A model generated the notes under the pieces. It was given only the letters and a program-made list of their open reading frames with translations, was not told the DNA's origin and searched no databases. The position numbers were made by a program, and so were the translations under genes. From Betaproteobacteria bacterium UKL13-2 (lineage in GTDB: Bacteria; Pseudomonadota; Gammaproteobacteria; Burkholderiales; Usitatibacteraceae), in contig CP012157.1 of assembly GCA_001602455.1 (NCBI GenBank), forward strand, positions 1,297,733 through 1,361,732: DNA of 64,000 nt, given 5' to 3'. Position 1 is the first letter of the stretch, and each line of letters starts with the position of its first letter. Of the stretch, positions 1 through 64,000 are shown piece by piece.

Positions 1-81
1 ACTATGGCGCCCAAGTGAATAGCCTCCCGGCTGAAAGATCAGAACACCCGTCTATTACCCTAACAGTTGACCGCTAGTGTC

Positions 82-288
82 TTAGGCAAGTTGATCCGGG
101 TGAAGTTGGCTATCGAGAAACGCGATCTGATCCTTGAGCAACAGTTTTCGCTTCTTCATGCGTTTTAATTGGAGTTCGTCATGAACGGGTTGCTCAATGA
201 GCGAGGCGATCGCAAGATCAAGATCTCTGTGCTCCTCAGTGAGTTCGACGAGGCGAGATTCAATGGCCGCAAAATTTGAAGTTGGCAA
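82..288 (-). CDS. YdcH/DUF465 family small protein
   Basis: This 68-residue, highly charged, probably all-helical protein carries the DUF465 (YdcH) signature: an N-terminal helix with a conserved Glu-His pair (LTEEHRDLD) followed by a short turn and a basic stretch (LKRMKKRKLLLKDQI). Family members are small helical-hairpin proteins of unknown biochemical role. The start is a TTG, chosen because an AAGGA ribosome-binding site lies 8 bases upstream and the family start falls here. It is the last minus-strand gene after two tRNA genes. Family assignment is fairly sure; function is unknown. Confidence 0.8.
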   Translation of the reverse strand: MPTSNFAAIESRLVELTEEHRDLDLAIASLIEQPVHDELQLKRMKKRKLLLKDQIAFLDSQLHPDQLA

Positions 289-409
289 GCTGAGTATCCT
301 TTAATCTTGGGGCGATACCGAGGGCAGAACATCGAGGGCGGTATATTGCGCGACGCGCTCAAGTGGGCGTGATGGCGAGTCGCTGCAACTGTAAGAAGTG
401 AGAAGAAGC

Positions 410-485
410 TGGCGCCCTCGACACGAATCGAACGTGCGACCTACCCCTTAGGAGGGGGTAGCTCTATCCACTGAGCTACGAGGGC
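410..485 (-). tRNA. tRNA-Arg (anticodon CCT)
   Basis: Read on the minus strand this folds as a full cloverleaf. The acceptor stem GCCCTCG pairs with CGAGGGC, the discriminator base is G, and CCA is encoded. The D-arm is GCTC/GAGC and the anticodon stem ACCCC/GGGGT encloses the loop CTCCTAA, giving anticodon CCT. The T-loop is TTCGATT. It reads the rare Arg codon AGG. Confidence 0.97.
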
Positions 486-566
486 ATTGAGTGGAGTTTA
501 CGCATTTGAGGCCGATTCGTCTTTGTGCTCATTCCCATCGTGCAATCAAAGGGATCAGCTTGTGGC

Positions 567-657
567 TGGCGGAGAGGGTGGGATTCGAACCCACGATACC
601 GGAGACCGGTATGCCGGATTTCGAGTCCGGTGCATTCGACCACTCTGCCACCTCTCC
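567..657 (-). tRNA. tRNA-Ser (anticodon CGA)
   Basis: A class II tRNA on the minus strand with the long variable arm typical of serine. The acceptor stem GGAGAGG pairs with CCTCTCC, followed by G and an encoded CCA. The anticodon loop is CTCGAAA (anticodon CGA, codon UCG) and the T-loop is TTCGAAT. It lies 81 bases upstream of tRNA-Arg in the same orientation and may be co-transcribed with it. Confidence 0.97.
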
Positions 658-840
658 AAAACGATGCGTAGCGCCGCGAATCAGGCCGCAGATTATAACC
701 CGGTGCGTCGCTTCTAGAAAAGTCAGCGCTTAGCCTGGATGTTTCACCGCTCGCCCGCTGCTGCCAGTCACATTGCCTCTGGGTCACCCTTGTCGGTCGG
801 TGTCGGACGACCACCGTACATCGAATAGAGAAAACTAAAA

Positions 841-926
841 AAATGGACGCCCCCTACCTGCAACGGCATCGAAGTACCAAAGCGGAAGGGTCATCAACCA
901 CCAAAAGCAGAAGGGGGCGTCCATTT
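841..926. repeat. 15-bp inverted repeat element, MITE-like
   Basis: Positions 841-855 (AAATGGACGCCCCCT) are repeated exactly inverted at 912-926, with 56 bases between them. The match continues imperfectly inward (CCTGC against GCAGA). No reading frame lies inside. It could be a miniature inverted-repeat element, a large RNA hairpin or the ends of a lost insertion sequence. No target-site duplication is obvious. Confidence 0.6.
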
Positions 927-1302
927 CATTGATTACTCTCGCCCGAAGTACCGCATACCCCAAGTGGGCTCGTTAGCAGCAGGGTGATCGCGTGAGGCTT
1001 CAGCTTCGCCGGACGTGCATACAGACGCACGCAGACGCACGCAGACGCACGTTGGTTCCCTCTGTGCGGTCTGTGCGGTATGCGTAGAACGGCTACCCTA
1101 CAAAGTTCAACAGATTACCGCCTTTAAGTACGCCAAGGCATGACTGGTATATGCGGCATTCCGCACTTAATTTGCTATGTAGAATGTGAAGACTTCAAAC
1201 TTCACTTAGCCGAGCTTTTGCCACCTGAGCCAATAGATAACTTTTGTTATTCGTTAAAAAACAACACGTTACGCGCTTTTTGCGGGAAGCACTTTAACTC
1301 GC

Positions 1303-1330
1303 TTGATTTTTGTCAAAAAAACTTTATAGT
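1303..1330 (+). promoter_or_regulatory. candidate sigma-70 promoter for the surface locus
   Basis: TTGATT (1303-1308) and TATAGT (1325-1330) are separated by 16 bases inside AT-rich DNA. Transcription would begin near 1337, leaving a leader of about 255 bases before the TTG start at 1592. The boxes match consensus moderately well. AT-rich sequence produces such matches by chance, so this is only a candidate. Confidence 0.3.
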
Positions 1331-1591
1331 AATTGATGGGGCATGATTTTGGTTAAAGTGCCGCGCCTAATGGTTTAGCTTAGATTTGCGAGAGTCCGGT
1401 AAGCGCGAAACGCGGGTAGCAGGTGAAAAGTGTGTTTTGACGAATGTGAATTTTTGTGACACGCACGAGAAATTGCCCTTTGGGGCGGTTGGCGTTTGTA
1501 AAATGACCAAAATTTTTTTAAGGGTTTTTTCCTATTTTTCCCTCGCTCATCTTTCCGGCAAACAGCATTTCTAAGGCAAGGGAATTCCATC

Positions 1592-2230
1592 TTGATACGA
1601 CCAGCACACATTTCCGCTGACACACTGCTCGCCTCCGTCGGGCGATTGATGAAGCCACGTCACCTGCTGGCGGCTGCTGTGATTGGCACCGTTTTCGTTA
1701 GCGGTGTTGCCCAAGCGCAGCAAAACGCCAAGCAGACACCAGAACCGATCGAGATCGTTCTGGTGCGAAAGAAAGTGACGATCGTTGACGGCAAAGAAGT
1801 GCTCGTCTCAGCCGCGACGGCAAAGCCGGGGGACGTGCTTGAGGAGACCGCAACCTACACCAATCGGTCCAAGAAGACATTTCGTGTAGAGGCAACGCTG
1901 CCCGTACCCCAGTACACCGAGTTTGTTGCTGGTACGGCCGCTCCGACTGGCGTGCGCGCCACCGCTGACGGAATCGCATATGCTGCGGTTCCGCTCAAGC
2001 GCCAAACAAAATCAGCAAGTGGAGTCGTCGTTGAGCAACTGGTGCCAGTGAGCGAGTACAAATCATTGCGCTGGAGCGCCATTAGCCTGGCGCCTGAGAA
2101 GCAGTTTGTCGCCACTGCCAGATTCCGTTTGAGCGATGGCGCGGCAGAAACGCCGCCCGCAGTCTCCACCGCCGCATCGACCGCAGGGGTCACCGCTGCA
2201 TCCACCGTCGCACCTAAGCAAGTTCGCTAA
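1592..2230 (+). CDS. small exported protein with one DUF11-like domain
   Basis: A 212-residue protein with a signal peptide: basic residues at 18-24 (GRLMKPRH), a hydrophobic core at 25-38, and likely cleavage after AQA at residue 42. The mature part (about 50-190) looks like one Ig-type DUF11-related domain, with PGDVLEETATYTNRSKKTF and PVPQYTEFVAGT as the typical strand pattern. The tail is rich in Ala, Thr and Val. The TTG at 1592 is preferred because AAGGGAA lies 7 bases upstream. The ATG at 1649 would give a more normal-length signal peptide but has no clear ribosome-binding site. It is the first gene of the surface locus; its precise role is unknown. Confidence 0.7.
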   Translation: MIRPAHISADTLLASVGRLMKPRHLLAAAVIGTVFVSGVAQAQQNAKQTPEPIEIVLVRKKVTIVDGKEVLVSAATAKPGDVLEETATYTNRSKKTFRVEATLPVPQYTEFVAGTAAPTGVRATADGIAYAAVPLKRQTKSASGVVVEQLVPVSEYKSLRWSAISLAPEKQFVATARFRLSDGAAETPPAVSTAASTAGVTAASTVAPKQVR

Positions 2231-2240
2231 GTTCGCCGCA

Positions 2241-2287
2241 TTCGCTATTCGCTGTTCACTATTCGCTGTTCACCACTCGCTATTCAC
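2241..2287 (+). repeat. imperfect tandem repeat in the spacer between surface genes
   Basis: The 127-base spacer between the first two surface genes opens with overlapping repeats of ATTCGCTGTTCAC and related words (TTCGCTATTC, CACTCGCTATTCAC). The repeats do not form a strong hairpin. They may be a slippage-prone leader or simply low-complexity DNA. Confidence 0.55.
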
Positions 2288-2357
2288 AACATTCATTTTA
2301 AGCAACCAAGCAACCAAGTCGTTCACGCTATTTCACATCATGTACACGGAGAGACAT

Positions 2358-5180
2358 ATGAACATCGGCAACCTCACCCAACCGCCGAGCGGCGGTTGGG
2401 CATTAAGGCGCTTACCGCGCATCGGGTTTTTATCGTGGATGATCGCCACCCTCGCGGTGGTCGCCGCGCTGCTGGGGAGCGCTTCTGCTCACGCGGCAGT
2501 GCCACCTGCGAATACGTCAATTGGAAATGAGGCGAATGCGACTTATCAGGACACCACTAATCTGGGCGTGGTCTTGAACGCAAAATCAAACGCGGTGGTC
2601 ACAATTGTTTCTCAAGTGTACAGCTTAACGTTAACTCCTGCCACTAACAGTAGCAACGGTTCGGCAGGCCTGCAAGTCTGTTACTCGCACACACTCACAA
2701 ATACGGGTAATGGTTCAGACGACTTCACGCTGTCTTCTGCCGCTGGCACAGGTTTCACCCACACTTCCGTAAAGTTTTTCGTCGGGACCAGCGGTTCCAC
2801 GGAGATCACCGGGCCAGTTACGTTGGCCCCAAACAGCCCCTACCAGTTTCGAGTCTGCGGAACGCCTCCCAGTGGTGTCACGAATGGGGCCACTGGTCAA
2901 ATCGTTGTGACGGCGACCAGCAACGATCCGGTAACAATACCAAAGCCCTCAAAGATTGCCACCAACACCACCACCATCAGTGACTGTGTAATCAACTTGA
3001 CGAAGGAATTTAAAACGACACGGAATCCCAGCGCGAGCAACGTCTCCAACGCCGCTCCCGGAGATGATCTGTTTGTCTTCTTGAAGTATTCAAACGCAGG
3101 GACGGCCGCTTGTACCAGCCTCGTGATGACTGACGCGCTACCGTCAGGCCTTCTGTACATAACCGGCTCTGGCCAAAATACTGCAGGCACCGGGTTGACG
3201 GACATTTCAACAGATGGCGATGGCTACGAGGCACCGACAACCTCAATCTCTGGCACGGTAAAAGCGACGATTGCGAGCGTTGGCGCAGGTGTTAGCGGAC
3301 TCGTGTCTTTCCAAGTCAAGGTTTCGCCTAGCGCGCCGGCTGGCTTGATCCAGAACTTGGTAACCGCACCCAATACTAGTGGTGCCACCGCTTCTTTCTC
3401 GGTCAATCAAGTCGCGGCTGTCGCGTTCAACGGTTCGACGACTACGACCGGTGCTGCGGATAACGACCCAGTGACGGTTGCAGCGGCAGCTCCAGGAACC
3501 ACAATTACGTGGAACAACGTCATTTGGAACAAGGGCAACAAAGAGGATAAATTCAAGGTGCAATTCCTCGACGGAGGCGGTGTCCCTCTCAATTCCGCGA
3601 CATTTGATGGCGCAGCCTGTGCGGCGACTAACACTGCTGCTGGTGCGTGTACATTGCCTCAAGGTACCATCTTTAGTGTTTGGGCCGCTGGTTCGCAACT
3701 AACCGGGGCGCCGATCGAAATTCCGATTCCGTTGCCGACCCCCCCGGTCGCGCCTGCCACCACTCCCACCTGTCCAAGCGGGTTTATCCTCAGTGCTGAT
3801 AATAAGTCTTGCGGTTATGTGGTTGAGGTGAGAGCCATTCTCCCAAGCAACGCAGCAGTAGGCGGCAGTGTATTCTTGCGAGCGACTTCGTCGGGCCCGG
3901 CTACGCCGTTTGATAATGTCGAAAACAAGCTGACATCGATCACGGCTAACGCGGTTGACGTGACCAACGGCTTGCCACTAAACTCGGGCAATGGTCAAGG
4001 CCCAGATGACAACACCGTCAAGGCGACCAATACGGTTGCTCCCTCGATCAACGCGCCAAAGCAGACGTACTTCGATGTCTACATCAGCAATACGGCTGGG
4101 CCGGCTGCGACCTACAATTTGACGTCGGAGTGGGTCTCGGTACCGACGGGAGTGGGTCTTGCCACTCCACCAACGACACCAGTTGGCTGGACCATTAAAT
4201 TCAAGGCGCTCGTCGGTGGAGCCTGTGCATCGACAGGTACCGAAATCACATCAACCGGCACGGTCGCTTCGGGTGGCAACACGCGGGTTTGTGCTGAAGT
4301 GACCATTCCACAGACAAATCAAGGTGGCAGCGGTCGTCCGACGGATGCACCGCCCGGCAACTACGTGATTAAGCTCTTTGCCAAAGCGACGACTAATGCG
4401 GCTGTATCTGACTCGATACGGTATCAAGTGACGCTGACACCGGGGCGCGAAGTGACGCTAGACGGTGCGGTAACAAAAACGACTGGCAGAAACGGCAAGG
4501 TTTTTAATCCGCACATCATCAAAAATAACGGTAACGTTCAAGAAGCTATTAGCTTCGCCGGTGCCTTCTTGACCAACAGCCTGTCAAGCCCAGCGTGGAC
4601 CGCAGCGGCGTATAACGGCTCCGCCACTACCGATCCGGTCATCACTAACACGACTACATTCACGTTGGCACCGAACGAGTCCAAAACGATCTTGGTGAGC
4701 GTGACCGCGCCAGATGTGAGCGCTAGCCCGGATAACAGCACTACATTGACGGCAACCTATACGTTCTCCGGTACGGCATTGACGGCGCAAGTGACGGATG
4801 TCACCAAGCTAGGGGATTTGTTGACGCTGCGGAAATACCAACAGCTCGTGGGTTGCAATACAGCTCCTAGCGATGTTCTGCCGGGTACTTGGACCCAAGC
4901 CCAAATCAACGCGGGCGCGGAGACTGCACCCGGTAAATGCATCGCGTATTTGGTTGTGGGTGAGAACATTACTTCAGCGTCACTTACCGATATCGTAATC
5001 ACAGATGCTATTTCGTCATTTACCACGTTCGCATCGGGATGTTCGCCAAGTGCGCTGGTGACTGGTGGTACGGGCTTCATCCAACCTACCACGTCAAGCT
5101 TGCCGATAACGACGAGCGGTGGGACGTTGGCGCCAGGTGCGTCAGTAAAGTTGCAATACTGCGTAAAGATCAACGGCTAG
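2358..5180 (+). CDS. exported multi-domain DUF11-type surface protein (940 aa)
   Basis: The open frame extends upstream to 2136, but the likely start is the ATG at 2358. A GGAG box sits 6 bases before it, and a clear signal peptide follows (RLPRIG, hydrophobic 24-40, cleavage after AHA at residue 46). The mature protein is a string of Ig-type beta domains rich in Thr, Ser, Ala and Asn. A DUF11-like unit begins near residue 209 (NLTKEF, then PGDDLFVFLKYSNAG and TDALPSGLLYITGSG), and a related unit ends the protein (TDAISSFTTFASGC, then LAPGASVKLQYCV). No sortase motif, PEP-CTERM, RTX repeats or barrel is visible, so it is probably secreted or held by a partner. A strong terminator follows. Confidence 0.75.
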   Translation: MNIGNLTQPPSGGWALRRLPRIGFLSWMIATLAVVAALLGSASAHAAVPPANTSIGNEANATYQDTTNLGVVLNAKSNAVVTIVSQVYSLTLTPATNSSNGSAGLQVCYSHTLTNTGNGSDDFTLSSAAGTGFTHTSVKFFVGTSGSTEITGPVTLAPNSPYQFRVCGTPPSGVTNGATGQIVVTATSNDPVTIPKPSKIATNTTTISDCVINLTKEFKTTRNPSASNVSNAAPGDDLFVFLKYSNAGTAACTSLVMTDALPSGLLYITGSGQNTAGTGLTDISTDGDGYEAPTTSISGTVKATIASVGAGVSGLVSFQVKVSPSAPAGLIQNLVTAPNTSGATASFSVNQVAAVAFNGSTTTTGAADNDPVTVAAAAPGTTITWNNVIWNKGNKEDKFKVQFLDGGGVPLNSATFDGAACAATNTAAGACTLPQGTIFSVWAAGSQLTGAPIEIPIPLPTPPVAPATTPTCPSGFILSADNKSCGYVVEVRAILPSNAAVGGSVFLRATSSGPATPFDNVENKLTSITANAVDVTNGLPLNSGNGQGPDDNTVKATNTVAPSINAPKQTYFDVYISNTAGPAATYNLTSEWVSVPTGVGLATPPTTPVGWTIKFKALVGGACASTGTEITSTGTVASGGNTRVCAEVTIPQTNQGGSGRPTDAPPGNYVIKLFAKATTNAAVSDSIRYQVTLTPGREVTLDGAVTKTTGRNGKVFNPHIIKNNGNVQEAISFAGAFLTNSLSSPAWTAAAYNGSATTDPVITNTTTFTLAPNESKTILVSVTAPDVSASPDNSTTLTATYTFSGTALTAQVTDVTKLGDLLTLRKYQQLVGCNTAPSDVLPGTWTQAQINAGAETAPGKCIAYLVVGENITSASLTDIVITDAISSFTTFASGCSPSALVTGGTGFIQPTTSSLPITTSGGTLAPGASVKLQYCVKING

Positions 5181-5225
5181 TAATGCGAGCGAGAACAACC
5201 GCTTGAACAGGATGAGGTAGCGCGT

Positions 5226-5253
5226 AAAACGGGAGGGGTGACCCTCCCGTTTT
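5226..5253 (+). terminator. Rho-independent terminator after the 940-aa surface gene
   Basis: A 12-bp perfect stem (AAAACGGGAGGG with CCCTCCCGTTTT), a 4-base GTGA loop and a T-run form a textbook intrinsic terminator 45 bases after the stop codon. It suggests that the next gene pair (5503-23936) has its own promoter. Confidence 0.92.
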
Positions 5254-5289
5254 TCTATGTGAATTTGGAGGTCTTCAGGGGTTACGGCA

Positions 5290-5400
5290 CTAAGACATGA
5301 GGGCGCTAAGACATGAGGGCGCTAAGACATGAGGGGGTTAAGACATAGCGGGTTGAGACATAGGTACGTTAAGACAGAGGTACGTTAAGACATCCGCTTA
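5290..5400 (+). repeat. 16-bp tandem repeat array upstream of the barrel gene
   Basis: Three near-perfect copies of CTAAGACATGAGGGCG start at 5290, 5306 and 5322. About four degenerate copies follow (TTAAGACATAGCGGG at 5338, TTGAGACATAGGTACG at 5353, TTAAGACAGAGGTACG at 5369, TTAAGACATCC at 5385). The shared core is TAAGACAT. The array lies between the terminator and the start at 5503, where the promoter of the barrel and giant-protein genes should be. Confidence 0.85.
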
Positions 5401-5502
5401 ACAAGACATCCATGTGTTAAGCCTTGTGACTTCTGAGCCGAATTGACAGTTTTGTGACGTGCGTGGCGTTGAGAAACAAGCCACCAAACCGATAATTGTG
5501 GG

Positions 5503-8500
5503 ATGCAGATTCGAAACGTAACTTTTGCGTGCGTGGCACGGTTTACGCGCCCATCAATGGGGTTGGGGCAACTCACGCTAAATTTACCAAGATCGCTGAT
5601 TTCTCGCGTTTTTGCGCTGGCGATGGTCGCAACGATGTGGGCGACGATGCAGGCGACGATGTGGGCAAAATGCCGCGTTCGCGCGGTGTGGCTCGCAGCG
5701 ATGGTCGCGCTTTGTGCCGCGCAAGTAGCCGCCACACAAGTAGCCGCCGCGCAAGGGGTGGCCACGCAGGTTACTGCACACGGGGTTACCGCGCAGGGCG
5801 TTACCCCACGGGTGCCCACGGCAACCAAAACCGTGGCCGGCGCCGTCATCACGAACATTGCATACAGCACCCAGGTCGCAGATGGGGTGACATCGTCGTC
5901 AGTCAGCAACGAAGTGCTTGCCGTGGTGGGTTGCCCCGCCCCCAATGCGGGTCATGCCAAAGCAGGATCATCGTCGCCATCGGCGAAATCATCGGCTAAA
6001 TCATCGGCTAAATCATCGGCTAAAGACGATGCGGCGGTGTGCCCGCCACCGACACTCGCACCCGCTGTGACGAAAAGTTACAGCCTCTACGATATCGCGC
6101 CGGGTGGCACAACACAGCTTAAATTCACCATCCAGAACATTACCGATAATCCGGCGCAAAGCGCGATCGGATTTACCGACACGCTGCCCGCTGCATTAAA
6201 ACTCAGCGCTGGTGCGACGGCGACCATTTCTGGGGCGGGCTGCACCGGATCGGTAACGCTTGGCTCGTCCACCACGTCCACCACACCCGCCACCATTACG
6301 CTCTCAAACATGGCGATGGCGCTGGGCACATCGCAGTGTGCCGTGACGGTTGATCGCGTCACCAACGTCACTGGTCAGTTGAACGCTTCATGCGCCGCGA
6401 ACCCCACATCGTTCACCAATGGTGCGGCCAACCTGACCGGGTTGAGCAACCTCAAAAATATGGTGACGCCGCAGTGCGTTACGGTGACCGATCCAGATAA
6501 CCCGGCATGGCGCCTAACCCTCGAAAAGACCACATCCCCCTCGGAAGGGTACTCGCCAAGTGGCCCTTATGCCGTTCGATTGAATGCAATCAATCAAGGC
6601 GGCGCGGATGCCAAGAAGACCAATGTTGCCCTCAACGATACGCTCCCCAGCGGTATGGTCGTCGTCGCAGGATCGCTCCGCATCATCGTCGCCGGGCGCA
6701 CCATCGTTGCAGCATCCAACGCAAGCTCGGAGTCGCTCGGTGATCGAACGGTTACCTACCTCTACAGCGATTCGCAAGTGTCGGTTTCGCTCTCGAGGCT
6801 CGACGCAAGTGAGCAAATATCGGTTTTGTTTGATGTGAACATTGCTAGCGGGTTGTCGAAGGATTCCATCCTAAACAATACGGCAACGGCCACCTATTTG
6901 AATAGTGTCGCAGGGTCGATGTCCACCTCATCCAATACTGTTCCATTTCGCGTGATTGGCGCGTTGGGCGTCGGGGTGGTCGGCCAAACGATTGCCACCG
7001 CAGACCCGGGGCAAGACTTGTCGTTCAGCAATACGATTACCAATCAGGGCAACCTGCCCGATGCGTATGACATCACCCTAGCAGGCTCGACATTTCCGGC
7101 TGGTACGCAGATTCGGCTTTTCGATAGTGACGGCATCACCCCGCTCACCGACAGCAATGGTAATGGCGTTAGCGATACAGGGCAAATCGCGCCTGGTGCG
7201 TCAAAAACGGTTATCGTTCGGGTGACGCTGCCCAATGCCCTTGCCGTGGGCGGCCCGTACCGGGTGACGAAAACAGCGAGGTCGATTCGCAGCGCTGCCA
7301 TCGTCGCATCGGACAATGACGTACTACTCGCGATTGCGCGGAAGTGCGCGTTAGTTGTGGAGTCTGTTCCCGGCGGACAAGCGAATGTGGCCGGCGCTGT
7401 TGGCTACTTTCTCGTCCTGAGCAACACCGGAAATTGCGTCGAAAATATATCGGGCGCCAGTGTCACGTCGAATCCGTCTGGTGTTGCAAAAGCCTATCTC
7501 AATACCGCGTCGTCCTCGGCTGGGGTGGTCGCGGGCGTGGCTGAGTCAGGCCATCCTGATGCATCGACGCCAATTTCGCTATTGCCCGGTGAATTTGCAA
7601 GCTATTTGCTCGAAGTCACCGTGCCGGCGTCAGCCAAGCTTGGCGACACAATCACCACCGTGTTCTCTTTGTCAGGGGTGGGTGGCGTGCCCAAGTCTGG
7701 AAAGACTACCCTCAAAGACGCGGTAGACGTCACTCGCACGATTTCCTATCGACAAACCACCACCATCACTGCATCCGGTACAAACCCCGCGAACGATGTC
7801 ATTGCAACGTTTATTGACGCTGATTCTCGACGCCCGACTTTCTTCGGTTTTATTGGGCAGACGCTCTTCGTTCGTGCCAACGCATCTTCCTGTAACGCCA
7901 ACCCCAACCTGATTGAGCAACGAACCGTCGTCCTCACCGGGCCTAACGGCGAGCGCGAAGAGCTCATTGCGCGTGAAACTGGCGTCAATACCGGCATTTT
8001 TGACACGTCCATCCCGGTGCGGCTTGCGCCAAGTTTTGCCGGAGATTCGTTGTTGCAGGGCAATGCCTACGACACTTTCTTGGTTGAGATTGTCGGTTGC
8101 GGCGGGCGCATTGCCAATTCGGTCACCTTGATCGATCCAAATGGTGTTGTGTTCGATAGCCGCAGCAAGCGGCCGGTCGCCGGTGCCACGGTGCGGCTGG
8201 TCAATGCGATTGGCGGGGCATGTACGCCGGCGCTGGCGGGGGTGAGAATGCTGGACAAGGGCACACTTCTGCCAGCAAAAAATCCGGCGCTTACCGGCAC
8301 AGATGGTCGATTCGAATTTCCATTAGTCGAGCCTGGTGATTACTGTTTGCAGGTTCAACCACCCAACGGCTACGTCTGGGCCTCTGGCGTTGCCTACAAC
8401 CAGTTGCCACGGGTACGCAACATTCACGCCACCGGACCAACATCGGGCGGCTCGTATGGTGGGGCTTTCCGCGTCGGCCCCGATATGGGGCCAGTCGTCG

Positions 8501-11500
8501 TCGATATCCCGGTTGACCCCGGCCGCGTTGACGGGCTCTTTGTCAAGAAAGAGGCGCTTCGCCCCACGGTTGAGGTGGGCGAGTTTGTTGACTATAAGGT
8601 CACGGTTGCCAACCGTACCGGCAATGACTTAACCCAGACAAATGTCTTGGCCACCGACAATCTTCCGGGTGGCTTTGCCTACATCAGAGGGAGCGCACGC
8701 ATCGACGGCAAGCCTGTTGCCGACCCTCGGGGTAGCGGTGGGCCACGCTTGGTATTTGATTTGGGGCCGCTCAAAGCCGCGCAATTAGTCACATTCACCT
8801 ATCGTGCTCGCGTCGGTGCGGGTGCGCTTCAAGGCGACGGCGTCAATCGGGTGGTCGCCAGCTACCGGGTCGATGGGCAGTCGCAGTACAGCGAATCAAA
8901 CATGGCGTCGGTGAAAGTTCAGGTCGTCGCGGGGGTGTTTACGGACCGGGCGTATGTGGTCGGAAAAGTATTTGCGAATTGCAGTAAAGACGGGTTGCAA
9001 TCTGGTACAGCGCCAGATGGCGAGGCCGCGCTCGGTGTCCCAGGCGTCCCCGGTGTCCGCTTGGTGATGGAGGACGGAACCAGCGCCATGACCGACGCAG
9101 AAGGACGGTTCAGTTTTTACGGTGTCCTACCGAGAACCCACGTTCTGAAAGTTGACCGCAGCACCTTGCCCGACGGTGTGCGTGCGGAGGATTTTGCGCT
9201 GCTCTCTAATCGCAACCTCGGCAAAGGCGACAGCCGTCTGCTCGATCTCAAAAACGGCGAGATGCATCGGGCGAACTTTGCCATCAATTCGTGTACCCCA
9301 GAAACACTTTCGGCCATTGAGAAGCGCCGTCGGGAGGCAGCGAGCCTCGCCACTGAGATCGATGGACGCCTACAGCAGCGTTTGGCAACCGACGCGGTGG
9401 TGCGCCCGCTAGGGGACACAAGGGCGCTGCCGGCGGCGGGCACGATCAGCCAAGTTGGGGCAGCAGGTGCTGCTATGTCGGGTGCTGCGATGTCGGGTGC
9501 TGCGATGTCATTTTCGCAAGGGCTAGGGTCGGGGCCAGGACCTGGGCAAATGCAGCCACCAACACCAACACCAACACCAACACCAACCGAAACACCAACA
9601 CCAACGCCAACACCAACACCAACACCAACACCAACACCAACACCAACACCAACACCAACACCAACACCAACGTCGGCAGGGTCATCACCGACTCCCGCCG
9701 CCGCTCCGTCCAGCATATCCGCCGCCAACGCGGGTGCATCGAATAGCTTCAACACACTGGCTGAGCCCGTCTCGAAGCCTATCGATGATCCCAATAAACC
9801 GGAGCGCAAGCGAGGCGAGGTGGCCGCACCGATTGCGCTGCCTGAGTTTGAGGACGTTCTACCAAACTACGATAACGCGCTCGGGTTTGTCGGCCTCAAC
9901 GACGGCGACATCGTGCCCGTTGCCCAGACCAGAGTCCGCGTTAAGGGAACTGCAGGTTCGACATTCAAGCTGCTCGTGAACGGCGAACCTGTACCCGATT
10001 CTAGGGTTGGTAAGCGCGCAGTCTTGCAAGATAAGCAACTCCAAGGGTGGGAGTACATCGGTGTTGATCTGCAAGCGGGTCTCAATGACCTCGTGGTCAA
10101 ACAGTTTGATCCGTTTGGCAACGTGCGCGGCGAGAAAAAAATACAAATCAAAGCGCCGGGTGATCTCGCGCAAATCGCCGTCACGTTCGACGATAGAGTT
10201 CGGGCGCAAGGCGGCGGAGTCGCCGACGGCCGCACACCGGTGCGGGTGACCGTCAGCCTGAGCGATAAATTGGGCACGCCAGTCACCTATCGTGCGGCGC
10301 TGACCCTATCGACGAACATCGGGCGCTGGAATGTCGTTGACCTAAACCCGACTGAAGCGGGGATTCAGGTGTTTGTTGAAGATGGCAAGGGTGAGTTTAC
10401 GATTCTCCCGCCGTCGGAGCCATCACAAGCCAAGCTCGTGGTTGAGAGTGGTAACGTCAAGTCGGAGACCGCGCTCGACTTCCTGCCCGATCTTCGCGAC
10501 ATGATCGCGGCTGGCGTGATTGAAGGCGTGCTCAATTTGCGCAAGCTCGACAGCCGTGCGCTTCAACCGCCGCGCGAACAAGACAACTTCGAGCGTGAAA
10601 TTTCGCACCTGTCGCAGCAGTGGAATAACGGCAAGAGTGATCGCGGTGTTCGCACCGCGATGTTTATCAAAGGCAAAGTCAAGGGCGAGTATTTGCTCAC
10701 CCTGGCCTACGACTCGGACAAGGACACCAAGGAGAGACTATTCCGCGACATCCAGCCCGATGAGTTCTATCCAATCTACGGCGATTCATCGGTTCGCGCA
10801 TTCGATGCACAATCGACGGGCCGCTTCTACGTTCGGGTTGATCACCGTAAATCCTATCTGCTCTATGGCGACTACAACACCGCCACGCCCTTAGAAAACC
10901 GCCTGCTTTCAAACTACAACCGCTCGCTGACGGGGGTCAAACAACACTACGAAACGAAGCAGGTATCGGCCAATTTTTTTGCCAGCCGCGATTCGACCAA
11001 GCAGGTGATTGATGAATTTGCTGCAAACGGAACGTCAGGCCCATTCACGCTATCGACGGTTAAGGGTTTGGTGAATAGCGAAAAAATCGAAATCCTCGTG
11101 CGCGACCGAAACCGCCCCTTGGTCATTTTGCGTTCGATATCGTTAGCACGTTTTGATGACTATCAGATCGAGCCGCTCACGGGGCGCATCTTGCTCAAGG
11201 CACCGGTTGCATCGCTCGACGAGAACCTGAATCCCCAATCGATACGCGTGACATACGAAGTTGACCAAGCCGGGGCGCAGTTCTGGGTGTCGGGTGCTGA
11301 TGCACAAGTGAAGCTAACGGATCGAATTGAAGTGGGCGGGGTGATCATTGACGACCGCAACCCAGTCGATAAATTCCGCATGATCGGGCTGAACTCAGTC
11401 GCCCAAATTGCGGAGAAGACATTTGTCATTGCTGAAGTCGTTCGCACCACAAGAGAAAGGGTGTTGACGGGGGAAGCGCAGAGCGCAGGCGAAATTGGCG

Positions 11501-13170
11501 GCACTGCCAAGCGCATCGAGATTAAGCATCGCGGTTCGGCGCTTGAGGCGGGGCTGTTTGTGGCAAAGGCGGATACAGGGTTTGATAATCCCAGCGCATC
11601 GATTGGCAAAGGGCGGACGGAAGTAGGCGGCAAACTATCCTATCGCCTTGATGAAAAGACCCGCCTCGTGGGCGAGCTACTCTCGTCGTCGGAAGCGCTG
11701 GCTCACACCAAGCGTGACGGCGTATTGCTGACCATCGAGCGCTCCTTGGGGGCTGGCCTACGGGTGGAAGCAGGGGTGCGACACGCACGCGATAATCAGC
11801 CAACGGCTGCGCCGGGTAATGCAGGTAACACGGGCAACACAGGCAACACAGGCAATGGCAGCACCAGAGCTATCGCGCCCAAACAAGAAGTCACGACCGT
11901 ACGCACACGACTCACGGGTGAGATTCCGACCATCAAGGGCTTAAGCGGCTACGCAGAAGCCGAAGTGGATGTCGAGGATTCACAGCGCAAGATTCTCGCC
12001 GTTGGTGGCGACTATCAGTTGCCCGGTAAAGGTCGTTTGTACGCACGCCATGAGTTTATTTCGTCGATCACAGGCCCGTATGGCTTGAGTAACCAGCAAC
12101 GTCAAAACGCCACCGTGGTTGGGGTAAACACCGACTACATGAAAGACGGAAACTTGTTCAGTGAATACCGTATTCGCGACGCCATTTCAGGCGGGGATGC
12201 CGAAGCCGCGCTTGGGCTGCGAAATACCTGGAGAGTATCCGACGGCATCAACTTACAAACAGGATTTGAGCGAGTACACGCGCTATCCGGTTTGGGTACC
12301 GCAGAGTCCACGGCGCTTACCTTTGGGCTGGAATACACCGCCAACCCGCTGTGGAAAGGTTCATCGCGCCTTGAGATCCGCGACGGCAAAACGCAAGATT
12401 CGATCCTTTCCACCTTGGCCATTGCGACTAAACTGGGCAGGGATTGGACATTCCTCGGTCGTAATACCTACTCGTTGATTAAAAACAAAGGCCAAGCCAA
12501 CGGTGAGAACAAACAAGAACGACTGCAATTTGGGCTTGCCTACCGCGATACCGAAACCGATCAGTGGAACGCCCTCGCAAAGGTCGAACACCGTGCGGAG
12601 CTTGACACCACGCAACCGGCCCTTGTGCTCAAACGCAGTGTTGATCTCATTTCACTCCACGCCAACTGGCAACCCGTGAAACCATTCACCTTCTCAGGGC
12701 GCTATGCAGCGAAACGTGTGAGCGACGCCTCGAACGGACTCACATCCAAAACCAATACGCAGTTGGTCGGCACACGGGCGATTTGGGAAGTTGCGCCACG
12801 TTGGGATATCTCGCTCAACACCTCGACCATGTTCACGCAAGGCAAAACCTCGAAACAATATGGCTTAGGTGTTGAGCTTGGCTTTATGGTGATGGAAAAC
12901 TTGTGGCTCTCAGCGGGCTACAACTGGTTTGGCTACAAAGACCAAGACTTGACCGGGGGCGACTACACCAACAAGGGCGCATTTGTCCGCCTGCGATACA
13001 AGTTTGATGAAGACCTATTCCGTGCAAAATCAAAACCTGCCAAGGCTGAATTGGCGACACCAGCGACTGGCGCCCCAACCACGGGAGCGCCGCTTGCCAC
13101 ACCGCTTACCGCGCCCGTGGCCGTTCCGGATGCCAGCCTGGAGCGTGCCGCCACCTCACCAGTACAATGA
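5503..13170 (+). CDS. giant DUF11/SdrD-like protein with C-terminal outer-membrane barrel (2555 aa)
   Basis: The N-terminal export region has several possible starts (ATG 5503, ATG 5557); none has a strong ribosome-binding site, so the start is uncertain. Approximate domain order: Ig-type DUF7933/DUF11 units at 186-320, 335-480, 486-610 and 616-745; a further beta domain at 748-870; a carboxypeptidase-regulatory/SdrD-B-like domain near 881-1000; DUF11 at 1009-1140; a second SdrD-B-like domain at 1148-1230; a Pro-Thr linker at 1353-1391; two more Ig or Big_1-like domains from 1456; and from about 1696 to 2500 a run of amphipathic strands with aromatic girdles. The last strand is AFVRLRYKF, as in outer-membrane barrels, followed by an Ala/Pro tail. 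It probably sits in the outer membrane with its Ig domains exposed. Its stop overlaps the start of the next giant gene. Confidence 0.75.
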   Translation: MQIRNVTFACVARFTRPSMGLGQLTLNLPRSLISRVFALAMVATMWATMQATMWAKCRVRAVWLAAMVALCAAQVAATQVAAAQGVATQVTAHGVTAQGVTPRVPTATKTVAGAVITNIAYSTQVADGVTSSSVSNEVLAVVGCPAPNAGHAKAGSSSPSAKSSAKSSAKSSAKDDAAVCPPPTLAPAVTKSYSLYDIAPGGTTQLKFTIQNITDNPAQSAIGFTDTLPAALKLSAGATATISGAGCTGSVTLGSSTTSTTPATITLSNMAMALGTSQCAVTVDRVTNVTGQLNASCAANPTSFTNGAANLTGLSNLKNMVTPQCVTVTDPDNPAWRLTLEKTTSPSEGYSPSGPYAVRLNAINQGGADAKKTNVALNDTLPSGMVVVAGSLRIIVAGRTIVAASNASSESLGDRTVTYLYSDSQVSVSLSRLDASEQISVLFDVNIASGLSKDSILNNTATATYLNSVAGSMSTSSNTVPFRVIGALGVGVVGQTIATADPGQDLSFSNTITNQGNLPDAYDITLAGSTFPAGTQIRLFDSDGITPLTDSNGNGVSDTGQIAPGASKTVIVRVTLPNALAVGGPYRVTKTARSIRSAAIVASDNDVLLAIARKCALVVESVPGGQANVAGAVGYFLVLSNTGNCVENISGASVTSNPSGVAKAYLNTASSSAGVVAGVAESGHPDASTPISLLPGEFASYLLEVTVPASAKLGDTITTVFSLSGVGGVPKSGKTTLKDAVDVTRTISYRQTTTITASGTNPANDVIATFIDADSRRPTFFGFIGQTLFVRANASSCNANPNLIEQRTVVLTGPNGEREELIARETGVNTGIFDTSIPVRLAPSFAGDSLLQGNAYDTFLVEIVGCGGRIANSVTLIDPNGVVFDSRSKRPVAGATVRLVNAIGGACTPALAGVRMLDKGTLLPAKNPALTGTDGRFEFPLVEPGDYCLQVQPPNGYVWASGVAYNQLPRVRNIHATGPTSGGSYGGAFRVGPDMGPVVVDIPVDPGRVDGLFVKKEALRPTVEVGEFVDYKVTVANRTGNDLTQTNVLATDNLPGGFAYIRGSARIDGKPVADPRGSGGPRLVFDLGPLKAAQLVTFTYRARVGAGALQGDGVNRVVASYRVDGQSQYSESNMASVKVQVVAGVFTDRAYVVGKVFANCSKDGLQSGTAPDGEAALGVPGVPGVRLVMEDGTSAMTDAEGRFSFYGVLPRTHVLKVDRSTLPDGVRAEDFALLSNRNLGKGDSRLLDLKNGEMHRANFAINSCTPETLSAIEKRRREAASLATEIDGRLQQRLATDAVVRPLGDTRALPAAGTISQVGAAGAAMSGAAMSGAAMSFSQGLGSGPGPGQMQPPTPTPTPTPTETPTPTPTPTPTPTPTPTPTPTPTPTPTSAGSSPTPAAAPSSISAANAGASNSFNTLAEPVSKPIDDPNKPERKRGEVAAPIALPEFEDVLPNYDNALGFVGLNDGDIVPVAQTRVRVKGTAGSTFKLLVNGEPVPDSRVGKRAVLQDKQLQGWEYIGVDLQAGLNDLVVKQFDPFGNVRGEKKIQIKAPGDLAQIAVTFDDRVRAQGGGVADGRTPVRVTVSLSDKLGTPVTYRAALTLSTNIGRWNVVDLNPTEAGIQVFVEDGKGEFTILPPSEPSQAKLVVESGNVKSETALDFLPDLRDMIAAGVIEGVLNLRKLDSRALQPPREQDNFEREISHLSQQWNNGKSDRGVRTAMFIKGKVKGEYLLTLAYDSDKDTKERLFRDIQPDEFYPIYGDSSVRAFDAQSTGRFYVRVDHRKSYLLYGDYNTATPLENRLLSNYNRSLTGVKQHYETKQVSANFFASRDSTKQVIDEFAANGTSGPFTLSTVKGLVNSEKIEILVRDRNRPLVILRSISLARFDDYQIEPLTGRILLKAPVASLDENLNPQSIRVTYEVDQAGAQFWVSGADAQVKLTDRIEVGGVIIDDRNPVDKFRMIGLNSVAQIAEKTFVIAEVVRTTRERVLTGEAQSAGEIGGTAKRIEIKHRGSALEAGLFVAKADTGFDNPSASIGKGRTEVGGKLSYRLDEKTRLVGELLSSSEALAHTKRDGVLLTIERSLGAGLRVEAGVRHARDNQPTAAPGNAGNTGNTGNTGNGSTRAIAPKQEVTTVRTRLTGEIPTIKGLSGYAEAEVDVEDSQRKILAVGGDYQLPGKGRLYARHEFISSITGPYGLSNQQRQNATVVGVNTDYMKDGNLFSEYRIRDAISGGDAEAALGLRNTWRVSDGINLQTGFERVHALSGLGTAESTALTFGLEYTANPLWKGSSRLEIRDGKTQDSILSTLAIATKLGRDWTFLGRNTYSLIKNKGQANGENKQERLQFGLAYRDTETDQWNALAKVEHRAELDTTQPALVLKRSVDLISLHANWQPVKPFTFSGRYAAKRVSDASNGLTSKTNTQLVGTRAIWEVAPRWDISLNTSTMFTQGKTSKQYGLGVELGFMVMENLWLSAGYNWFGYKDQDLTGGDYTNKGAFVRLRYKFDEDLFRAKSKPAKAELATPATGAPTTGAPLATPLTAPVAVPDASLERAATSPVQ
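5985..6025 (+). repeat. in-frame 12-bp tandem repeat (Lys-Ser-Ser-Ala)
   Basis: Three to four copies of a 12-base unit (AAATCATCGGCT) encode KSSA repeats just after the export region of the barrel protein. The unit is a multiple of three, so copy-number change would alter linker length without a frameshift. Confidence 0.8.
9558..9671 (+). repeat. hexanucleotide microsatellite encoding the Pro-Thr linker
   Basis: About 19 copies of the 6-base unit CCAACA, interrupted by a GAAACA variant and a few CCAACG variants, encode (Pro-Thr)n between the exposed domains and the barrel region. The hexamer keeps frame when copies are gained or lost. It is very likely length-variable between strains. Confidence 0.9.
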
Positions 13171-16100
13171 TGACGGTGTACCCGAAAAAAATGTCTCGCC
13201 AGTCCAACCAGCGCATCAATCAGCTCGGGCACCTGCTTTTGCAGGTGGGTGCGCTCGTGCGCCGTGGCGGGACTTTTTGCACCAGGATCGCCTCTGCGGC
13301 GAAGGCAGGTCGGTACGCACTGCTTGCCTGCGCGTTCACCGCGTTCACCACGTTCACCACGCTCTTTGGCGCAACGGCGCAGGCGCAGGTGACAATGACT
13401 GGGTTGAAGGTTACGTCGCCCATCTTAACTGGGCAACCCGCAACGTTTGAAGTTAACTTTACTAATCCCCCCGGTAGTAGCAAAACCGTTTCTTTCACCT
13501 ACACCTTTCCCGCCGGCGTGGTCATTGCGGCAACGCCGGATGTAGCCAATCCATGTGATCCCGCTTTCCCGGGTCTAACAAGTGGCTCTTTCACAGCGCC
13601 CCCTGGGGGTAGCACTTTGACAGTGACCAACTTCACTGTTGGGGGCGGGTACCAGTGTCAAATACGAGTCAATGTCACCAGCGCCACACCAGCAACGTAT
13701 TCGCTACTCGTGTCCGCTCTCACGGCCACGAGCGGCTTTACCATTAGCGGGACTGCGACCGGTGCCTCATTGGTGGTGAATGGACGACCGACGTTAACGA
13801 AAGCCTTTAGTCCGACGACCATTGGGGTGGGGTCGCCCTCGACCTTGACCTTCACCATCACCAATCCAGCGTCGGTCGGTGCGGCGAGTGGCCTTACCTT
13901 TACCGACACTTTCCCGACTGGCATGGTGATTGCGGCCACACCGAACGTGGTTAATAGCTGCGGCGGGTCACCGACCATTACCGCCACGGCGGGGGCTGGA
14001 TCGATAGTGGTGGGAGGCACGGGGGTGAATGCGGCGGCGGGGCCCTCGACGTGTACGGTCACCGTTCAGGTGACCAGTCAGACGGCGGGGTTTTACCTCA
14101 ACGGGGCGGGGCAGATGGCGACCTCGACCAACCTGTTCAACGGGGTGACCAATCAGATCTTGACCGTGACCCAAGCGGGTTTGACGGCGGCCTTTAATCC
14201 CACGAGCATTGGTCAGGGCGAGACCTCGACCTTGACCTTTACCTTGACTAACGGGGCAGGCAACCCGGCGCAAAGTGGCATTAACTTCACCAACAGTTTA
14301 CCGACGGGGGTGACGGTGGCGGCATCGCCGAGTATCGCGTCCACCTGTCCGAGTGGTGTAGGCGCGGTAGCGGCCACCGGTGGAGCTAGCAGCATTACGG
14401 TGACGGGCGCATCGATGAGTGCCGGGCAGGCGACGTGTACGATTTCAGTGCCAGTGACCAGTCGCGTGGTGGGAACATACACCAACACCGCCGCCAGATT
14501 CTCTAGCCTAGCGCGCGTGACCAATAATGTTGTGGACACCACATTAACCGTCACCGCGAAGCCAACATTGACCAAAACCATCCGTAGCACTGCTAACAAC
14601 TCGGTTGGAGGGGTGGGGCTAAACGCAAACTTGACATGGACTATTGTCCTGCCGAGTGGTTTTTCGACCATTTCCGGCATTAGCTTCAACGACACGTTGC
14701 CGACTGGCATGGTGATTGCGACGCCGTTAGCCATCGCGGCAGACTGTAATAGCCCAACGGTAACGGCGACGGCGGGTGGGACGACGATTGCGGTGTCGGA
14801 CGTATTAGCCATTGCAGGTCGAACGTGTGGTATCACTGTGCAAGTTGTACCGGCGATTGAGGCGCCGGCAACATATCCGAGCCTAGCGTCAACCATCGCG
14901 AATTTGACGTCAACTATCTTCAATGGGTCGGTCGATGAGACCTATCAGGTGACCCAGGCGGGTTTGACAGCGCTTTTTAGTCCAGCGACCATTGGTCAGG
15001 GCGACACCTCGACCTTGACCTATACCTTGACTAACGGGGCAGGCAACCCGGCGCAAAGTGGCATTAACTTCACCAACAACTTACCGACGGGCGTGACAGT
15101 GGCGGGGGCGCCAAGCAATAGCTGCGGCGGGGTAACGACAGTCACGGCTCCGGTTGATGGTGAGACCATTACGGTGACGGCGTCGGTCGGTCAGTGGACT
15201 GACACATGTACGATTTCGGTGCCTGTGAAGAGTGGCGTCGCCGGAGCGTACACCAACACCGCCTCCCGCTTCACGAACCTAGCGCGCGTGACCAATAATG
15301 TTGTGAACCCCACATTAACCGTCACGCCGAAGGTGACCTTGTTCATGAGCTTCGCCCCCACGTTCGTCGCGAAGTCGCAGCCCGCGACGTTGACGTTTGA
15401 GCTGGTTAATGCGGCCGTGTCGATCGGGGGGAGTAATCAAACTGGCGTTGGCTTCACCAACACCTTACCGACAGGCCTAGTGGTCGCGGGGGCGTCAAGC
15501 AATAGCTGCGGCGGGGGGACAGTCACGGCTCCGGTTGATGGTGGGACCATTACGGTGACGGGCGTATCGATCGTTGCTGGGATTAACTGTTTTTTGTTGG
15601 TGCCGGTAAGAAGTATGACGGCGGGGGTGTACCAGAACACGCCGCAGAGCATCACGGCGGTCACGTCTAACGTCTTCAATAACACAACTACCCGAACCCT
15701 GACTGTGTGGGAAGCACCCACCGCCTCAGTTTCGTTTGCAGCGATGAACTTGGCGCTCAACGGGACGACCACGATGACCATCAGCGTCACCAACCCATCA
15801 CCCAATACGGTGGCGATGACAGGGGTGGGGTTCACCAACACCTATCCGTCGGGCTTGACGGGTGCGACCACGGCGACGATAACTGGGACGAACTGTACCG
15901 GGACACTGACGGCGACGTCGGGGAGTTTGGCGCTCACGGGCGGGACGGTTCCACCGAACACGACATGTAGCTACAGTGTGGAGGTGACCGGCACGACGGC
16001 GGGTGCGAACTCAAATAGCGCGGTGACGGTGACGAGTGCCAACGCACCGAGTGCGACGGCGGCCGCAACGACAGTGAATGTCTATGCGCCGCCGACGGTG

Positions 16101-19100
16101 GCCAAGGCTTTCAGTCCGGCGAGCATAGGGGTGGGTGCCACAACGGCGCTCACATATACCTTTACCAATCCTTCGAGCAATCCCGGCAACGTTACAAGTA
16201 TCGCAGTCAGCGACATTTTCCCCACGTCGCCAGGAGCAATGACCTTGTCCAACACGACTGTTGGGGGAAACTGCACTCCTGTGACCGTGCTGAATCAATC
16301 GGGTGGCGCTCTTGCGAGTGGCAATACTGGCGTACAGATTTCGGGGATTAGTTTGAGCGCCGGCCAGAGTTGTACCGTGACGGTTAATGTGACGGCGGGT
16401 ATCGCCGGTAGTTATAACAGCACCACGACGGCCCCGACCGCATCGGCGGCGGCGGGTACTGTTGCCTTGACGGGGGTGGGCGCGGCGGCGAGCGTGCCCT
16501 TAACGGTGGCGGTAGCACCCACCGTCTCAGTTTTGTTCGCGCCGACGAACTTGGCGCTCAACGGGACGACCACGATGACCATCAGCGTCACCAACCCATC
16601 AGCCAATACGGTGGCGATCACAGGGGTGGCGTTCACCAACACCTATCCGTCGGGCTTGACGGGTGCGACCACGGCGCAGATAACTGGGACGAACTGTACC
16701 GGGACACTGACGGCGACGTCGGGGAGTTTGGCGCTCACGGGCGGGACGGTTCCACCGAACACGACATGTAGCTACAGTGTGGTGGTGACCGGCACGACGG
16801 CGGGTGCGAAGTCAAATAGCGTTACGGTGACGAGTGCCAACGCACCGAGTGCGACGGCGGCCGCAACGACAGTGAATGTCTATGCGCCGCCGACGGTGAG
16901 CGCGAGCTTCTCGCCGACGATTATCAATTCTGGCGGCACGACGGATCTGAGCTTGACACTGACAAATCCGGCGGATAACCCCCCGGGTACGCTACAGATG
17001 CAAGTGAACAACACATTCCCGTCGGGCTTGACGTATCAATCTGTCGTCTCTATCTCGCCGACGGATTGCGCGCAGGTGGCGAACCCGATCAACGGCGGGG
17101 CTGGCGTTACCTTCACCACCATCGCCCGTGCGGCGGGCGCGTCGTGTACGCTGGCCGTGAGGACGACCTACACCGGGGTGCCGGGGACAATCACCAACAC
17201 GACCAACCCGCCAGTGTTTGTATCCCCTCCGGTAACAGTAATAGGCACGCCGGCTTCAGCTTCCTTCACGGTGAATACGGTAGCACCCACCGTCTCACGT
17301 TCGTTCGCGCCGACGAACCTGGCGCTCAACGGGACGACCACGATGACCATCAGCGTCACCAACCCATCAGCCAATGCGGTTGCGATGACAGGGGTGGCGT
17401 TCACCAACACCTATCCGTCGGGCTTGACGGGTGCGACCACGGCGACGATAACTGGGACGAACTGTACCGGGACACTGACGGCGACGTCGGGGAGTTTGGC
17501 GCTCACGGGCGGGACGGTTCCACCGAACACGACATGTAGCTACAGTGTGGTGGTGACCGGCACGACGGTGGGTGCGAAGTCAAATAGCGCGGTGACGGTG
17601 ACGAGTGCCAACGCACCGAGTGCGACGGCGGCCGCAACGACAGTGAATGTCTATGCGCCGCCGACGGTGAGCGCGAGCTTCTCGCCGACGAGTATCAATC
17701 CTGGCGGCACGACGGTGCTGAGCTTGACATTGACAAATCCGGCGGGTAACCCGGGTACGCTACCGATCAAAGTGGACAACACATTCCCGTCGGGCTTGAC
17801 GTATCAATCTTTCTCATCTGTAGATCCGGCCGGTTGCTCGCAGACGGTGACCTCGATCAACGACGGGGCTGGCGTTACCTTCACCACCATCGCCCTTGCG
17901 GCGGGCGCGTCGTGCTCGCTGGCCGTGAACACGACCTACACCGGGGTGCCGGGGACATTCACCAACACGACCGACGCGCCGGTGTTTCCATCCGCCCCTA
18001 CGGTAACCGGCACGGCGGCTTCAGCTTCCTTTACGGTGGTGGTAGCACCCACCGTCTCAGTTTTGTTCGCGCCGACGAACCTGGCGCTCAACGGGACGAC
18101 CACGATGACCATCAGCGTCTTCAACCCTAATACGGTTGCGATGACAGGGGTGGCGTTCACCAACACCTATCCGTCGGGCTTGACGGGTGCGACCACGGCG
18201 ACGATAACTGGGACGAACTGTACCGGGACACTGACGGCGACGTCGGGGAGTTTGGCGCTCACGGGCGGGACGGTTCCGCCGAACACGACATGTAGCTACA
18301 GTGTGGTGGTGACCGGCACGACGGCGGGTGCGAAGTCAAATAGCGTTACGGTGACGAGTGCCAACGCACCGAGTGCGACGGCGGCCGCAACGACAGTGAA
18401 TGTCTATGCGCCGCCGACGGTGGCCAAGGCTTTCAGTCCGGCGAGCATAGGGGTGGGTACTACAACGGCGCTCACATATACCTTTACCAATCCTTCGAGC
18501 AATCCCCCCGGCAATGTTACAAGCATCGCAGTCAACGACACTTTCCCCACGTCGCCAGGAGCAATGACCTTGTCCAACACGACTGTTGGGGGAACCTGCA
18601 CTCCTGTGACCGTGTTGAACCAATCGGGTGGCGCTCTTGCGAGTGGCAATACTGGCGTACAGATTTCGGGGATTAGTTTGGGCGCGGGTGCCAGTTGTAC
18701 CGTGAGGGTTAATGTGACGGCGGGTATCGCCGGTAGTTATAACAGCACCACGACGGCCCCGACGGCGTCGGCGGCGGGTACTGTGGCCTTGACGGGGACG
18801 GGCGCGGCGGCGAGCGTGCCCTTAACGGTGGCGGCGGTAGCACCCACCGTCTCAGTCTCGTTCGCACCGACGAACCTGGCGCTCAACGGGACGACCACGA
18901 TGACCATCAGCGTCTTCAACCCTAATGCGGTTGCGATGACAGGGGTGGGGTTCACCAACACCTATCCGTCGGGCTTGACGGGTGCGACCACGGCGCAGAT
19001 AACTGGGACGGGCTGTAGTACCGCCGATACACTAGCGGCGACAACGGGGAGTTTGGCGCTCACGGGCGGGACGGTTCCGCCGAACACGACATGTAGCTAC

Positions 19101-22100
19101 AGTGTGGTGGTGACCGGCACGACGGCGGGTGCGAAGCCAAATAGCGTTACGGTGACGAGTACCAACCCACCGAGTACGACGGCGGCCGCAACGACGGTGA
19201 ATGTCTATGCGCCGCCGACGGTGGCCAAGGCTTTCAGTCCGGCGAGCATAGGGGTGGGTGCCACAACGGCGCTCACATATACCTTTACCAATCCTTCGAG
19301 CAATCCCGGCAACGTTACAGGCATCGCAGTCAGCGACATTTTCCCCACGTCGCCAGGAGCAATGACCTTGTCCAACACGACTGTTGGGGGAACCTGCACT
19401 CCTGTGACCGTGTTGAACCAATCGGGTGGCGCTCTTGCGAGTGGCAATACTGGCGTACAGATTTCGGGGATTAGTTTGGGCGCGGGTGCCAGTTGTACCG
19501 TGAGGGTTAATGTGACGGCGGGTATCGCCGGTAGTTACAACAGCACCACGACGGCCCCGACGGCGTCGGCGGCGGGTACTGTGGCCTTGACGGGGACGGG
19601 CGCGGCGGCGAGCGTGCCCTTAACGGTGGCGGCGGTAGCACCCACCGTCTCAGTCTCGTTCGCACCGACGAACCTGGCGCTCAACGGGACGACCACGATG
19701 ACCATCAGCGTCGCCAACCCTAATGCGGTTGCGATGACAGGGGTGGCGTTCACCAACACCTATCCGACGGGCTTGACAGGTGCGACCACGGCGCAGATAA
19801 CTGGGACGGGCTGTATTACCACCGGGACACTGACGGCGACAACGGGGAGTTTGGCGCTCACGGGCGGGACGGTTCCGCCGAACACGACATGTAGCTACAG
19901 TGTGGTGGTGACCGGCACGACGGCGGGTGCGAAGTCAAATAGCGCGGTGAATGTGACGAGTACCAACGCACCGAGTGCGACGGCGGCCGCAACGACGGTG
20001 AATGTCTATGCGCCGCCGACGGTGGCCAAGGCTTTCACTCCGGAGACTATTGAGGCGGGTGTCGCCTCGGGGCTGATCATTTACGTGAGCAACCCCGGGA
20101 ATAATCCGGGCAACATTAACGATGTCGAAGTTGAAGAGGTCTATACGGGCACCTTGGTAAATGTCGCTGCGGCTTCTATCGCTTGTAGTGCGGGCAGCAG
20201 CGCAACCCTCACTGGTGGAATCAACGGGGGCAAGAGTGTAGGCATCAAGTTTGGCACGTTAACTCCTGGGGGGGGGTGTGTAATCACGCACTACGTAACT
20301 GCGACGAGCACCGGCACCTACTTCACGACGGCTCCGACCGCGACGGCGGCGGGGGGTACGGTGGCCTTGACGGGGACGGCGGTGAGCCGGACATTGACAG
20401 TACTTGCCCCCACGCTCACCAAGTCGTGGGGGACGGCGTCGATTGCTGACGGCACACCGACCACGCTGGTGTTTACGCTGACCAACACTGGCTCAAATCC
20501 GGCACAGAGCGGGATTGGATTTACCGAATCGTTGCCGACTGGCTTGCGGTTCACCGCAGCACCGGCTGTCACCTTTGGGGCGGGGTGCTCTGGTACGTCC
20601 AGCGTGGCTCAAGGTACGCCGGATACTGTCACGTTCTCTAACGTGGGAATCAACGCGGGCACAAACATTTGCACCATCACAGTCAACGGGGTTACAAACC
20701 GTAGCGGTCAAATCAATACGTCTTGCCCAGTCGCATCGCCGCCGGCGGCCTTCACCAATACCGCTGGACAAATCACCGGAATCACGCGGGTCAATAACGG
20801 CGTGACGCCGCAGTGTCTTGTGGTCACCACGCAGTCGCCCGCAATTGCAAAGGCATTTGTTACGCCCACCATCGCTGTGGGGGGCACCAGCCAGATTAAC
20901 TTCACGATCACCAACCCGAATTCGGTTGCACTGACGGGGGCAAACTTCACCGATACGCTAACGAACATGTTCATCAGCGCAACTGGTTCTGCGACTGGAT
21001 CATGTGTTGGTGCTTCGACAAATAGCTTTACCGCCGGCCAAACGGCTTTGAGCTTTACCGGGCTGACGATTCCCGCAAAAGTGGGATCAGTAGATGGATC
21101 ATGCACGGTCTCGATTGTTGTTCAGAGCAACACGCCGGGAACACTTCCCAATACCGCCAGCGGTGTCGCGAGTGCCCAAGCGGCCACTGGTGGGGTATCG
21201 AACACAGCCATACTCACGGTCACCGCGCAGTCGCCCGCAATTGCAAAGGCCTTTTCGCCGTCTGCCATTGCAGCAGGTGCCACCTCAACCATGAGCTTCA
21301 CCATTACCAACCCGAATTCGGTTGCACTGACGGGGGCAAACTTCACCGATACCTTGGTCAATATGAGTGTGGCTGGCGCACAAACCATCACGGGTTGCGG
21401 TGGCTCGAACTCCCTGACGAACGGCCAAACGGCTTTGAGCTTTACCGGGCTGACGATTCCCGCAGCAGGCAATTGCACCATTAACGTAACCGTGACATCG
21501 AGTACACCGGGCGTCCTTCCCAATACCGCCAGCGGTGTCGCGAGCGCCCAAGCGGCCACTGGTACGGCATCGAACACCGTCAACCTCACTGTATATGCAG
21601 CACCAACAATTGCAAAGGCATTTGTTACGCCCACCATCGCTGTGGGGGGCACCAGCCAGATTAACTTCACGATCACCAACCCGAATTCGGTTGCACTAAC
21701 GGGGGCAAACTTCACCGATGCGCTAACGAACATGTTCATCAGCGCAACTGGTTCTGCGACTGGGTCATGTGTTGGTGCTTCGACAAATAGCTTTACCGCC
21801 GGCCAAACCGGACTCATTACGATCGGGGGATTGACGATTCCCGCAAAAGTGGGATCAGTAGATGGATCATGCACGGTCTCGATTGTTGTTCAGAGCAACA
21901 CGCCGGGAACACATTCCAATCAGGCGAACGCCGTTTTCAGCAATGAAGCGCCCCCCAGCGCGCCATCGAACGCCGTCAACCTCACGGTCACCGCGCAGTC
22001 GCCCACGATTTCAATGGGGTTTCAATCTAATCCTATTGGGTCGGGTGCTACATCGAAGCTGACGATTACCATTAACAATCCAAACGCGGTATCAATGACC

Positions 22101-23936
22101 GTAACCAGCTTGACGAATAATTTCCCCACGTCGCCGGGCACGGGGCTGGTACGTGCGTCCATACCAAACCCATCGACCACTTGCGGTAGTGGTATCGTTG
22201 CACACTCACCATCTAGCGTAACCCTCACCGGGGGAAGCGTTCCTGCAAATGGATCTTGTACCGTCCAAATTGATGTGACGGCTGCGTCATCCGGCAGTTA
22301 TGAGAATACGATCCCTGTTGATGCGCTGAAGACCGGTTTGGGGAATAACACGACCGCTGCGGCTGCGACGCTGACGGTCAGCCCTGTGGCCAATGTCTCA
22401 GTGACGAAGACGGGCCCGGCCACGATTGCGTGGGGAACAACGTTGACTTATACGGTGGTGGTCGCGAACGCGGGGCCCGACGCGGCCAATCTGACAACGC
22501 TGACGGATAGTATTCCGGCGGCGCTCACAGGGGTTGACGCGGTTTGCGGTGGAGCTGTCGGTGGCGCGGCATGTGGAGCCGTCACTTTTTCTGGCAACAA
22601 TCTTGCGAGCACCATCACAACGCTGCCTGCCAATAGTTCGGTGACCTTTACCATCACCGGGACCGCGCCGGGCAATGGCACATTGAACAATAAGGCGACT
22701 GCCATTGTGCCCTTAGGTATCGCTGACCCCGATGACCTAGGCCGCACTGGCGCGGGGAACAACACGTCGGCAACGGTGACCACCGTCGTGAACGCGCCAG
22801 ATCTAACCATCGCAAAAACGCCATCTTCATCGATATTCACTGTGGGCACAAATGCGTTTTTTACGCTTACACCAAGCAATGTGGGCACATCCGCAACCAG
22901 TGGTGTGATTACGGTGGTTGATACGTTGCCGACGGGCTTGAGCTATGTGTCGGCGGGATCTGGCGGTACCGGTTGGAGTTGCGGCGTGAGCGGCCAGGTG
23001 GTGACGTGTACTAGCACTGGCATTATCGCCGCTGTTGGCACCGGCAACCCCGCTGGTGACCCAATTACAATCAATGTACAAGTCTTGTCCACTGCGGTGC
23101 CGAGCGTCACCAATTCGGTGACGATTTCCGGCGGAGGTGAACCTGCCGCCAACATAAGCAACAACAGCGCGCTTGCAATCGTGAGTGTTTCCAGTGCGCC
23201 GGTTAATACGTTCTTCCCCTCCGGTGCGCGCTCCGGCCCGCCAGGTAGTGCTGTCTTCTATCCCCATACCTTTGCGGCTGGCATCGCAGGGGCGGTGGCA
23301 TTCAGCGCCAGTCGGACGGCGGACCCAAACATTCCGGGTTGGGGCGTTCAGTTGTATCGTGACAATAATTGCAACGCGGTGCTGGATGAAAGCGATGGCA
23401 CGGTGGAGATATCCGGTACGTCGTTTACAGTGCTGGTGGGGGGCCAAGTCTGCCTGATTGTGAAGTCAATCATTCCCATTACAGCGCCGGAAGGTGTGGG
23501 GGCGAAGGATGTCATCAGCGTTACCGCAGCCTTTACGCCGTCTGGCGGGGCAGTGGCCACCCTATATGGGCTTGTTGACACCACAACCGTTGGTGGAGGG
23601 TTGGGGCTGGTGAAGTCGGTTAAGAACGTCACGCAAGCTGGCTCCGCAGGAACCTCCAACTCGGCAAAACCCGGTGACGAGCTGGAGTATGAGATCACTT
23701 ACTCCAGCGGGCTATATGCGCTGACGAAAATCGTTGTGTCTGATCAAATACCAGCGTACACGACCCTAGTAGTTGACCCACTAGTTAACGCACCGGGCTG
23801 TGTTGTCCCCTTGCCGAACGACATTACCAAGTGTACCGTTGTAGTGACGGGGGCGACAATTACTTGGACATTGGAGGGAACACTTAGCCCTAGTCAAACA
23901 GGCAAGGTCAGATTTCGGGTGACGGTCAACCAGTAG
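13167..23936 (+). CDS. giant exported repeat protein of DUF11/DUF7933-like domains (3589 aa)
   Basis: The ATG at 13167 overlaps the preceding stop as ATGA, indicating translational coupling to the barrel gene. A long n-region precedes a signal peptide (GRYALLACAF, cleavage near AQA at about residue 73). The rest is roughly 28 Ig-type domains with a common pattern: a KAFSP/SFAPT start, TxTxTNPN, a TDTLPxGL or TNTYPSGL strand, and often one Cys in the middle and one near the end, suggesting an intradomain disulfide. Residues about 849-2281 are an alternating array of nearly identical domains. Residues about 2556-2940 contain another repeated family, and the C-terminus has DUF11 units (VSVTKTGP near 3075, DLTIAKTP near 3212, LVKSVKNVT near 3480). 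No anchor, RTX or cell-wall motif is present. It is probably a long filament or adhesin on the surface; the function is inferred, not shown. Confidence 0.75.
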   Translation: MMTVYPKKMSRQSNQRINQLGHLLLQVGALVRRGGTFCTRIASAAKAGRYALLACAFTAFTTFTTLFGATAQAQVTMTGLKVTSPILTGQPATFEVNFTNPPGSSKTVSFTYTFPAGVVIAATPDVANPCDPAFPGLTSGSFTAPPGGSTLTVTNFTVGGGYQCQIRVNVTSATPATYSLLVSALTATSGFTISGTATGASLVVNGRPTLTKAFSPTTIGVGSPSTLTFTITNPASVGAASGLTFTDTFPTGMVIAATPNVVNSCGGSPTITATAGAGSIVVGGTGVNAAAGPSTCTVTVQVTSQTAGFYLNGAGQMATSTNLFNGVTNQILTVTQAGLTAAFNPTSIGQGETSTLTFTLTNGAGNPAQSGINFTNSLPTGVTVAASPSIASTCPSGVGAVAATGGASSITVTGASMSAGQATCTISVPVTSRVVGTYTNTAARFSSLARVTNNVVDTTLTVTAKPTLTKTIRSTANNSVGGVGLNANLTWTIVLPSGFSTISGISFNDTLPTGMVIATPLAIAADCNSPTVTATAGGTTIAVSDVLAIAGRTCGITVQVVPAIEAPATYPSLASTIANLTSTIFNGSVDETYQVTQAGLTALFSPATIGQGDTSTLTYTLTNGAGNPAQSGINFTNNLPTGVTVAGAPSNSCGGVTTVTAPVDGETITVTASVGQWTDTCTISVPVKSGVAGAYTNTASRFTNLARVTNNVVNPTLTVTPKVTLFMSFAPTFVAKSQPATLTFELVNAAVSIGGSNQTGVGFTNTLPTGLVVAGASSNSCGGGTVTAPVDGGTITVTGVSIVAGINCFLLVPVRSMTAGVYQNTPQSITAVTSNVFNNTTTRTLTVWEAPTASVSFAAMNLALNGTTTMTISVTNPSPNTVAMTGVGFTNTYPSGLTGATTATITGTNCTGTLTATSGSLALTGGTVPPNTTCSYSVEVTGTTAGANSNSAVTVTSANAPSATAAATTVNVYAPPTVAKAFSPASIGVGATTALTYTFTNPSSNPGNVTSIAVSDIFPTSPGAMTLSNTTVGGNCTPVTVLNQSGGALASGNTGVQISGISLSAGQSCTVTVNVTAGIAGSYNSTTTAPTASAAAGTVALTGVGAAASVPLTVAVAPTVSVLFAPTNLALNGTTTMTISVTNPSANTVAITGVAFTNTYPSGLTGATTAQITGTNCTGTLTATSGSLALTGGTVPPNTTCSYSVVVTGTTAGAKSNSVTVTSANAPSATAAATTVNVYAPPTVSASFSPTIINSGGTTDLSLTLTNPADNPPGTLQMQVNNTFPSGLTYQSVVSISPTDCAQVANPINGGAGVTFTTIARAAGASCTLAVRTTYTGVPGTITNTTNPPVFVSPPVTVIGTPASASFTVNTVAPTVSRSFAPTNLALNGTTTMTISVTNPSANAVAMTGVAFTNTYPSGLTGATTATITGTNCTGTLTATSGSLALTGGTVPPNTTCSYSVVVTGTTVGAKSNSAVTVTSANAPSATAAATTVNVYAPPTVSASFSPTSINPGGTTVLSLTLTNPAGNPGTLPIKVDNTFPSGLTYQSFSSVDPAGCSQTVTSINDGAGVTFTTIALAAGASCSLAVNTTYTGVPGTFTNTTDAPVFPSAPTVTGTAASASFTVVVAPTVSVLFAPTNLALNGTTTMTISVFNPNTVAMTGVAFTNTYPSGLTGATTATITGTNCTGTLTATSGSLALTGGTVPPNTTCSYSVVVTGTTAGAKSNSVTVTSANAPSATAAATTVNVYAPPTVAKAFSPASIGVGTTTALTYTFTNPSSNPPGNVTSIAVNDTFPTSPGAMTLSNTTVGGTCTPVTVLNQSGGALASGNTGVQISGISLGAGASCTVRVNVTAGIAGSYNSTTTAPTASAAGTVALTGTGAAASVPLTVAAVAPTVSVSFAPTNLALNGTTTMTISVFNPNAVAMTGVGFTNTYPSGLTGATTAQITGTGCSTADTLAATTGSLALTGGTVPPNTTCSYSVVVTGTTAGAKPNSVTVTSTNPPSTTAAATTVNVYAPPTVAKAFSPASIGVGATTALTYTFTNPSSNPGNVTGIAVSDIFPTSPGAMTLSNTTVGGTCTPVTVLNQSGGALASGNTGVQISGISLGAGASCTVRVNVTAGIAGSYNSTTTAPTASAAGTVALTGTGAAASVPLTVAAVAPTVSVSFAPTNLALNGTTTMTISVANPNAVAMTGVAFTNTYPTGLTGATTAQITGTGCITTGTLTATTGSLALTGGTVPPNTTCSYSVVVTGTTAGAKSNSAVNVTSTNAPSATAAATTVNVYAPPTVAKAFTPETIEAGVASGLIIYVSNPGNNPGNINDVEVEEVYTGTLVNVAAASIACSAGSSATLTGGINGGKSVGIKFGTLTPGGGCVITHYVTATSTGTYFTTAPTATAAGGTVALTGTAVSRTLTVLAPTLTKSWGTASIADGTPTTLVFTLTNTGSNPAQSGIGFTESLPTGLRFTAAPAVTFGAGCSGTSSVAQGTPDTVTFSNVGINAGTNICTITVNGVTNRSGQINTSCPVASPPAAFTNTAGQITGITRVNNGVTPQCLVVTTQSPAIAKAFVTPTIAVGGTSQINFTITNPNSVALTGANFTDTLTNMFISATGSATGSCVGASTNSFTAGQTALSFTGLTIPAKVGSVDGSCTVSIVVQSNTPGTLPNTASGVASAQAATGGVSNTAILTVTAQSPAIAKAFSPSAIAAGATSTMSFTITNPNSVALTGANFTDTLVNMSVAGAQTITGCGGSNSLTNGQTALSFTGLTIPAAGNCTINVTVTSSTPGVLPNTASGVASAQAATGTASNTVNLTVYAAPTIAKAFVTPTIAVGGTSQINFTITNPNSVALTGANFTDALTNMFISATGSATGSCVGASTNSFTAGQTGLITIGGLTIPAKVGSVDGSCTVSIVVQSNTPGTHSNQANAVFSNEAPPSAPSNAVNLTVTAQSPTISMGFQSNPIGSGATSKLTITINNPNAVSMTVTSLTNNFPTSPGTGLVRASIPNPSTTCGSGIVAHSPSSVTLTGGSVPANGSCTVQIDVTAASSGSYENTIPVDALKTGLGNNTTAAAATLTVSPVANVSVTKTGPATIAWGTTLTYTVVVANAGPDAANLTTLTDSIPAALTGVDAVCGGAVGGAACGAVTFSGNNLASTITTLPANSSVTFTITGTAPGNGTLNNKATAIVPLGIADPDDLGRTGAGNNTSATVTTVVNAPDLTIAKTPSSSIFTVGTNAFFTLTPSNVGTSATSGVITVVDTLPTGLSYVSAGSGGTGWSCGVSGQVVTCTSTGIIAAVGTGNPAGDPITINVQVLSTAVPSVTNSVTISGGGEPAANISNNSALAIVSVSSAPVNTFFPSGARSGPPGSAVFYPHTFAAGIAGAVAFSASRTADPNIPGWGVQLYRDNNCNAVLDESDGTVEISGTSFTVLVGGQVCLIVKSIIPITAPEGVGAKDVISVTAAFTPSGGAVATLYGLVDTTTVGGGLGLVKSVKNVTQAGSAGTSNSAKPGDELEYEITYSSGLYALTKIVVSDQIPAYTTLVVDPLVNAPGCVVPLPNDITKCTVVVTGATITWTLEGTLSPSQTGKVRFRVTVNQ
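14166..15330 (+). repeat. duplicated domain pair E1/E2 in the giant gene
   Basis: Two closely similar stretches begin at 14166 and 14949 with GTGACCCAAGCGGG-type sequence (VTQAGLTA at protein level) and stay highly similar for about 160 bases through NPAQSGINFTN. Their ends also share the segment encoding ARVTNNVV. They are older and more diverged than the array that follows. Confidence 0.75.
15711..20010 (+). repeat. alternating A-B/A-C domain super-repeat, 765-800 bp period
   Basis: Six A-type domains (APTVSVSFAPTNLALNG onward) start near 15711, 16513, 17279, 18041, 18838 and 19637. After each A comes a partner domain: B at 16086, 18408 and 19209 (TVAKAFSPASIGVG), C at 16884 and 17654 (TVSASFSP), and a diverged partner at 20010. 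The order is A-B, A-C, A-C, A-B, A-B, A-D. Long stretches of the A units are identical at DNA level, including silent positions, which points to recent duplication or ongoing gene conversion. Confidence 0.9.
20832..21995 (+). repeat. F-type domain triplication in the giant gene
   Basis: Three domains of about 370-395 bases start at 20832, 21228 and 21601. The first and third (IAKAFVTPTIAVGGTSQ) are almost identical at DNA level. The middle one is more diverged at its start but shares the block encoding NSVALTGANFTDTL. A fourth, more distant copy begins at 21996. Confidence 0.85.
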
Positions 23937-23956
23937 TTGTCGGCGGGTCACCCCCG

Positions 23957-23971
23957 ATGAAATGTTCATGG
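23957..23971 (+). repeat. dispersed ATGAAATGTTCA motif, copy 1
   Basis: ATGAAATGTTCATGG lies 21 bases after the giant gene's stop. This copy is a nearly perfect hyphenated palindrome (ATGAA-ATG-TTCAT). Related copies occur at 39105, 45501, 58156 and 62004. Confidence 0.6.
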
Positions 23972-23999
23972 CGGGCGGTCAACTGCCGTTTTCTAGGAT

Positions 24000-24030
24000 A
24001 ATGGACGCTGATTTTCAAGTGTCGTCCATT
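24000..24030 (+). terminator. weak hairpin between the giant gene and mdh
   Basis: AATGGACG at 24000-24007 pairs with CGTCCATT at 24023-24030 across a 15-base loop, and a T-rich stretch follows. It could be a weak terminator or an mdh leader hairpin. Its ends match those of the inverted repeat at 841-926. Confidence 0.3.
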
Positions 24031-24074
24031 CATTTTCTTGGCGAAATACGCCATTCTGTCCTCAGGAGTTTTTT

Positions 24075-25058
24075 ATGAACAAGCCCATGCGCGTGGCCGT
24101 CACTGGTGCCGCCGGTCAAATCGGATATTCGTTGTTGTTTCGTATCGCCTCGGGCGAGATGTTGGGAAAAGACCAGCCGGTCATTCTTCAGTTGCTCGAA
24201 ATTCCAGACGAAAAAGCACAGAAAGCGCTGAAGGGTGTGATGATGGAGTTGGATGATTGCGCGTTCCCGCTTCTTGCCGGCATGAGCGCACATTCGGACG
24301 CGATGACGGCTTTCAAAGACATCGACGTTGCATTGCTGGTGGGTGCGCGACCACGCGGCCCCGGTATGGAGCGTGGGGATCTGCTCGAGGCCAACGGCGC
24401 CATTTTCACGGTGCAAGGCCGTGCCCTCGATGCGGTTGCTTCACGCGACGTGAAGGTGCTGGTGGTGGGTAACCCTGCAAACACCAATGCGTACATCGCC
24501 ATGAAGTCGGCTCCAAATCTGCCGCGTGAGAATTTCACCGCGATGTTGCGCTTGGACCATAACCGTGCATTGTCACAGTTGTCCACCAAGACGGGCAAGC
24601 CGGTTGATTCGATTGAAAAAATGATCGTCTGGGGCAACCACTCACCGACCATGTACCCCGACTATCGTTTTGCCACCATCGGTGGTGTGGCCGCGCCGCA
24701 AGTCGTGGCTGATGAAGAGTGGTACAAATCGACCTTTATTCCGACGGTGGGCAAACGTGGCGCGGCGATCATCGAAGCGCGCGGTTTATCCTCAGCCGCG
24801 TCTGCTGCAAATGCCGCCATCGATCACATTCGCGACTGGGTGCACGGCACCAACGGGAAATGGGTGACGATGGGGATTCCATCTGACGGCAGTTATGGCA
24901 TTCCCGATGGTGTCATGTATGGCGTACCCGTCACCTGTGCGAACGGCAAGTACGAGCGTGTCACCGGCTTGGCGATTGATGACTTCTCGCGCAGCAAGAT
25001 GGACGCGACCTTGAAGGAACTTGAAGAAGAGCGCGCGGGCGTGGCGCATTTGCTGTAA
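24075..25058 (+). CDS. mdh: malate dehydrogenase
   Basis: NAD-dependent malate dehydrogenase, interconverting malate and oxaloacetate in the TCA cycle in the cytoplasm. The 327 residues fit the proteobacterial and cytosolic-type MDH family. Visible motifs are the nucleotide-binding loop [10 protein letters not shown] near residues 11-20, the mobile loop [13 protein letters not shown] with substrate-binding arginines, NPANTNA, LDHNRA with the active-site Asp/Arg region, and the catalytic His in [10 protein letters not shown]. The ATG has an AGGAG box 6 bases upstream. Repeat array 1 lies just downstream. It stands apart from the main TCA cluster, which begins 20 kb further on. Confidence 0.97.
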
Positions 25059-25071
25059 CTCGCTTCCCCCT

Positions 25072-25280
25072 GTCCCCGCCTGCGCGGGCAGGTCAACTTG
25101 GGTCCCCGCCTGCGCGGGCAGGTCAACTTGGGTCCCCGCCTGCGCGGGGACAGGGTTAGATTAACGACCACTAAACCAATACTCCCCCGCTCCCGCGCAG
25201 GCGGGAGCCTAATTTTCTAAAGGGTCCCCGCCGTCGCGGGCCGGTCAACTTGGGTCCCCGCCTGCGCGGGGACAGGGGTG
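25072..25280. repeat. 30-bp palindromic repeat array 1 (REP-like)
   Basis: Units of 30 bases beginning GTCCCCGCCTGCGCGGGC and ending AGGTCAACTTGG start at 25072 and 25102, with a truncated unit at 25132. An inverted single arm lies near 25181-25207, and further units occur at 25224-25276. Each unit holds a GC-rich palindrome. No unique spacers separate the units, so this is not CRISPR. The array sits between mdh and the convergent sigma-factor operon. Confidence 0.85.
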
Positions 25281-26044
25281 TGGGAATTGAGGTTGGGGTG
25301 ATTGAAGTTGTGGTGATTGAGCCATGTTTAATCGCCGGATCATGAGAAATCCCCTTTGGGAACTTCTAAAAACCTACTGTGCGGGCGAATCTGTCAGTTC
25401 CGGTGCTCGCCGTACACTGGGTACGTGTCCCGTGTTTGCCAAACCCGTCACTGCCAACTTCACCCGCTCGCGACGGTTTCGAGAAGTTCCCAATTCTGCG
25501 GTCGACAACGCTCACTTCTGGGCTGGTCAGCGAAATGGTGTCTGACCCCCATGGCACTAAACCCCCATGGCACTAACCGACCGCAACCACCCACTGTGTC
25601 ATTCCGACCGGACCCCGGACTTAATCCGCAGGTAGCGGAGGAATCTGCTTTTACGGTTTTAACAGCAGATCCCTCGACTTCGCTCGGGATATCAGGGCTC
25701 TTTTAAGCGACGTGCAAGGTTTGAGTGTCAACCTCTCCAACTTGACTTAAAAAACAAAAAACAACGGTAATTTATGATCAATCTGCATAAAAGTTCCCGA
25801 CAGTAGTGTACTTGTGCCGGGAAGACGTCCTTAACCTTGTCCCATGAGGGACGGGTCTTTTCCATTGTCGAAAGCGCATTAAGTAAACAGCAAAACTCTC
25901 GAACTGGCGGGCGTTTCCAAGCATAAATGCTTGTAGCTGCCGGTGGTTGCTGGGGTTTTGCAATTGGACCGACGTTAAAAGTCTAATAACAACGGGCGTT
26001 TTCAGCCGGTTTTGCTTGGAGAACCCCGTCCTTATTGGACTTTT
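25281..26044. other. 764-bp gene-poor region with repeat debris
   Basis: No gene is well supported here. Around 25597-25700 a pair of arms (GCGGAGGAATCTGCT and AGCAGATCCCTCGACT) can pair over a short loop; similar sequences are common intergenic repeats in many bacteria as far as I recall. A minus-strand frame at 25728-25865 encodes 45 residues (MEKTRPSWDKVKDVFPAQVH onward) with a protein-like first 30 residues that may be a gene fragment. The remainder looks non-coding. Confidence 0.5.
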
Positions 26045-26452
26045 TTATTTTTCTGTGGTGACGGCGACAATCGCGACCACAGATGCCGCCAGCAACATGC
26101 CGCCCAGCGCCAGCACGGCAGGGGTGATGGTGAAGGTGGCTAAATCCATTACCGCGTCAATCAAGAGATTCCCGCCGTTGCTGCCAACGATTGCCACACC
26201 AGCCGCAGTCGCCGCAGCAACCGCAACAATCAGGATGCGCGGGGTCGCAAACTTGCTAATGCCGCCCGCCGCCAATGGTGCCGGCAGTTGCGTGACGCGC
26301 TGCATGACGGCATCACTAAATCCGTCGTTGTGAATGTGGGTGGCACGCCACTGAGCGGCGTCGGCACGCAGCATAGCTTCAAGCGCTTGATCTGCCCCGA
26401 TCTGTTGGACTTGGTCGTTGGGCGAATTGTCAAATTGATGATTGAACGTCAT
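26045..26452 (-). CDS. small two-helix membrane protein downstream of the sigma factor
   Basis: A 135-residue protein starting at MTFNHQFD. The open frame runs further upstream but would overlap the sigma-factor gene. The N-terminal half is hydrophilic (about 1-65). Two hydrophobic segments follow, near 70-90 (ILIVAVAAATAAGVAIVG) and 105-132 (FTITPAVLALGGMLLAASVVAIVAV). It begins 14 bases after the sigma gene and is surely co-transcribed. The position and topology, with a soluble N-terminus and membrane C-terminus, fit an anti-sigma-like regulator or a partner of unknown role, but I recognise no zinc or ASD motif. Confidence 0.65.
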   Translation of the reverse strand: MTFNHQFDNSPNDQVQQIGADQALEAMLRADAAQWRATHIHNDGFSDAVMQRVTQLPAPLAAGGISKFATPRILIVAVAAATAAGVAIVGSNGGNLLIDAVMDLATFTITPAVLALGGMLLAASVVAIVAVTTEK

Positions 26453-26466
26453 AACAAATATCTTTC

Positions 26467-27066
26467 TTAACGTGATTCTTCGGCGGTTTCGCGGGCATTG
26501 CGGGTCTTTAGATTTGGCTCTGCGGAATACTCCGCAAGGTGCTGCCGCATTTTTTCTTTCGCACGCAGCACATGGGTCTTTAGTGTGCCCAGCGGCATGT
26601 TCAATACATAGGCGGCTTCGTCGTGGGAAAGGTCGTTGTAGAAACATTGGTGAATTGCCGCGCGCTCGGCGTCGCTCAACCCTACCATGGCACGTTCGAG
26701 GTCGCGCCGCGTGCCGACTTGTGAGGCGTCCGAGTCGACCGACCCCAGCTCCGGCATCGATTCCTCGTCCATCAATACTTCACTCTTGCGACGCACGTCG
26801 GATTGCCAGGCATTAAACGCGATGCGGTAAAGCCAGGTCGAAAACTTGGCCTCGTATCTGAATTTGCCGATGTTCTTCCACGCCAAAATGAATGTCTCCT
26901 GTGCAATGTCGTCAGCCAACTCGGTGTGCCCGTTGGTCATCTTTCGCAGACTGGCACGCAGCGTCGATTGATGACGCTTGACGAGCTCGGAAAACGCAAA
27001 CTGATCAGCTCGCGCGACGACGCGGGCGATCAACTCGTTGTCCGACTGCGCGGGCGGCGAAGTCAT
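26467..27066 (-). CDS. ECF-type sigma-70 family RNA polymerase sigma factor
   Basis: A 199-residue sigma factor of the extracytoplasmic-function class. Region 2 is seen at about residues 23-95 (FSELVKRHQSTL, DDIAQETFILAWKNIGKF, FSTWLYRIAFNAW). Region 4 is at about 125-178 (GLSDAERAAIHQCFYNDLSHDEAAYVLNMPLGTLKTHVLRAKEKM), containing the helix-turn-helix that reads the -35 element. Only regions 2 and 4 are present, as expected of this class. It is the middle gene of a three-gene minus-strand operon with a DUF6249 membrane protein before it and a small membrane protein after it. Its regulon is not evident. Confidence 0.92.
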   Translation of the reverse strand: MTSPPAQSDNELIARVVARADQFAFSELVKRHQSTLRASLRKMTNGHTELADDIAQETFILAWKNIGKFRYEAKFSTWLYRIAFNAWQSDVRRKSEVLMDEESMPELGSVDSDASQVGTRRDLERAMVGLSDAERAAIHQCFYNDLSHDEAAYVLNMPLGTLKTHVLRAKEKMRQHLAEYSAEPNLKTRNARETAEESR

Positions 27067-27098
27067 GGGTTGGGAAGTGGCGGGCTATTTTGTGGAAT

Positions 27099-27473
27099 TC
27101 AGCCGAACGGCTCTTTTGTGGTTTTGGCCGCATCGCGTGACTCCAGACGCCAGACAATCAGAAAACCAACACCCATCAACAGGGGGATCAGGCCAAAGGT
27201 CCACGGCACACCAAGTTCGTAGAGGCAGATACACATTGCCACGCCGAGCATGATCAGCACGAAGCCACGCCGCAGGTCCGAGCCGGTCGGATTTAGATTG
27301 GTGAACAACTCCGCCGGGACGGGCTGGCCTTTCTCTGCAAGTCTTACCGCAGTGTCAAAGACCAATTGATGACGCGACGTTCGGTAGCGTAGCACCAGCC
27401 ACATGAGCAAGACCGGCATTAGTGTGCCAAACAGGATGACGAAAAGCGGGATAAGAAGCACGGTGTTTTCCAT
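27099..27473 (-). CDS. DUF6249-like membrane protein
   Basis: A 124-residue inner-membrane protein with three hydrophobic segments: residues about 5-28 (LLIPLFVILFGTLMPVLLMWLVL), then a cytoplasmic-looking stretch RYRTSRHQLVFDTAVRLAEKGQPVP, then about 71-88 and 91-108. The RHQLVFDTAVRLAEKGQPVPAEL segment is characteristic of the DUF6249 family as I recall it, which often sits beside ECF sigma factors. It starts the operon 32 bases upstream of the sigma gene. Function is unknown; a role in sensing or controlling the sigma factor is an inference from position. Confidence 0.7.
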   Translation of the reverse strand: MENTVLLIPLFVILFGTLMPVLLMWLVLRYRTSRHQLVFDTAVRLAEKGQPVPAELFTNLNPTGSDLRRGFVLIMLGVAMCICLYELGVPWTFGLIPLLMGVGFLIVWRLESRDAAKTTKEPFG

Positions 27474-27604
27474 GGCGGCGCTCGCGGTAATTTGGTGGCG
27501 AAACTAGGTGGTGAAACCAAGGGGCGATGGGGGACGATGTCTGGTAGGACGCTTCGTCTGCTCCATTCGGATGCAGGTCAAGTCCGCTTAATCGCAAACC
27601 TGCC

Positions 27605-29005
27605 TTAGGCGGCGATTTCAGTACCCGGGGTACGCGGTGGCGGCGGGATCGTTTTTGGCCCGTGGTGGGCATCCGGCGTTGGCAGAGTGAGCATCCCCGG
27701 CAGCGGGCCAAGCCGATATTGCGCCAACACCAGTAGTGCGGCACCGATGCCACAAAGACCAATGGTGGCGCGCAACCCCAGCCATTCGCCAATCACGCCG
27801 CCTAACACCGAGCCCAGCGGGGCGAGGGAAAGGGCAAGAAAGATCATGGTGGAGGTGACGCGACCGAGCAGATGATCGGGGGTGGCTGATTGTCGTAACG
27901 ACAGGTAATTGATGAAAAATAACATCGCCCCAAAATCAAACAGGAAGAGGGCAGTGCCGAGTAGTAAAAACGCAAACTCACTTTTCACGATTGCCGCAAT
28001 TAGTAACCAGGCGATGGCCGTCATGCCGATACCACCGAGCATCACGCGTCCGACGCCGAAGCGATCATTCAAACGCTGGCAGGTAAAGGAGGCAAGCAAA
28101 AAGCCGACCCCTGCAAGCATATAGAGTGCCCCAATCTTGCCCGGAGACAGTGCCAAATCACGCACCGCAAACAAAATCACGATGGCGACGTAAGCGTGGC
28201 GCAGCAATTGCCAAAGCGCGAGTCCCCAAGAGATTGCGCGCAAAATTGGGCTGCGCCAAATCAGCACCAATCCTTCTTTGGCGTCGCCCCAAATGCTGTT
28301 CCACGTCGCGTGGCCGACTTGTTTTGGCGCATCACTCTCCTGCGGTTTGATGCCGCGCAACATAATGGCGGAGATAAAAAATGCCAGCGCGTCTAACAGA
28401 ATCGCGATCGGTGCAGTGAGCGCGTGGATGAGCGCACCGGCGATGCCGGGCCCCACCAATTGCGCGGAGGAGTCTGACAGCGCGATGCGAGAATTCGCTT
28501 CGACTAAATTGGCGCGACCGACCCGCTCAGTCATGAACACCTGATAGGCTGCCCAACCAATGATGCCGCCGAGTCCCACAAAGAAACTCGCCAGATAGAG
28601 GATTGGCATACCGAGCCAACCGAGCCACGCGGCCAGCGGTACGAATAACAAAATGACGCCACGCCCCACGTCAGACCAAATGACCAGGGGGAGTTTGCGT
28701 GAACGATCAACCAACACACCGGTAAAGAGTCCGAACAGCGTATAGGGCAAGACCTGCATCATGGTCAGAATACCCATTTGCGTCGGTGTGGCGTGAAGCA
28801 TTAGTGCAGCCGTGAGTGGCAGCGCCAAAAATGTGACCTGTCCCCCAAAGTGGGTGATGGTCAGCGAGATCCATAACACCCGAAAATCGTGTTGACGCCA
28901 AAGTGTGCCGAGGTATTTGTCGAGCTTGTGCGGTGTGTCTTCGGTCTTTCCCGGCGCGATGGCGGCGGGAACAGGGGTGGTGGGCGAGGGGGGGACATCA
29001 TTCAT
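27605..29005 (-). CDS. MFS transporter, enterobactin-exporter (MFS_3) type
   Basis: A 466-residue major facilitator protein with about 12 hydrophobic segments. The first 40 residues are a Pro-rich cytoplasmic leader. The family loop between helices 2 and 3 appears as GLFTGVLVDRSRKLPLVIWSD, and DRFGVGRVML is its counterpart in the second half. The overall pattern (FRVLWISLTITHFGGQVTFLALPLTAALML) resembles the EntS/DHA3 group, which exports small molecules. The substrate cannot be told from sequence. The Pro-rich tail is not conserved in the family. It is divergent from rlmM, with 190 bases between them. Confidence 0.85.
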   Translation of the reverse strand: MNDVPPSPTTPVPAAIAPGKTEDTPHKLDKYLGTLWRQHDFRVLWISLTITHFGGQVTFLALPLTAALMLHATPTQMGILTMMQVLPYTLFGLFTGVLVDRSRKLPLVIWSDVGRGVILLFVPLAAWLGWLGMPILYLASFFVGLGGIIGWAAYQVFMTERVGRANLVEANSRIALSDSSAQLVGPGIAGALIHALTAPIAILLDALAFFISAIMLRGIKPQESDAPKQVGHATWNSIWGDAKEGLVLIWRSPILRAISWGLALWQLLRHAYVAIVILFAVRDLALSPGKIGALYMLAGVGFLLASFTCQRLNDRFGVGRVMLGGIGMTAIAWLLIAAIVKSEFAFLLLGTALFLFDFGAMLFFINYLSLRQSATPDHLLGRVTSTMIFLALSLAPLGSVLGGVIGEWLGLRATIGLCGIGAALLVLAQYRLGPLPGMLTLPTPDAHHGPKTIPPPPRTPGTEIAA

Positions 29006-29195
29006 TTGCGCTATTTTAGACGACCTCGCTCGGCCTACCGGGCGAGCGTGTGGCAGGGCATACGATCACGATATGGTCTTTGCTGTTTTTGCTGATACAG
29101 TCGTGGGCCAGTGTCGCGATTTCATCGGGTTGATATGTCAGGAGAAGTTTTTTGTGTGAGCAACAAGCGTATCGGGTTGACGGTGGAGCGACGAC

Positions 29196-30578
29196 GTGGA
29201 CTTAATCAGCGCTTCCTTAAAAATGACGCGACCGCCTTCGGCTGACACGCTCGTTTGGGTCGGCTACTGCCGCGCTGGCTTCGAGCGTGATTTGGCGCGA
29301 GAACTCGTTGACCGCCTCGGTGGTGAGGTCATTGAGGCCACCGAAAATGCCGGTTATGTTCGGGTCTGTGCGGCGACAAATGAAGTGCGGTTTCGTGTGG
29401 CTGTTCAGGACCTGACCTTCGCCAGACAGTTGATATTGACCCGCGAGGCTGCCGTTCAGTTGATCTCGAACGATCGTGTCACGCCAATCGTCGATGCGCT
29501 GCAAGCGTTTATGGTGCTGCACGGCATTGATCATGTGGTCGATTGCCGTGTGGAATATCCAGACACGAATGATGGTAAAGCCCTGTCGCGTGCCGCGAAA
29601 GCAATCGAGCCGCGTCTGCGCGAGCGACTTGCCGCGAATCATCAATTGGTCGGACACGCAAAGTTCCGTGCCATGGTGTTTCTGACGCCTGATAAACAGG
29701 CACGTATTGGACTGGCGGATTTGCATCTGTCGGCTAACGATCCGCTCGGTATTCCGCGATTTCGGATGCCGCCTGATGCACCATCGCGCTCGACGCTGAA
29801 GTTAGCCGAGGCAATCCATGTCTTCTTGGGCAGTGGTCAGGATGAAGCAATGCAACCCGATATGCGTGCGGTTGACCTAGGCGCGGCACCCGGTGGCTGG
29901 ACTTGGCAGTTGATGCAGCGCGGACTGCGCGTGACGGCAGTGGATAACGGCGCACTAAAAGGTGATCTCGTTGACAACGCGATGGTTAAGCATCTGCGCA
30001 CGGATGGCTTTCGCTATGCGCCCACTGTACCCGTTGATTGGTTGGTGTGCGACATGGTTGAGCAGCCGGCGCGCATTGCAACGCTCGTCGCCAAATGGCT
30101 CGCAAACGGCTGGGCGCGTTATGCCATTTTTAATTTGAAGCTGCCAATGAAAAAACGGCATGAGGAAGTTGCGCGCTGTCGTGAAATCATCGGTGAGGCA
30201 ATGGAAGAGGCGGGAAAGTCATACATCTTGCAGCTCAAGCAGCTTTATCACGACCGCGAGGAAATCACCGGGTTTGTGATGCTGCCAAACCGCAAGGCGC
30301 GTTTTGCACATCATCTTGCCGCACATCATCTGGCCGCGTCGGACGAGGCCAGACGGGTGGGGCGTCCCGCGCCAACGGGGCGTAAGACCGGGGGCGATCA
30401 TGCGCGTGTTGCGGCAAGCGCATTTTCGGCGTCGCCAAACACGACATTGAATACGTCAAGCCCTTCGGCGTCGGTGGCGGCTAAAAAGCCGGCGCTCAAT
30501 TTATCCTCGACGCTACCCCGTGCGGCGGCCTCACCGTGGTCCGCGAAGCCACTTCCAAAGCAGAAGAAACGGCGGTAG
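29196..30578 (+). CDS. rlmM: 23S rRNA 2'-O-ribose methyltransferase RlmM
   Basis: Transfers a methyl group from SAM to the 2'-O of C2498 in 23S rRNA. The N-terminal part carries a THUMP-like RNA-binding region (LVWVGYCRAGFERDLARELVDRLGGEV). The Rossmann SAM motif DLGAAPGGWTWQL is near residue 227, the acidic motif CDMVEQP near 285, and the catalytic Lys region NLKLPMKK near 313. The start is GTG at 29196 with GGAG 7 bases upstream; the ATG at 29223 is an alternative. Residues beyond about 360 form an Ala/Lys-rich, low-complexity basic tail longer than in E. coli RlmM, perhaps for RNA binding. Confidence 0.93.
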   Translation: MDLISASLKMTRPPSADTLVWVGYCRAGFERDLARELVDRLGGEVIEATENAGYVRVCAATNEVRFRVAVQDLTFARQLILTREAAVQLISNDRVTPIVDALQAFMVLHGIDHVVDCRVEYPDTNDGKALSRAAKAIEPRLRERLAANHQLVGHAKFRAMVFLTPDKQARIGLADLHLSANDPLGIPRFRMPPDAPSRSTLKLAEAIHVFLGSGQDEAMQPDMRAVDLGAAPGGWTWQLMQRGLRVTAVDNGALKGDLVDNAMVKHLRTDGFRYAPTVPVDWLVCDMVEQPARIATLVAKWLANGWARYAIFNLKLPMKKRHEEVARCREIIGEAMEEAGKSYILQLKQLYHDREEITGFVMLPNRKARFAHHLAAHHLAASDEARRVGRPAPTGRKTGGDHARVAASAFSASPNTTLNTSSPSASVAAKKPALNLSSTLPRAAASPWSAKPLPKQKKRR

Positions 30579-30628
30579 GTGGCGCGAAAGAGACTGAAGA
30601 CCAAGCGCAGAAGTCGTACAATCGCCTG

Positions 30629-31915
30629 ATGAACCTACAGCCGACTAGCATTGACGCGGCATCGCTCTTAGCGCTTTGTATCGCCTTGGGTGTCGGGCTA
30701 TTGATTGGTGCTGAACGGGAGCGCCACAAAGGCGCTGGGGCGACCAGAGGTGCTGCGGGTATTCGAACCTTCGCGGTTTCATCGGTCATCGGTGCGGTGG
30801 CGATGCTGGTGGGCGATGTCACATTGCTCGCGGCCGCAACACTCGTGATCGGGGCGTTAGCGTTTGCCGCTTATCGTCGCTCATCGGCAGAAGATCCGGG
30901 ATTGACAACAGAGGTCTCACTGATCTTGACCTGCTTGCTGGGCGGAATGGCAGTGGGTTCGCCACTACTCGCCGGTGGCACGGGCGCGGCACTGGCAATG
31001 CTGCTGGCTGCACGCGAACGTATTCATCACTTTGTGCGTGGCGTCCTCAGCGAACGTGAGCTGCATGACGCGCTACTGTTTGCCGCTGCTGCGCTCATCA
31101 TGCTGCCCATCGTGCCGGATCGCCCGATGGGGCCCTTCCTCGCCATCAATCCTCACGCGGTGGCGAGCCTCATTGTGCTGGTCATGGCGGCGAGCGCCAT
31201 CGGCTACATCGCCACCCGCATTGTTGGCCCACGCTACGGACTGGCGTTTGCAGGATTTGCGGGCGGATTCATCTCAAGCACGGCGACAATTCATGCAATG
31301 GGCGCACGCGCAGCGCAATCCCCGGCCATCGGCGATGCCGCGACGGCGGGGGCGGTGCTGTCGTCGGTGGCGACGTTTATTCAGTTGGCTTTGATTGTGA
31401 CAGTCGTCCAGCCGTCGCTGCTTCAGATCATCGCCGCCCCATTAGCCGCAGGTGGTGTGGTCGCAGCGCTTTACGGCGTTATGTTGATCCTCAGTCGCAC
31501 CAAAGCAGCAACGCCCATCGATACCGGCACCACGTCAACCGATGCGGCACCTGATATCGGTCGTGCGTTTGATCTAAAACAGGCTCTCGTGTTTGCCGCG
31601 CTGGTGACGACTGTGTTCGTCATTTCAGCCGCGCTCCAGCACTGGCTCGGTGAGCGCGGCGCCTTTCTTGCCTCGGCGGTTGCAGGGCTTGCGGATGCAC
31701 ATACGACCGCAGCAGCCACGGCTTCGATGGCTGCCGCCGGAAAAATTAGCGCGACATCTGCGGCGTGGTTGATTCTTGTCGGCCTCACCACAAACACCTT
31801 GGCTAAGATGGTGGTTGGATTTCAAGTCGGTGGTTTGGCTTATACGCGAGTATTGGCACCGGGACTGGTGCTGATGCTGGCTGCGGCATGGATTGCTGCG
31901 TGGGTGCAGCATTAG
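30629..31915 (+). CDS. MgtC/SapB and DUF4010 family membrane protein
   Basis: A 428-residue integral membrane protein if started at the ATG at 30629 (MNLQPTSIDAASLL). The frame is open to 30536, but that would overlap rlmM by 43 bases. The N-terminal third is MgtC-like (ALGVGLLIGAERERHKG, GAAGIRTFAVSSVIGA). The rest is the DUF4010 part (GFAGGFISSTATIHAMGARAAQSP; AVAGLADAHTTAAATASMA; LTTNTLAKMVVGFQVGG). About a dozen hydrophobic segments are visible. Proteins of this kind are thought to be transporters or membrane regulators; the substrate is unknown. It follows rlmM closely and precedes repeat array 2. Confidence 0.85.
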   Translation: MNLQPTSIDAASLLALCIALGVGLLIGAERERHKGAGATRGAAGIRTFAVSSVIGAVAMLVGDVTLLAAATLVIGALAFAAYRRSSAEDPGLTTEVSLILTCLLGGMAVGSPLLAGGTGAALAMLLAARERIHHFVRGVLSERELHDALLFAAAALIMLPIVPDRPMGPFLAINPHAVASLIVLVMAASAIGYIATRIVGPRYGLAFAGFAGGFISSTATIHAMGARAAQSPAIGDAATAGAVLSSVATFIQLALIVTVVQPSLLQIIAAPLAAGGVVAALYGVMLILSRTKAATPIDTGTTSTDAAPDIGRAFDLKQALVFAALVTTVFVISAALQHWLGERGAFLASAVAGLADAHTTAAATASMAAAGKISATSAAWLILVGLTTNTLAKMVVGFQVGGLAYTRVLAPGLVLMLAAAWIAAWVQH

Positions 31916-32010
31916 CCTTCGCTGGTGAAGCAAAGGGAGGGCTTCGGTTCGGTTGAGCTTAAAGCGATGTACCACAATCACCGCCACCACGCCTCAATTC
32001 CCAAACCCCT

Positions 32011-32160
32011 GTCCCCGCGTCGGCGGGGACCCAAGTTGACCTGCCCGCGACGGCGGGGACCCAAGTTGACCTGCCCGCGCAGGCGGGGACCCAAGTTGAC
32101 CGGCCCGCGCAGGCGGGGACCCAAGTTGACCTGCCCGCGTCGGCGGGGACCCAATTTCTC
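32011..32160. repeat. 30-bp palindromic repeat array 2 (REP-like), inverted relative to array 1
   Basis: Five head-to-tail 30-base units (32011, 32041, 32071, 32101, 32131), each with the core GGCGGGGACCCAAGTTGAC after a CCCGCG palindrome arm. The last unit decays after CCCAA. The units are the reverse complement of those in array 1. The array lies in the convergent gap between the MgtC-like gene and the CheY-like gene. The frame through it encodes repetitive PRRRGPKLT, which is a translation artefact. Confidence 0.9.
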
Positions 32161-32175
32161 TGGCTCGAAGTATCT

Positions 32176-32574
32176 CTAAGAATCGGTTGGCGGTTGCGAA
32201 TGGGGTGCTTTGAGAAACGCTTTCACCGAATCTGAAAAGGTTGCTACGTCGATGGGCTTTGACAAGTAGCCGTCGCAGCCAGCTTCACGCATCTTGGCTT
32301 CGTCGCCTTTCATGGCGTAGCCGGTGAACGCGACAATGGTCATTTGGCGCGTCGCGGAAGCGCGCTTTAGTCGCTGCGTGAGTTCGAGGCCGTTCATGCC
32401 AGGCATCTGAATATCCATCAATACGAGATCAGGCTGGAATACTGGAATTTTCGCCATTGCCTCAAGCGCATCGAGGGCGGATTCAACTTTGACGCCCGCT
32501 TGGTCAAGCAAAAATGCGGCGAGTTCTACATTCAGCACGTTGTCATCGACGATTAGAACGCGCATCGATGTCAC
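32176..32574 (-). CDS. CheY-like single-domain response regulator
   Basis: A 132-residue receiver domain with no output domain. The acidic pocket is at Asp10-Asp11 (LIVDD), the phospho-acceptor Asp54 is in VLMDIQMPGMNG, the switch Thr is in AFTGY, and the conserved Lys is in GYLSKPI. Its ATG overlaps the stop of the ethylene-receptor-like hybrid kinase (ATGA), so the two are translationally coupled. It is the natural phosphorelay partner of that kinase, perhaps as a diffusible effector or phosphate sink. Confidence 0.93.
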   Translation of the reverse strand: MTSMRVLIVDDNVLNVELAAFLLDQAGVKVESALDALEAMAKIPVFQPDLVLMDIQMPGMNGLELTQRLKRASATRQMTIVAFTGYAMKGDEAKMREAGCDGYLSKPIDVATFSDSVKAFLKAPHSQPPTDS

Positions 32575-35369
32575 GCGCTGCCCTTCGTTGCCGGTGCGGC
32601 ATCCGTTGTATTTGCTGTTTGATGGCGACGTTGGCGTAACTGCTCAATCATCGGTGCTAATGTCATCTGCGCTGATGCATCTCCCCGTTTGTTGATGACG
32701 GTGGCGACCGAGCGTGTGAGGGCGGCATACTCTTCGTCGGTCAGTAGCATGCTGGTCCAGATCAATACCGGAATATGTTTCCAGGTCGCCATCTGTTGAA
32801 GCGCCGCCAGCGTGGCGACGCCATCAAAGTCGGGCATGATCAAATCAAGAATAATGCAATCTGGCTGCAGTTGGTCCAACTGCGATAGCGCGCGGCGGGC
32901 GTCTTGCTCGCAGCGGACGTCGTAGGATAGGTTCTCCAGTGTCGTTCGCATTAGATCGAGGGCGAGTCGGTCATCGTCGATCACCAGCACTCTAGGCTGC
33001 TGGTATGAATTACGCTTGAACCTTGCCATTGCCACCACAATTTCGTCGAGCCGGATGGGTTTTCTCAATATGTCTGCGATGGAAAAGGCTACAACCGCGT
33101 CACCAATACCTAGCATCGTGATGCCGACCACAGGCGTTGATCGGTTGAGCTCATTGCCTCTGATCTCGGCGAGGACTTCCAAGCCCGGCCTTTCCCGCAA
33201 TTGTAGGTTGAGTGTCATGGCGTCATAGAGATACTCAGAGGTTCTCTCGGTTGCCACTCGCGCCGTTTGTGCAATATCAACCTGTGTGCCTTCGTCAGCA
33301 AGGCCGTTCGATAGGTCGCTGATTGGTTGCGGGCAGTCATCTATGACGAGGTAGCGCGTCGCCCCATTGTTGACTTTGATGCCGTCGAACAGGATGTGGG
33401 GAGTGCCCACCGGCTGATCTACTTCGCGGTGGATGCGATCCATGACAATGAAGAATACGCTGCCTTTTCCGACGACACTCTTTACGCCGACTTGGCCGCC
33501 TTGTGCCTCGACCAAGCGTTTGGTTAGAGCGAGCCCGAGGCCGGTGCCTTCGTGACGCTTGCTGTAGCTCGAGTCGAGTTGCTGGAATTCGACAAACAAT
33601 CGATCAAGGTCCCGCTCGGAGATTCCGGTGCCGGTGTCTTCGACTTCTATTCGGAATTTTTCCGCTCCTTCGGCGAGGGCACGCACCGTCACGCGCCCGA
33701 GATCCGGCGTGAACTTAATGGCATTTGACAGATAGTTGAACAACACCTGATTCATACGCGCCGGATCGATGAATAGATCGCCTAGGGTTGGATCAATTTC
33801 TGCGTTCAGCGTGATTTGCTTGGCGAGCGCCGATGGCTGTAGCACTTGGATCACATCGCCGACAAGCGCGGTGAGATTGACTGCACGACGGGAGAATTCA
33901 ACTTTGCCCGATTCGACTTTGGCTAAGTCAAGAATGTCGTTAATGAGGCTGAGTAAGTGTCTGCCGCTGCTGCTGATATGGCCGAGGAACTCGTGGTGCT
34001 TAGGCGAATCTGGCTGAACGGCGCCCGAGTGAAGCAAGTCAGAAAAGCCGATGATGGCGTTGAGCGGCGTGCGTAACTCATGCGACATGTTTGCCAAGAA
34101 CTGACTTTTCAGGCGATTTGCCTCCTGAATTTGCTCGTTCTCAGAGCGTAGTTCCCGGGTAATCCGTCGGGCGCATTCGGCTGCTTTTCGTTCAGTAATG
34201 TCGCGCACAATTTTTGATGCGCCGACAATGCGGCCTTGCGTGTCACGAATAGGTGAGACGGTGATGGAGACGTCAATCAATCGACCATCTTTCGTGCGCC
34301 GCACCGTTTCATAAGGTGCCACCGTCCCGCCACTTTCCATCGCTGCGATAACGCGCGCTTCTTCAACCCTGTGTTGTTCTGGAATCAAGAGTTGAATCGT
34401 CTGACCAATCGCTTCGGCTTGGGTGTAACCAAACATATTCTGCGCGGCGTTGTTCCAAGTGGTGATTAGGCCATCCAGAGTCTTGCTGATGATGGCGTCA
34501 TTCGAGTTTTCGACAATCGCGGCGAGTCGTTGTGATTCCACTTCGTTTTGCAAAATCTCGGTCATATTGCGCATGACCATCGCGCAGCCGATGATTTCGC
34601 CGTCGGCTGTGCGCGTTAGTGCTGAGCGCAAGTCCACGGTGGCGCCGATACCCTGCCGCGACCGAATGGCGATCAGGTGCGAATCGTTGATTGTGATCTC
34701 GCGTTCGATCATCACGTCAATCGGGTTTTCACTCAGCAACTCTGCAGCGCGACCGACTCTATCAAGCACTTGCCACACCATTCTGCCCTGTGCCTCAGAC
34801 TCCAGCCAACCGGTGAGGCTCTCTGCCATTGCATTCATTCGAACGACTTTTCCCTGACGATTCAAACTAATGAACCCGGCGCCGATGCTTGCAAGCGTGA
34901 TGGATAGGCTTTCGTTGACTTCGTTGAGTTGTTCTTCAGTAGTGCGGCGTCGCGCCATTTCACCTTCGAGGTTGCTGATGGCGATTTTTAGGCTTGCGGC
35001 GGTTGGGATGCTGAGCGCCTTGGGCATGAGCATCCAAATCAAGAATGCGGTGGCGACCGAAACAATTGCGGTCACAACTTTGGTCGCCGCTTGCACCGCG
35101 TAGTCTGGCTGCCAAATCGTCCAGATATCCATGACGTGCGTGATACCGCACGCAAAAATGAATGCGCTAAACATGAGCGCGACGCCATTTAATGTGCTTT
35201 CGGGCCGACGTCGGGTAAACGCGAGGATTGCAATCGGTATCGAAAAGTAAGACGCCGCGATAACGGCATCAGCAATCACCATCGACCAAAGCAGGCCAGG
35301 CGACCATGTAAAGCAATACCCATGAGGAAGAAAACTACTGCTTCCCAATAGTTGTTGCACGTAGGACAT
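32571..35369 (-). CDS. hybrid histidine kinase with ethylene-receptor-like N-terminal domain
   Basis: A 932-residue membrane sensor. Residues about 24-120 form three transmembrane helices resembling the ETR1 ethylene-binding domain: Asp34, Tyr41, Ile44, Pro45 (YFSIP), Ile71, Cys74 and His78 (FACGITH). A coiled segment follows, then two PAS domains (about 145-270 and 275-395), HisKA with His430 (NMSHELRTPLN), and the HATPase with DTGTGIS and GTGLGLAL. Two receivers follow. The first (about 671-780) has Asn where the phospho-Asp should be (TLNLQL). The second (about 792-910) is canonical (ILDLIMPD). AGGAG lies 6 bases before the ATG. It is coupled to the CheY-like gene. Binding of ethylene or copper is inferred from residue matches only. 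Confidence 0.9.
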   Translation of the reverse strand: MSYVQQLLGSSSFLPHGYCFTWSPGLLWSMVIADAVIAASYFSIPIAILAFTRRRPESTLNGVALMFSAFIFACGITHVMDIWTIWQPDYAVQAATKVVTAIVSVATAFLIWMLMPKALSIPTAASLKIAISNLEGEMARRRTTEEQLNEVNESLSITLASIGAGFISLNRQGKVVRMNAMAESLTGWLESEAQGRMVWQVLDRVGRAAELLSENPIDVMIEREITINDSHLIAIRSRQGIGATVDLRSALTRTADGEIIGCAMVMRNMTEILQNEVESQRLAAIVENSNDAIISKTLDGLITTWNNAAQNMFGYTQAEAIGQTIQLLIPEQHRVEEARVIAAMESGGTVAPYETVRRTKDGRLIDVSITVSPIRDTQGRIVGASKIVRDITERKAAECARRITRELRSENEQIQEANRLKSQFLANMSHELRTPLNAIIGFSDLLHSGAVQPDSPKHHEFLGHISSSGRHLLSLINDILDLAKVESGKVEFSRRAVNLTALVGDVIQVLQPSALAKQITLNAEIDPTLGDLFIDPARMNQVLFNYLSNAIKFTPDLGRVTVRALAEGAEKFRIEVEDTGTGISERDLDRLFVEFQQLDSSYSKRHEGTGLGLALTKRLVEAQGGQVGVKSVVGKGSVFFIVMDRIHREVDQPVGTPHILFDGIKVNNGATRYLVIDDCPQPISDLSNGLADEGTQVDIAQTARVATERTSEYLYDAMTLNLQLRERPGLEVLAEIRGNELNRSTPVVGITMLGIGDAVVAFSIADILRKPIRLDEIVVAMARFKRNSYQQPRVLVIDDDRLALDLMRTTLENLSYDVRCEQDARRALSQLDQLQPDCIILDLIMPDFDGVATLAALQQMATWKHIPVLIWTSMLLTDEEYAALTRSVATVINKRGDASAQMTLAPMIEQLRQRRHQTANTTDAAPATKGSA

Positions 35370-35634
35370 CTACTTCTCCTAAGGCAATAAAAGTTTTATT
35401 GAATATGGGCAACGCGCAACGGCGTTTTTGCAAAATTGTGAATACACTTTCCGAGCACAATCATACGCTGCCTTACTCAAGCGCTACTTTGTCCGATAGC
35501 GTACTTTTGTAGACAAAAAGTGCTGGACCGATGGCGAGTGCGCTCGTCTGAACACTTCATGAGGGCGCGTTCCAAATCGGGTGAGTGAGCGAGCACGGCA
35601 AAAGCGGAACGAGCCAAATTAGTTTTTTAATCGT

Positions 35635-38600
35635 TCAGGGCACGCTCCCTCGACGCAGCGAGCGTACGATGGATTGAACGAGATCTTCGACGGTGTTGGG
35701 TTTATAGACAATGTCGTGTATGCCCGTGTTCTGGGCAGCCGTGCGCAGCTCATCGGTGATGTAGCCGGAGGTGATGATGATCGGTAAGTCGGCACGAATA
35801 TGTTTTACATTCTGTGCGACATCGAGGCCTGATTGCCCCGGCATGTTGTAGTCGGATACGACTAAATCAACGTCCTCAGGATGCTCGCGAATCGCATCAA
35901 GAGCGCGTGCCGCTGAAAGGTATCCACTTGCACGAAAGCCACGCTTTTCCAGTATGCGTACGGTGAGGATGACCATCGCTTCATCATCGTCGATGTAAAT
36001 GACGTGCTGCCCTCTACCTTCGAGCACCGTTTGTGTCGGCAGCGCGGCGGCCATTTGAGTTGTTGAATCAGCGACCGCTGGTAGGTAGATGTCGAATCGT
36101 GTGCCTGCGCCGACATGGCTATTGACGACGATATGTCCGTGATGCACTTTGATGATGCCGTGAACGACAGCCAGACCTAGGCCCGTTCCGACGCCAACCG
36201 CCTTGGTCGTAAAGAAGGGTTCAAATATCCTCGCTTGTATCGCTTCATCCATGCCGCATCCATTGTCCGTCACAGATAGCAGCGCGTAGCGACCTGGGGA
36301 CAGCGTGGCGTTGGCCAGTGGTGACTCTTGCGCGATGCGAGTCTCAGAAAGTGAGATGACGATCTGACCTTCGCCGTTCGGCAGGGCGTGCCACGCGTTT
36401 GTGCAAAGATTGACGAGCACTTGTGAGACTTGCGTGGCATCGCATTTCACGATGATCTGTGGTGTATCAATTTTGGTGTCAAGTCGCGTCTTGGCCGGAA
36501 TCGTTGCGCGTAGTAGTGCGGCGGCTTCATTGATCAGAGGGAGTAAGGGCTGGGCCGCGAGGTCTTGAGTTTGGCGACGGCTGAAGGTGAGGATTTGCTC
36601 AACCAAGCGCTTGGCGCGCACTGCCGCTTTGTTGATTTCATTCAAGCTGAGTTGGATATGGGCGTTTTGCGCTGAATCTTCGCTGGCGAGTTTCACGTTA
36701 CCGAGAATGGCACCCAAAATATTGTTGAAATCATGAGCGATGCCGCCCGCAAGAGTGCCCAGCGATTCTATTTTTTGCGCCTCGCGGAGCTGTTGTTCAA
36801 GGCTCAGACGCACCGTCTCGGCCACGACTGCTTCGGTGATATCAGTAAAGGTCGCGACCACGCCGCTGGGTCTTGATTCGGTTGTCGAATCGCTGTGATC
36901 GAATATTGGTGCGGTGTTAATGGATATCCAGGTGCGTTGACCATCGGCTTTGTCGATGCCCATGATGACGTTAGTTTGTGCAACGCCGTCGCGAAGCGTG
37001 ACGAGCGCCGGGTGTGCGTCCCCACCAAATGGCGTGCCATCTTCGCGCACGGCACGCCATCGTGGGTCGAACCTGTTTTGCGTCATCATCTGGTTTGCGG
37101 TTAGGCCGAGAATCCGCTCAGCGCTGCGATTGCAGACAAGAATTTCGGACTTGTGGTTACGCAGAATGAAGCCTTCTTGAAGGGCGTCAATCGCAACGCC
37201 GAAACGCTGCTCACTGGCTAAAAGGGCTTCTTCCACGCGTTTGCGCTCGGTGATATCGCGTGAAACTGAAACCCAGTGGGTGTACCAACCTTTCTCGTTG
37301 GCGATTGGCGAAATTTGCATTTCCAGCCAAAACGCCTCCCCGGATTTTGTGTAGTTGATGACCTCCTCTCGCACCGGCTGCCATGCCATAAGCGCGGCGC
37401 GCACGCGGGCAAGTACGGCGTCGTCTGTTCGTGGGCCTTGCAACATGCGGGGCGTGTTCCCAAGCGCTTCTTCGCGCGTGTATCCGGTTCGTCTTGTGAA
37501 GGCCGCATTGACAAAAACGATTCGCGGGCCGGGTGCATCAACCGGCTCCGCCTCCGTGATTAGGACAATATCGTTTGTATTCGAGACGCTTGCTTCCAGT
37601 AGTCGTAAATGCTCTTCATGAGCGCGATGCGCGGTGATGTCGCTGATTGTGCCGATCACGCGATTCGGACGCCCCGCTGGGCTGCGAGATACGACTTTTG
37701 CGCGGATATGAACCCACTTCCATGTGCCGTCGGCGCAGCGCTCACGGTGCTCGTCCACGTAGTAGTCAATCTCGCCATCAATGATCGCTTGGAATTTTGC
37801 GCGTGCGCCGATCACGTCGTCTGGATGCAGGCGCGCTGTCCAATCAGCCATGTCGTCGGTCGCATTCGGTTGACTCTGGCCAAAAACATCGCGGTACAAG
37901 CGGGATACTGCGACCTTGTTCGTTCTCAAATCCCAATCCCAAACAGCTTCGCTGTCGCCTTCTAAGGCGAACTGCCATCGTGCTTCACTTTCACGCAAGG
38001 CGTCGCTGGCTGCGGCCGACTGCGCGGTCCAGTGGCGCTGTTGGCGAATAGCGTATCGGTATGCAGCGAATCCGAGTGTTAAGAAAATGGCCGTTTGTAG
38101 AAACGTTTTTCGCAGCCTCTGCCACCATGCCGACCAGACTTCAGCAACAGGAAATTCGACGAATAGTGTGACGGGAAACGATGGCAGGCGACGGAAGACG
38201 TTCAGATGCAGCAGACCATCGAGGCTACTCGCGCCCTCGACATTTCCACGCATCGGAAAATTGTTGTCGCTCAAGAATTGGGTTAGCGCACCCGCTTGAG
38301 GTTGCCCGTATAGGGCGTCAATCGAGGTGCTGCTCGGAATGGGGTAACGACTCAGGAGAAAGCCGTCATCTCTTAGCAGACCAAACGCGGCACGTTGTGC
38401 AATCGGCGTGTCGAGCCAAAAATGACGCAGGTACTCGTGGGGAAGATTGGCGCCGACGATGTAAGTTATGCCGCCATTGGCGTCACGGAGGGCACGCCGA
38501 ATTGGCACCATCGGCGTTGCGCTCAAGACAGAGAGGAAAGGCTGCCCCACGCTTATGTTTGCACCGGTCCGAAGTTCGGCTAACGACGTTTGAAATGACG

Positions 38601-39087
38601 GCTCGTGCCCCACTGAGGCACGCACAGCGCGTGGCGCAGAATTGGCTGATACCAACACATCACCACTTGAGTTCAATAATGTGACGTTGTAGAACTCTGG
38701 GTGGAGTCTTTTGAATCGCTTGAGGGCGGTATAGGCCAAATTGAGGTCAACCACAGTGCCGGTTGCGGTTAGCGCCTCGCTCAGGCCGCGTAAATCAAGC
38801 TCAATTCGATTGAAATACATATCAAGCGCACGCGCTTCAATTTCGGCGATTGACGTGAGATTTTCAAGTGCGGCGGCGCGCTCCTCGTACCACGACTCGA
38901 CTGAAATGAGACCAAGAAAACCGAGTGAGATCACCACCAAAACGGCCGCCATGCGGTGGAGGATCTGCTCGCCGCGCCGATTCAAGGCCGATACGGCGCT
39001 TCGCAGATTGGCAACGATTGTGCGCATTGAAACGGTAGGATGGCGTGAGTGAGTGGGATTGGTCGTTGACTCGCCTGAGTACTTCAC
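35635..39087 (-). CDS. multi-PAS hybrid histidine kinase with periplasmic sensor domain
   Basis: A 1150-residue sensor kinase. The first transmembrane helix is at about 46-65, and a periplasmic Cache-like domain runs to about 325 ([38 protein letters not shown]). The second helix is near 330-350. Three PAS domains follow at about 370-495, 500-630 and 635-760. The middle one has the LOV-like loop GNTPRMLQG but no flavin-binding Cys. The dimerisation domain has His785 ([14 protein letters not shown]), the ATPase part has DNGCGM and [12 protein letters not shown], and a receiver at about 1029-1145 has its Asp in VVSDYNMPG. The GTG start at 39087 is uncertain, since ATG at 39027 is possible. It is separated from the other kinase by 265 bases and may form a separate transcript. 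Confidence 0.88.
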
Positions 39088-39104
39088 AGCTCGATCGCTG
39101 CGTC

Positions 39105-39119
39105 GAAATGTTCATGGCT
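39105..39119 (+). repeat. dispersed ATGAAATGTTCA motif, copy 2 (diverged)
   Basis: GAAATGTTCATGGCT lies 18 bases upstream of the GTG start of the multi-PAS kinase. It shares GAAATGTTCATGG with copy 1 and GAAATGTTCA with the other three copies. Confidence 0.45.
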
Positions 39120-39263
39120 TGGATTTTGGCGATTTCCCGACATCCTTGAATCAAACAGTAGCCTCATAAATACAGGCTAATTTGATTCACTACAAACGTA
39201 TTGTGGCGCTATTTCGGCCAGACTCAAGCGGAGATAGGGCGCGTGCCCTGACGCCGCCTGAGT

Positions 39264-39307
39264 CTTCAGTTAGCCTTCTGTTGGCCTTCAGTTGGCCTTC
39301 AGTTGGC
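39264..39307. repeat. short tandem repeat downstream of acnA
   Basis: Four imperfect copies of an 11-base unit (CCTTCAGTTGG and variants) lie between the stop of acnA (39319, minus strand) and the kinase promoter region. No hairpin or T-run is evident. Their role is unknown. Confidence 0.6.
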
Positions 39308-39318
39308 CCGCGCCGGTT

Positions 39319-42048
39319 CTATGCGGCCTTGCTAATTAGTTCGCGCAACACATACGGCAGAATTCCGCCGTGTAGGTAGTAGTCAACCTCAATGGGTGTA
39401 TCGATGCGTAGCAGCACCGTGACCTCTTGTGTCGAGCCATCGGCGCGGGTAATACGCAAGGTGACATCCATCTGCGGCTTGATGCCGTTTTCGAGGCCGA
39501 CGACATCGATGACCTCGTTGCCAATGAGTTTTAGCGATTCGATGGTGTCGCTACCTTTGAATTGACAAGGCAATACGCCCATACCAACCAAGTTGGAGCG
39601 GTGGATACGCTCAAAGCTCTTTGCGACCACAGCTTTAACGCCGAGCAATTGTGTGCCCTTCGCCGCCCAGTCACGCGACGACCCGGTGCCGTATTCCTCC
39701 CCGCCGAAGATGACTGTCGGCGTGCCAGCGGCGATGTATTTCATGGCGGCGTCGTAGATCGCCATTTGTTCGCCCTCAGCTTTGTCGCCCGGTTGATACA
39801 AGGTCACACCGCCTTCGACGCGTGAGCCATCGGCTTTGGACGGCAGCATCAGGTTCTTGATGCGAACGTTGGCAAATGTGCCGCGCATCATCACTTCGTG
39901 ATTGCCGCGCCGTGCGCCGTAGCTGTTGAAATCGGCCTTCATCACCTTGTGCTCAATCAGATACTTGCCAGCGGGCGAGCTGTCTTTGATCGAGCCGGCG
40001 GGGGAGATGTGGTCAGTGGTCACGGAGTCGCCAAAGATGCCGAGGATGCGAGCACCTTTAACGTCTTGGGCAGTTCCCGCATGCATACCAAAGTTCGCGC
40101 CAAAAAATGGTGGCTCGGCGATGTAGGTCGATGTCGGCCAATCGTAAACCTGACCGGTCACGCCTTTGATGTTCTGCCACAGCGGATTGTCGGCACCGAG
40201 GTTCGAATACAGACGCTGGAAGGTCGCCGGGTCTTTGGCGAAGCCCATCACGGCGGCGACTTCGTGGCTGGTGGGCCAAATGTCTTTGAGATATACCGGG
40301 CCATCTTTACCCATGCCAAGCGGTTCAGTTTCAAGATCTTTCAGCACCGTACCGGCAATGGCATATGCCACTACTAGCGGCGGCGAGGCTAAGAAGTTGG
40401 CGCGGATGTTGGCGTGAATACGCGCTTCAAAGTTGCGGTTGCCTGAGAGCACTGCGGCGGCGACGACATCATTGCCGACGATGGCTTCGTTAAATGCGGG
40501 TGTGAGGTCACCGGCATTACCAATACAGGTGGTACAGCCATAGCCCGCCAGATAGAATCCGAGTTTTTCGAGATACGGAAGCAGGCCGGCCTTGGTGAGG
40601 TAGTCGGTGACCACACGCGAGCCGGGTGCAAGTGAGGTCTTGATGTGCGGCTTGACAGTTAAGCCTTTCTCGACCGCCTTTTTCGCGAGCAAGCCGGCGG
40701 CCAGTAATACGCCTGGGTTGGAGGTGTTGGTGCAACTGGTGATCGCCGCAATCAAGACGTCGCCGGACCCGATCTCGATACCGTCTTTGGTCGGGAAGCG
40801 TTTGTTTAAGTCCTCAGCGGACTTGGAGAAGCCGTTTTCTGCTGGTGGCTTTGAGAAGAGTGAGGTGAATTGAGATTTCAGTTTGCCCAATTCGATTCTG
40901 TCTTGCGGACGCTTCGGCCCTGCCACCGATGCGCGCACGGTGTCCAGATCGAGTGCCAGCGTCGTCGAGTAATTGCAGTCGCCTTCGAGCGGCACGCCAT
41001 AGAGGCCCTGCGCCTTGAAGTAAGACTGAAAGGCGTCAATTTCATCCGCCGTGCGGCCGGTTGACGTCAAGTAATCCACTGTCACGTCATCGACGGGGAA
41101 GAAGCCCATCGTCGCGCCGTACTCTGGTGCCATGTTGGCGATCGTTGCGCGATCGGGCAGGGCGAGGGTGCGCGCGCCTTCGCCGAAGAATTCCACAAAC
41201 TTACCGACGACTTTGGCTTTGCGTAGCATTTCGGTTACGACTAACACGAGGTCAGTTGCCGTCACACCTTCGCGCAGCTTGCCAGTGAGATTCACACCGA
41301 CCACATCCGGCGTCAAGAAATAGACTGGTTGACCGAGCATACCGGCTTCGGCTTCGATGCCCCCCACACCCCAACCAACCACACCGATGCCGTTAATCAT
41401 GGTGGTGTGTGAATCGGTGCCGACTAAGGTGTCGGGGTAATACACCCCCGCTTTATTGTGAACGCCGCGCGCGAGGTATTCGAGATTGACTTGATGCACG
41501 ATACCAATGCCCGGTGGCACGACTTTGAAGGTGTCGAATGCTTGCATCCCCCACTTCATGAATTGATAGCGCTCTTGGTTACGCTGAAATTCGAGTTTCA
41601 TGTTGAGGTCGAGCGAATCTTTCGCGCCGTAGTGATCGATTTGCACCGAGTGGTCCACCACGAGATCAACCGGCACCAGCGGCTCGATGACCTTGGGGTT
41701 CTTGCCCATTTTTTTCACCACACCGCGCATCGCGGCTAAGTCAGCCAAGAGGGGAATGCCGGTGAAGTCCTGCAACACCACACGCGCCACGATGAACGGG
41801 ATTTCGTTCTCTCGCTTGTCGGTCGCCCCCCAGTTTGCCAGTTGCTTGATGTGTTCTTCGGTGACCTTCTTGCCATCGACATTGCGCAACACCGCTTCGA
41901 GAACAATCCGAATCGAGATCGGTAGCTTGGCCACATTCGGGTAGGTTTTTGCCAACGCCGGAAGCGAGTAGTACTGGCCGGTCTTGCCGCTGGCGAGGGT
42001 GAATGATTGCAGGGTGTTGTGTGTGTTGTGAGGGGTATTGTGTGACAT
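39319..42048 (-). CDS. acnA: aconitate hydratase A
   Basis: Isomerises citrate to isocitrate through cis-aconitate using a [4Fe-4S] cluster. The 909 residues fit the AcnA/IRP1-like family. Visible features are [22 protein letters not shown] near the N-terminus, [33 protein letters not shown], the cluster cysteines in [12 protein letters not shown] and [11 protein letters not shown], and the C-terminal swivel domain with [18 protein letters not shown] carrying the substrate-binding Ser/Arg. AAGGA lies 6 bases before the ATG. A VapBC module is immediately upstream in the same direction, so acnA probably has its own promoter near 42060-42085 or reads through from vapC. Confidence 0.97.
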
Positions 42049-42084
42049 GGTATTCCTTCGTGCAAAGAAAGCGTAAAGACATCG

Positions 42085-42489
42085 TTACGCAACGGGATTG
42101 ATAATTTTGAGGCCTTTGAAGTAATCGCGGAAAAAACCGTTATCGCGTGTGATCAGGCAGTCTGCCTGAAGCATCGCGTGCGCACCAATCAGAAAGTCGG
42201 CCGCCATGCGCGACTTACTTCCACGGTTCATGGCGTATTCGTGCATCAGCATCGATGCGGTGAGTGCGGAGTCAAATGAAATCTCGCTGTAAACGATGCC
42301 AGCATCGACAAAAAATTCCTGTAACTGCCCGGTCTTGCCAAAGTACCTTCCCAATTCGGCAACGACGGGAGCCGACACGCATGTGACGCCACGTTGGGCG
42401 GCTGCGGTCAAGGCTTGAAGAGATGGTTCTGCTTCCGGGGTGCCTTTGATAATGTCAAACAGGACGCTCGAATCAATGGCGCTAATCAT
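42085..42489 (-). CDS. vapC: VapC-type PIN-domain ribonuclease toxin
   Basis: A 134-residue PIN-domain protein. The metal-binding acidic residues are all in place: Asp6 (SAIDSSVLFD), Glu45 (VVAEL), Asp98 (AADFLIGAHA) and Asp116 (TRDNGFF). VapC toxins cut RNA, often initiator tRNA or 23S rRNA; the target here is unknown. The start overlaps the stop of the antitoxin gene by 4 bases, the usual VapBC arrangement, and its synthesis should depend on antitoxin translation. It appears intact. Confidence 0.92.
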   Translation of the reverse strand: MISAIDSSVLFDIIKGTPEAEPSLQALTAAAQRGVTCVSAPVVAELGRYFGKTGQLQEFFVDAGIVYSEISFDSALTASMLMHEYAMNRGSKSRMAADFLIGAHAMLQADCLITRDNGFFRDYFKGLKIINPVA

Positions 42490-42800
42490 TTTTTCTGACG
42501 CCGGGCCTTCAGTAACTTGATGGCATCGTCATGCGGCAGGTTGGCGCTGCGTTTGTCCTCGGGCGACCCAGTCCACGGGAAGGAGCGGCCACGCAATTGT
42601 TCCATGAGTTCGTCAGTTGATTGTCCGTTGGTGCTGAACTTGCCGACCCATTTGCTCATCTGTAGGGACACTTTTTTGCGTAGCAGCAACTGGCCGTTCT
42701 TGATCTCGACTTCTAACTTGGTGCCGGGCGAAAGCCCGAGCTTGTCACGCGCCTCTTTCGGCAGGGTAATCTGGCCGCGCTCGGCGACGGTGGCTTCCAT
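42486..42800 (-). CDS. vapB: VapB-type AbrB-fold antitoxin
   Basis: A 104-residue protein starting at MEATVAERGQITLPKEARDK. The frame is open to 42857, but this ATG is where the AbrB/MazE swapped-hairpin domain begins (residues 1-47, ending LEVEIKNGQLLLRKK). The C-terminal half is the part expected to wrap round and block the toxin. It forms an operon with vapC through a 4-base overlap. A palindrome 71 bases upstream (42871-42891) is a likely operator. The long C-terminal segment with DELMEQLRGR is typical of this antitoxin group. Confidence 0.88.
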   Translation of the reverse strand: MEATVAERGQITLPKEARDKLGLSPGTKLEVEIKNGQLLLRKKVSLQMSKWVGKFSTNGQSTDELMEQLRGRSFPWTGSPEDKRSANLPHDDAIKLLKARRQKK

Positions 42801-42870
42801 GGTGAGACTTCGTTGAGGCGTTTGGAAATGGGTTGTCAATATACGCCTGAAACACATTCAGACGCAAGAA

Positions 42871-42891
42871 GTATGCATGAGTTATGCATAC
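42871..42891. promoter_or_regulatory. candidate vapBC operator palindrome
   Basis: GTATGCAT and ATGCATAC form perfect 8-bp inverted arms separated by GAGTT. The site lies upstream of the vapB start on the correct side. VapB proteins typically bind such palindromes to repress their own operon. Confidence 0.5.
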
Positions 42892-42895
42892 CTAA

Positions 42896-43025
42896 TAACG
42901 CAGAATTTTTGACCTTCTGCTGGGGCCGACGCGTTGCGGTCATTGGCGAGCAAGATGAGGAACGATGTGACCTCGGCTGCGCTTCGATTGCCGCGCCGGT
43001 AGAGAGGCGTTAGAATTCTGCGTTA
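42896..43025. repeat. 130-bp element bounded by TAACGCAGAATT inverted repeats
   Basis: TAACGCAGAATT at 42896-42907 reappears inverted at 43014-43025 (AATTCTGCGTTA). The intervening 105 bases contain no gene. It could be a small mobile element or remnant inserted beside the toxin-antitoxin locus, at the junction to the cassette-like genes. Confidence 0.5.
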
Positions 43026-43251
43026 CGCTGGAGTCTGCGCCGCGAAGGTGTGATCCTGCGATTCGACCGACCGGAAATGGGGAATTTGTTATGGCTGTGC
43101 ATAAATACCGCATAAAAAAGCAACTTCTTGATTGCAAGTGCTTTCCCGGCATTTTCCGGCCACGGTCAGGAGCCAGCGTGCCATGTTATGCGGCATTTCG
43201 CGTTTCTACATTGAGTTAGGCAGCGCAAGCCACCACCTTCGAGCCTCTAGG

Positions 43252-43440
43252 ATGTCGTCCTATACGGGTATCTACGTCCATCGCCTTGCATCAGGTGAAG
43301 TTTATGCAGTTCAAGTCCGCGATACTGCGGCCATTGAGCTGTCGATTGATCCGGCAACTTGCCAACAGCGCTTGCTACAGCCCCCCCTTCATGAACTCAC
43401 GGATCTAGAAACGTATCGGCGCCAGCAACAGCGCAGCTAA
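43252..43440 (+). CDS. hypothetical small protein (62 aa)
   Basis: The frame is open from 43132, but the more protein-like portion starts at ATG 43252 (MSSYTGIYVHRLASGEVYAVQVRDTA). The sequence reads as a short alternating beta sheet followed by a basic, Gln-rich C-terminus (TYRRQQQRS). I recognise no family. The ribosome-binding site is weak. It stands 13 bases before the next gene in the same orientation and is likely co-transcribed. A GTTAGGC heptamer (43215-43221) lies upstream, the kind of sequence that ends an integron attC site. Confidence 0.45.
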   Translation: MSSYTGIYVHRLASGEVYAVQVRDTAAIELSIDPATCQQRLLQPPLHELTDLETYRRQQQRS

Positions 43441-43453
43441 GAAGGAGTCTTTT

Positions 43454-43912
43454 ATGTCTATTGCATCGCCATTTTTTGAGGCGCTGATCGGCAAGGCTGT
43501 ATCGCACGTTTGGCGCGGCCATGGCTCGGCAATTTTCATTGAGTTTGGCAAACTCACACCCAGCACAATCACCAGAAAAAATAAAACGCCGGGTGAGTCC
43601 GTTGGCGAACTAAGTCTGATGATTGGGTGGAGTTGGCGCATCGAGCGACCTAAGTCAATCTTGGGGGGTAGCTGGAGCGCTGTAGGTCAGTGGCCCGCAA
43701 TGTTTGAAAAGTTAAAAGGTGCCACCGTTTCGGACGTTCAACTCTTTGGCCACGTTCCTGAAATCTGCGTTTCGCTGTCGAATGGCCTTCGTGTTGTATC
43801 GTTCATGACTGCCGAAGGTCAACCCGAATGGGCTCTCATCTCACACGGGCCAGCGATAGGTAATCTGAGTGTCAGAAGAGGCGCTCTGTATGTTGAGCCA
43901 CCGAATCTCTAA
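43454..43912 (+). CDS. hypothetical protein, possibly immunity-like (152 aa)
   Basis: A 152-residue soluble protein with an excellent AAGGAG ribosome-binding site 8 bases upstream of the ATG, so it is almost certainly translated. It begins SIASPFFEALIGKAVSHVWRG and continues with GSAIFIEFGKL, WSWRIERPKSILGGSWS and VPEICVSLSNGLRVVSFMT, suggesting an alpha/beta single-domain fold rich in Trp and Gly. The pattern recalls small proteins often found beside toxins or in cassette arrays, but I cannot name a family and do not assign a function. Confidence 0.75.
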   Translation: MSIASPFFEALIGKAVSHVWRGHGSAIFIEFGKLTPSTITRKNKTPGESVGELSLMIGWSWRIERPKSILGGSWSAVGQWPAMFEKLKGATVSDVQLFGHVPEICVSLSNGLRVVSFMTAEGQPEWALISHGPAIGNLSVRRGALYVEPPNL

Positions 43913-43961
43913 GCGTATCGTCGATAAGGATTGCCTCGCTCCGCACTGCGGCGCCGCGGCT

Positions 43962-43979
43962 CGCTTCAACGTTGGAACA
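43962..43979 (+). repeat. attC-like right-end fragment between cassette-like genes
   Basis: The gap between two small genes ends with GCGGCTCGCTTCAACGTTGG, which resembles the right half of integron attC sites (GCGGCTTAACTCAAGCGTTAG in the classic aadA site). No matching left half is evident after the previous stop codon. Confidence 0.3.
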
Positions 43980-43999
43980 CTACTGGAGGGTAATTGAAC

Positions 44000-44383
44000 A
44001 TGAGCAACATGAATGAAAAAAATATCTCACCTGTAGACTGGTACGTGTGCTCATATCTTCTTCGTTTTATTGAGTTGGCTAACACCGACAATGACAACGA
44101 GGAGGCCAAGTTTTTATCATGGGAAAATACAGTGATTGTGAAAGCAAAATCGATGGAGGAGGCTTACGATAAAACGGTTGCGATCGCTAATCTTGAAACT
44201 GAGCCATACAAAGGTGGGTCTGCGGGCGCAGACGTAAAGTGGGTTTTTGAAGGTGTCACTTCTGTGCTCCCTATTTACGAGGAGCTTGAAGATGGGGCTG
44301 AAATAATGTGGTGTGAGCATAAACCAAAAAAATTAAAAACCCTGAAATCGCTGGTCGGCAAAAAGCAAGATTTTTTGTCGTGA
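44000..44383 (+). CDS. DUF4288-like protein (127 aa)
   Basis: A small soluble protein with the DUF4288 layout: an N-terminal WYVCSYLLRFIEL strand, then WENTVIVKAKSMEEAYDKTVAIANLE (a strand and a helix with the family's regularly spaced Ala), then VKWVFEGVTSVLPIYEELEDGAEIMW. The ATG at 44000 is preferred, with GGAGGG 10 bases upstream; a TTG at 43994 is also possible. The base composition is clearly more AT-rich than its surroundings, suggesting transfer. DUF4288 function is unknown; members often sit near toxin immunity genes. Confidence 0.75.
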   Translation: MSNMNEKNISPVDWYVCSYLLRFIELANTDNDNEEAKFLSWENTVIVKAKSMEEAYDKTVAIANLETEPYKGGSAGADVKWVFEGVTSVLPIYEELEDGAEIMWCEHKPKKLKTLKSLVGKKQDFLS

Positions 44384-44402
44384 TTTTTTCTATAGACAAT
44401 GC

Positions 44403-44430
44403 CCAACAAGCCGTTGCAGCCCAAGCCGGC
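44403..44430 (+). repeat. attC-like left-end fragment after the DUF4288 gene
   Basis: Shortly after the stop codon the sequence GCCCAACAAGCCGTTGCAGC begins, close to the left half of attC sites (RYYYAAC core followed by a spacer and a GTTCAAGCCG-type arm). The expected right half with GTTRRRY is not present before the next gene. Confidence 0.35.
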
Positions 44431-44490
44431 ACTTCGTACCTCCGCTGTGCTGTTTGTAAGTCGCCATCGAATTAACTGGAGATGTACCCG

Positions 44491-45051
44491 ATGTCAGATA
44501 TCACGATCAAACTAGAACGCCCGTTTGTCGAAGAACTTTTTGCGCGATACGAAACTCTGATCGGCAAAGATTTCCCCGGTTATCGGAACCACGTTTATCG
44601 CACGATCACGTATGCCATGCATTTCCTTAGTAATGCAGAAGAACATGAAAGGTTGGTTCAAGTTGCGTTCGTCTACCATGATATCGGTCTCTGGACAGAT
44701 CATGAATTAGCCTATCTGGAGCCATCCGAGGCGGTGGCGTTAGCCGACAACAAGAAGTTTGGATTTGGGTTAGATCCCGAATTGCTGCGTGGCGCCATCC
44801 ATTGGCACCACAAGATTTTTCCTTACAGCGGCCCTCATCGCGAAGTCATTGAGGCTTGCCGCAAGGCCGACTGGATTGACGCGTCAAAAGGAATGCTTCG
44901 CAAGGGCGTTAGCAGAGCGCAAATTCAACGCGTCGAAGCCGCATTCCCAAACTTGGGTTTCCACGACACACTGCTGCGGCTTGCTAAAGATTATGGCGGC
45001 TCAACACTTGTTGGAGGCGCTAAGGTGACGTTGGGGATCGTGAAGTGGTAG
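44491..45051 (+). CDS. HD-domain hydrolase
   Basis: A 186-residue HD-superfamily protein started at the ATG at 44491, which has GGAG 9 bases upstream; an ATG at 44482 overlaps the ribosome-binding site. Metal-binding residues are visible in order: His in GYRNHVYRTITYAMHFL, the His-Asp pair in VAFVYHDIGLWTD, His residues in AIHWHHKIFPYSG, and Asp in CRKADWIDAS. Such proteins hydrolyse phosphate esters, often of nucleotides. The substrate is unknown. It is the last of four same-direction small genes and faces the solitary hicB convergently. Confidence 0.85.
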   Translation: MSDITIKLERPFVEELFARYETLIGKDFPGYRNHVYRTITYAMHFLSNAEEHERLVQVAFVYHDIGLWTDHELAYLEPSEAVALADNKKFGFGLDPELLRGAIHWHHKIFPYSGPHREVIEACRKADWIDASKGMLRKGVSRAQIQRVEAAFPNLGFHDTLLRLAKDYGGSTLVGGAKVTLGIVKW

Positions 45052-45138
45052 CACGCGCCGCGTGGCGCGTAGGTCGCGATTCATCAGGCGGTGCGAGTTT
45101 AGTACGATTCCGCACATTTGTGTGCAGATGCCAACAAA

Positions 45139-45492
45139 TTATCTTCGCCGTGTTGCGTTCTTTGGTGCAGCCTGCTCGACTGCACGCACGAGCCAATCAT
45201 TCAGGCTGAGGCCCTCTGCTTGGGCGGCGATGATCGCTTCCACATGAGTTTCTGGTGCGAGCCTGAGCAGGATGCGGCCACCCGCCTGTTTTTGCGGGTT
45301 GATCCCGGCCTCTCGGCATACGGAAATGTAGTGGTCGATCGCGAACTCAAAGTCGCCACGTAGTTCGTCGACGCTGGCACCATGGAATGAAATTTCTTCA
45401 GACAGTCCCAACACATCGCCGACAAACACCCCGTCGGTTTCGTCATAGCTGATGCGCGCGAGGTAACCTTTGTAGCGCATGATGTTTTTCAT
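45139..45492 (-). CDS. hicB: solitary HicB-family antitoxin-like protein
   Basis: A 117-residue HicB-family protein with an N-terminal partial RNase-H-like fold (MRYKGYLARISYDETDGVFVGDVLGL, then EISFHGASVDELRGDFEFAIDHYI) and a C-terminal ribbon-helix-helix-like part (GRILLRLAPETHVEAIIAAQAEGLSLNDWLVRAVEQA). The start at 45492 (MKNIMRYKG) has GGGGA 6 bases upstream. The HicA toxin that usually precedes hicB is absent on either side, so this is an orphan. The dispersed 18-bp motif lies just upstream of its start, and a palindrome at 45558-45582 may be its operator. Confidence 0.88.
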   Translation of the reverse strand: MKNIMRYKGYLARISYDETDGVFVGDVLGLSEEISFHGASVDELRGDFEFAIDHYISVCREAGINPQKQAGGRILLRLAPETHVEAIIAAQAEGLSLNDWLVRAVEQAAPKNATRRR

Positions 45493-45500
45493 TCCAAGTC

Positions 45501-45518
45501 CCCATGAAATGTTCAGGC
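45501..45518 (+). repeat. dispersed ATGAAATGTTCA motif, copy 3
   Basis: CCATGAAATGTTCAGGCT, identical to copies at 58156 and 62004, lies 8 bases upstream of the hicB start codon and overlaps its ribosome-binding region. Confidence 0.65.
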
Positions 45519-45557
45519 TAGTAGAAAGCGAATTTTTGATCTGGCGCATTAAATCAT

Positions 45558-45582
45558 TGTGATATTAGAAAATGATATCACA
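45558..45582. promoter_or_regulatory. candidate hicB operator palindrome
   Basis: TGTGATAT and ATATCACA form perfect 8-bp arms around a 9-base spacer in AT-rich DNA, 66 bases upstream of hicB. HicB proteins with a ribbon-helix-helix domain bind such sites to repress themselves. Confidence 0.5.
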
Positions 45583-45917
45583 GTATATTTTTGTACTAAT
45601 GCATCCGTGAGATTCCGCATCGATTGCGGGCGAATTAAAAATAACTCTATTTTATCAATGGGTTACGATAAATTGCTGTGCGGGCGCGCTGATGGGGCGG
45701 CGAATTTCTCGTCAACTCAATGGATTAGACCGCTATCGCCACAGGCGTACTTGTAGGTAGAATCGCATCCAGTCACTTGTTGTTGCCTGATATTGCCTGA
45801 TGTTGCCGACGCGGTTGCCAACGCGGTTGTCTACGCGCAAGCACTTGGCCACGCTGTCGGGCAGCCGCAAGTTTCATCACACGTTCCAACCGTTGTCGAA
45901 TCATTGAAGGTCACCTC
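45583..45917. other. 335-bp region upstream of sdhC
   Basis: No gene is seen here. The first part is AT-rich. Around 45780-45838 there are short direct repeats (TTGCCTGAT twice or more, and ACGCGGTTG twice). The promoter of the TCA cluster should lie in this stretch, but I cannot pick a convincing pair of boxes. Confidence 0.5.
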
Positions 45918-46328
45918 ATGGCTTCTCGCCCGATAGCAGCTCGTAAACGCGCCCCGCAAGACCGCCCCAAGTACTACGATCTTAATTTGTTGAATTTGCC
46001 CATGCCGGGCTTGGTGTCGATTTTTCATCGGATCACTGGCGTGACGATGTTTTTGTTCTTGATCCCGCTGGTGCTATGGATTTTTCAGACCACACTCCGT
46101 TCGCCTGAAAGTTTCGCGGTCTGGAAGGGCTACTTTGCAAATCCGCTGATGAAGCTTATCGTGGTGGGGTTCATCTGGGCATTTGTTCACCATCTGTTTG
46201 CGGGGATGCGCTATCTTCTGCTCGACCTGCATATCGGTATCGCAAAGGAACCCGCGCAGCGCTCGGCGAAGGTAGTTCTGATCGCTGGTATTTTGGCCAC
46301 AGCGATTCTCGCTGTGCGTATTTGGTAG
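45918..46328 (+). CDS. sdhC: succinate dehydrogenase cytochrome b556 subunit
   Basis: Membrane anchor subunit of complex II, binding heme b and ubiquinone with SdhD. The 136 residues contain the family motif SIFHRITG (Ser and Arg of the quinone site) near residue 34 and three hydrophobic helices. The heme-ligand His is in FVHHLFAGMRYLLLD. The N-terminal RPKYYDLNLLNLPMPGLVS is typical of betaproteobacterial SdhC. AAGG lies 8 bases upstream of the ATG. It is the first gene of the sdhCDAB-sdhE run, with 9 bases to sdhD. Confidence 0.96.
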   Translation: MASRPIAARKRAPQDRPKYYDLNLLNLPMPGLVSIFHRITGVTMFLFLIPLVLWIFQTTLRSPESFAVWKGYFANPLMKLIVVGFIWAFVHHLFAGMRYLLLDLHIGIAKEPAQRSAKVVLIAGILATAILAVRIW

Positions 46329-46337
46329 GAGGCGGCG

Positions 46338-46685
46338 ATGGTTAACAAACAACCAGTTGGTGCTCACTATGGCTGGAAGGACTGGATGATCCAGCGCGTG
46401 ACGGCGGTCATCATGGTGGCCTTCAGCGTCCTCATTCTTGGCTTTTTTCTCGTCTATGGACGTGTCGAATTCGGCGATTGGAAGCAACTGTTCCAGAATC
46501 AGTTAGTGCGTATTTTGGCGCTCCTGTTTTTCCTATCGGTCTACTACCACGCTTGGATTGGTGTCAGAGATGTTCTGATGGACTACATCAAGCCGCTGGC
46601 AGTGCGCCTTTCCTTACAAGTCGCGGTCTGTTTGTTCCTGATCGTATGTTCGATCTGGACGGTTTCTATTCTGTGGGGCAATTAG
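46338..46685 (+). CDS. sdhD: succinate dehydrogenase hydrophobic anchor subunit
   Basis: Second membrane anchor of complex II. In 115 residues there are three hydrophobic helices (ITAVIMVAFSVLILGFF-like at about 20-40, ILALLFFLSVYYHAWIG at about 60-78, LQVAVCLFLIVCSIWTV at about 90-110). YYHAWIGVRDVLMDYIKP carries the conserved heme and quinone-site His, Arg, Asp and Tyr. GAHYGWKDWMIQRVTAV is the family's N-terminal signature. It is separated by 3 bases from sdhA. Confidence 0.95.
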   Translation: MVNKQPVGAHYGWKDWMIQRVTAVIMVAFSVLILGFFLVYGRVEFGDWKQLFQNQLVRILALLFFLSVYYHAWIGVRDVLMDYIKPLAVRLSLQVAVCLFLIVCSIWTVSILWGN

Positions 46686-46688
46686 AAA

Positions 46689-48485
46689 ATGGCATCTGCT
46701 TCATCTCTCCCGGTTCGCAAATTTGATGCCGTCGTCGTCGGTGCTGGTGGCTCTGGTTTACGCGCCGCGCTTCAGTTGTCTTCTGCGGGGCTGAAAGTCG
46801 CCGTGCTCTCCAAGGTCTTCCCCACCCGTTCCCATACCGTTGCGGCGCAAGGCGGTGTTGGCGCGTCCCTCGGCAATATGGGGGAGGATAACTGGCACTG
46901 GCATATGTATGACACCGTCAAAGGCTCCGACTGGCTTGGCGACCAAGATGCGATTGAATTCATGTGTAAAGCCGCTCCCGAGGCTGTCATTGAACTTGAG
47001 CATTTTGGGATGCCATTCGACCGCAACGACAATGGCACGATCTACCAACGTCCGTTTGGCGGACATTCGCAGAATTTTGGCGAAAAGCCAGTGCAGCGCT
47101 CGTGTTGTGCGGCAGACCGCACCGGCCACGCGATGTTGCATACGCTCTACCAGCGTAATGTATTTGCAAACACGCAATTTTTTGTCGAATGGATGGCGCT
47201 TGATCTGATTCGCGATGCAGCGGGCGATGTTGTTGGTGTGACCGCACTCGAAATGGAAACTGGCGATGTGATGATTTTTCATGCCAAGGCGACCTTGTTT
47301 GCCACCGGTGGTGCAGGACGTATTTATGCGTCTTCGACCAATGCGTTTATCAATACGGGCGATGGCTTGGGCATGGCAGCGCGCGCGGGTATTCCGTTGG
47401 AGGATATGGAATTCTGGCAGTTCCACCCGACAGGTGTCGCCGGCGCAGGTGTGCTAATTACCGAGGGCGTGCGCGGTGAGGGGGGCATTCTGCTGAATCG
47501 AGATGGTGAACGCTTTATGGAGCGTTACGCACCGACCATGAAAGATTTGGCGTCGCGTGATGTGGTATCTCGGGCGATGGCGACCGAGATCAAAGAAGGT
47601 CGCGGTGCCGGACCAAACAGAGACTACATCTTGTTAAAGCTCGACCACTTGGGGCCTGATGTCATCAACAAGCGTCTGCCTGGCATTCGCGAGATTGCGC
47701 TTAAGTTCGGTAATGTTGATTGCACCAAAGAGCCGATCCCGGTCGTGCCAACCTGTCACTACCAAATGGGCGGCATTCCAACCAACTACTTGGCGGAAGT
47801 CGTGGTGCCAAAGGATGGTAATCCAAGTGTGATTGTGCCGGGCTTCTACGCAGCGGGTGAATGTGGCTGCGCCTCCATCCATGGCGCAAACCGTTTGGGC
47901 ACCAACTCGCTGACCGACTTACTGGTGATGGGTAAGTCAGCCGGCGACTCGATGATCAAGTTCATTCGCGAAAACAACACGCACAAGCCGCTGCCGGCAG
48001 ACGCGGGTGCAATTTCGCTTGCGCGTATCGCGGCGCTCGACGCCACGACTGGCGGTGAATCAGTCCATGCAGTCGGCGACGCGATGCGTCAGACCATGCA
48101 GGCGCATTGCGGCGTGTTCCGCTTCCCGGACATGCTTGAAGAGGGTGTCACGAAAATCAAGGAAGTCGCGGAGCGCGCAAAGCAATTAGAAATCAAAGAC
48201 AAGTCGAAGGTGTTTAACACCGCGCGCATTGAAGCGCTCGAATTGCAGAACCTGATTGAGGTTGCGGTGGCGACGATGGTGTCCGCTGAAGCCCGCAAGG
48301 AAACACGCGGAGCGCATGATCGCGCTGATTTCCATAACCGTCCCGGTTACGTTAATGGTCGTGATGACCAGAACTGGCTCAAGCACACGCTTTGGTATAA
48401 GGACGGCAACAAGCTCGACTATAAACCGGTGAATTTGACGCCGCTGACAGTTGAATCGTTCGCGCCCAAAGCGCGTACCTACTAA
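46689..48485 (+). CDS. sdhA: succinate dehydrogenase flavoprotein subunit
   Basis: Catalytic flavoprotein oxidising succinate to fumarate. The 598-residue protein has the dinucleotide motif VVGAGGSGLRAAL, the covalently flavinylated His49 in TRSHTVAAQGG, the FAD and substrate-site segment HTLYQRN, the active-site Arg/His region QFHPTG and RYAPTMKDLASRDVVSRAM, and the C-terminal ANRLGTNSLTDLLVMGKSAG. Length and motifs are standard. Flavinylation is presumably assisted by SdhE, encoded two genes downstream. Confidence 0.98.
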   Translation: MASASSLPVRKFDAVVVGAGGSGLRAALQLSSAGLKVAVLSKVFPTRSHTVAAQGGVGASLGNMGEDNWHWHMYDTVKGSDWLGDQDAIEFMCKAAPEAVIELEHFGMPFDRNDNGTIYQRPFGGHSQNFGEKPVQRSCCAADRTGHAMLHTLYQRNVFANTQFFVEWMALDLIRDAAGDVVGVTALEMETGDVMIFHAKATLFATGGAGRIYASSTNAFINTGDGLGMAARAGIPLEDMEFWQFHPTGVAGAGVLITEGVRGEGGILLNRDGERFMERYAPTMKDLASRDVVSRAMATEIKEGRGAGPNRDYILLKLDHLGPDVINKRLPGIREIALKFGNVDCTKEPIPVVPTCHYQMGGIPTNYLAEVVVPKDGNPSVIVPGFYAAGECGCASIHGANRLGTNSLTDLLVMGKSAGDSMIKFIRENNTHKPLPADAGAISLARIAALDATTGGESVHAVGDAMRQTMQAHCGVFRFPDMLEEGVTKIKEVAERAKQLEIKDKSKVFNTARIEALELQNLIEVAVATMVSAEARKETRGAHDRADFHNRPGYVNGRDDQNWLKHTLWYKDGNKLDYKPVNLTPLTVESFAPKARTY

Positions 48486-48502
48486 GTGATACGGATACAG
48501 AA

Positions 48503-49198
48503 ATGAAATTTCAGATTCTTCGCTTTGACCCGGACGTTGACCAGAAGCCGTACTTCAAAGAGTACGATATTGCGCTCGAACCCTCAGATCGGATGCTGCT
48601 CGATGCGTTGATCCGTATCAAGTCGATCGACGACACACTCGCGCTGCGGCGCTCTTGCCGTGAAGGCGTATGTGGCTCGGATGCGATGAACATCAATGGT
48701 AAGAACGGTTTGGCGTGTATCACCAAGGTGTCCGAACTCAAAGAGCCGGTGGTGTTGAAGCCGTTGCCGGGGCTACCGATTATCCGTGACCTGATCGTCG
48801 ACATGACGCAGTTCTTTCAGCAGTACCACTCGATCACACCATTTGTGATTAACAACGAGCCGGCGCCTGAGAAAGAGCGTTTGCAATCACCACAAGAGCG
48901 TCTTGAGTTAGACGGATTGTATGAGTGCATCCTGTGTGCGTGTTGCTCGACCTCCTGCCCGTCGTTCTGGTGGAACCCCGATAAGTTTGTTGGCCCCGCA
49001 GGGCTGCTTGCCGCATACCGCTTTATTGCCGATACAAGAGACCACGCGACCAATGAGCGTCTCGATAATCTCGAAGACCCATATCGATTATTCCGTTGTC
49101 ACACCATCATGAACTGCGTGGATGTTTGCCCTAAGGGATTGAATCCGTCGCTGGCGATCGGCAAGATCAAGGAAATGATGTTGAAGAGAGCTGTTTAG
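48503..49198 (+). CDS. sdhB: succinate dehydrogenase iron-sulfur subunit
   Basis: Electron-transfer subunit of complex II with three Fe-S clusters. In 231 residues the [2Fe-2S] cysteines are in SCREGVCGSDAMNINGKNGLAC, the [4Fe-4S] cysteines in CILCACCSTSCPSFWWN, and the [3Fe-4S] cysteines in CHTIMNCVDVCPKGLNP. It passes electrons from SdhA's FAD to the quinone site. Its stop codon directly abuts the GTG start of sdhE. Confidence 0.98.
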   Translation: MKFQILRFDPDVDQKPYFKEYDIALEPSDRMLLDALIRIKSIDDTLALRRSCREGVCGSDAMNINGKNGLACITKVSELKEPVVLKPLPGLPIIRDLIVDMTQFFQQYHSITPFVINNEPAPEKERLQSPQERLELDGLYECILCACCSTSCPSFWWNPDKFVGPAGLLAAYRFIADTRDHATNERLDNLEDPYRLFRCHTIMNCVDVCPKGLNPSLAIGKIKEMMLKRAV

Positions 49199-49468
49199 GT
49201 GAACGAAATTGTGCAAGACGACGTGATTCAGGACGCCAGAGTCCACCACCGGATTCGTTGGCGTGCGCGGCGCGGCTTGCTGGAAAACGACTTACTGCTC
49301 AAGCCGTTTTTGGCATCCAGATTGGAGTCGCTTTCGGTGGATGAGATCCAAACATTGGACCGACTGTTGTTACTCGGCGATAACGAATTACTGGATGTAT
49401 TGATGGGGCGAAAAGGTGGTGCCAATGCGGCCACTGATGCGCTGGTAGCGCAGATTAGAAAAACGTAA
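49199..49468 (+). CDS. sdhE: FAD assembly factor SdhE
   Basis: A small helical protein (89 residues) that promotes covalent FAD attachment to SdhA. The defining RGxxE motif is present as RRGLLENDLLL, and the helical remainder (SLSVDEIQTLDRLLLLGDNELLDVLMGR) matches the family. The start is a GTG lying immediately after the sdhB stop. The tight placement after sdhCDAB ensures co-production with its target. Confidence 0.95.
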   Translation: MNEIVQDDVIQDARVHHRIRWRARRGLLENDLLLKPFLASRLESLSVDEIQTLDRLLLLGDNELLDVLMGRKGGANAATDALVAQIRKT

Positions 49469-49532
49469 CGCCAAACTTTCGTGTCGCTCGGATAGCGTCG
49501 CGACATAAATCGGATGAGAAGGGACCAAAGCA

Positions 49533-50822
49533 ATGAATGCAAATGGCAAAGCAACACTGACACTTCAAAACGGCACGGTGGTTGAGCTTCCGGTTTATGG
49601 CGGCTCACACGGTCCCGATGTGATTGATATCCGAAAGTTGTACGGTCAAACGGGTATGTTTACCTACGATCCCGGTTTCATGTCCACGGCGTCCTGCAAT
49701 TCGAAGATTACCTTCATCGATGGCGACAAAGGCGAACTCCTGTATCGCGGCTATCCAATTGAGCAACTCGCGACGAAATGTGATTTCTTGCAGGTTTGCC
49801 ATTTGCTCTTGTATGGAGATTTGCCAGATGAGGCCGGTCGCAAAGATTTTGTGAGCCGGGTCACCAACCACACCATGGTTCACGAACAAATGCAGTTTTT
49901 TCTCCGTGGTTTTCGGCGTGACGCGCATCCCATGTCGGTCATGACGGGGCTGCTCGGCGCGATGTCAGCGTTCTATCCAGACTCGATTAACTTACACGAC
50001 AAAGAGCAGCGCGAAATTTCCGCCATCCGCCTGATCGCCAAGCTGCCGACGCTAACGGCAATGGCGTACAAGTACACGGTCGGTCAGCCGCTAATTTATC
50101 CGCGCAATGACCTAGGCTACACCGCCAATTTCATGCGCATGATGTTTGCCGTTCCGGCGGAAGACTACAAGATCAACGATGTGTTGGTTCGTGCGCTAGA
50201 CCGGATATTCATCTTACATGCCGATCATGAACAGAATGCATCGACATCGACTGTTCGTCTGTGCGCCTCGTCCGGCACCAACCCGTTTGCGGCCATCGCA
50301 GCAGGGGTTGCCTGCTTGTGGGGGCCTGCGCATGGTGGTGCTAACGAAGCCGCGCTGAATATGTTGTATGACATTCAGCGAACCGGCGGCGTTGAGAAGA
50401 TTGGCGAGTTCATTGCCCAAGTCAAAGACAAGAATTCCAATGTTCGGCTGATGGGCTTCGGCCATCGTGTTTATAAGAACTACGACCCGCGCGCGAAGCT
50501 GATGCGCGAAACCTGCTACGAAGTGTTGAACGAACTCGGTCTCCAAGACGATCCTTTGTTCAAGCTCGCTATGGCGTTGGAAAAAATCGCGTTGGAAGAT
50601 GACTATTTCGTCAGTCGCAAACTGTATCCAAACGTCGATTTTTATTCCGGCATCGTGCAAAAAGCGATTGGCATACCTGTGCCGTTGTTTACTGCCATCT
50701 TCGCATTGGCACGCACAGTTGGTTGGATCGCGCAACTCAACGAAATGATCGCTGACCCCGAGTACAAGATCGGTCGTCCGCGTCAACTTTATGTCGGCGC
50801 ACCGCGTCGCGACGTGAAGTAA
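49533..50822 (+). CDS. gltA: citrate synthase, type II
   Basis: Condenses oxaloacetate with acetyl-CoA to citrate. At 429 residues it is the long, hexameric, NADH-sensitive type of Gram-negative bacteria. The catalytic His are in [12 protein letters not shown] and [15 protein letters not shown], with the catalytic Asp in NVDFYSGIV. The N-terminal beta domain ([23 protein letters not shown]) is typical of this type. A GAAGGGA box lies 7-8 bases upstream of the ATG. It is followed at 45 bases by sucA. Confidence 0.98.
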
Positions 50823-50867
50823 GGCAAACCCAACAACCCGCAATAAGTAGCAGTCGAGGTAACGATC

Positions 50868-53735
50868 ATGATGCGAGACGACCAACAATCCTCTTTGTTT
50901 TTTGGCGCAAACGCGCCATACATTGAGGAACTTTACGAACAGTATCTAGCAGACCCTGCATCGGTTCCTGAAAGCTGGCGCAAGCAGTTTGATGGTTTGC
51001 CGAATGTCGCCGGGCAGACGCATCACGATGTGCCGCATTCCCCAGTGATTGCCGCCTTTGAACAGCTTGCGGCACAAGGTGGCGCGAAACGCATTGCGTA
51101 TGTAAATGTTGGTGGTGGTGCGGGGGCAGACCCGGGCGACAGCAAGAAAGCCTTTAAGGTCTTGCAGTACATTCGTGCGCACCGCGTTTTAGGCGCGCGT
51201 AACTCTTCGCTCGACCCGTTGAAACGTATGGAGCGCATGCAAGTACCGGAGCTTGAGTTGAGCTACTATGGCTTGACCGAGGCGGATCTGGAGCAAGAGT
51301 TTGGATTTGGTTCTTGGCAAGGCACGATCGCCGGGAATGCCGAGCGCGCCAAGCTCAAGGATATTGTGCAAGCGGTGAAGCGTACCTACTGCGGCACAGT
51401 CGGCACGGAGTACATGTACATTTCGCAGACTGAGCAGAAGCGTTGGCTCCAAGCACAGCTCGAATCCATCCAATCGCAACCTTCACTTTCTAAAGAAGAG
51501 AAGCAGTTCTTGCTTGATCGTCTGACGGCCGCTGAGACGCTTGAGAAGTACCTCCACACACGCTACGTTGGTCAGAAGCGGTTTTCGCTCGAAGGCGGCG
51601 AGAGCTTGATTCCGCTAGTTGACGACATCATCCAGGCCGCAGGTGCCAAGGGTGTTAAAGAAGTTGTACTCGGTATGGCTCACCGCGGCCGCTTGAATAT
51701 CCTAGTGAACTCGCTCGGCAAGCTGCCGGCAGATCTGTTCGCCGAATTCGAAGGCAAGCACGCGCACAACATTGGTTCAGGCGACGTCAAGTACCATCAA
51801 GGCTTCTCGTCAGACATTCAAACCAAGGGGGGCGCCGTCCATCTCACGCTCGCGTTTAACCCGTCCCATCTGGAAATTGTTAATCCAGTGGTCGAAGGGT
51901 CGGTGCGCGCACGCCAGCAGCGCCGTCACGACGTGACGGGTGATGAAGTCATTCCATTGTTGATTCATGGTGACGCAGCATTTGCCGGTCAAGGCGTCAT
52001 TATGGAAACGATGGCGCTGTCGCAGACGCGCGGATTCAAAACTGGCGGCACTGTACATATCGTTGTCAACAATCAGGTTGGATTCACAACATCTGATACC
52101 CGCGATTCGCGTTCCTCGCTCTACTGTACTGATGTCGCAAAAATGATTGAAGCGCCGGTTTTCCATGTGAATGCCGACGATCCAGAATCGGTGCTGATGG
52201 TGGGCCGTCTTGCGTTGGAATACCGCATGAAGTTCCACAAGGATGTGGTGATCGACATGGTGTGTTTTCGTAAGCTTGGACACAATGAGCAAGACGAGCC
52301 ATTCGTGACTCAGCCGCTGATGTACAAAAAGATTGCGCAGCATCCTGGCACCCGCAAAGTCTATGCTGATAAGTTGGCCAGCGAAGGCACGGTCGGTGCA
52401 AGCTATGGTGATGATCTTGTGACCAACATTCGTGCGCGCCTCGACGCAGGCAAGAGCACGAACACGAAGATCCTTTATGGCATCAAACCGCCGCTCGCGG
52501 TGGATTGGGCGCCGTACATTGGCCAAGATTGGCGCGCGAATTATGAGTCGAAGGTATCGCTGTCAAAACTTAAGGAGTTTGCTGAACGTCTGACGCAAAT
52601 TCCGGCGGACTTTAAGTGTCACATGTCGGTAGAAAAGTTGCTCGAAGCACGTCGCAAGATGGGCAAAGGCGAACTGCCGCTCGACTGGGGCATGGCGGAA
52701 AATCTCGCTTATGCAACGCTCGTCGCTAATGGCACGCCGGTACGGATTAGTGGACAGGACTGCGGTCGCGGAACATTCGCACATCGTCATGCGGTGATGC
52801 ACGACCAAAACCGCGAGAAGTGGGACTCTGGAACCTATGTGCCGCTGCAAAACATCGTCGCAAAGCAAGGCAGTTTTGTCGTCATTGATTCCCTCTTGTC
52901 TGAAGAAGCTGTGCTCGGATTTGAGTACGGCTATGCATCGGCGCAACCGTTTGAGCTCGTCATCTGGGAAGCGCAGTTTGGCGACTTCGCCAATGGCGCG
53001 CAAGTTGTGATCGATCAGTTCATCTCATCGGGTGAATCGAAGTGGGCGCGCCTCTGCGGCCTCAGCCTGTTCCTGCCGCACGGTTATGAAGGTCAAGGGC
53101 CAGAACACTCGTCGGCACGCTTAGAGCGCTTTTTGCAACTCTGCGCTGAGCACAACATCCAAGTTGTTGTACCTTCAACGGCTGCACAGCACTATCACAT
53201 GATCCGTCGCCAAGCCCTGCGGCCGGCTAGAAAGCCGCTCGTGGTGATGATGCCTAAGTCGTTGCTGCGCAAAAAAGAGGCCATGTCGTCGCTCGATGAG
53301 CTGGCAAACGGCAAGTTTGAAGTTGTGATCGGTGAGACAGCGAAACTCAACACGAAGAAAGTTAAGCGCGTCGTGTTCTGCTCGGGAAAGGTCTACTACG
53401 ACATCATTGCGGAGCGTGAAAAGCGCGGTATTGAGGATATTGCCGTGGTTCGTGTTGAGCAGTTATATCCGTTCCCCCACGAAGAGTTTGCGGCGCAGAT
53501 TGCGGCCTATCCAACGGCGAAGTCTGTGTTGTGGGCGCAAGAGGAGCCTGCCAATCAGGGGGCGTGGCATCGTATTCAGCACTACCTGAAGCGCAGTATG
53601 CGTGCGGATCAAACACTGAGTTACGCAGGTCGGCCATCGTCCGCTTCCCCAGCAGTCGGTTATTTGGCGAAGCACAACGAGCAACAGAAAGAGTTGGTTG
53701 ATGTCGCGTTGAGTGTAGAAGCGGCGCAGAAATAG
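50868..53735 (+). CDS. sucA: 2-oxoglutarate dehydrogenase E1 component
   Basis: Thiamine-diphosphate-dependent E1 subunit that decarboxylates 2-oxoglutarate and succinylates the lipoyl group on SucB. At 955 residues it is of normal length. The N-terminal E2-docking segment is SSLFFGANAPYIEELYEQYLADPASVP. The catalytic and ThDP-binding parts include GMAHRGRLNILVN, HGDAAFAGQGV, NNQVGFTTSDTRDSRSS and FRKLGHNEQDEP. The C-terminal transketolase half contains QDCGRGTFAHRHAV and GYEGQGPEHSSARLERFLQL. It lies in the sucA-sucB-lpdA set. Confidence 0.98.
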   Translation: MMRDDQQSSLFFGANAPYIEELYEQYLADPASVPESWRKQFDGLPNVAGQTHHDVPHSPVIAAFEQLAAQGGAKRIAYVNVGGGAGADPGDSKKAFKVLQYIRAHRVLGARNSSLDPLKRMERMQVPELELSYYGLTEADLEQEFGFGSWQGTIAGNAERAKLKDIVQAVKRTYCGTVGTEYMYISQTEQKRWLQAQLESIQSQPSLSKEEKQFLLDRLTAAETLEKYLHTRYVGQKRFSLEGGESLIPLVDDIIQAAGAKGVKEVVLGMAHRGRLNILVNSLGKLPADLFAEFEGKHAHNIGSGDVKYHQGFSSDIQTKGGAVHLTLAFNPSHLEIVNPVVEGSVRARQQRRHDVTGDEVIPLLIHGDAAFAGQGVIMETMALSQTRGFKTGGTVHIVVNNQVGFTTSDTRDSRSSLYCTDVAKMIEAPVFHVNADDPESVLMVGRLALEYRMKFHKDVVIDMVCFRKLGHNEQDEPFVTQPLMYKKIAQHPGTRKVYADKLASEGTVGASYGDDLVTNIRARLDAGKSTNTKILYGIKPPLAVDWAPYIGQDWRANYESKVSLSKLKEFAERLTQIPADFKCHMSVEKLLEARRKMGKGELPLDWGMAENLAYATLVANGTPVRISGQDCGRGTFAHRHAVMHDQNREKWDSGTYVPLQNIVAKQGSFVVIDSLLSEEAVLGFEYGYASAQPFELVIWEAQFGDFANGAQVVIDQFISSGESKWARLCGLSLFLPHGYEGQGPEHSSARLERFLQLCAEHNIQVVVPSTAAQHYHMIRRQALRPARKPLVVMMPKSLLRKKEAMSSLDELANGKFEVVIGETAKLNTKKVKRVVFCSGKVYYDIIAEREKRGIEDIAVVRVEQLYPFPHEEFAAQIAAYPTAKSVLWAQEEPANQGAWHRIQHYLKRSMRADQTLSYAGRPSSASPAVGYLAKHNEQQKELVDVALSVEAAQK

Positions 53736-53803
53736 TCCATTCCGTCATTGAGCAAGACCATCCGCGTGGTGCAATCCGTAACGCGAAATAAGGAAATCTA
53801 AAA

Positions 53804-54994
53804 ATGCAGATCGAAGTCAAAATCCCACAGCTCTCAGAGTCCGTTGCCGAGGCGACCTTGGTGTCGTGGCACAAGAAAGCAGGTCAGGCGGTTAAGCGTG
53901 ATGAAAACTTGATCGATATTGAAACCGACAAGGTGGTGATGGAACTTCCTGCACCTGCCGACGGCGTACTGGTGAAGATCATTAAAGGCGATGGCAGCAC
54001 GGTGGTTTCGGGCGACGTTATTGCGACGATCGACACAGCCGCGATGATCGATACAGCCGTGGCGACGCCCGCAGTGGCTAACCCATCGGCGCTCACGGCG
54101 CCTGCTGTTGTGGCATCTGCGCCGGCGATGAGCCCGGCCGCAGCAAAAATTGCCGCCGAGAACAACGTCAAGGATGTTGCCGGAACCGGACGCGGTGGGC
54201 GCGTGACAAAAGAAGATGTGGTCAACAAAATTGCCGGGGTCTCAGCACCCGCCAAGGTCGTTGCAGCACCAGTCGTCGCATTGCCAATGGGTGACCGAGC
54301 CGAGCAGCGCGTCCCGATGTCTCGTTTGCGTGCCCGCATCGCTGAACGTCTGGTCCAGTCGCAATCGACTGCCGCGATTCTCACAACGTTTAACGAAGTG
54401 AATATGGGCCCGGTGATGGCCCTGCGAAACACCTACAAGGATAAGTTTGAGAAACAGCACGGCGTCAAACTGGGTTTCATGTCGTTCTTCGTCAAGGCCG
54501 CTGTTCATGCGCTGAAGAAGTATCCAGTGGTCAATGCCTCGGTTGACGGTAACGATATCGTCTACCACGGTTACTACGATATTGGTATCGCTGTGGGCAC
54601 GGAGCGTGGTCTCGTCGTGCCGATTCTTCGCGATGCCGACCAGATGTCAATTGCCGATATTGAGAAGAAAATTGCCGAGTTTGGTCAGAAGGCAAAAGAC
54701 GGCAAGCTCACGATCGAAGAGTTGACGGGCGGAACATTCTCAATTTCGAACGGCGGTGTATTCGGCTCGATGTTGTCGACGCCAATCATCAATCCACCGC
54801 AGTCGGCCATTCTCGGTGTTCATGCGACTAAGGAGCGCCCAGTGGTCGAAAACGGCCAGATTGTCATCCGGCCAATGAATTACCTGGCGATGAGCTACGA
54901 CCACCGCATCATCGATGGCCGTGAAGCCGTGTTGTCCTTGGTGGCGATGAAAGAAGCGCTGGAAGATCCAGCACGGCTACTACTCGATATCTAA
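53804..54994 (+). CDS. sucB: 2-oxoglutarate dehydrogenase E2, dihydrolipoyl succinyltransferase
   Basis: Core of the 2-oxoglutarate dehydrogenase complex. In 396 residues: one lipoyl domain (1-75) with the lipoylated Lys43 in [10 protein letters not shown], an Ala/Pro-rich linker, a peripheral-subunit-binding domain at about 107-140 ([30 protein letters not shown]), and the catalytic domain with His367 and Asp371 in [13 protein letters not shown]. The linker contains a small in-frame duplication ([13 protein letters not shown]). It is followed by a small membrane-protein gene and then lpdA. Confidence 0.98.
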
Positions 54995-55051
54995 GCGTAA
55001 ATCTGACGCAGCGGCGGATGATGTATCGCCGTCACGTTCAAATCATCGACG

Positions 55052-55342
55052 ATGGCAAAAAGTCGCTCCTCTTCGTTCATAACTTGGTTCGCCGTGCAAA
55101 TTTTGTTTGTGCTCGTCGGCGCGTTGCTCACGGGTTTTTTAACGGTTTTTTTTGCCAAGTTTTTGGCGCGTTACATCAGTAGCGCCATTGCCGCACCATT
55201 GGCGGTTGGTCTCGGTGTTTCGTTGACGTTGTGGTTTACGCAGTTACTGAAGCGGCCGCCATTTTTGTTGTCTGGCACCTCACCACTGATCGCAGGATTT
55301 TGTGCGGCGTTGGGAGTGTATATCGCAAGAACGTGGCTGTAG
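55052..55342 (+). CDS. uncharacterised small membrane protein between sucB and lpdA
   Basis: A 96-residue hydrophobic protein with three predicted membrane segments: about 8-32 (FITWFAVQILFVLVGALLTGFLTVFFA), 42-62 (SSAIAAPLAVGLGVSLTLWF), and 70-93 (FLLSGTSPLIAGFCAALGVYIA). The ends are basic. I recognise no family. No clear ribosome-binding site precedes the ATG, so translation may depend on neighbours. It sits inside the 2-oxoglutarate dehydrogenase set, where no such gene is usual. Confidence 0.6.
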   Translation: MAKSRSSSFITWFAVQILFVLVGALLTGFLTVFFAKFLARYISSAIAAPLAVGLGVSLTLWFTQLLKRPPFLLSGTSPLIAGFCAALGVYIARTWL

Positions 55343-55402
55343 GCGGGATTAAGCTTGTCGCGTTAGTGCATTTTTTGCATTCGTTTGTAACAGGAAATCA
55401 TC

Positions 55403-56833
55403 ATGTCCAAATCGTTCGACGTCGTTGTTATTGGCGCAGGTCCCGGAGGCTATATCGCCTCCATTCGTGCTGCACAACTCGGTTTTTCAGTCGCGTGTAT
55501 CGAAGGATGGAAAAATCCAAAGGGTGAGATGGTGTTGGGAGGTGCCTGCCTGAACGTCGGTTGTATCCCATCGAAGGCGCTGTTGGAGTCCTCAGAAAAT
55601 GTGCACAAAATTGAGCATCAATTCGGCGACCACGGGATCAGCATTTCTGGGATGAAAGTCGACATTGCGCGGATGCAGGCGCGTAAAGACAATATCGTTG
55701 GCAAAATGACGAAGGGAATTGAGTTTCTTTTTCGCAAGAATAAAGTGACTTGGCTCAAAGGCTTTGCTTCATTTGTCTCTGGTGGCGAGACATACACCAT
55801 CGAGGTCAAGAACGGTGGCGCGAAAGAAGCCATCACGGCGAAGCACGTCATCATTGCGACAGGCTCCAAGGCGCGTCACCTGCCAGGCATTGTCGTTGAC
55901 AATGTGAATATCTGCGACAACGAAGGTGCGTTGATGTTCGGTGCCGCGCCGAAGCGGCTTGGCGTGATCGGCGCTGGGGTGATCGGACTTGAACTTGGCA
56001 GCGTTTGGCGTCGTCTTGGTGCGGAGGTCACTGTCCTCGAGGCAATGCCAACTTTCCTCGCCGCGACGGACGAATCGATCCAGAAAGAGGCGTGGAAAGT
56101 GTTTACCAAAGAGCAAGGTTTGAACATCAAGCTCGGTGTGAAGATTGATAAGGTGACGACCAAAAAAACGGGTATATCGATTGACTACATTGACGACAAA
56201 GGGCTCGCACAGAAATTGGATTGTGACAAGCTGATCGTGTCAGTTGGCCGTGTGCCGAACACTGACGGTCTCGGTGCGGTGAATGTTGGGTTGAAAGTTT
56301 CTGACCGAGGCATGATTGAAGTTGACGACCATTGTGCAACTAATCTGCCGAATGTTTATGCCATCGGTGATGTAGTACGCGGCCCGATGCTTGCACACAA
56401 GGCAGAGGACGAGGGCGTTGCAGTCGCAGAACGCATCGCCGGCCAGCAGCCCCACATTGATTTCAATACCATTCCTTGGATCATCTATACCTCACCCGAA
56501 GTTGCATGGGTCGGCAAGACTGAACAGCAGTTGAAAGCAGAGGGGGTTGAAGTTAAGACCGGGCAGTTTCCGTTTGCAGCGAATGGCCGTGCGCTCGGCC
56601 AAGGCGAGGGCGGTGGTTTTGTGAAGGTGATCGCCGATGCGAAAACTGACCGCATCTTAGGGGGCCATATCATTCACGCCCATGCATCTGAGCTTATTCA
56701 GGAGTTAGTCACGGCGATGGAGTTCAAGGCGGCTTCGGAGGATATTGCGAGGATCGTTCACGGGCATCCCACACTATCCGAAGCGGTGCGCGAAGCGGCA
56801 CTTGCCGTGGATAAACGCACCCTGAATATGTAG
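55403..56833 (+). CDS. lpdA: dihydrolipoyl dehydrogenase (E3)
   Basis: Flavoprotein that reoxidises the dihydrolipoyl groups of SucB with NAD. In 476 residues: the FAD-binding VVVIGAGPGGYIASIRAAQLG, the redox-active disulfide Cys49-Cys54 (GGACLNVGCIPSKALL), the NAD-binding VIGAGVIGLELGSVW, the second FAD contact YAIGDVVRGPMLAHKAEDEG, and the C-terminal catalytic His-Glu pair in HGHPTLSEAVREA. An AGGAAA box lies before the ATG. Its stop shares a base with the GTG start of zapE (TAGTG). Confidence 0.98.
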   Translation: MSKSFDVVVIGAGPGGYIASIRAAQLGFSVACIEGWKNPKGEMVLGGACLNVGCIPSKALLESSENVHKIEHQFGDHGISISGMKVDIARMQARKDNIVGKMTKGIEFLFRKNKVTWLKGFASFVSGGETYTIEVKNGGAKEAITAKHVIIATGSKARHLPGIVVDNVNICDNEGALMFGAAPKRLGVIGAGVIGLELGSVWRRLGAEVTVLEAMPTFLAATDESIQKEAWKVFTKEQGLNIKLGVKIDKVTTKKTGISIDYIDDKGLAQKLDCDKLIVSVGRVPNTDGLGAVNVGLKVSDRGMIEVDDHCATNLPNVYAIGDVVRGPMLAHKAEDEGVAVAERIAGQQPHIDFNTIPWIIYTSPEVAWVGKTEQQLKAEGVEVKTGQFPFAANGRALGQGEGGGFVKVIADAKTDRILGGHIIHAHASELIQELVTAMEFKAASEDIARIVHGHPTLSEAVREAALAVDKRTLNM

Positions 56834-58161
56834 TGGCTAACGTTGTTCCGTTTGTGCGCATGAATGCAACCGTTGACACGCTGCCCAACATCTCCGGCGA
56901 GACGGGTGAGGCGGCTGATATCGAAGCGGGTTCACCCCTAGAGTGGTATTGGAAGTTTTCGCAGAGCCGCGACTTCGAGTCCGATCCGGCGCAAATCGCT
57001 GTGCTGAATCATCTGGATCGGTTACATGGCGAGATGGAGAACTATCGTCAGTACCGCCAGGGCAAAATCAATCGACTCGTGACAAACTTCGGTGGTGGCA
57101 AGCGCCCTCCACGGGGTCTCTATATTTGGGGCAGTGTTGGCCGGGGTAAGTCGCTGATGATGGATGCGTTCTACAGCGTCTCCACGCTGAAGCGAAAGCG
57201 TCGCATGCACTTTCATGAATTCATGCGCGAAATCCACAGCGAGATGCGCGCCCTCACGGGCGAAGCCGATCCGCTTGATGCCATCTCGACCAAAATTGCG
57301 AAGCAACTACGGCTGCTTTGTTTCGATGAGTTTCACGTCTCGGATATCGCGGATGCGATGATCTTAGGTCGCCTGCTTGAGTTGCTTACCGCAAAAGGGG
57401 TGGTGCTGGTGATGACGTCCAACTATAAGCCTGAGGACCTCTACCCAAATGGCTTGCAGCGCGCCCGTTTTCTTCCCGCCATTGAGCTGTTGACCAGAGA
57501 GCTAGAAGTGCTTGAGATCGCTGGTGAACGCGACCATCGACGCCGCATTCTCGAGTCCATTCCGGTGTACCACATACCGGCGACGCGAGCCTCGGAAGAG
57601 GCGCTGGCGAAAGCGTTTTCGGCAATGTCCAAGGCAGGGTTTGCGTCAAATGGATCGATGACAATCGGTAACCGACCGATGGCGTTTATCCGGCGCGCAA
57701 AAGGTGTGGTGTGGTTTGATTTCCATGAGTTATGTGAAAAGCCGCGCAGCCAAGTTGATTATCTTGAAATCGCGAGCCAGTACCACACGGTACTGGTTTC
57801 CCATATTCCGCAGTTGCACGCAAAAAACCGTACGGATGTGGTCAGGCGCCTGACGTGGCTGGTTGATGTCTTCTACGATCAGCGTGTGAAGTTGATTTGC
57901 TCCGCTGATGCGCCGCCAGAGTGTCTGGTCATCGATGATCGGACTGCCGGGGGTCAAAATGCCGGGGGTCAACATACATTAGCGACGGCGGCTGCGCTTG
58001 CGAATGGTGTCGGGGGCGAGGCGAACGTGATGGTGTCGGCCGAATTCGCACGCACCGCATCGAGGCTACGAGAAATGCAGTCGAAGGAATATTTCTCGCG
58101 TAAACATGCGTCGGCAAGTAATCCTCAAGTGCTGCAGCAAACTTCTAACGCGCCCCCATGA
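56833..58161 (+). CDS. zapE: cell division ATPase ZapE (AFG1 family)
   Basis: An AAA-type P-loop ATPase of the AFG1/ZapE family; E. coli ZapE associates with the Z-ring. The Walker A motif is GSVGRGKSLMMD near residue 103 and Walker B is LLCFDEFHVSDIADAM. SNYKPEDLYPNGLQRARFLPAIELL is a strong family signature. At 442 residues it is longer than usual, with an N-terminal extension of about 35 residues and a low-complexity C-terminal tail. The GTG start overlaps the lpdA stop by one base, tying it to the TCA operon. Its stop codon lies inside copy 4 of the dispersed motif. Confidence 0.93.
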   Translation: MANVVPFVRMNATVDTLPNISGETGEAADIEAGSPLEWYWKFSQSRDFESDPAQIAVLNHLDRLHGEMENYRQYRQGKINRLVTNFGGGKRPPRGLYIWGSVGRGKSLMMDAFYSVSTLKRKRRMHFHEFMREIHSEMRALTGEADPLDAISTKIAKQLRLLCFDEFHVSDIADAMILGRLLELLTAKGVVLVMTSNYKPEDLYPNGLQRARFLPAIELLTRELEVLEIAGERDHRRRILESIPVYHIPATRASEEALAKAFSAMSKAGFASNGSMTIGNRPMAFIRRAKGVVWFDFHELCEKPRSQVDYLEIASQYHTVLVSHIPQLHAKNRTDVVRRLTWLVDVFYDQRVKLICSADAPPECLVIDDRTAGGQNAGGQHTLATAAALANGVGGEANVMVSAEFARTASRLREMQSKEYFSRKHASASNPQVLQQTSNAPP

Positions 58162-58173
58162 AATGTTCAGGCT
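58156..58173 (+). repeat. dispersed ATGAAATGTTCA motif, copy 4
   Basis: CCATGAAATGTTCAGGCT contains the zapE stop codon (TGA at 58159) and lies 26 bases upstream of the acuI-like gene. An AACGCGCC block precedes it by the same distance as in copy 5, so these two share 26 of 27 bases. Confidence 0.65.
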
Positions 58174-58198
58174 CGCCTGAATCAACTGAAGGAACGTC

Positions 58199-59185
58199 AT
58201 GTCTACATTCCGCGGCATTTTATTGAGTAAAACCGGCGACCAATTCAGCGCCTCGGTGTCGCTGCTCGACCATGCCCAACTTCCGCAAGAGGCCGACGTT
58301 GAAGTGGCGGTCGAATATTCCACGGTCAATTACAAAGATGCGCTTGCGATTACCAATTCGGCTCCGGTGGTACGCCGCTGGCCGATGGTTCCGGGCATTG
58401 ATGGCGCTGGCGCTGTCGTGGCCAGCCGAAACGCAGCGTGGCGGGTCGGCGACAAAGTGATTCTCAATGGCTTCGGTGTCGGTGAGACACATTGGGGCTG
58501 TTTGGCGGAACGCGCGGCGCTCAAGGGGGAGTGGTTGGTACAGGTGCCGATCAATCTCAGCACGAAGGAGGCGATGGCGATCGGGACGGCGGGATACACA
58601 GCGATGCTCTGCGCGATTGCGCTTGAGAAGCGTGGCGTGAAGCCGACAGACGGGGAAATACTGGTTACTGGTGCCTCTGGTGGCGTCGGTAGCATCGCCA
58701 TCGCCATTCTGGCGGGCTGGGGTTACCGGGTTGTCGCCTCGACGGGAAAGTTGACAGAGGCTGACTATCTGATGATGCTAGGTGCCAGCGAAGTGATCGA
58801 CCGTGCCGGGCTATCGGTAGTCGGAAAGCCGCTGCAAAAGGAACGCTGGGCGGGCGTTATCGATTCTGTCGGATCGTTTACGCTGGCCAATGTCTGCGCC
58901 CAGACCAAGTATGGTGGCGTGGTCGCGGCATGTGGTTTGGCGCAAGGCATGGATTTTCCGGCGAGTGTGGCACCATTTATCTTGCGTGGCATCACATTGG
59001 TCGGTATTGACAGCGTGATGGCACCGCTGTTTGCGCGACATGAGGCATGGCAGAAGTTATCGACTGATTTGGATCGCGACAAGCTCGCCGCGATTAGTCG
59101 CGAAATTTCGCTCAATGAAGTCGAATCGATGGCGCGCCAAATCATGTCCGGCAGCCTTCGCGGACGTGTGGTGGTACGGCTGTGA
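58199..59185 (+). CDS. acuI: acrylyl-CoA reductase (AcuI/YhdH) family oxidoreductase
   Basis: A 328-residue zinc-independent medium-chain dehydrogenase of the YhdH/AcuI group, which reduces acrylyl-CoA to propionyl-CoA with NADPH. Evidence: the N-terminal STVNYKDALAITNSAPVVRRWPMVPGIDGAGAV, GFGVGETHWGCLAERA, GTAGYTAMLCAIALE, the NADPH-binding TGASGGVGSIAIAIL, and GIDSVMAPLFARHEAW, all typical of this group. It is on the same strand as prpE, two genes downstream, which suggests a joint role in propionate, acrylate or 3-hydroxypropionate metabolism. Substrate specificity is inferred from family. Confidence 0.88.
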   Translation: MSTFRGILLSKTGDQFSASVSLLDHAQLPQEADVEVAVEYSTVNYKDALAITNSAPVVRRWPMVPGIDGAGAVVASRNAAWRVGDKVILNGFGVGETHWGCLAERAALKGEWLVQVPINLSTKEAMAIGTAGYTAMLCAIALEKRGVKPTDGEILVTGASGGVGSIAIAILAGWGYRVVASTGKLTEADYLMMLGASEVIDRAGLSVVGKPLQKERWAGVIDSVGSFTLANVCAQTKYGGVVAACGLAQGMDFPASVAPFILRGITLVGIDSVMAPLFARHEAWQKLSTDLDRDKLAAISREISLNEVESMARQIMSGSLRGRVVVRL

Positions 59186-59297
59186 GGATGCTCGCCGCTG
59201 CATCGTGGGCGGGCTGAAAACGGGGGTAGAAGCCGAATCCGCTCAAGTGGCAGGGTGTTTGCTAAACTATTGCTCGATGTAAGAACGGTAACGGCGT

Positions 59298-59348
59298 ACT
59301 TTATCGGCACACTTTATCGGCACACTTCATCGGCACACTTTATAGTGC
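59298..59348 (+). repeat. 13-bp tandem repeat upstream of the response regulator
   Basis: Four copies of ACTTTATCGGCAC (starting at 59298, 59311, 59324 and 59337, the last decaying to CTTTATAGTGC) end 15 bases before the start codon of the response regulator. They lie where a promoter or leader should be. Confidence 0.85.
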
Positions 59349-59363
59349 TCCAATGTCGGCACG

Positions 59364-59957
59364 ATGAGTACTCAGATTAGGGTAAGCACACTAGGTATGG
59401 CAGAAACTGATAATCTTGATCTCGACTTCACCTCGTTGCTCGATCCAAAAAACGAGGTGCCTGAGCCAGTTGCGACCCCGGAACAAGAAGCCGAGCTAAC
59501 GGACGAGGCCATCATTGGTGAGTCCGGGCTCACGAGCAACGGCTTTTTTGTCCGTTTGTTTCCGGACGCGCCGCGTCGGTCGCCTGCGGCAGCGCCGCCA
59601 ACGATACTTGTCGTTGAGGACGATGAAATCACCTCTATCTTGCTCGAACGCATCCTGACTCAGGAAGGTTACAAAGTGATTGTGGCCATGAATCGTGCGG
59701 GTATTGTTGCCGGCATGAAAGCGCGGCCAGATTTGGTATTGCTTGATGTCTTGCTGCCGGATGCTAATGGCTTTGACATCCTCAACCGAATTCGCTCAAG
59801 TAACAGTTTACGTATGCTGCCGGTGCTGATGTTGTCGAGCCTCGGTTCGCTCGAAGATATCCTGAAGGGGCTCAAGATGGGCGCCAATGGCTATCTCACT
59901 AAGCCGGCGAAATCAAAGGCGCTGTTGAACGCCATTGAAGAAGTGATCTTCAAGTAA
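59364..59957 (+). CDS. response regulator with N-terminal extension
   Basis: A 197-residue protein. The first 75 residues are acidic and probably disordered (DLDFTSLLDPKNEVPEPVATPEQEAEL). The rest is a receiver domain: LVVEDDEITSILL with the acidic pair, the phospho-Asp in LVLLDVLLPDANGFDIL, the switch Ser in MLSSLGS, and the conserved Lys in GYLTKPAKSKALL. No output domain follows. The start could also be the internal Met at residue 12. It stands alone between the acuI-like gene and prpE with no kinase nearby. Confidence 0.88.
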   Translation: MSTQIRVSTLGMAETDNLDLDFTSLLDPKNEVPEPVATPEQEAELTDEAIIGESGLTSNGFFVRLFPDAPRRSPAAAPPTILVVEDDEITSILLERILTQEGYKVIVAMNRAGIVAGMKARPDLVLLDVLLPDANGFDILNRIRSSNSLRMLPVLMLSSLGSLEDILKGLKMGANGYLTKPAKSKALLNAIEEVIFK

Positions 59958-60014
59958 TGCGTCTCGACTGTCTGCGCTGAAACGACACTGATCAGTTCAA
60001 CCCGGCAGACTCAG

Positions 60015-61907
60015 ATGTCAACATACAAAGAAAATCACTATCGATCCCTCGACGATGCAGATGCGTTCTGGACCGAACAAGCGGCTCGTATTGACTGGGT
60101 AAAACCTTTTAGCAACGTCTGTGACTTTTCAACGCCGCCGTTTGCCCATTGGTTTGTCGACGGTGAGACAAATCTTTGTTTTAACGCCATCGATCGCCAC
60201 CTTGCAACTCGCGCGCATCAAAACGCATTGGTGTGGGTGTCATCGGAGGTCGAGCAAACGCGCACCTACACCTACCGCCAACTGTGGGAGGAAGTCAACT
60301 GCTTTGCCGCAGTGCTGAAGTCAATCGGTGTCGGCAAGGGGGATCGTGTGTTGATCTATATGCCGATGATTCCGGAAGCCGTGTTTGCGATGTTGGCGAC
60401 AGTGCGTATCGGCGCGATCCATTCAGTCGTGTTTGGCGGCTTTGCGGCGGCGTCGCTCGCGGCGCGTATTGATGACGCCAAACCCCGCGTGATGATTACG
60501 GCAGATGCGGGTTCGCGTGCGGGCAAAATCATCCCGCTGAAACCTTTAACCGACGAGTCGATCAGCTTGGCCGAGCATCCGCCGAAGCATGTGGTCATCG
60601 TCAACCGGCATCTCGACAAGTCCATGCAAACACTACCGGGGCGGGATATGGACTATGCCGCGTTAGCGCCTCGCCACAAAGGCGAAGTCGTGCCGTGTGA
60701 ATGGGTCGAGTCAAGCCATCCCTCATACATTTTGTACACCAGCGGTACAACTGGAAAACCTAAAGGGGTGCAGCGCGATACCGGTGGATACACGGTCGCA
60801 CTTGCGTCATCCATGCAAACCATCTTCGCGACACAGCCCGGCGAGTCGTTTTTCTGTACCTCTGATATTGGCTGGGTGGTAGGGCATTCGTATATCGTTT
60901 ACGGCCCATTGATCAATGGCTCGACCACGGTGATGTACGAGGGGCTGCCGATTCGGCCTGACCCCGGCATCTGGTGGAAATTAGTCGAGCAGTACGGTGT
61001 GGTGGCGATGTTCTCATCCCCGACTGCGGTTCGTGTGCTAAAGAAGCAGGATGTCGGCTACCTCACCAAGTACGATACGTCGACACTGCGTTACCTCTAC
61101 CTGGCGGGCGAGCCACTTGATCAGCCGACCAGCGACTGGATCGAAAAGGGCGTAGGCGTCAAAGTCATCGACAACTACTGGCAGACCGAAACGGGGTGGC
61201 CGATCTTGTCCGCGCAGCCGGGCATTGAAGAAACGCCGCGTAAGTTGGGCAGCCCCAGCTTTCCGGTCTACGGTTACAACGTCAAACTGAAACACGAAGA
61301 AACGGGTGCCGCCGTGAGTGCCAATGAAAAAGGCGTGTTGTGTATCGTTCCGCCATTGCCGCCGGGATGCATGTCAACCATCTGGGGAGACGACGCACGA
61401 TTTGTGAAAACCTATTTTGGTATGTTTCGTGATGAGCAGGTTTATACGACCTTTGACTGGGCCACACGCGATGCTGATGGCTATTACTTCATCATGGGGC
61501 GCACTGACGACGTGATAAATGTTGCAGGCCACCGGCTTGGGACGCGCGAGATCGAAGAGGCGATTCAAGCGCATAAGAATATCGCCGAGGTTGCAGTGGT
61601 TGGCGTCGCCGATTCATTAAAGGGGCAAGTACCAATCGCATTTGCGGTCGTCAAGGACCATCGCCAAGTGGAAAATGCCGAACTCGCCGCCCGCCAGGAA
61701 AAAGAAGTGATGGCGACGGTCGATCACGAGCTCGGGGCGATTGGCCGGCCCGCTCGCGTTCACTTCGTCACAGCACTGCCAAAGACCCGTTCGGGCAAGC
61801 TGCTTCGGCGTGTGATCCAAGCGCTGTGTGAATCTCGTGATCCAGGGGACCTGACGACAATCGAAGACCCCACCGCGTTGGAGCAGGTTCGCAACGCAGT
61901 GCAATAG
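60015..61907 (+). CDS. prpE: propionate--CoA ligase
   Basis: Activates propionate to propionyl-CoA with ATP through an acyl-adenylate. In 630 residues it shows the ACS N-terminal signature, the phosphate-binding loop YILYTSGTTGKPKGVQRDTGG, SDIGWVVGHSYIVYGPL, NYWQTETGWPI, the hinge region GYYFIMGRTDDVINVAGHRLGTREIEEAI, and the catalytic, acetylatable Lys in KTRSGKLLRR. QRDTGGYTVAL and PPGCMSTIWGDDARF favour PrpE over acetyl-CoA synthetase. Propionyl-CoA would feed the 2-methylcitrate or methylmalonyl route. Confidence 0.94.
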   Translation: MSTYKENHYRSLDDADAFWTEQAARIDWVKPFSNVCDFSTPPFAHWFVDGETNLCFNAIDRHLATRAHQNALVWVSSEVEQTRTYTYRQLWEEVNCFAAVLKSIGVGKGDRVLIYMPMIPEAVFAMLATVRIGAIHSVVFGGFAAASLAARIDDAKPRVMITADAGSRAGKIIPLKPLTDESISLAEHPPKHVVIVNRHLDKSMQTLPGRDMDYAALAPRHKGEVVPCEWVESSHPSYILYTSGTTGKPKGVQRDTGGYTVALASSMQTIFATQPGESFFCTSDIGWVVGHSYIVYGPLINGSTTVMYEGLPIRPDPGIWWKLVEQYGVVAMFSSPTAVRVLKKQDVGYLTKYDTSTLRYLYLAGEPLDQPTSDWIEKGVGVKVIDNYWQTETGWPILSAQPGIEETPRKLGSPSFPVYGYNVKLKHEETGAAVSANEKGVLCIVPPLPPGCMSTIWGDDARFVKTYFGMFRDEQVYTTFDWATRDADGYYFIMGRTDDVINVAGHRLGTREIEEAIQAHKNIAEVAVVGVADSLKGQVPIAFAVVKDHRQVENAELAARQEKEVMATVDHELGAIGRPARVHFVTALPKTRSGKLLRRVIQALCESRDPGDLTTIEDPTALEQVRNAVQ

Positions 61908-62003
61908 GTAATAGGTAATAGGGCGCACTGCTCGCAATCCTGTGGTCGGTCAGGCAAAAAATCGCTCGCCCGTTCACCTACTGACCCGCTTTCGAACGCG
62001 CCA

Positions 62004-62021
62004 CCATGAAATGTTCAGGCT
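62004..62021 (+). repeat. dispersed ATGAAATGTTCA motif, copy 5
   Basis: CCATGAAATGTTCAGGCT lies 97 bases after the prpE stop, again preceded by AACGCGCC at the same spacing as copy 4. Confidence 0.65.
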
Positions 62022-62284
62022 AAGAATGGTGAATTTCCCCATCCTCGCGAGCAGCCATAAGGGTTATGTCGGGCGGGCGTCTCTAATATCGGAGTCACCC
62101 GCGCTGAATAAAATCGGGTCCCCGCCTCCGGGGGGCGGGGGTGGCTCAAATGGTCTTCCATATTTAGTGTGCCGCATCAATAAAAACTCCGTTGTCCCGG
62201 CGCACAACCACATGGGTCGCGCTTTGCAGCCGTGGGGCGTTGATGTTATGTGCCGCACTTGCCGGTGCGCTCATGCCCTGCCGC

Positions 62285-62290
62285 TATAAT
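62285..62290 (+). promoter_or_regulatory. TATAAT -10 box immediately before tsaB
   Basis: A perfect TATAAT hexamer ends 6 bases before the tsaB ATG. If used, transcription would begin at or next to the start codon, giving a leaderless mRNA. The best -35 candidate, TTGCCG at 62259, is 20 bases away, which is too far, so the promoter is doubtful. Confidence 0.35.
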
Positions 62291-62296
62291 TTGGCG

Positions 62297-63055
62297 ATGA
62301 ATCTGGTTGCATTTGAAACATCCTCTGAGACGATCTCCATTGCCGTCGCAAACGGTGAGCGTATCGTCTCGCGCGAATACGCGAACGCGGGGCAGCAGAG
62401 TGGGGAGCTGGCCCTCCCGGCGATGCATGAGCTTCTCGGTGAGCTAGGCTTGGTGGTACGCGATCTTGATGTTGTTGTTTTTGGCCAGGGGCCGGGATCA
62501 TTTACCGGGGTGCGCGTTGCTTGCGGCGTGGCGCAAGGGCTGGCTTACGGACTTGGCAAGCCAGTCATTGCGTTGCATTCGCCGCTTGCGTTAGCCGAAG
62601 CGGCGTCTCGACAAGGCGCGACACACGCGTTGATCGCAAACGATGCTCGTATGGGCGAGATCTATGTAGCAGCGTATGAGCAACGCGCCGATGCGCCGAC
62701 TGGATTTCAAGAAATTCTTTCGCCTTGCTTGGTGAAGCCTGCGTTGTTTGATGAAATTGTTGTGCCGTCCATGCAGGGCGCAACGTGGTGCGGCGTTGGT
62801 ACTGCTTTTGATCTCACGGCGTTGTCTGCGCCAATGCTTGCGAATCACCGGGTAACGGTATTGCCATTACCCAGTTTGCGCTTTGCCTTTGCGGCAGACT
62901 TGATTCGTGTCGCACAGAAAATGCTGCATGCCTTGGGCGAGAGTGCCACCATTCGCCCGCACGATGCGCAACCTCTCTACGTGCGTAACAAGGTCGCGCT
63001 GACCATCGAGGAGCGTAAATTGTCTTCGGCGTCAAAGGCGCTTTTGACCGCATGA
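62297..63055 (+). CDS. tsaB: tRNA threonylcarbamoyladenosine biosynthesis protein TsaB
   Basis: Scaffold partner of TsaD in making the t6A modification of tRNAs reading ANN codons. It has 252 residues from the ATG at 62297 (MNLVAFETSSETISIAV), the ASKHA-fold opening strand. The family signature GQGPGSFTGVRVACGVAQGLAYGLG and the second-domain part (HALIANDARMGEIYVAAYE) are clear. No ribosome-binding site is evident before the ATG. Its stop overlaps the rimI start as ATGA. Confidence 0.94.
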   Translation: MNLVAFETSSETISIAVANGERIVSREYANAGQQSGELALPAMHELLGELGLVVRDLDVVVFGQGPGSFTGVRVACGVAQGLAYGLGKPVIALHSPLALAEAASRQGATHALIANDARMGEIYVAAYEQRADAPTGFQEILSPCLVKPALFDEIVVPSMQGATWCGVGTAFDLTALSAPMLANHRVTVLPLPSLRFAFAADLIRVAQKMLHALGESATIRPHDAQPLYVRNKVALTIEERKLSSASKALLTA

Positions 63056-63549
63056 GTGCTCAGCCTAAGCCGCATCTTCCCCCGCTTCGGTTCCAGCGTA
63101 TCGAGGAGGCCCAGTTGCCGCAAGTCGTCGCGCTCGAATCCAGCGTTTATGTGTTTCCGTGGACGCACGGAAACTTCCGCGATGCACTTTGCTCAGGCTA
63201 TTCCTGTGTCGGGGTGTGGAGTGGGCATGAGTTAGTTGGCTACGCGATCACTATGCTGGCGCTGGAAGAAATGCATTTGCTTAATCTCGCGGTGGCAAGT
63301 TGTTGGCAGGGACGCGGTGTTGGCGGCGCGATTTTGCAACACGTAATTGACCAAGCGGCACCGACGTCATGTGAAGTGATTTATCTTGAGGTGCGACCGA
63401 GTAACATCGCCGGACTGCGCCTTTATGAACGGTTTGGATTTCGCCAGTTGGGATTGCGGCATAACTATTACCCAGCGGTAACCGGACGGGAAGACGCGCT
63501 GTTTCTCGGACTAAACATTAAGGTCAGGCCCATTGATGCGACTCGATAA
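63052..63549 (+). CDS. rimI: ribosomal protein S18-alanine N-acetyltransferase
   Basis: A GNAT-family acetyltransferase of 165 residues. The acetyl-CoA-binding motif is GRGVGGAILQHVI (the Q/RxxGxG/A loop), preceded by EEMHLLNLAVASCWQ, and EVRPSNIAGLRLYERFGFRQLGLRHNYYP is the family's C-terminal signature. RimI acetylates the N-terminal Ala of S18. It is translationally coupled to tsaB, a common bacterial pairing, and its end overlaps the next gene by 14 bases. Confidence 0.93.
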   Translation: MSAQPKPHLPPLRFQRIEEAQLPQVVALESSVYVFPWTHGNFRDALCSGYSCVGVWSGHELVGYAITMLALEEMHLLNLAVASCWQGRGVGGAILQHVIDQAAPTSCEVIYLEVRPSNIAGLRLYERFGFRQLGLRHNYYPAVTGREDALFLGLNIKVRPIDATR

Positions 63550-64000
63550 AGACTATTTGCTCGAGTTGGAGTTGTGGTCGCATTTTGAAATGCGCGGGCT
63601 GGGCCATGATCATGCGCCCGCACAATCGCATGAGGCGCGAGCGAGTTCAACGGCCCCGCCAGCCCAGCCGCCAGCGTTGATGTCCAACGAGCGTGGACGT
63701 GTTGCAGCAGTGGCACGGGCGAATGCACCTGCTCGGCCCGCGGTCGTGCAGAAGGGTGTTAAGGTCGCGCCTAGTGCCACTCGCGCCCCTGGTGTCCCTG
63801 TTGCCCCTGGTTCCCCTGGTATCTCTGGTACCGCGGCAGATCCAGCGCGTCTGGCCGCAATATCGGGTGCGGACTGGCTCCAACTCGCCGAGCTCACGGC
63901 AAACTGCACGTCATGTCGTTTGTGCAAACAGCGCAAGCAAACCGTGCTCGGTGTGGGTGCGAATACCGCACATTGGTTGTTCGTTGGCGACGGGCCGGGA
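63536..64000 (+). CDS. type-4 uracil-DNA glycosylase, partial (cut by window end)
   Basis: The gene starts at ATG 63536 inside the end of rimI and runs off the window; 155 residues are visible. The first 115 are a low-complexity, Ala/Pro/Gly-rich region, as often seen in betaproteobacterial members. Then comes the Fe-S cysteine cluster ANCTSCRLCKQRKQTVLGVG and the start of the catalytic domain (WLFVGDGPG). Family-4 UDGs remove uracil from DNA and hold a [4Fe-4S] cluster. The tsaB-rimI-udg order supports the call. Confidence 0.87.
   Translation, partial: MRLDKDYLLELELWSHFEMRGLGHDHAPAQSHEARASSTAPPAQPPALMSNERGRVAAVARANAPARPAVVQKGVKVAPSATRAPGVPVAPGSPGISGTAADPARLAAISGADWLQLAELTANCTSCRLCKQRKQTVLGVGANTAHWLFVGDGPG

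Follow-up and report, generated by a model that had tools for sequence, protein, structure and literature searches.

A hybrid histidine kinase with an ETR1-type membrane domain in Betaproteobacteria bacterium UKL13-2: a probable bacterial ethylene receptor and its conserved N-terminal His/Cys motif

The stretch of DNA analysed here (the window) comprises 64,000 nucleotides of the genome of Betaproteobacteria bacterium UKL13-2 (contig CP012157.1, positions 1,297,733 to 1,361,732), a genome consisting of one 3.39-Mb contig rated 100% complete. The aconitase encoded here shares 73-75% identity with its Burkholderia and Caballeronia counterparts, and 55.6% with that of Shinella, the eighth match listed, which makes it very probable that the host belongs to the Burkholderiales. 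On the reverse strand of the window, an ORF with an ATG start codon (32571..35369) encodes the bacterial hybrid kinase that a sequence-only reading had placed there, a protein of 932 aa in which an ETR1_N sensor, PAS domains, HisKA, HATPase_c and two receivers were identified. The AGGAG sequence found six bases ahead of the ATG (35376..35380, reverse strand) is the probable ribosome-binding site of this gene. The same reading had coupled a CheY-like regulator to the kinase, which was borne out by the gene arrangement, since a stand-alone, receiver-only response regulator of 132 aa (32176..32574, reverse strand), carrying Asp54 and PF00072 as its sole Pfam domain, begins within the kinase stop codon in an operon-like overlap of 4 bases (GTGA). 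Upstream, at a distance of 265 bp and on the same strand, lies a gene for a PAS/histidine kinase/receiver protein of 1150 aa with a sub-threshold dCache match (35635..39087, reverse strand). This neighbour had no close counterpart among the matches listed, the best of which in a congener presented 34% identity over residues 202-1142, and 80% of it was covered by one of 2137 matching plasmid records. Consensus searches returned one promoter and six terminators, against higher means in shuffled sequence (4.4 and 8.6, respectively).

The N-terminal domain of the kinase was assigned to the ETR1_N family (PF25487) by Pfam profile search, with a match over residues 26-121 (35007..35294, reverse strand), and membership of the ethylene-binding-domain family, as proposed earlier, was thereby confirmed. 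The match reached 116.1 bits (E 9e-34) against a cut-off of 27, and the family had zero matches in 14 control genomes, so that it cannot be taken for a chance hit. It is the only ETR1_N copy in this genome. By the Kyte-Doolittle scale, which is a simple measure, three hydrophobic stretches with peaks near residues 40, 71 and 107 were observed, as in a three-helix domain, and Cys74 and His78, spaced i,i+4, fall within the second of them. The segment I71...C74-G-I-T-H78 (35136..35159, reverse strand) reads as an ETR1-type copper pair in helix 2, the copper role being assigned by analogy. Each of the seven residues on which ethylene binding depends in ETR1 has its equivalent here, as had been claimed (Asp34, Tyr41, Ile44, Pro45, Ile71, Cys74 and His78), and this exact set was found in 68 of 103 aligned rows, the window included. 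BLASTP against ETR1 1-129 aligned residues 32-123 with 37% identity (E 3e-18). The constant offset of 9 from ETR1 previously described held through His78 and was lost after a 3-residue gap, beyond which the offset is 6, placing Lys97 as the equivalent of ETR1 Lys91. Lys97 also aligns with K98 of the Azospirillum receptor AzoEtr1, which was itself aligned with ETR1 K91 in PMC11819568. A PDB search with residues 1-130 retrieved no solved relative, the best match having an E value of 0.89.

Downstream of the sensor, Pfam recognised a PAS domain in the better of two stretches (residues 281-391; 34197..34529, reverse strand), followed by a kinase core composed of HisKA (33906..34109, reverse strand; 73 bits), with the phospho-acceptor His429 in SHELRTP, and HATPase_c (residues 535-643; 33441..33767, reverse strand; 87 bits). 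The two receivers differ at the positions where receiver motifs lead one to expect the phospho-acceptor Asp. The first (33030..33350, reverse strand) reads LNLQL and is probably not phosphorylatable, because Asn721 replaces the expected Asp, while the second (32676..32990, reverse strand) keeps Asp842 in ILDLIMP. The genome also holds 40 receiver matches and seven Hpt matches, the latter across four ORFs; relay partners thus exist, none of them tied to the receptor gene.

The closest tested relative of this protein is AzoEtr1 of Azospirillum brasilense Sp7. A tblastn search of a plasmid collection with residues 1-153 matched 18 records, seven of them from Azospirillum, including plasmid ABSP7_p1 of strain Sp7, in which the genes for a 525-aa receptor and a 135-aa regulator were read. 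These lengths are those given in PMC11819568, and D35, C75, H79 and K98 of the receptor sit where that paper puts them. The AzoEtr1 and window domains are 42% identical over 142 gap-free aa, and the two proteins share the D, C, H and K equivalents as well as PAS and kinase domains. The likeness extends to the gene layout, since AzoRR-etr1, of 135 aa and without an output domain, also starts in overlap with the kinase stop. However, AzoEtr1 has one PAS domain and a kinase in its 525 aa, with no receiver described in the available text, whereas the window protein has two PAS stretches and two receivers in 932 aa; the two regulators, moreover, are just 29% identical over 83 aa, which indicates a common layout without close kinship. 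When residues 1-130 of AzoEtr1 were expressed in Pichia, saturable binding of 14C-ethylene was reported, D35A and C75A being the forms predicted as non-binding, and disruption of AzoEtr1 led to less biofilm formation (PMC11819568). D35 and C75 correspond to D34 and C74 in the window protein, a membrane sensor whose kind has thus been found to bind ethylene in another bacterium. The same layout was found in an uncultured Rhizobacter sp. MAG, in which a hybrid kinase with 60% identity over the first 150 residues gave colinear tblastn matches over kinase residues 1-924 and was followed by a response regulator 59% identical over 118 aa.

Among more distant systems, SynEtr1 of Synechocystis and other cyanobacterial receptors resemble the window protein in belonging to the bacterial branch, in bearing a single N-terminal Cys and in signalling to a response regulator in a kinase-dependent manner, according to the available parts of the sources. 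SynEtr1 differs in doubling as a light receptor and in having a regulator that enhances small-RNA transcription, neither of which is indicated for the window protein. Plant ETR1 shares the three-helix copper/ethylene domain and all seven required residues, but carries GAF in place of PAS (PMC12643061), and the main signalling of plant receptors goes to a ser/thr kinase (PMC11819568). In the plant protein, Cu(I) occupies a low-coordinate site formed by Cys65 and His69, with Asp25 nearby (PMC13012798, PMC12643061, PMC6586836).

The ETR1_N assignment and the likeness to AzoEtr1 support the reading of the window protein as an ethylene receptor of the bacterial AzoEtr1/SynEtr1 type, and we give this whole explanation, from Cu(I) and ethylene binding to phosphotransfer, a probability of roughly 0.82. 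By analogy with the family, the three-helix membrane domain would hold Cu(I) through Cys74 and His78, Asp34 and Lys97 would constitute the ETR1-like polar pair, and the domain would bind ethylene or a closely similar small alkene. The ligand state would then change autophosphorylation at His429, from which phosphate may pass to the second receiver (Asp842), to the receiver-only regulator (Asp54), or to both. Since this regulator is without an output domain, it would have to act by protein contact rather than by DNA binding. Such a receptor would enlarge the small set of tested bacterial ethylene-sensing systems by a hybrid kinase that has a receiver-only partner.

A Cu(I)-binding domain could also have the sensing of copper, of redox state or of another Cu(I) ligand as its main task, with in vitro ethylene binding being incidental. 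The copper ligands are indeed among the most strongly conserved residues of the family, whereas Asp34, the counterpart of the Asp25 described as a determinant of ethylene affinity in ETR1 (PMC13012798), differs in 11 of the 103 rows, and the named carriers include several from lake water, sludge or sea. We nevertheless consider this function unlikely for the window protein, in which both Asp34 and Lys97 are kept, and the binding and biofilm results reported for AzoEtr1 in PMC11819568 also speak against it. Degenerate domains do occur in the family, as 10 of the 103 rows are without Cys74 or His78, and a sensor devoid of ligand might be retained for the sake of the kinase alone; with every required residue intact in the window protein, this is very improbable here.

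Besides the residues known from ETR1, the alignment of relatives revealed a segment ahead of helix 1, outside the Pfam model, with the motif P15-H16-G17-x-C19-x-x-W22 (35304..35327, reverse strand), whose His/Cys pair the sequence-only reading had passed over. Where the helix-2 Cys or His has been lost in a relative, His16 and Cys19 are mostly gone as well. Among the 103 non-viral rows that scored 60 bits or more, the window included, H16 and C19 were both present in 92 of the 93 rows with C74 and H78 intact, against one of the 10 rows without C74 or H78 (hereafter, lesion rows). Fisher's test gave p 4e-11 for this association, which is not a true probability because the rows are related, and the samples from which they were drawn overlap. 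The count left out five rows from viral contigs (both pairs in three, the copper pair only in two), seven non-viral rows that scored below 60 bits (both pairs in one, the copper pair only in two, neither in four) and L185, whose N-terminus was unaligned, with no HGxC in another plus frame, and whose inclusion would give 92 of 94. Eleven loci yielded no row, 12 of the 18 plasmid records entered the rows, and G1011, which is over the family cut-off and matches 26 profile positions, was not in the set. The conservation of the motif was not produced by the searches, because it lies outside both the Pfam match, which starts at residue 26, and the collecting profile, except in the case of 18 plasmid records and two MAG loci, which came from queries containing the motif; both pairs are present in all 14 rows from named records (12 plasmid records and two MAGs), of which four are cyanobacterial.

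Among the columns conserved in at least 90% of the intact rows, H16 showed the largest drop in the lesion rows, from 0.99 to 0.2, and C19 the fourth largest, from 0.99 to 0.3, while G17, W86, S104, F70 and A101 held at 0.9 or above (Gly17 was kept in 9 and Trp86 in all 10 lesion rows, and Pro15 in half of them). I71, P45 and I37 also dropped to 0.2-0.4, I71 to the same 0.2 as H16, which points to some general decay in these rows. The pair was kept in 44 of 45 intact rows whose divergence from the window matched that of the lesion rows. Joint changes were also seen between close relatives, as in L196 (H16R, C74G) versus the intact L169 at 76% identity, L088 (H16E, C19E, H78F) versus L079 at 66%, and L195 (H16L, C74G) versus L194 at 59%. 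The two exceptions were L151, with H16L and C19N beside an intact C74/H78, and L152, with H78R beside an intact H16/C19. In a phylogeny of the 103 rows, from which the motif and copper columns were excluded and in which most forks are unresolved, at least 8 changes were counted for the copper pair and 9 for the motif. Well-supported branches provided five independent pairs, in which the motif went the same way as the copper pair in 4.9 of 5 on average, with a sign-test p of 0.0625, which is the floor for five pairs; among the values listed for 13 control columns, P15 went the same way in 1.5, G17 in 1.0, W22 in 2.4 and Y90 in 1.6 of 5.

From these sequence comparisons, the His16/Cys19 pair seems tied to the copper site. 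His16 and Cys19, lying on the periplasmic side ahead of helix 1, may be part of it, whether as additional ligands or as a place where copper is loaded, in which case bacterial receptors would have two more copper ligands than the plant model, arranged as a 2-His/2-Cys site or as a second, loading site, and the plant lineage would have swapped in its N-terminal CxC. We hold this tentatively, at somewhat short of even odds. It must be set against the fact that plant ETR1, whose N-terminus has CxC and not HxxC, binds copper and ethylene all the same. Alternatively, the dimer might be held together by an intermolecular disulfide formed by Cys19, on the model put forward for cyanobacterial receptors, with His16 as no more than a structural turn residue. 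By analogy with ETR1, the N-terminal segment is expected in the periplasm, and the single N-terminal Cys of cyanobacterial receptors was suggested to do the job of the disulfide cysteines, two in number, of plants (PMC6682694), both of which favour the disulfide. However, a disulfide leaves an invariant His unexplained, as well as the joint loss of His16 and Cys19 with the copper pair while Gly17 and Trp86 stay and Pro15 persists in half of the rows, and we regard it as a serious contender with rather less than an even chance of being right.

The copper role suggested for the P-H-G-x-C motif may be new, the kind of receptor itself being known. In the accessible literature on these receptors, which excludes most subscription papers and is thus weak evidence of novelty, His16 and Cys19 were not found described as bacterial copper ligands or a loading site. 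For plant receptors, the available text of a 2026 review states that the membrane domain of ETR1 has for decades been elusive as to its structure, its mechanism and its Cu+ stoichiometry and that, beyond the Cu site and the nucleotide pocket, no further metal sites have been definitely identified (PMC13012798). If His16 and Cys19 are part of the site, the bacterial domains would be a better-ligated target for structural work, and the natural variants L196 versus L169 and L088 versus L079 would serve as ready-made controls.

The distribution of the domain is patchy and includes plasmids. Within the genus, a match was found in one of 13 genomes, that of UKL13-2 itself (5 of the 13 are at least 90% complete), and within the family in one of 25. 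In even, mutually overlapping samples drawn more widely, genomes with a match over the cut-off numbered 24 of 399 in the order, 12 of 369 in the class, 28 of 398 in the phylum and 28 of 385 in the class to which genome G870 belongs. The genes for the regulator, the receptor and the upstream kinase had no match in six congener contigs around acnA (L125-L130; L117 was left out), of which L125 extends just 2.3 kb past acnA in the downstream direction. Horizontal transfer is the probable source of the receptor gene. A phage origin was rejected, as no phage record matches residues 1-153, and a plasmid origin likewise, since the 18 matching plasmid records are each below 60% identity, so that no recent donor is visible there. 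Base composition was uninformative as to a foreign origin, with a GC content of 0.54 in the receptor gene and 0.56 in the window.

Scanning of viral contigs with the domain alignment revealed five that carry kinase-less ETR1_N proteins, of 118-182 aa counted from the nearest Met (the starts being provisional) and 51-104 bits, all over the Pfam cut-off. Motif conservation in these proteins is not independent evidence, because the scan patterns include CGxTH and PHGxC. A tblastn search from one of them matched eight records, of the isolated Maribacter phages Colly_1 and Molly_1 to Molly_5 (28% identity, E 4e-5), while two others gave no phage match, and none of the six ETR1_N proteins tested was placed in a family by PHROGs. 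No paper containing both 'phage' and 'ethylene-binding domain' was retrieved in the literature search. Together with the HxxC pair, these phage proteins are the parts of this work that could surprise a specialist. In Colly_1, the protein has 289 aa and scores 60 bits against ETR1_N; 3 bases separate the end of its gene from that for an N-acetylmuramoyl-L-alanine amidase, the product of which matches PHROGs endolysin families. The lysis-gene table for the Molly phages, in the available text of PMC8776804, lists the amidase alone, and the same source mentions that, close to their lysins, these phages have proteins containing 1-4 membrane helices; as a guess, the phage ETR1_N protein might have a holin-like or lysis-timing role.

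Among the relatives of the kinase, the residues equivalent to Asp34 and Lys97 (ETR1 Asp25 and Lys91) were found to change jointly in family f22 (L079, L081, L083, L086, and L088). The Asn/Arg combination was observed at these positions in 4 of the 103 non-viral ETR1_N domains compared, the window's own included, and Asn/Glu was found in L086. This covariation could possibly represent a natural tuning of ethylene affinity. Regarding the signaling portion of the kinase, an Asn replaces the expected phospho-acceptor Asp in its first receiver (window 33030-33350, minus strand), and this domain is therefore probably a pseudo-receiver, as judged from its sequence.

ETR1_N proteins devoid of a kinase are also encoded by phages, comprising the viral contigs L200-L204 and the Maribacter phages Colly_1 and Molly_1. 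The gene occupies L212:3947-4816 in Colly_1 and L213:3947-4816 in Molly_1, the Pfam search having covered the Colly_1 protein. Since in both phages this gene is directly followed by an amidase/endolysin gene, with a terminase gene ~1.2 kb further on, its product might act like a holin or in the timing of lysis.

In plasmid p2 of Novosphingobium sp. ES2-1 (L110), which is typed as conjugative, an ethylene-receptor-like kinase and a response regulator are encoded near Cas9 and Cas1 genes.

Within the window, a GC-rich tandem repeat (30-bp unit, 4.7 copies; 32014-32154) lies between the regulator gene and a convergent MgtC/DUF4010 gene. Elsewhere, two neighboring giant ORFs (2555 and 3589 aa; window 5503-23936) probably encode surface or secreted proteins, given the 23 DUF7933 repeats and the DUF11 domains of the second (3589 aa).
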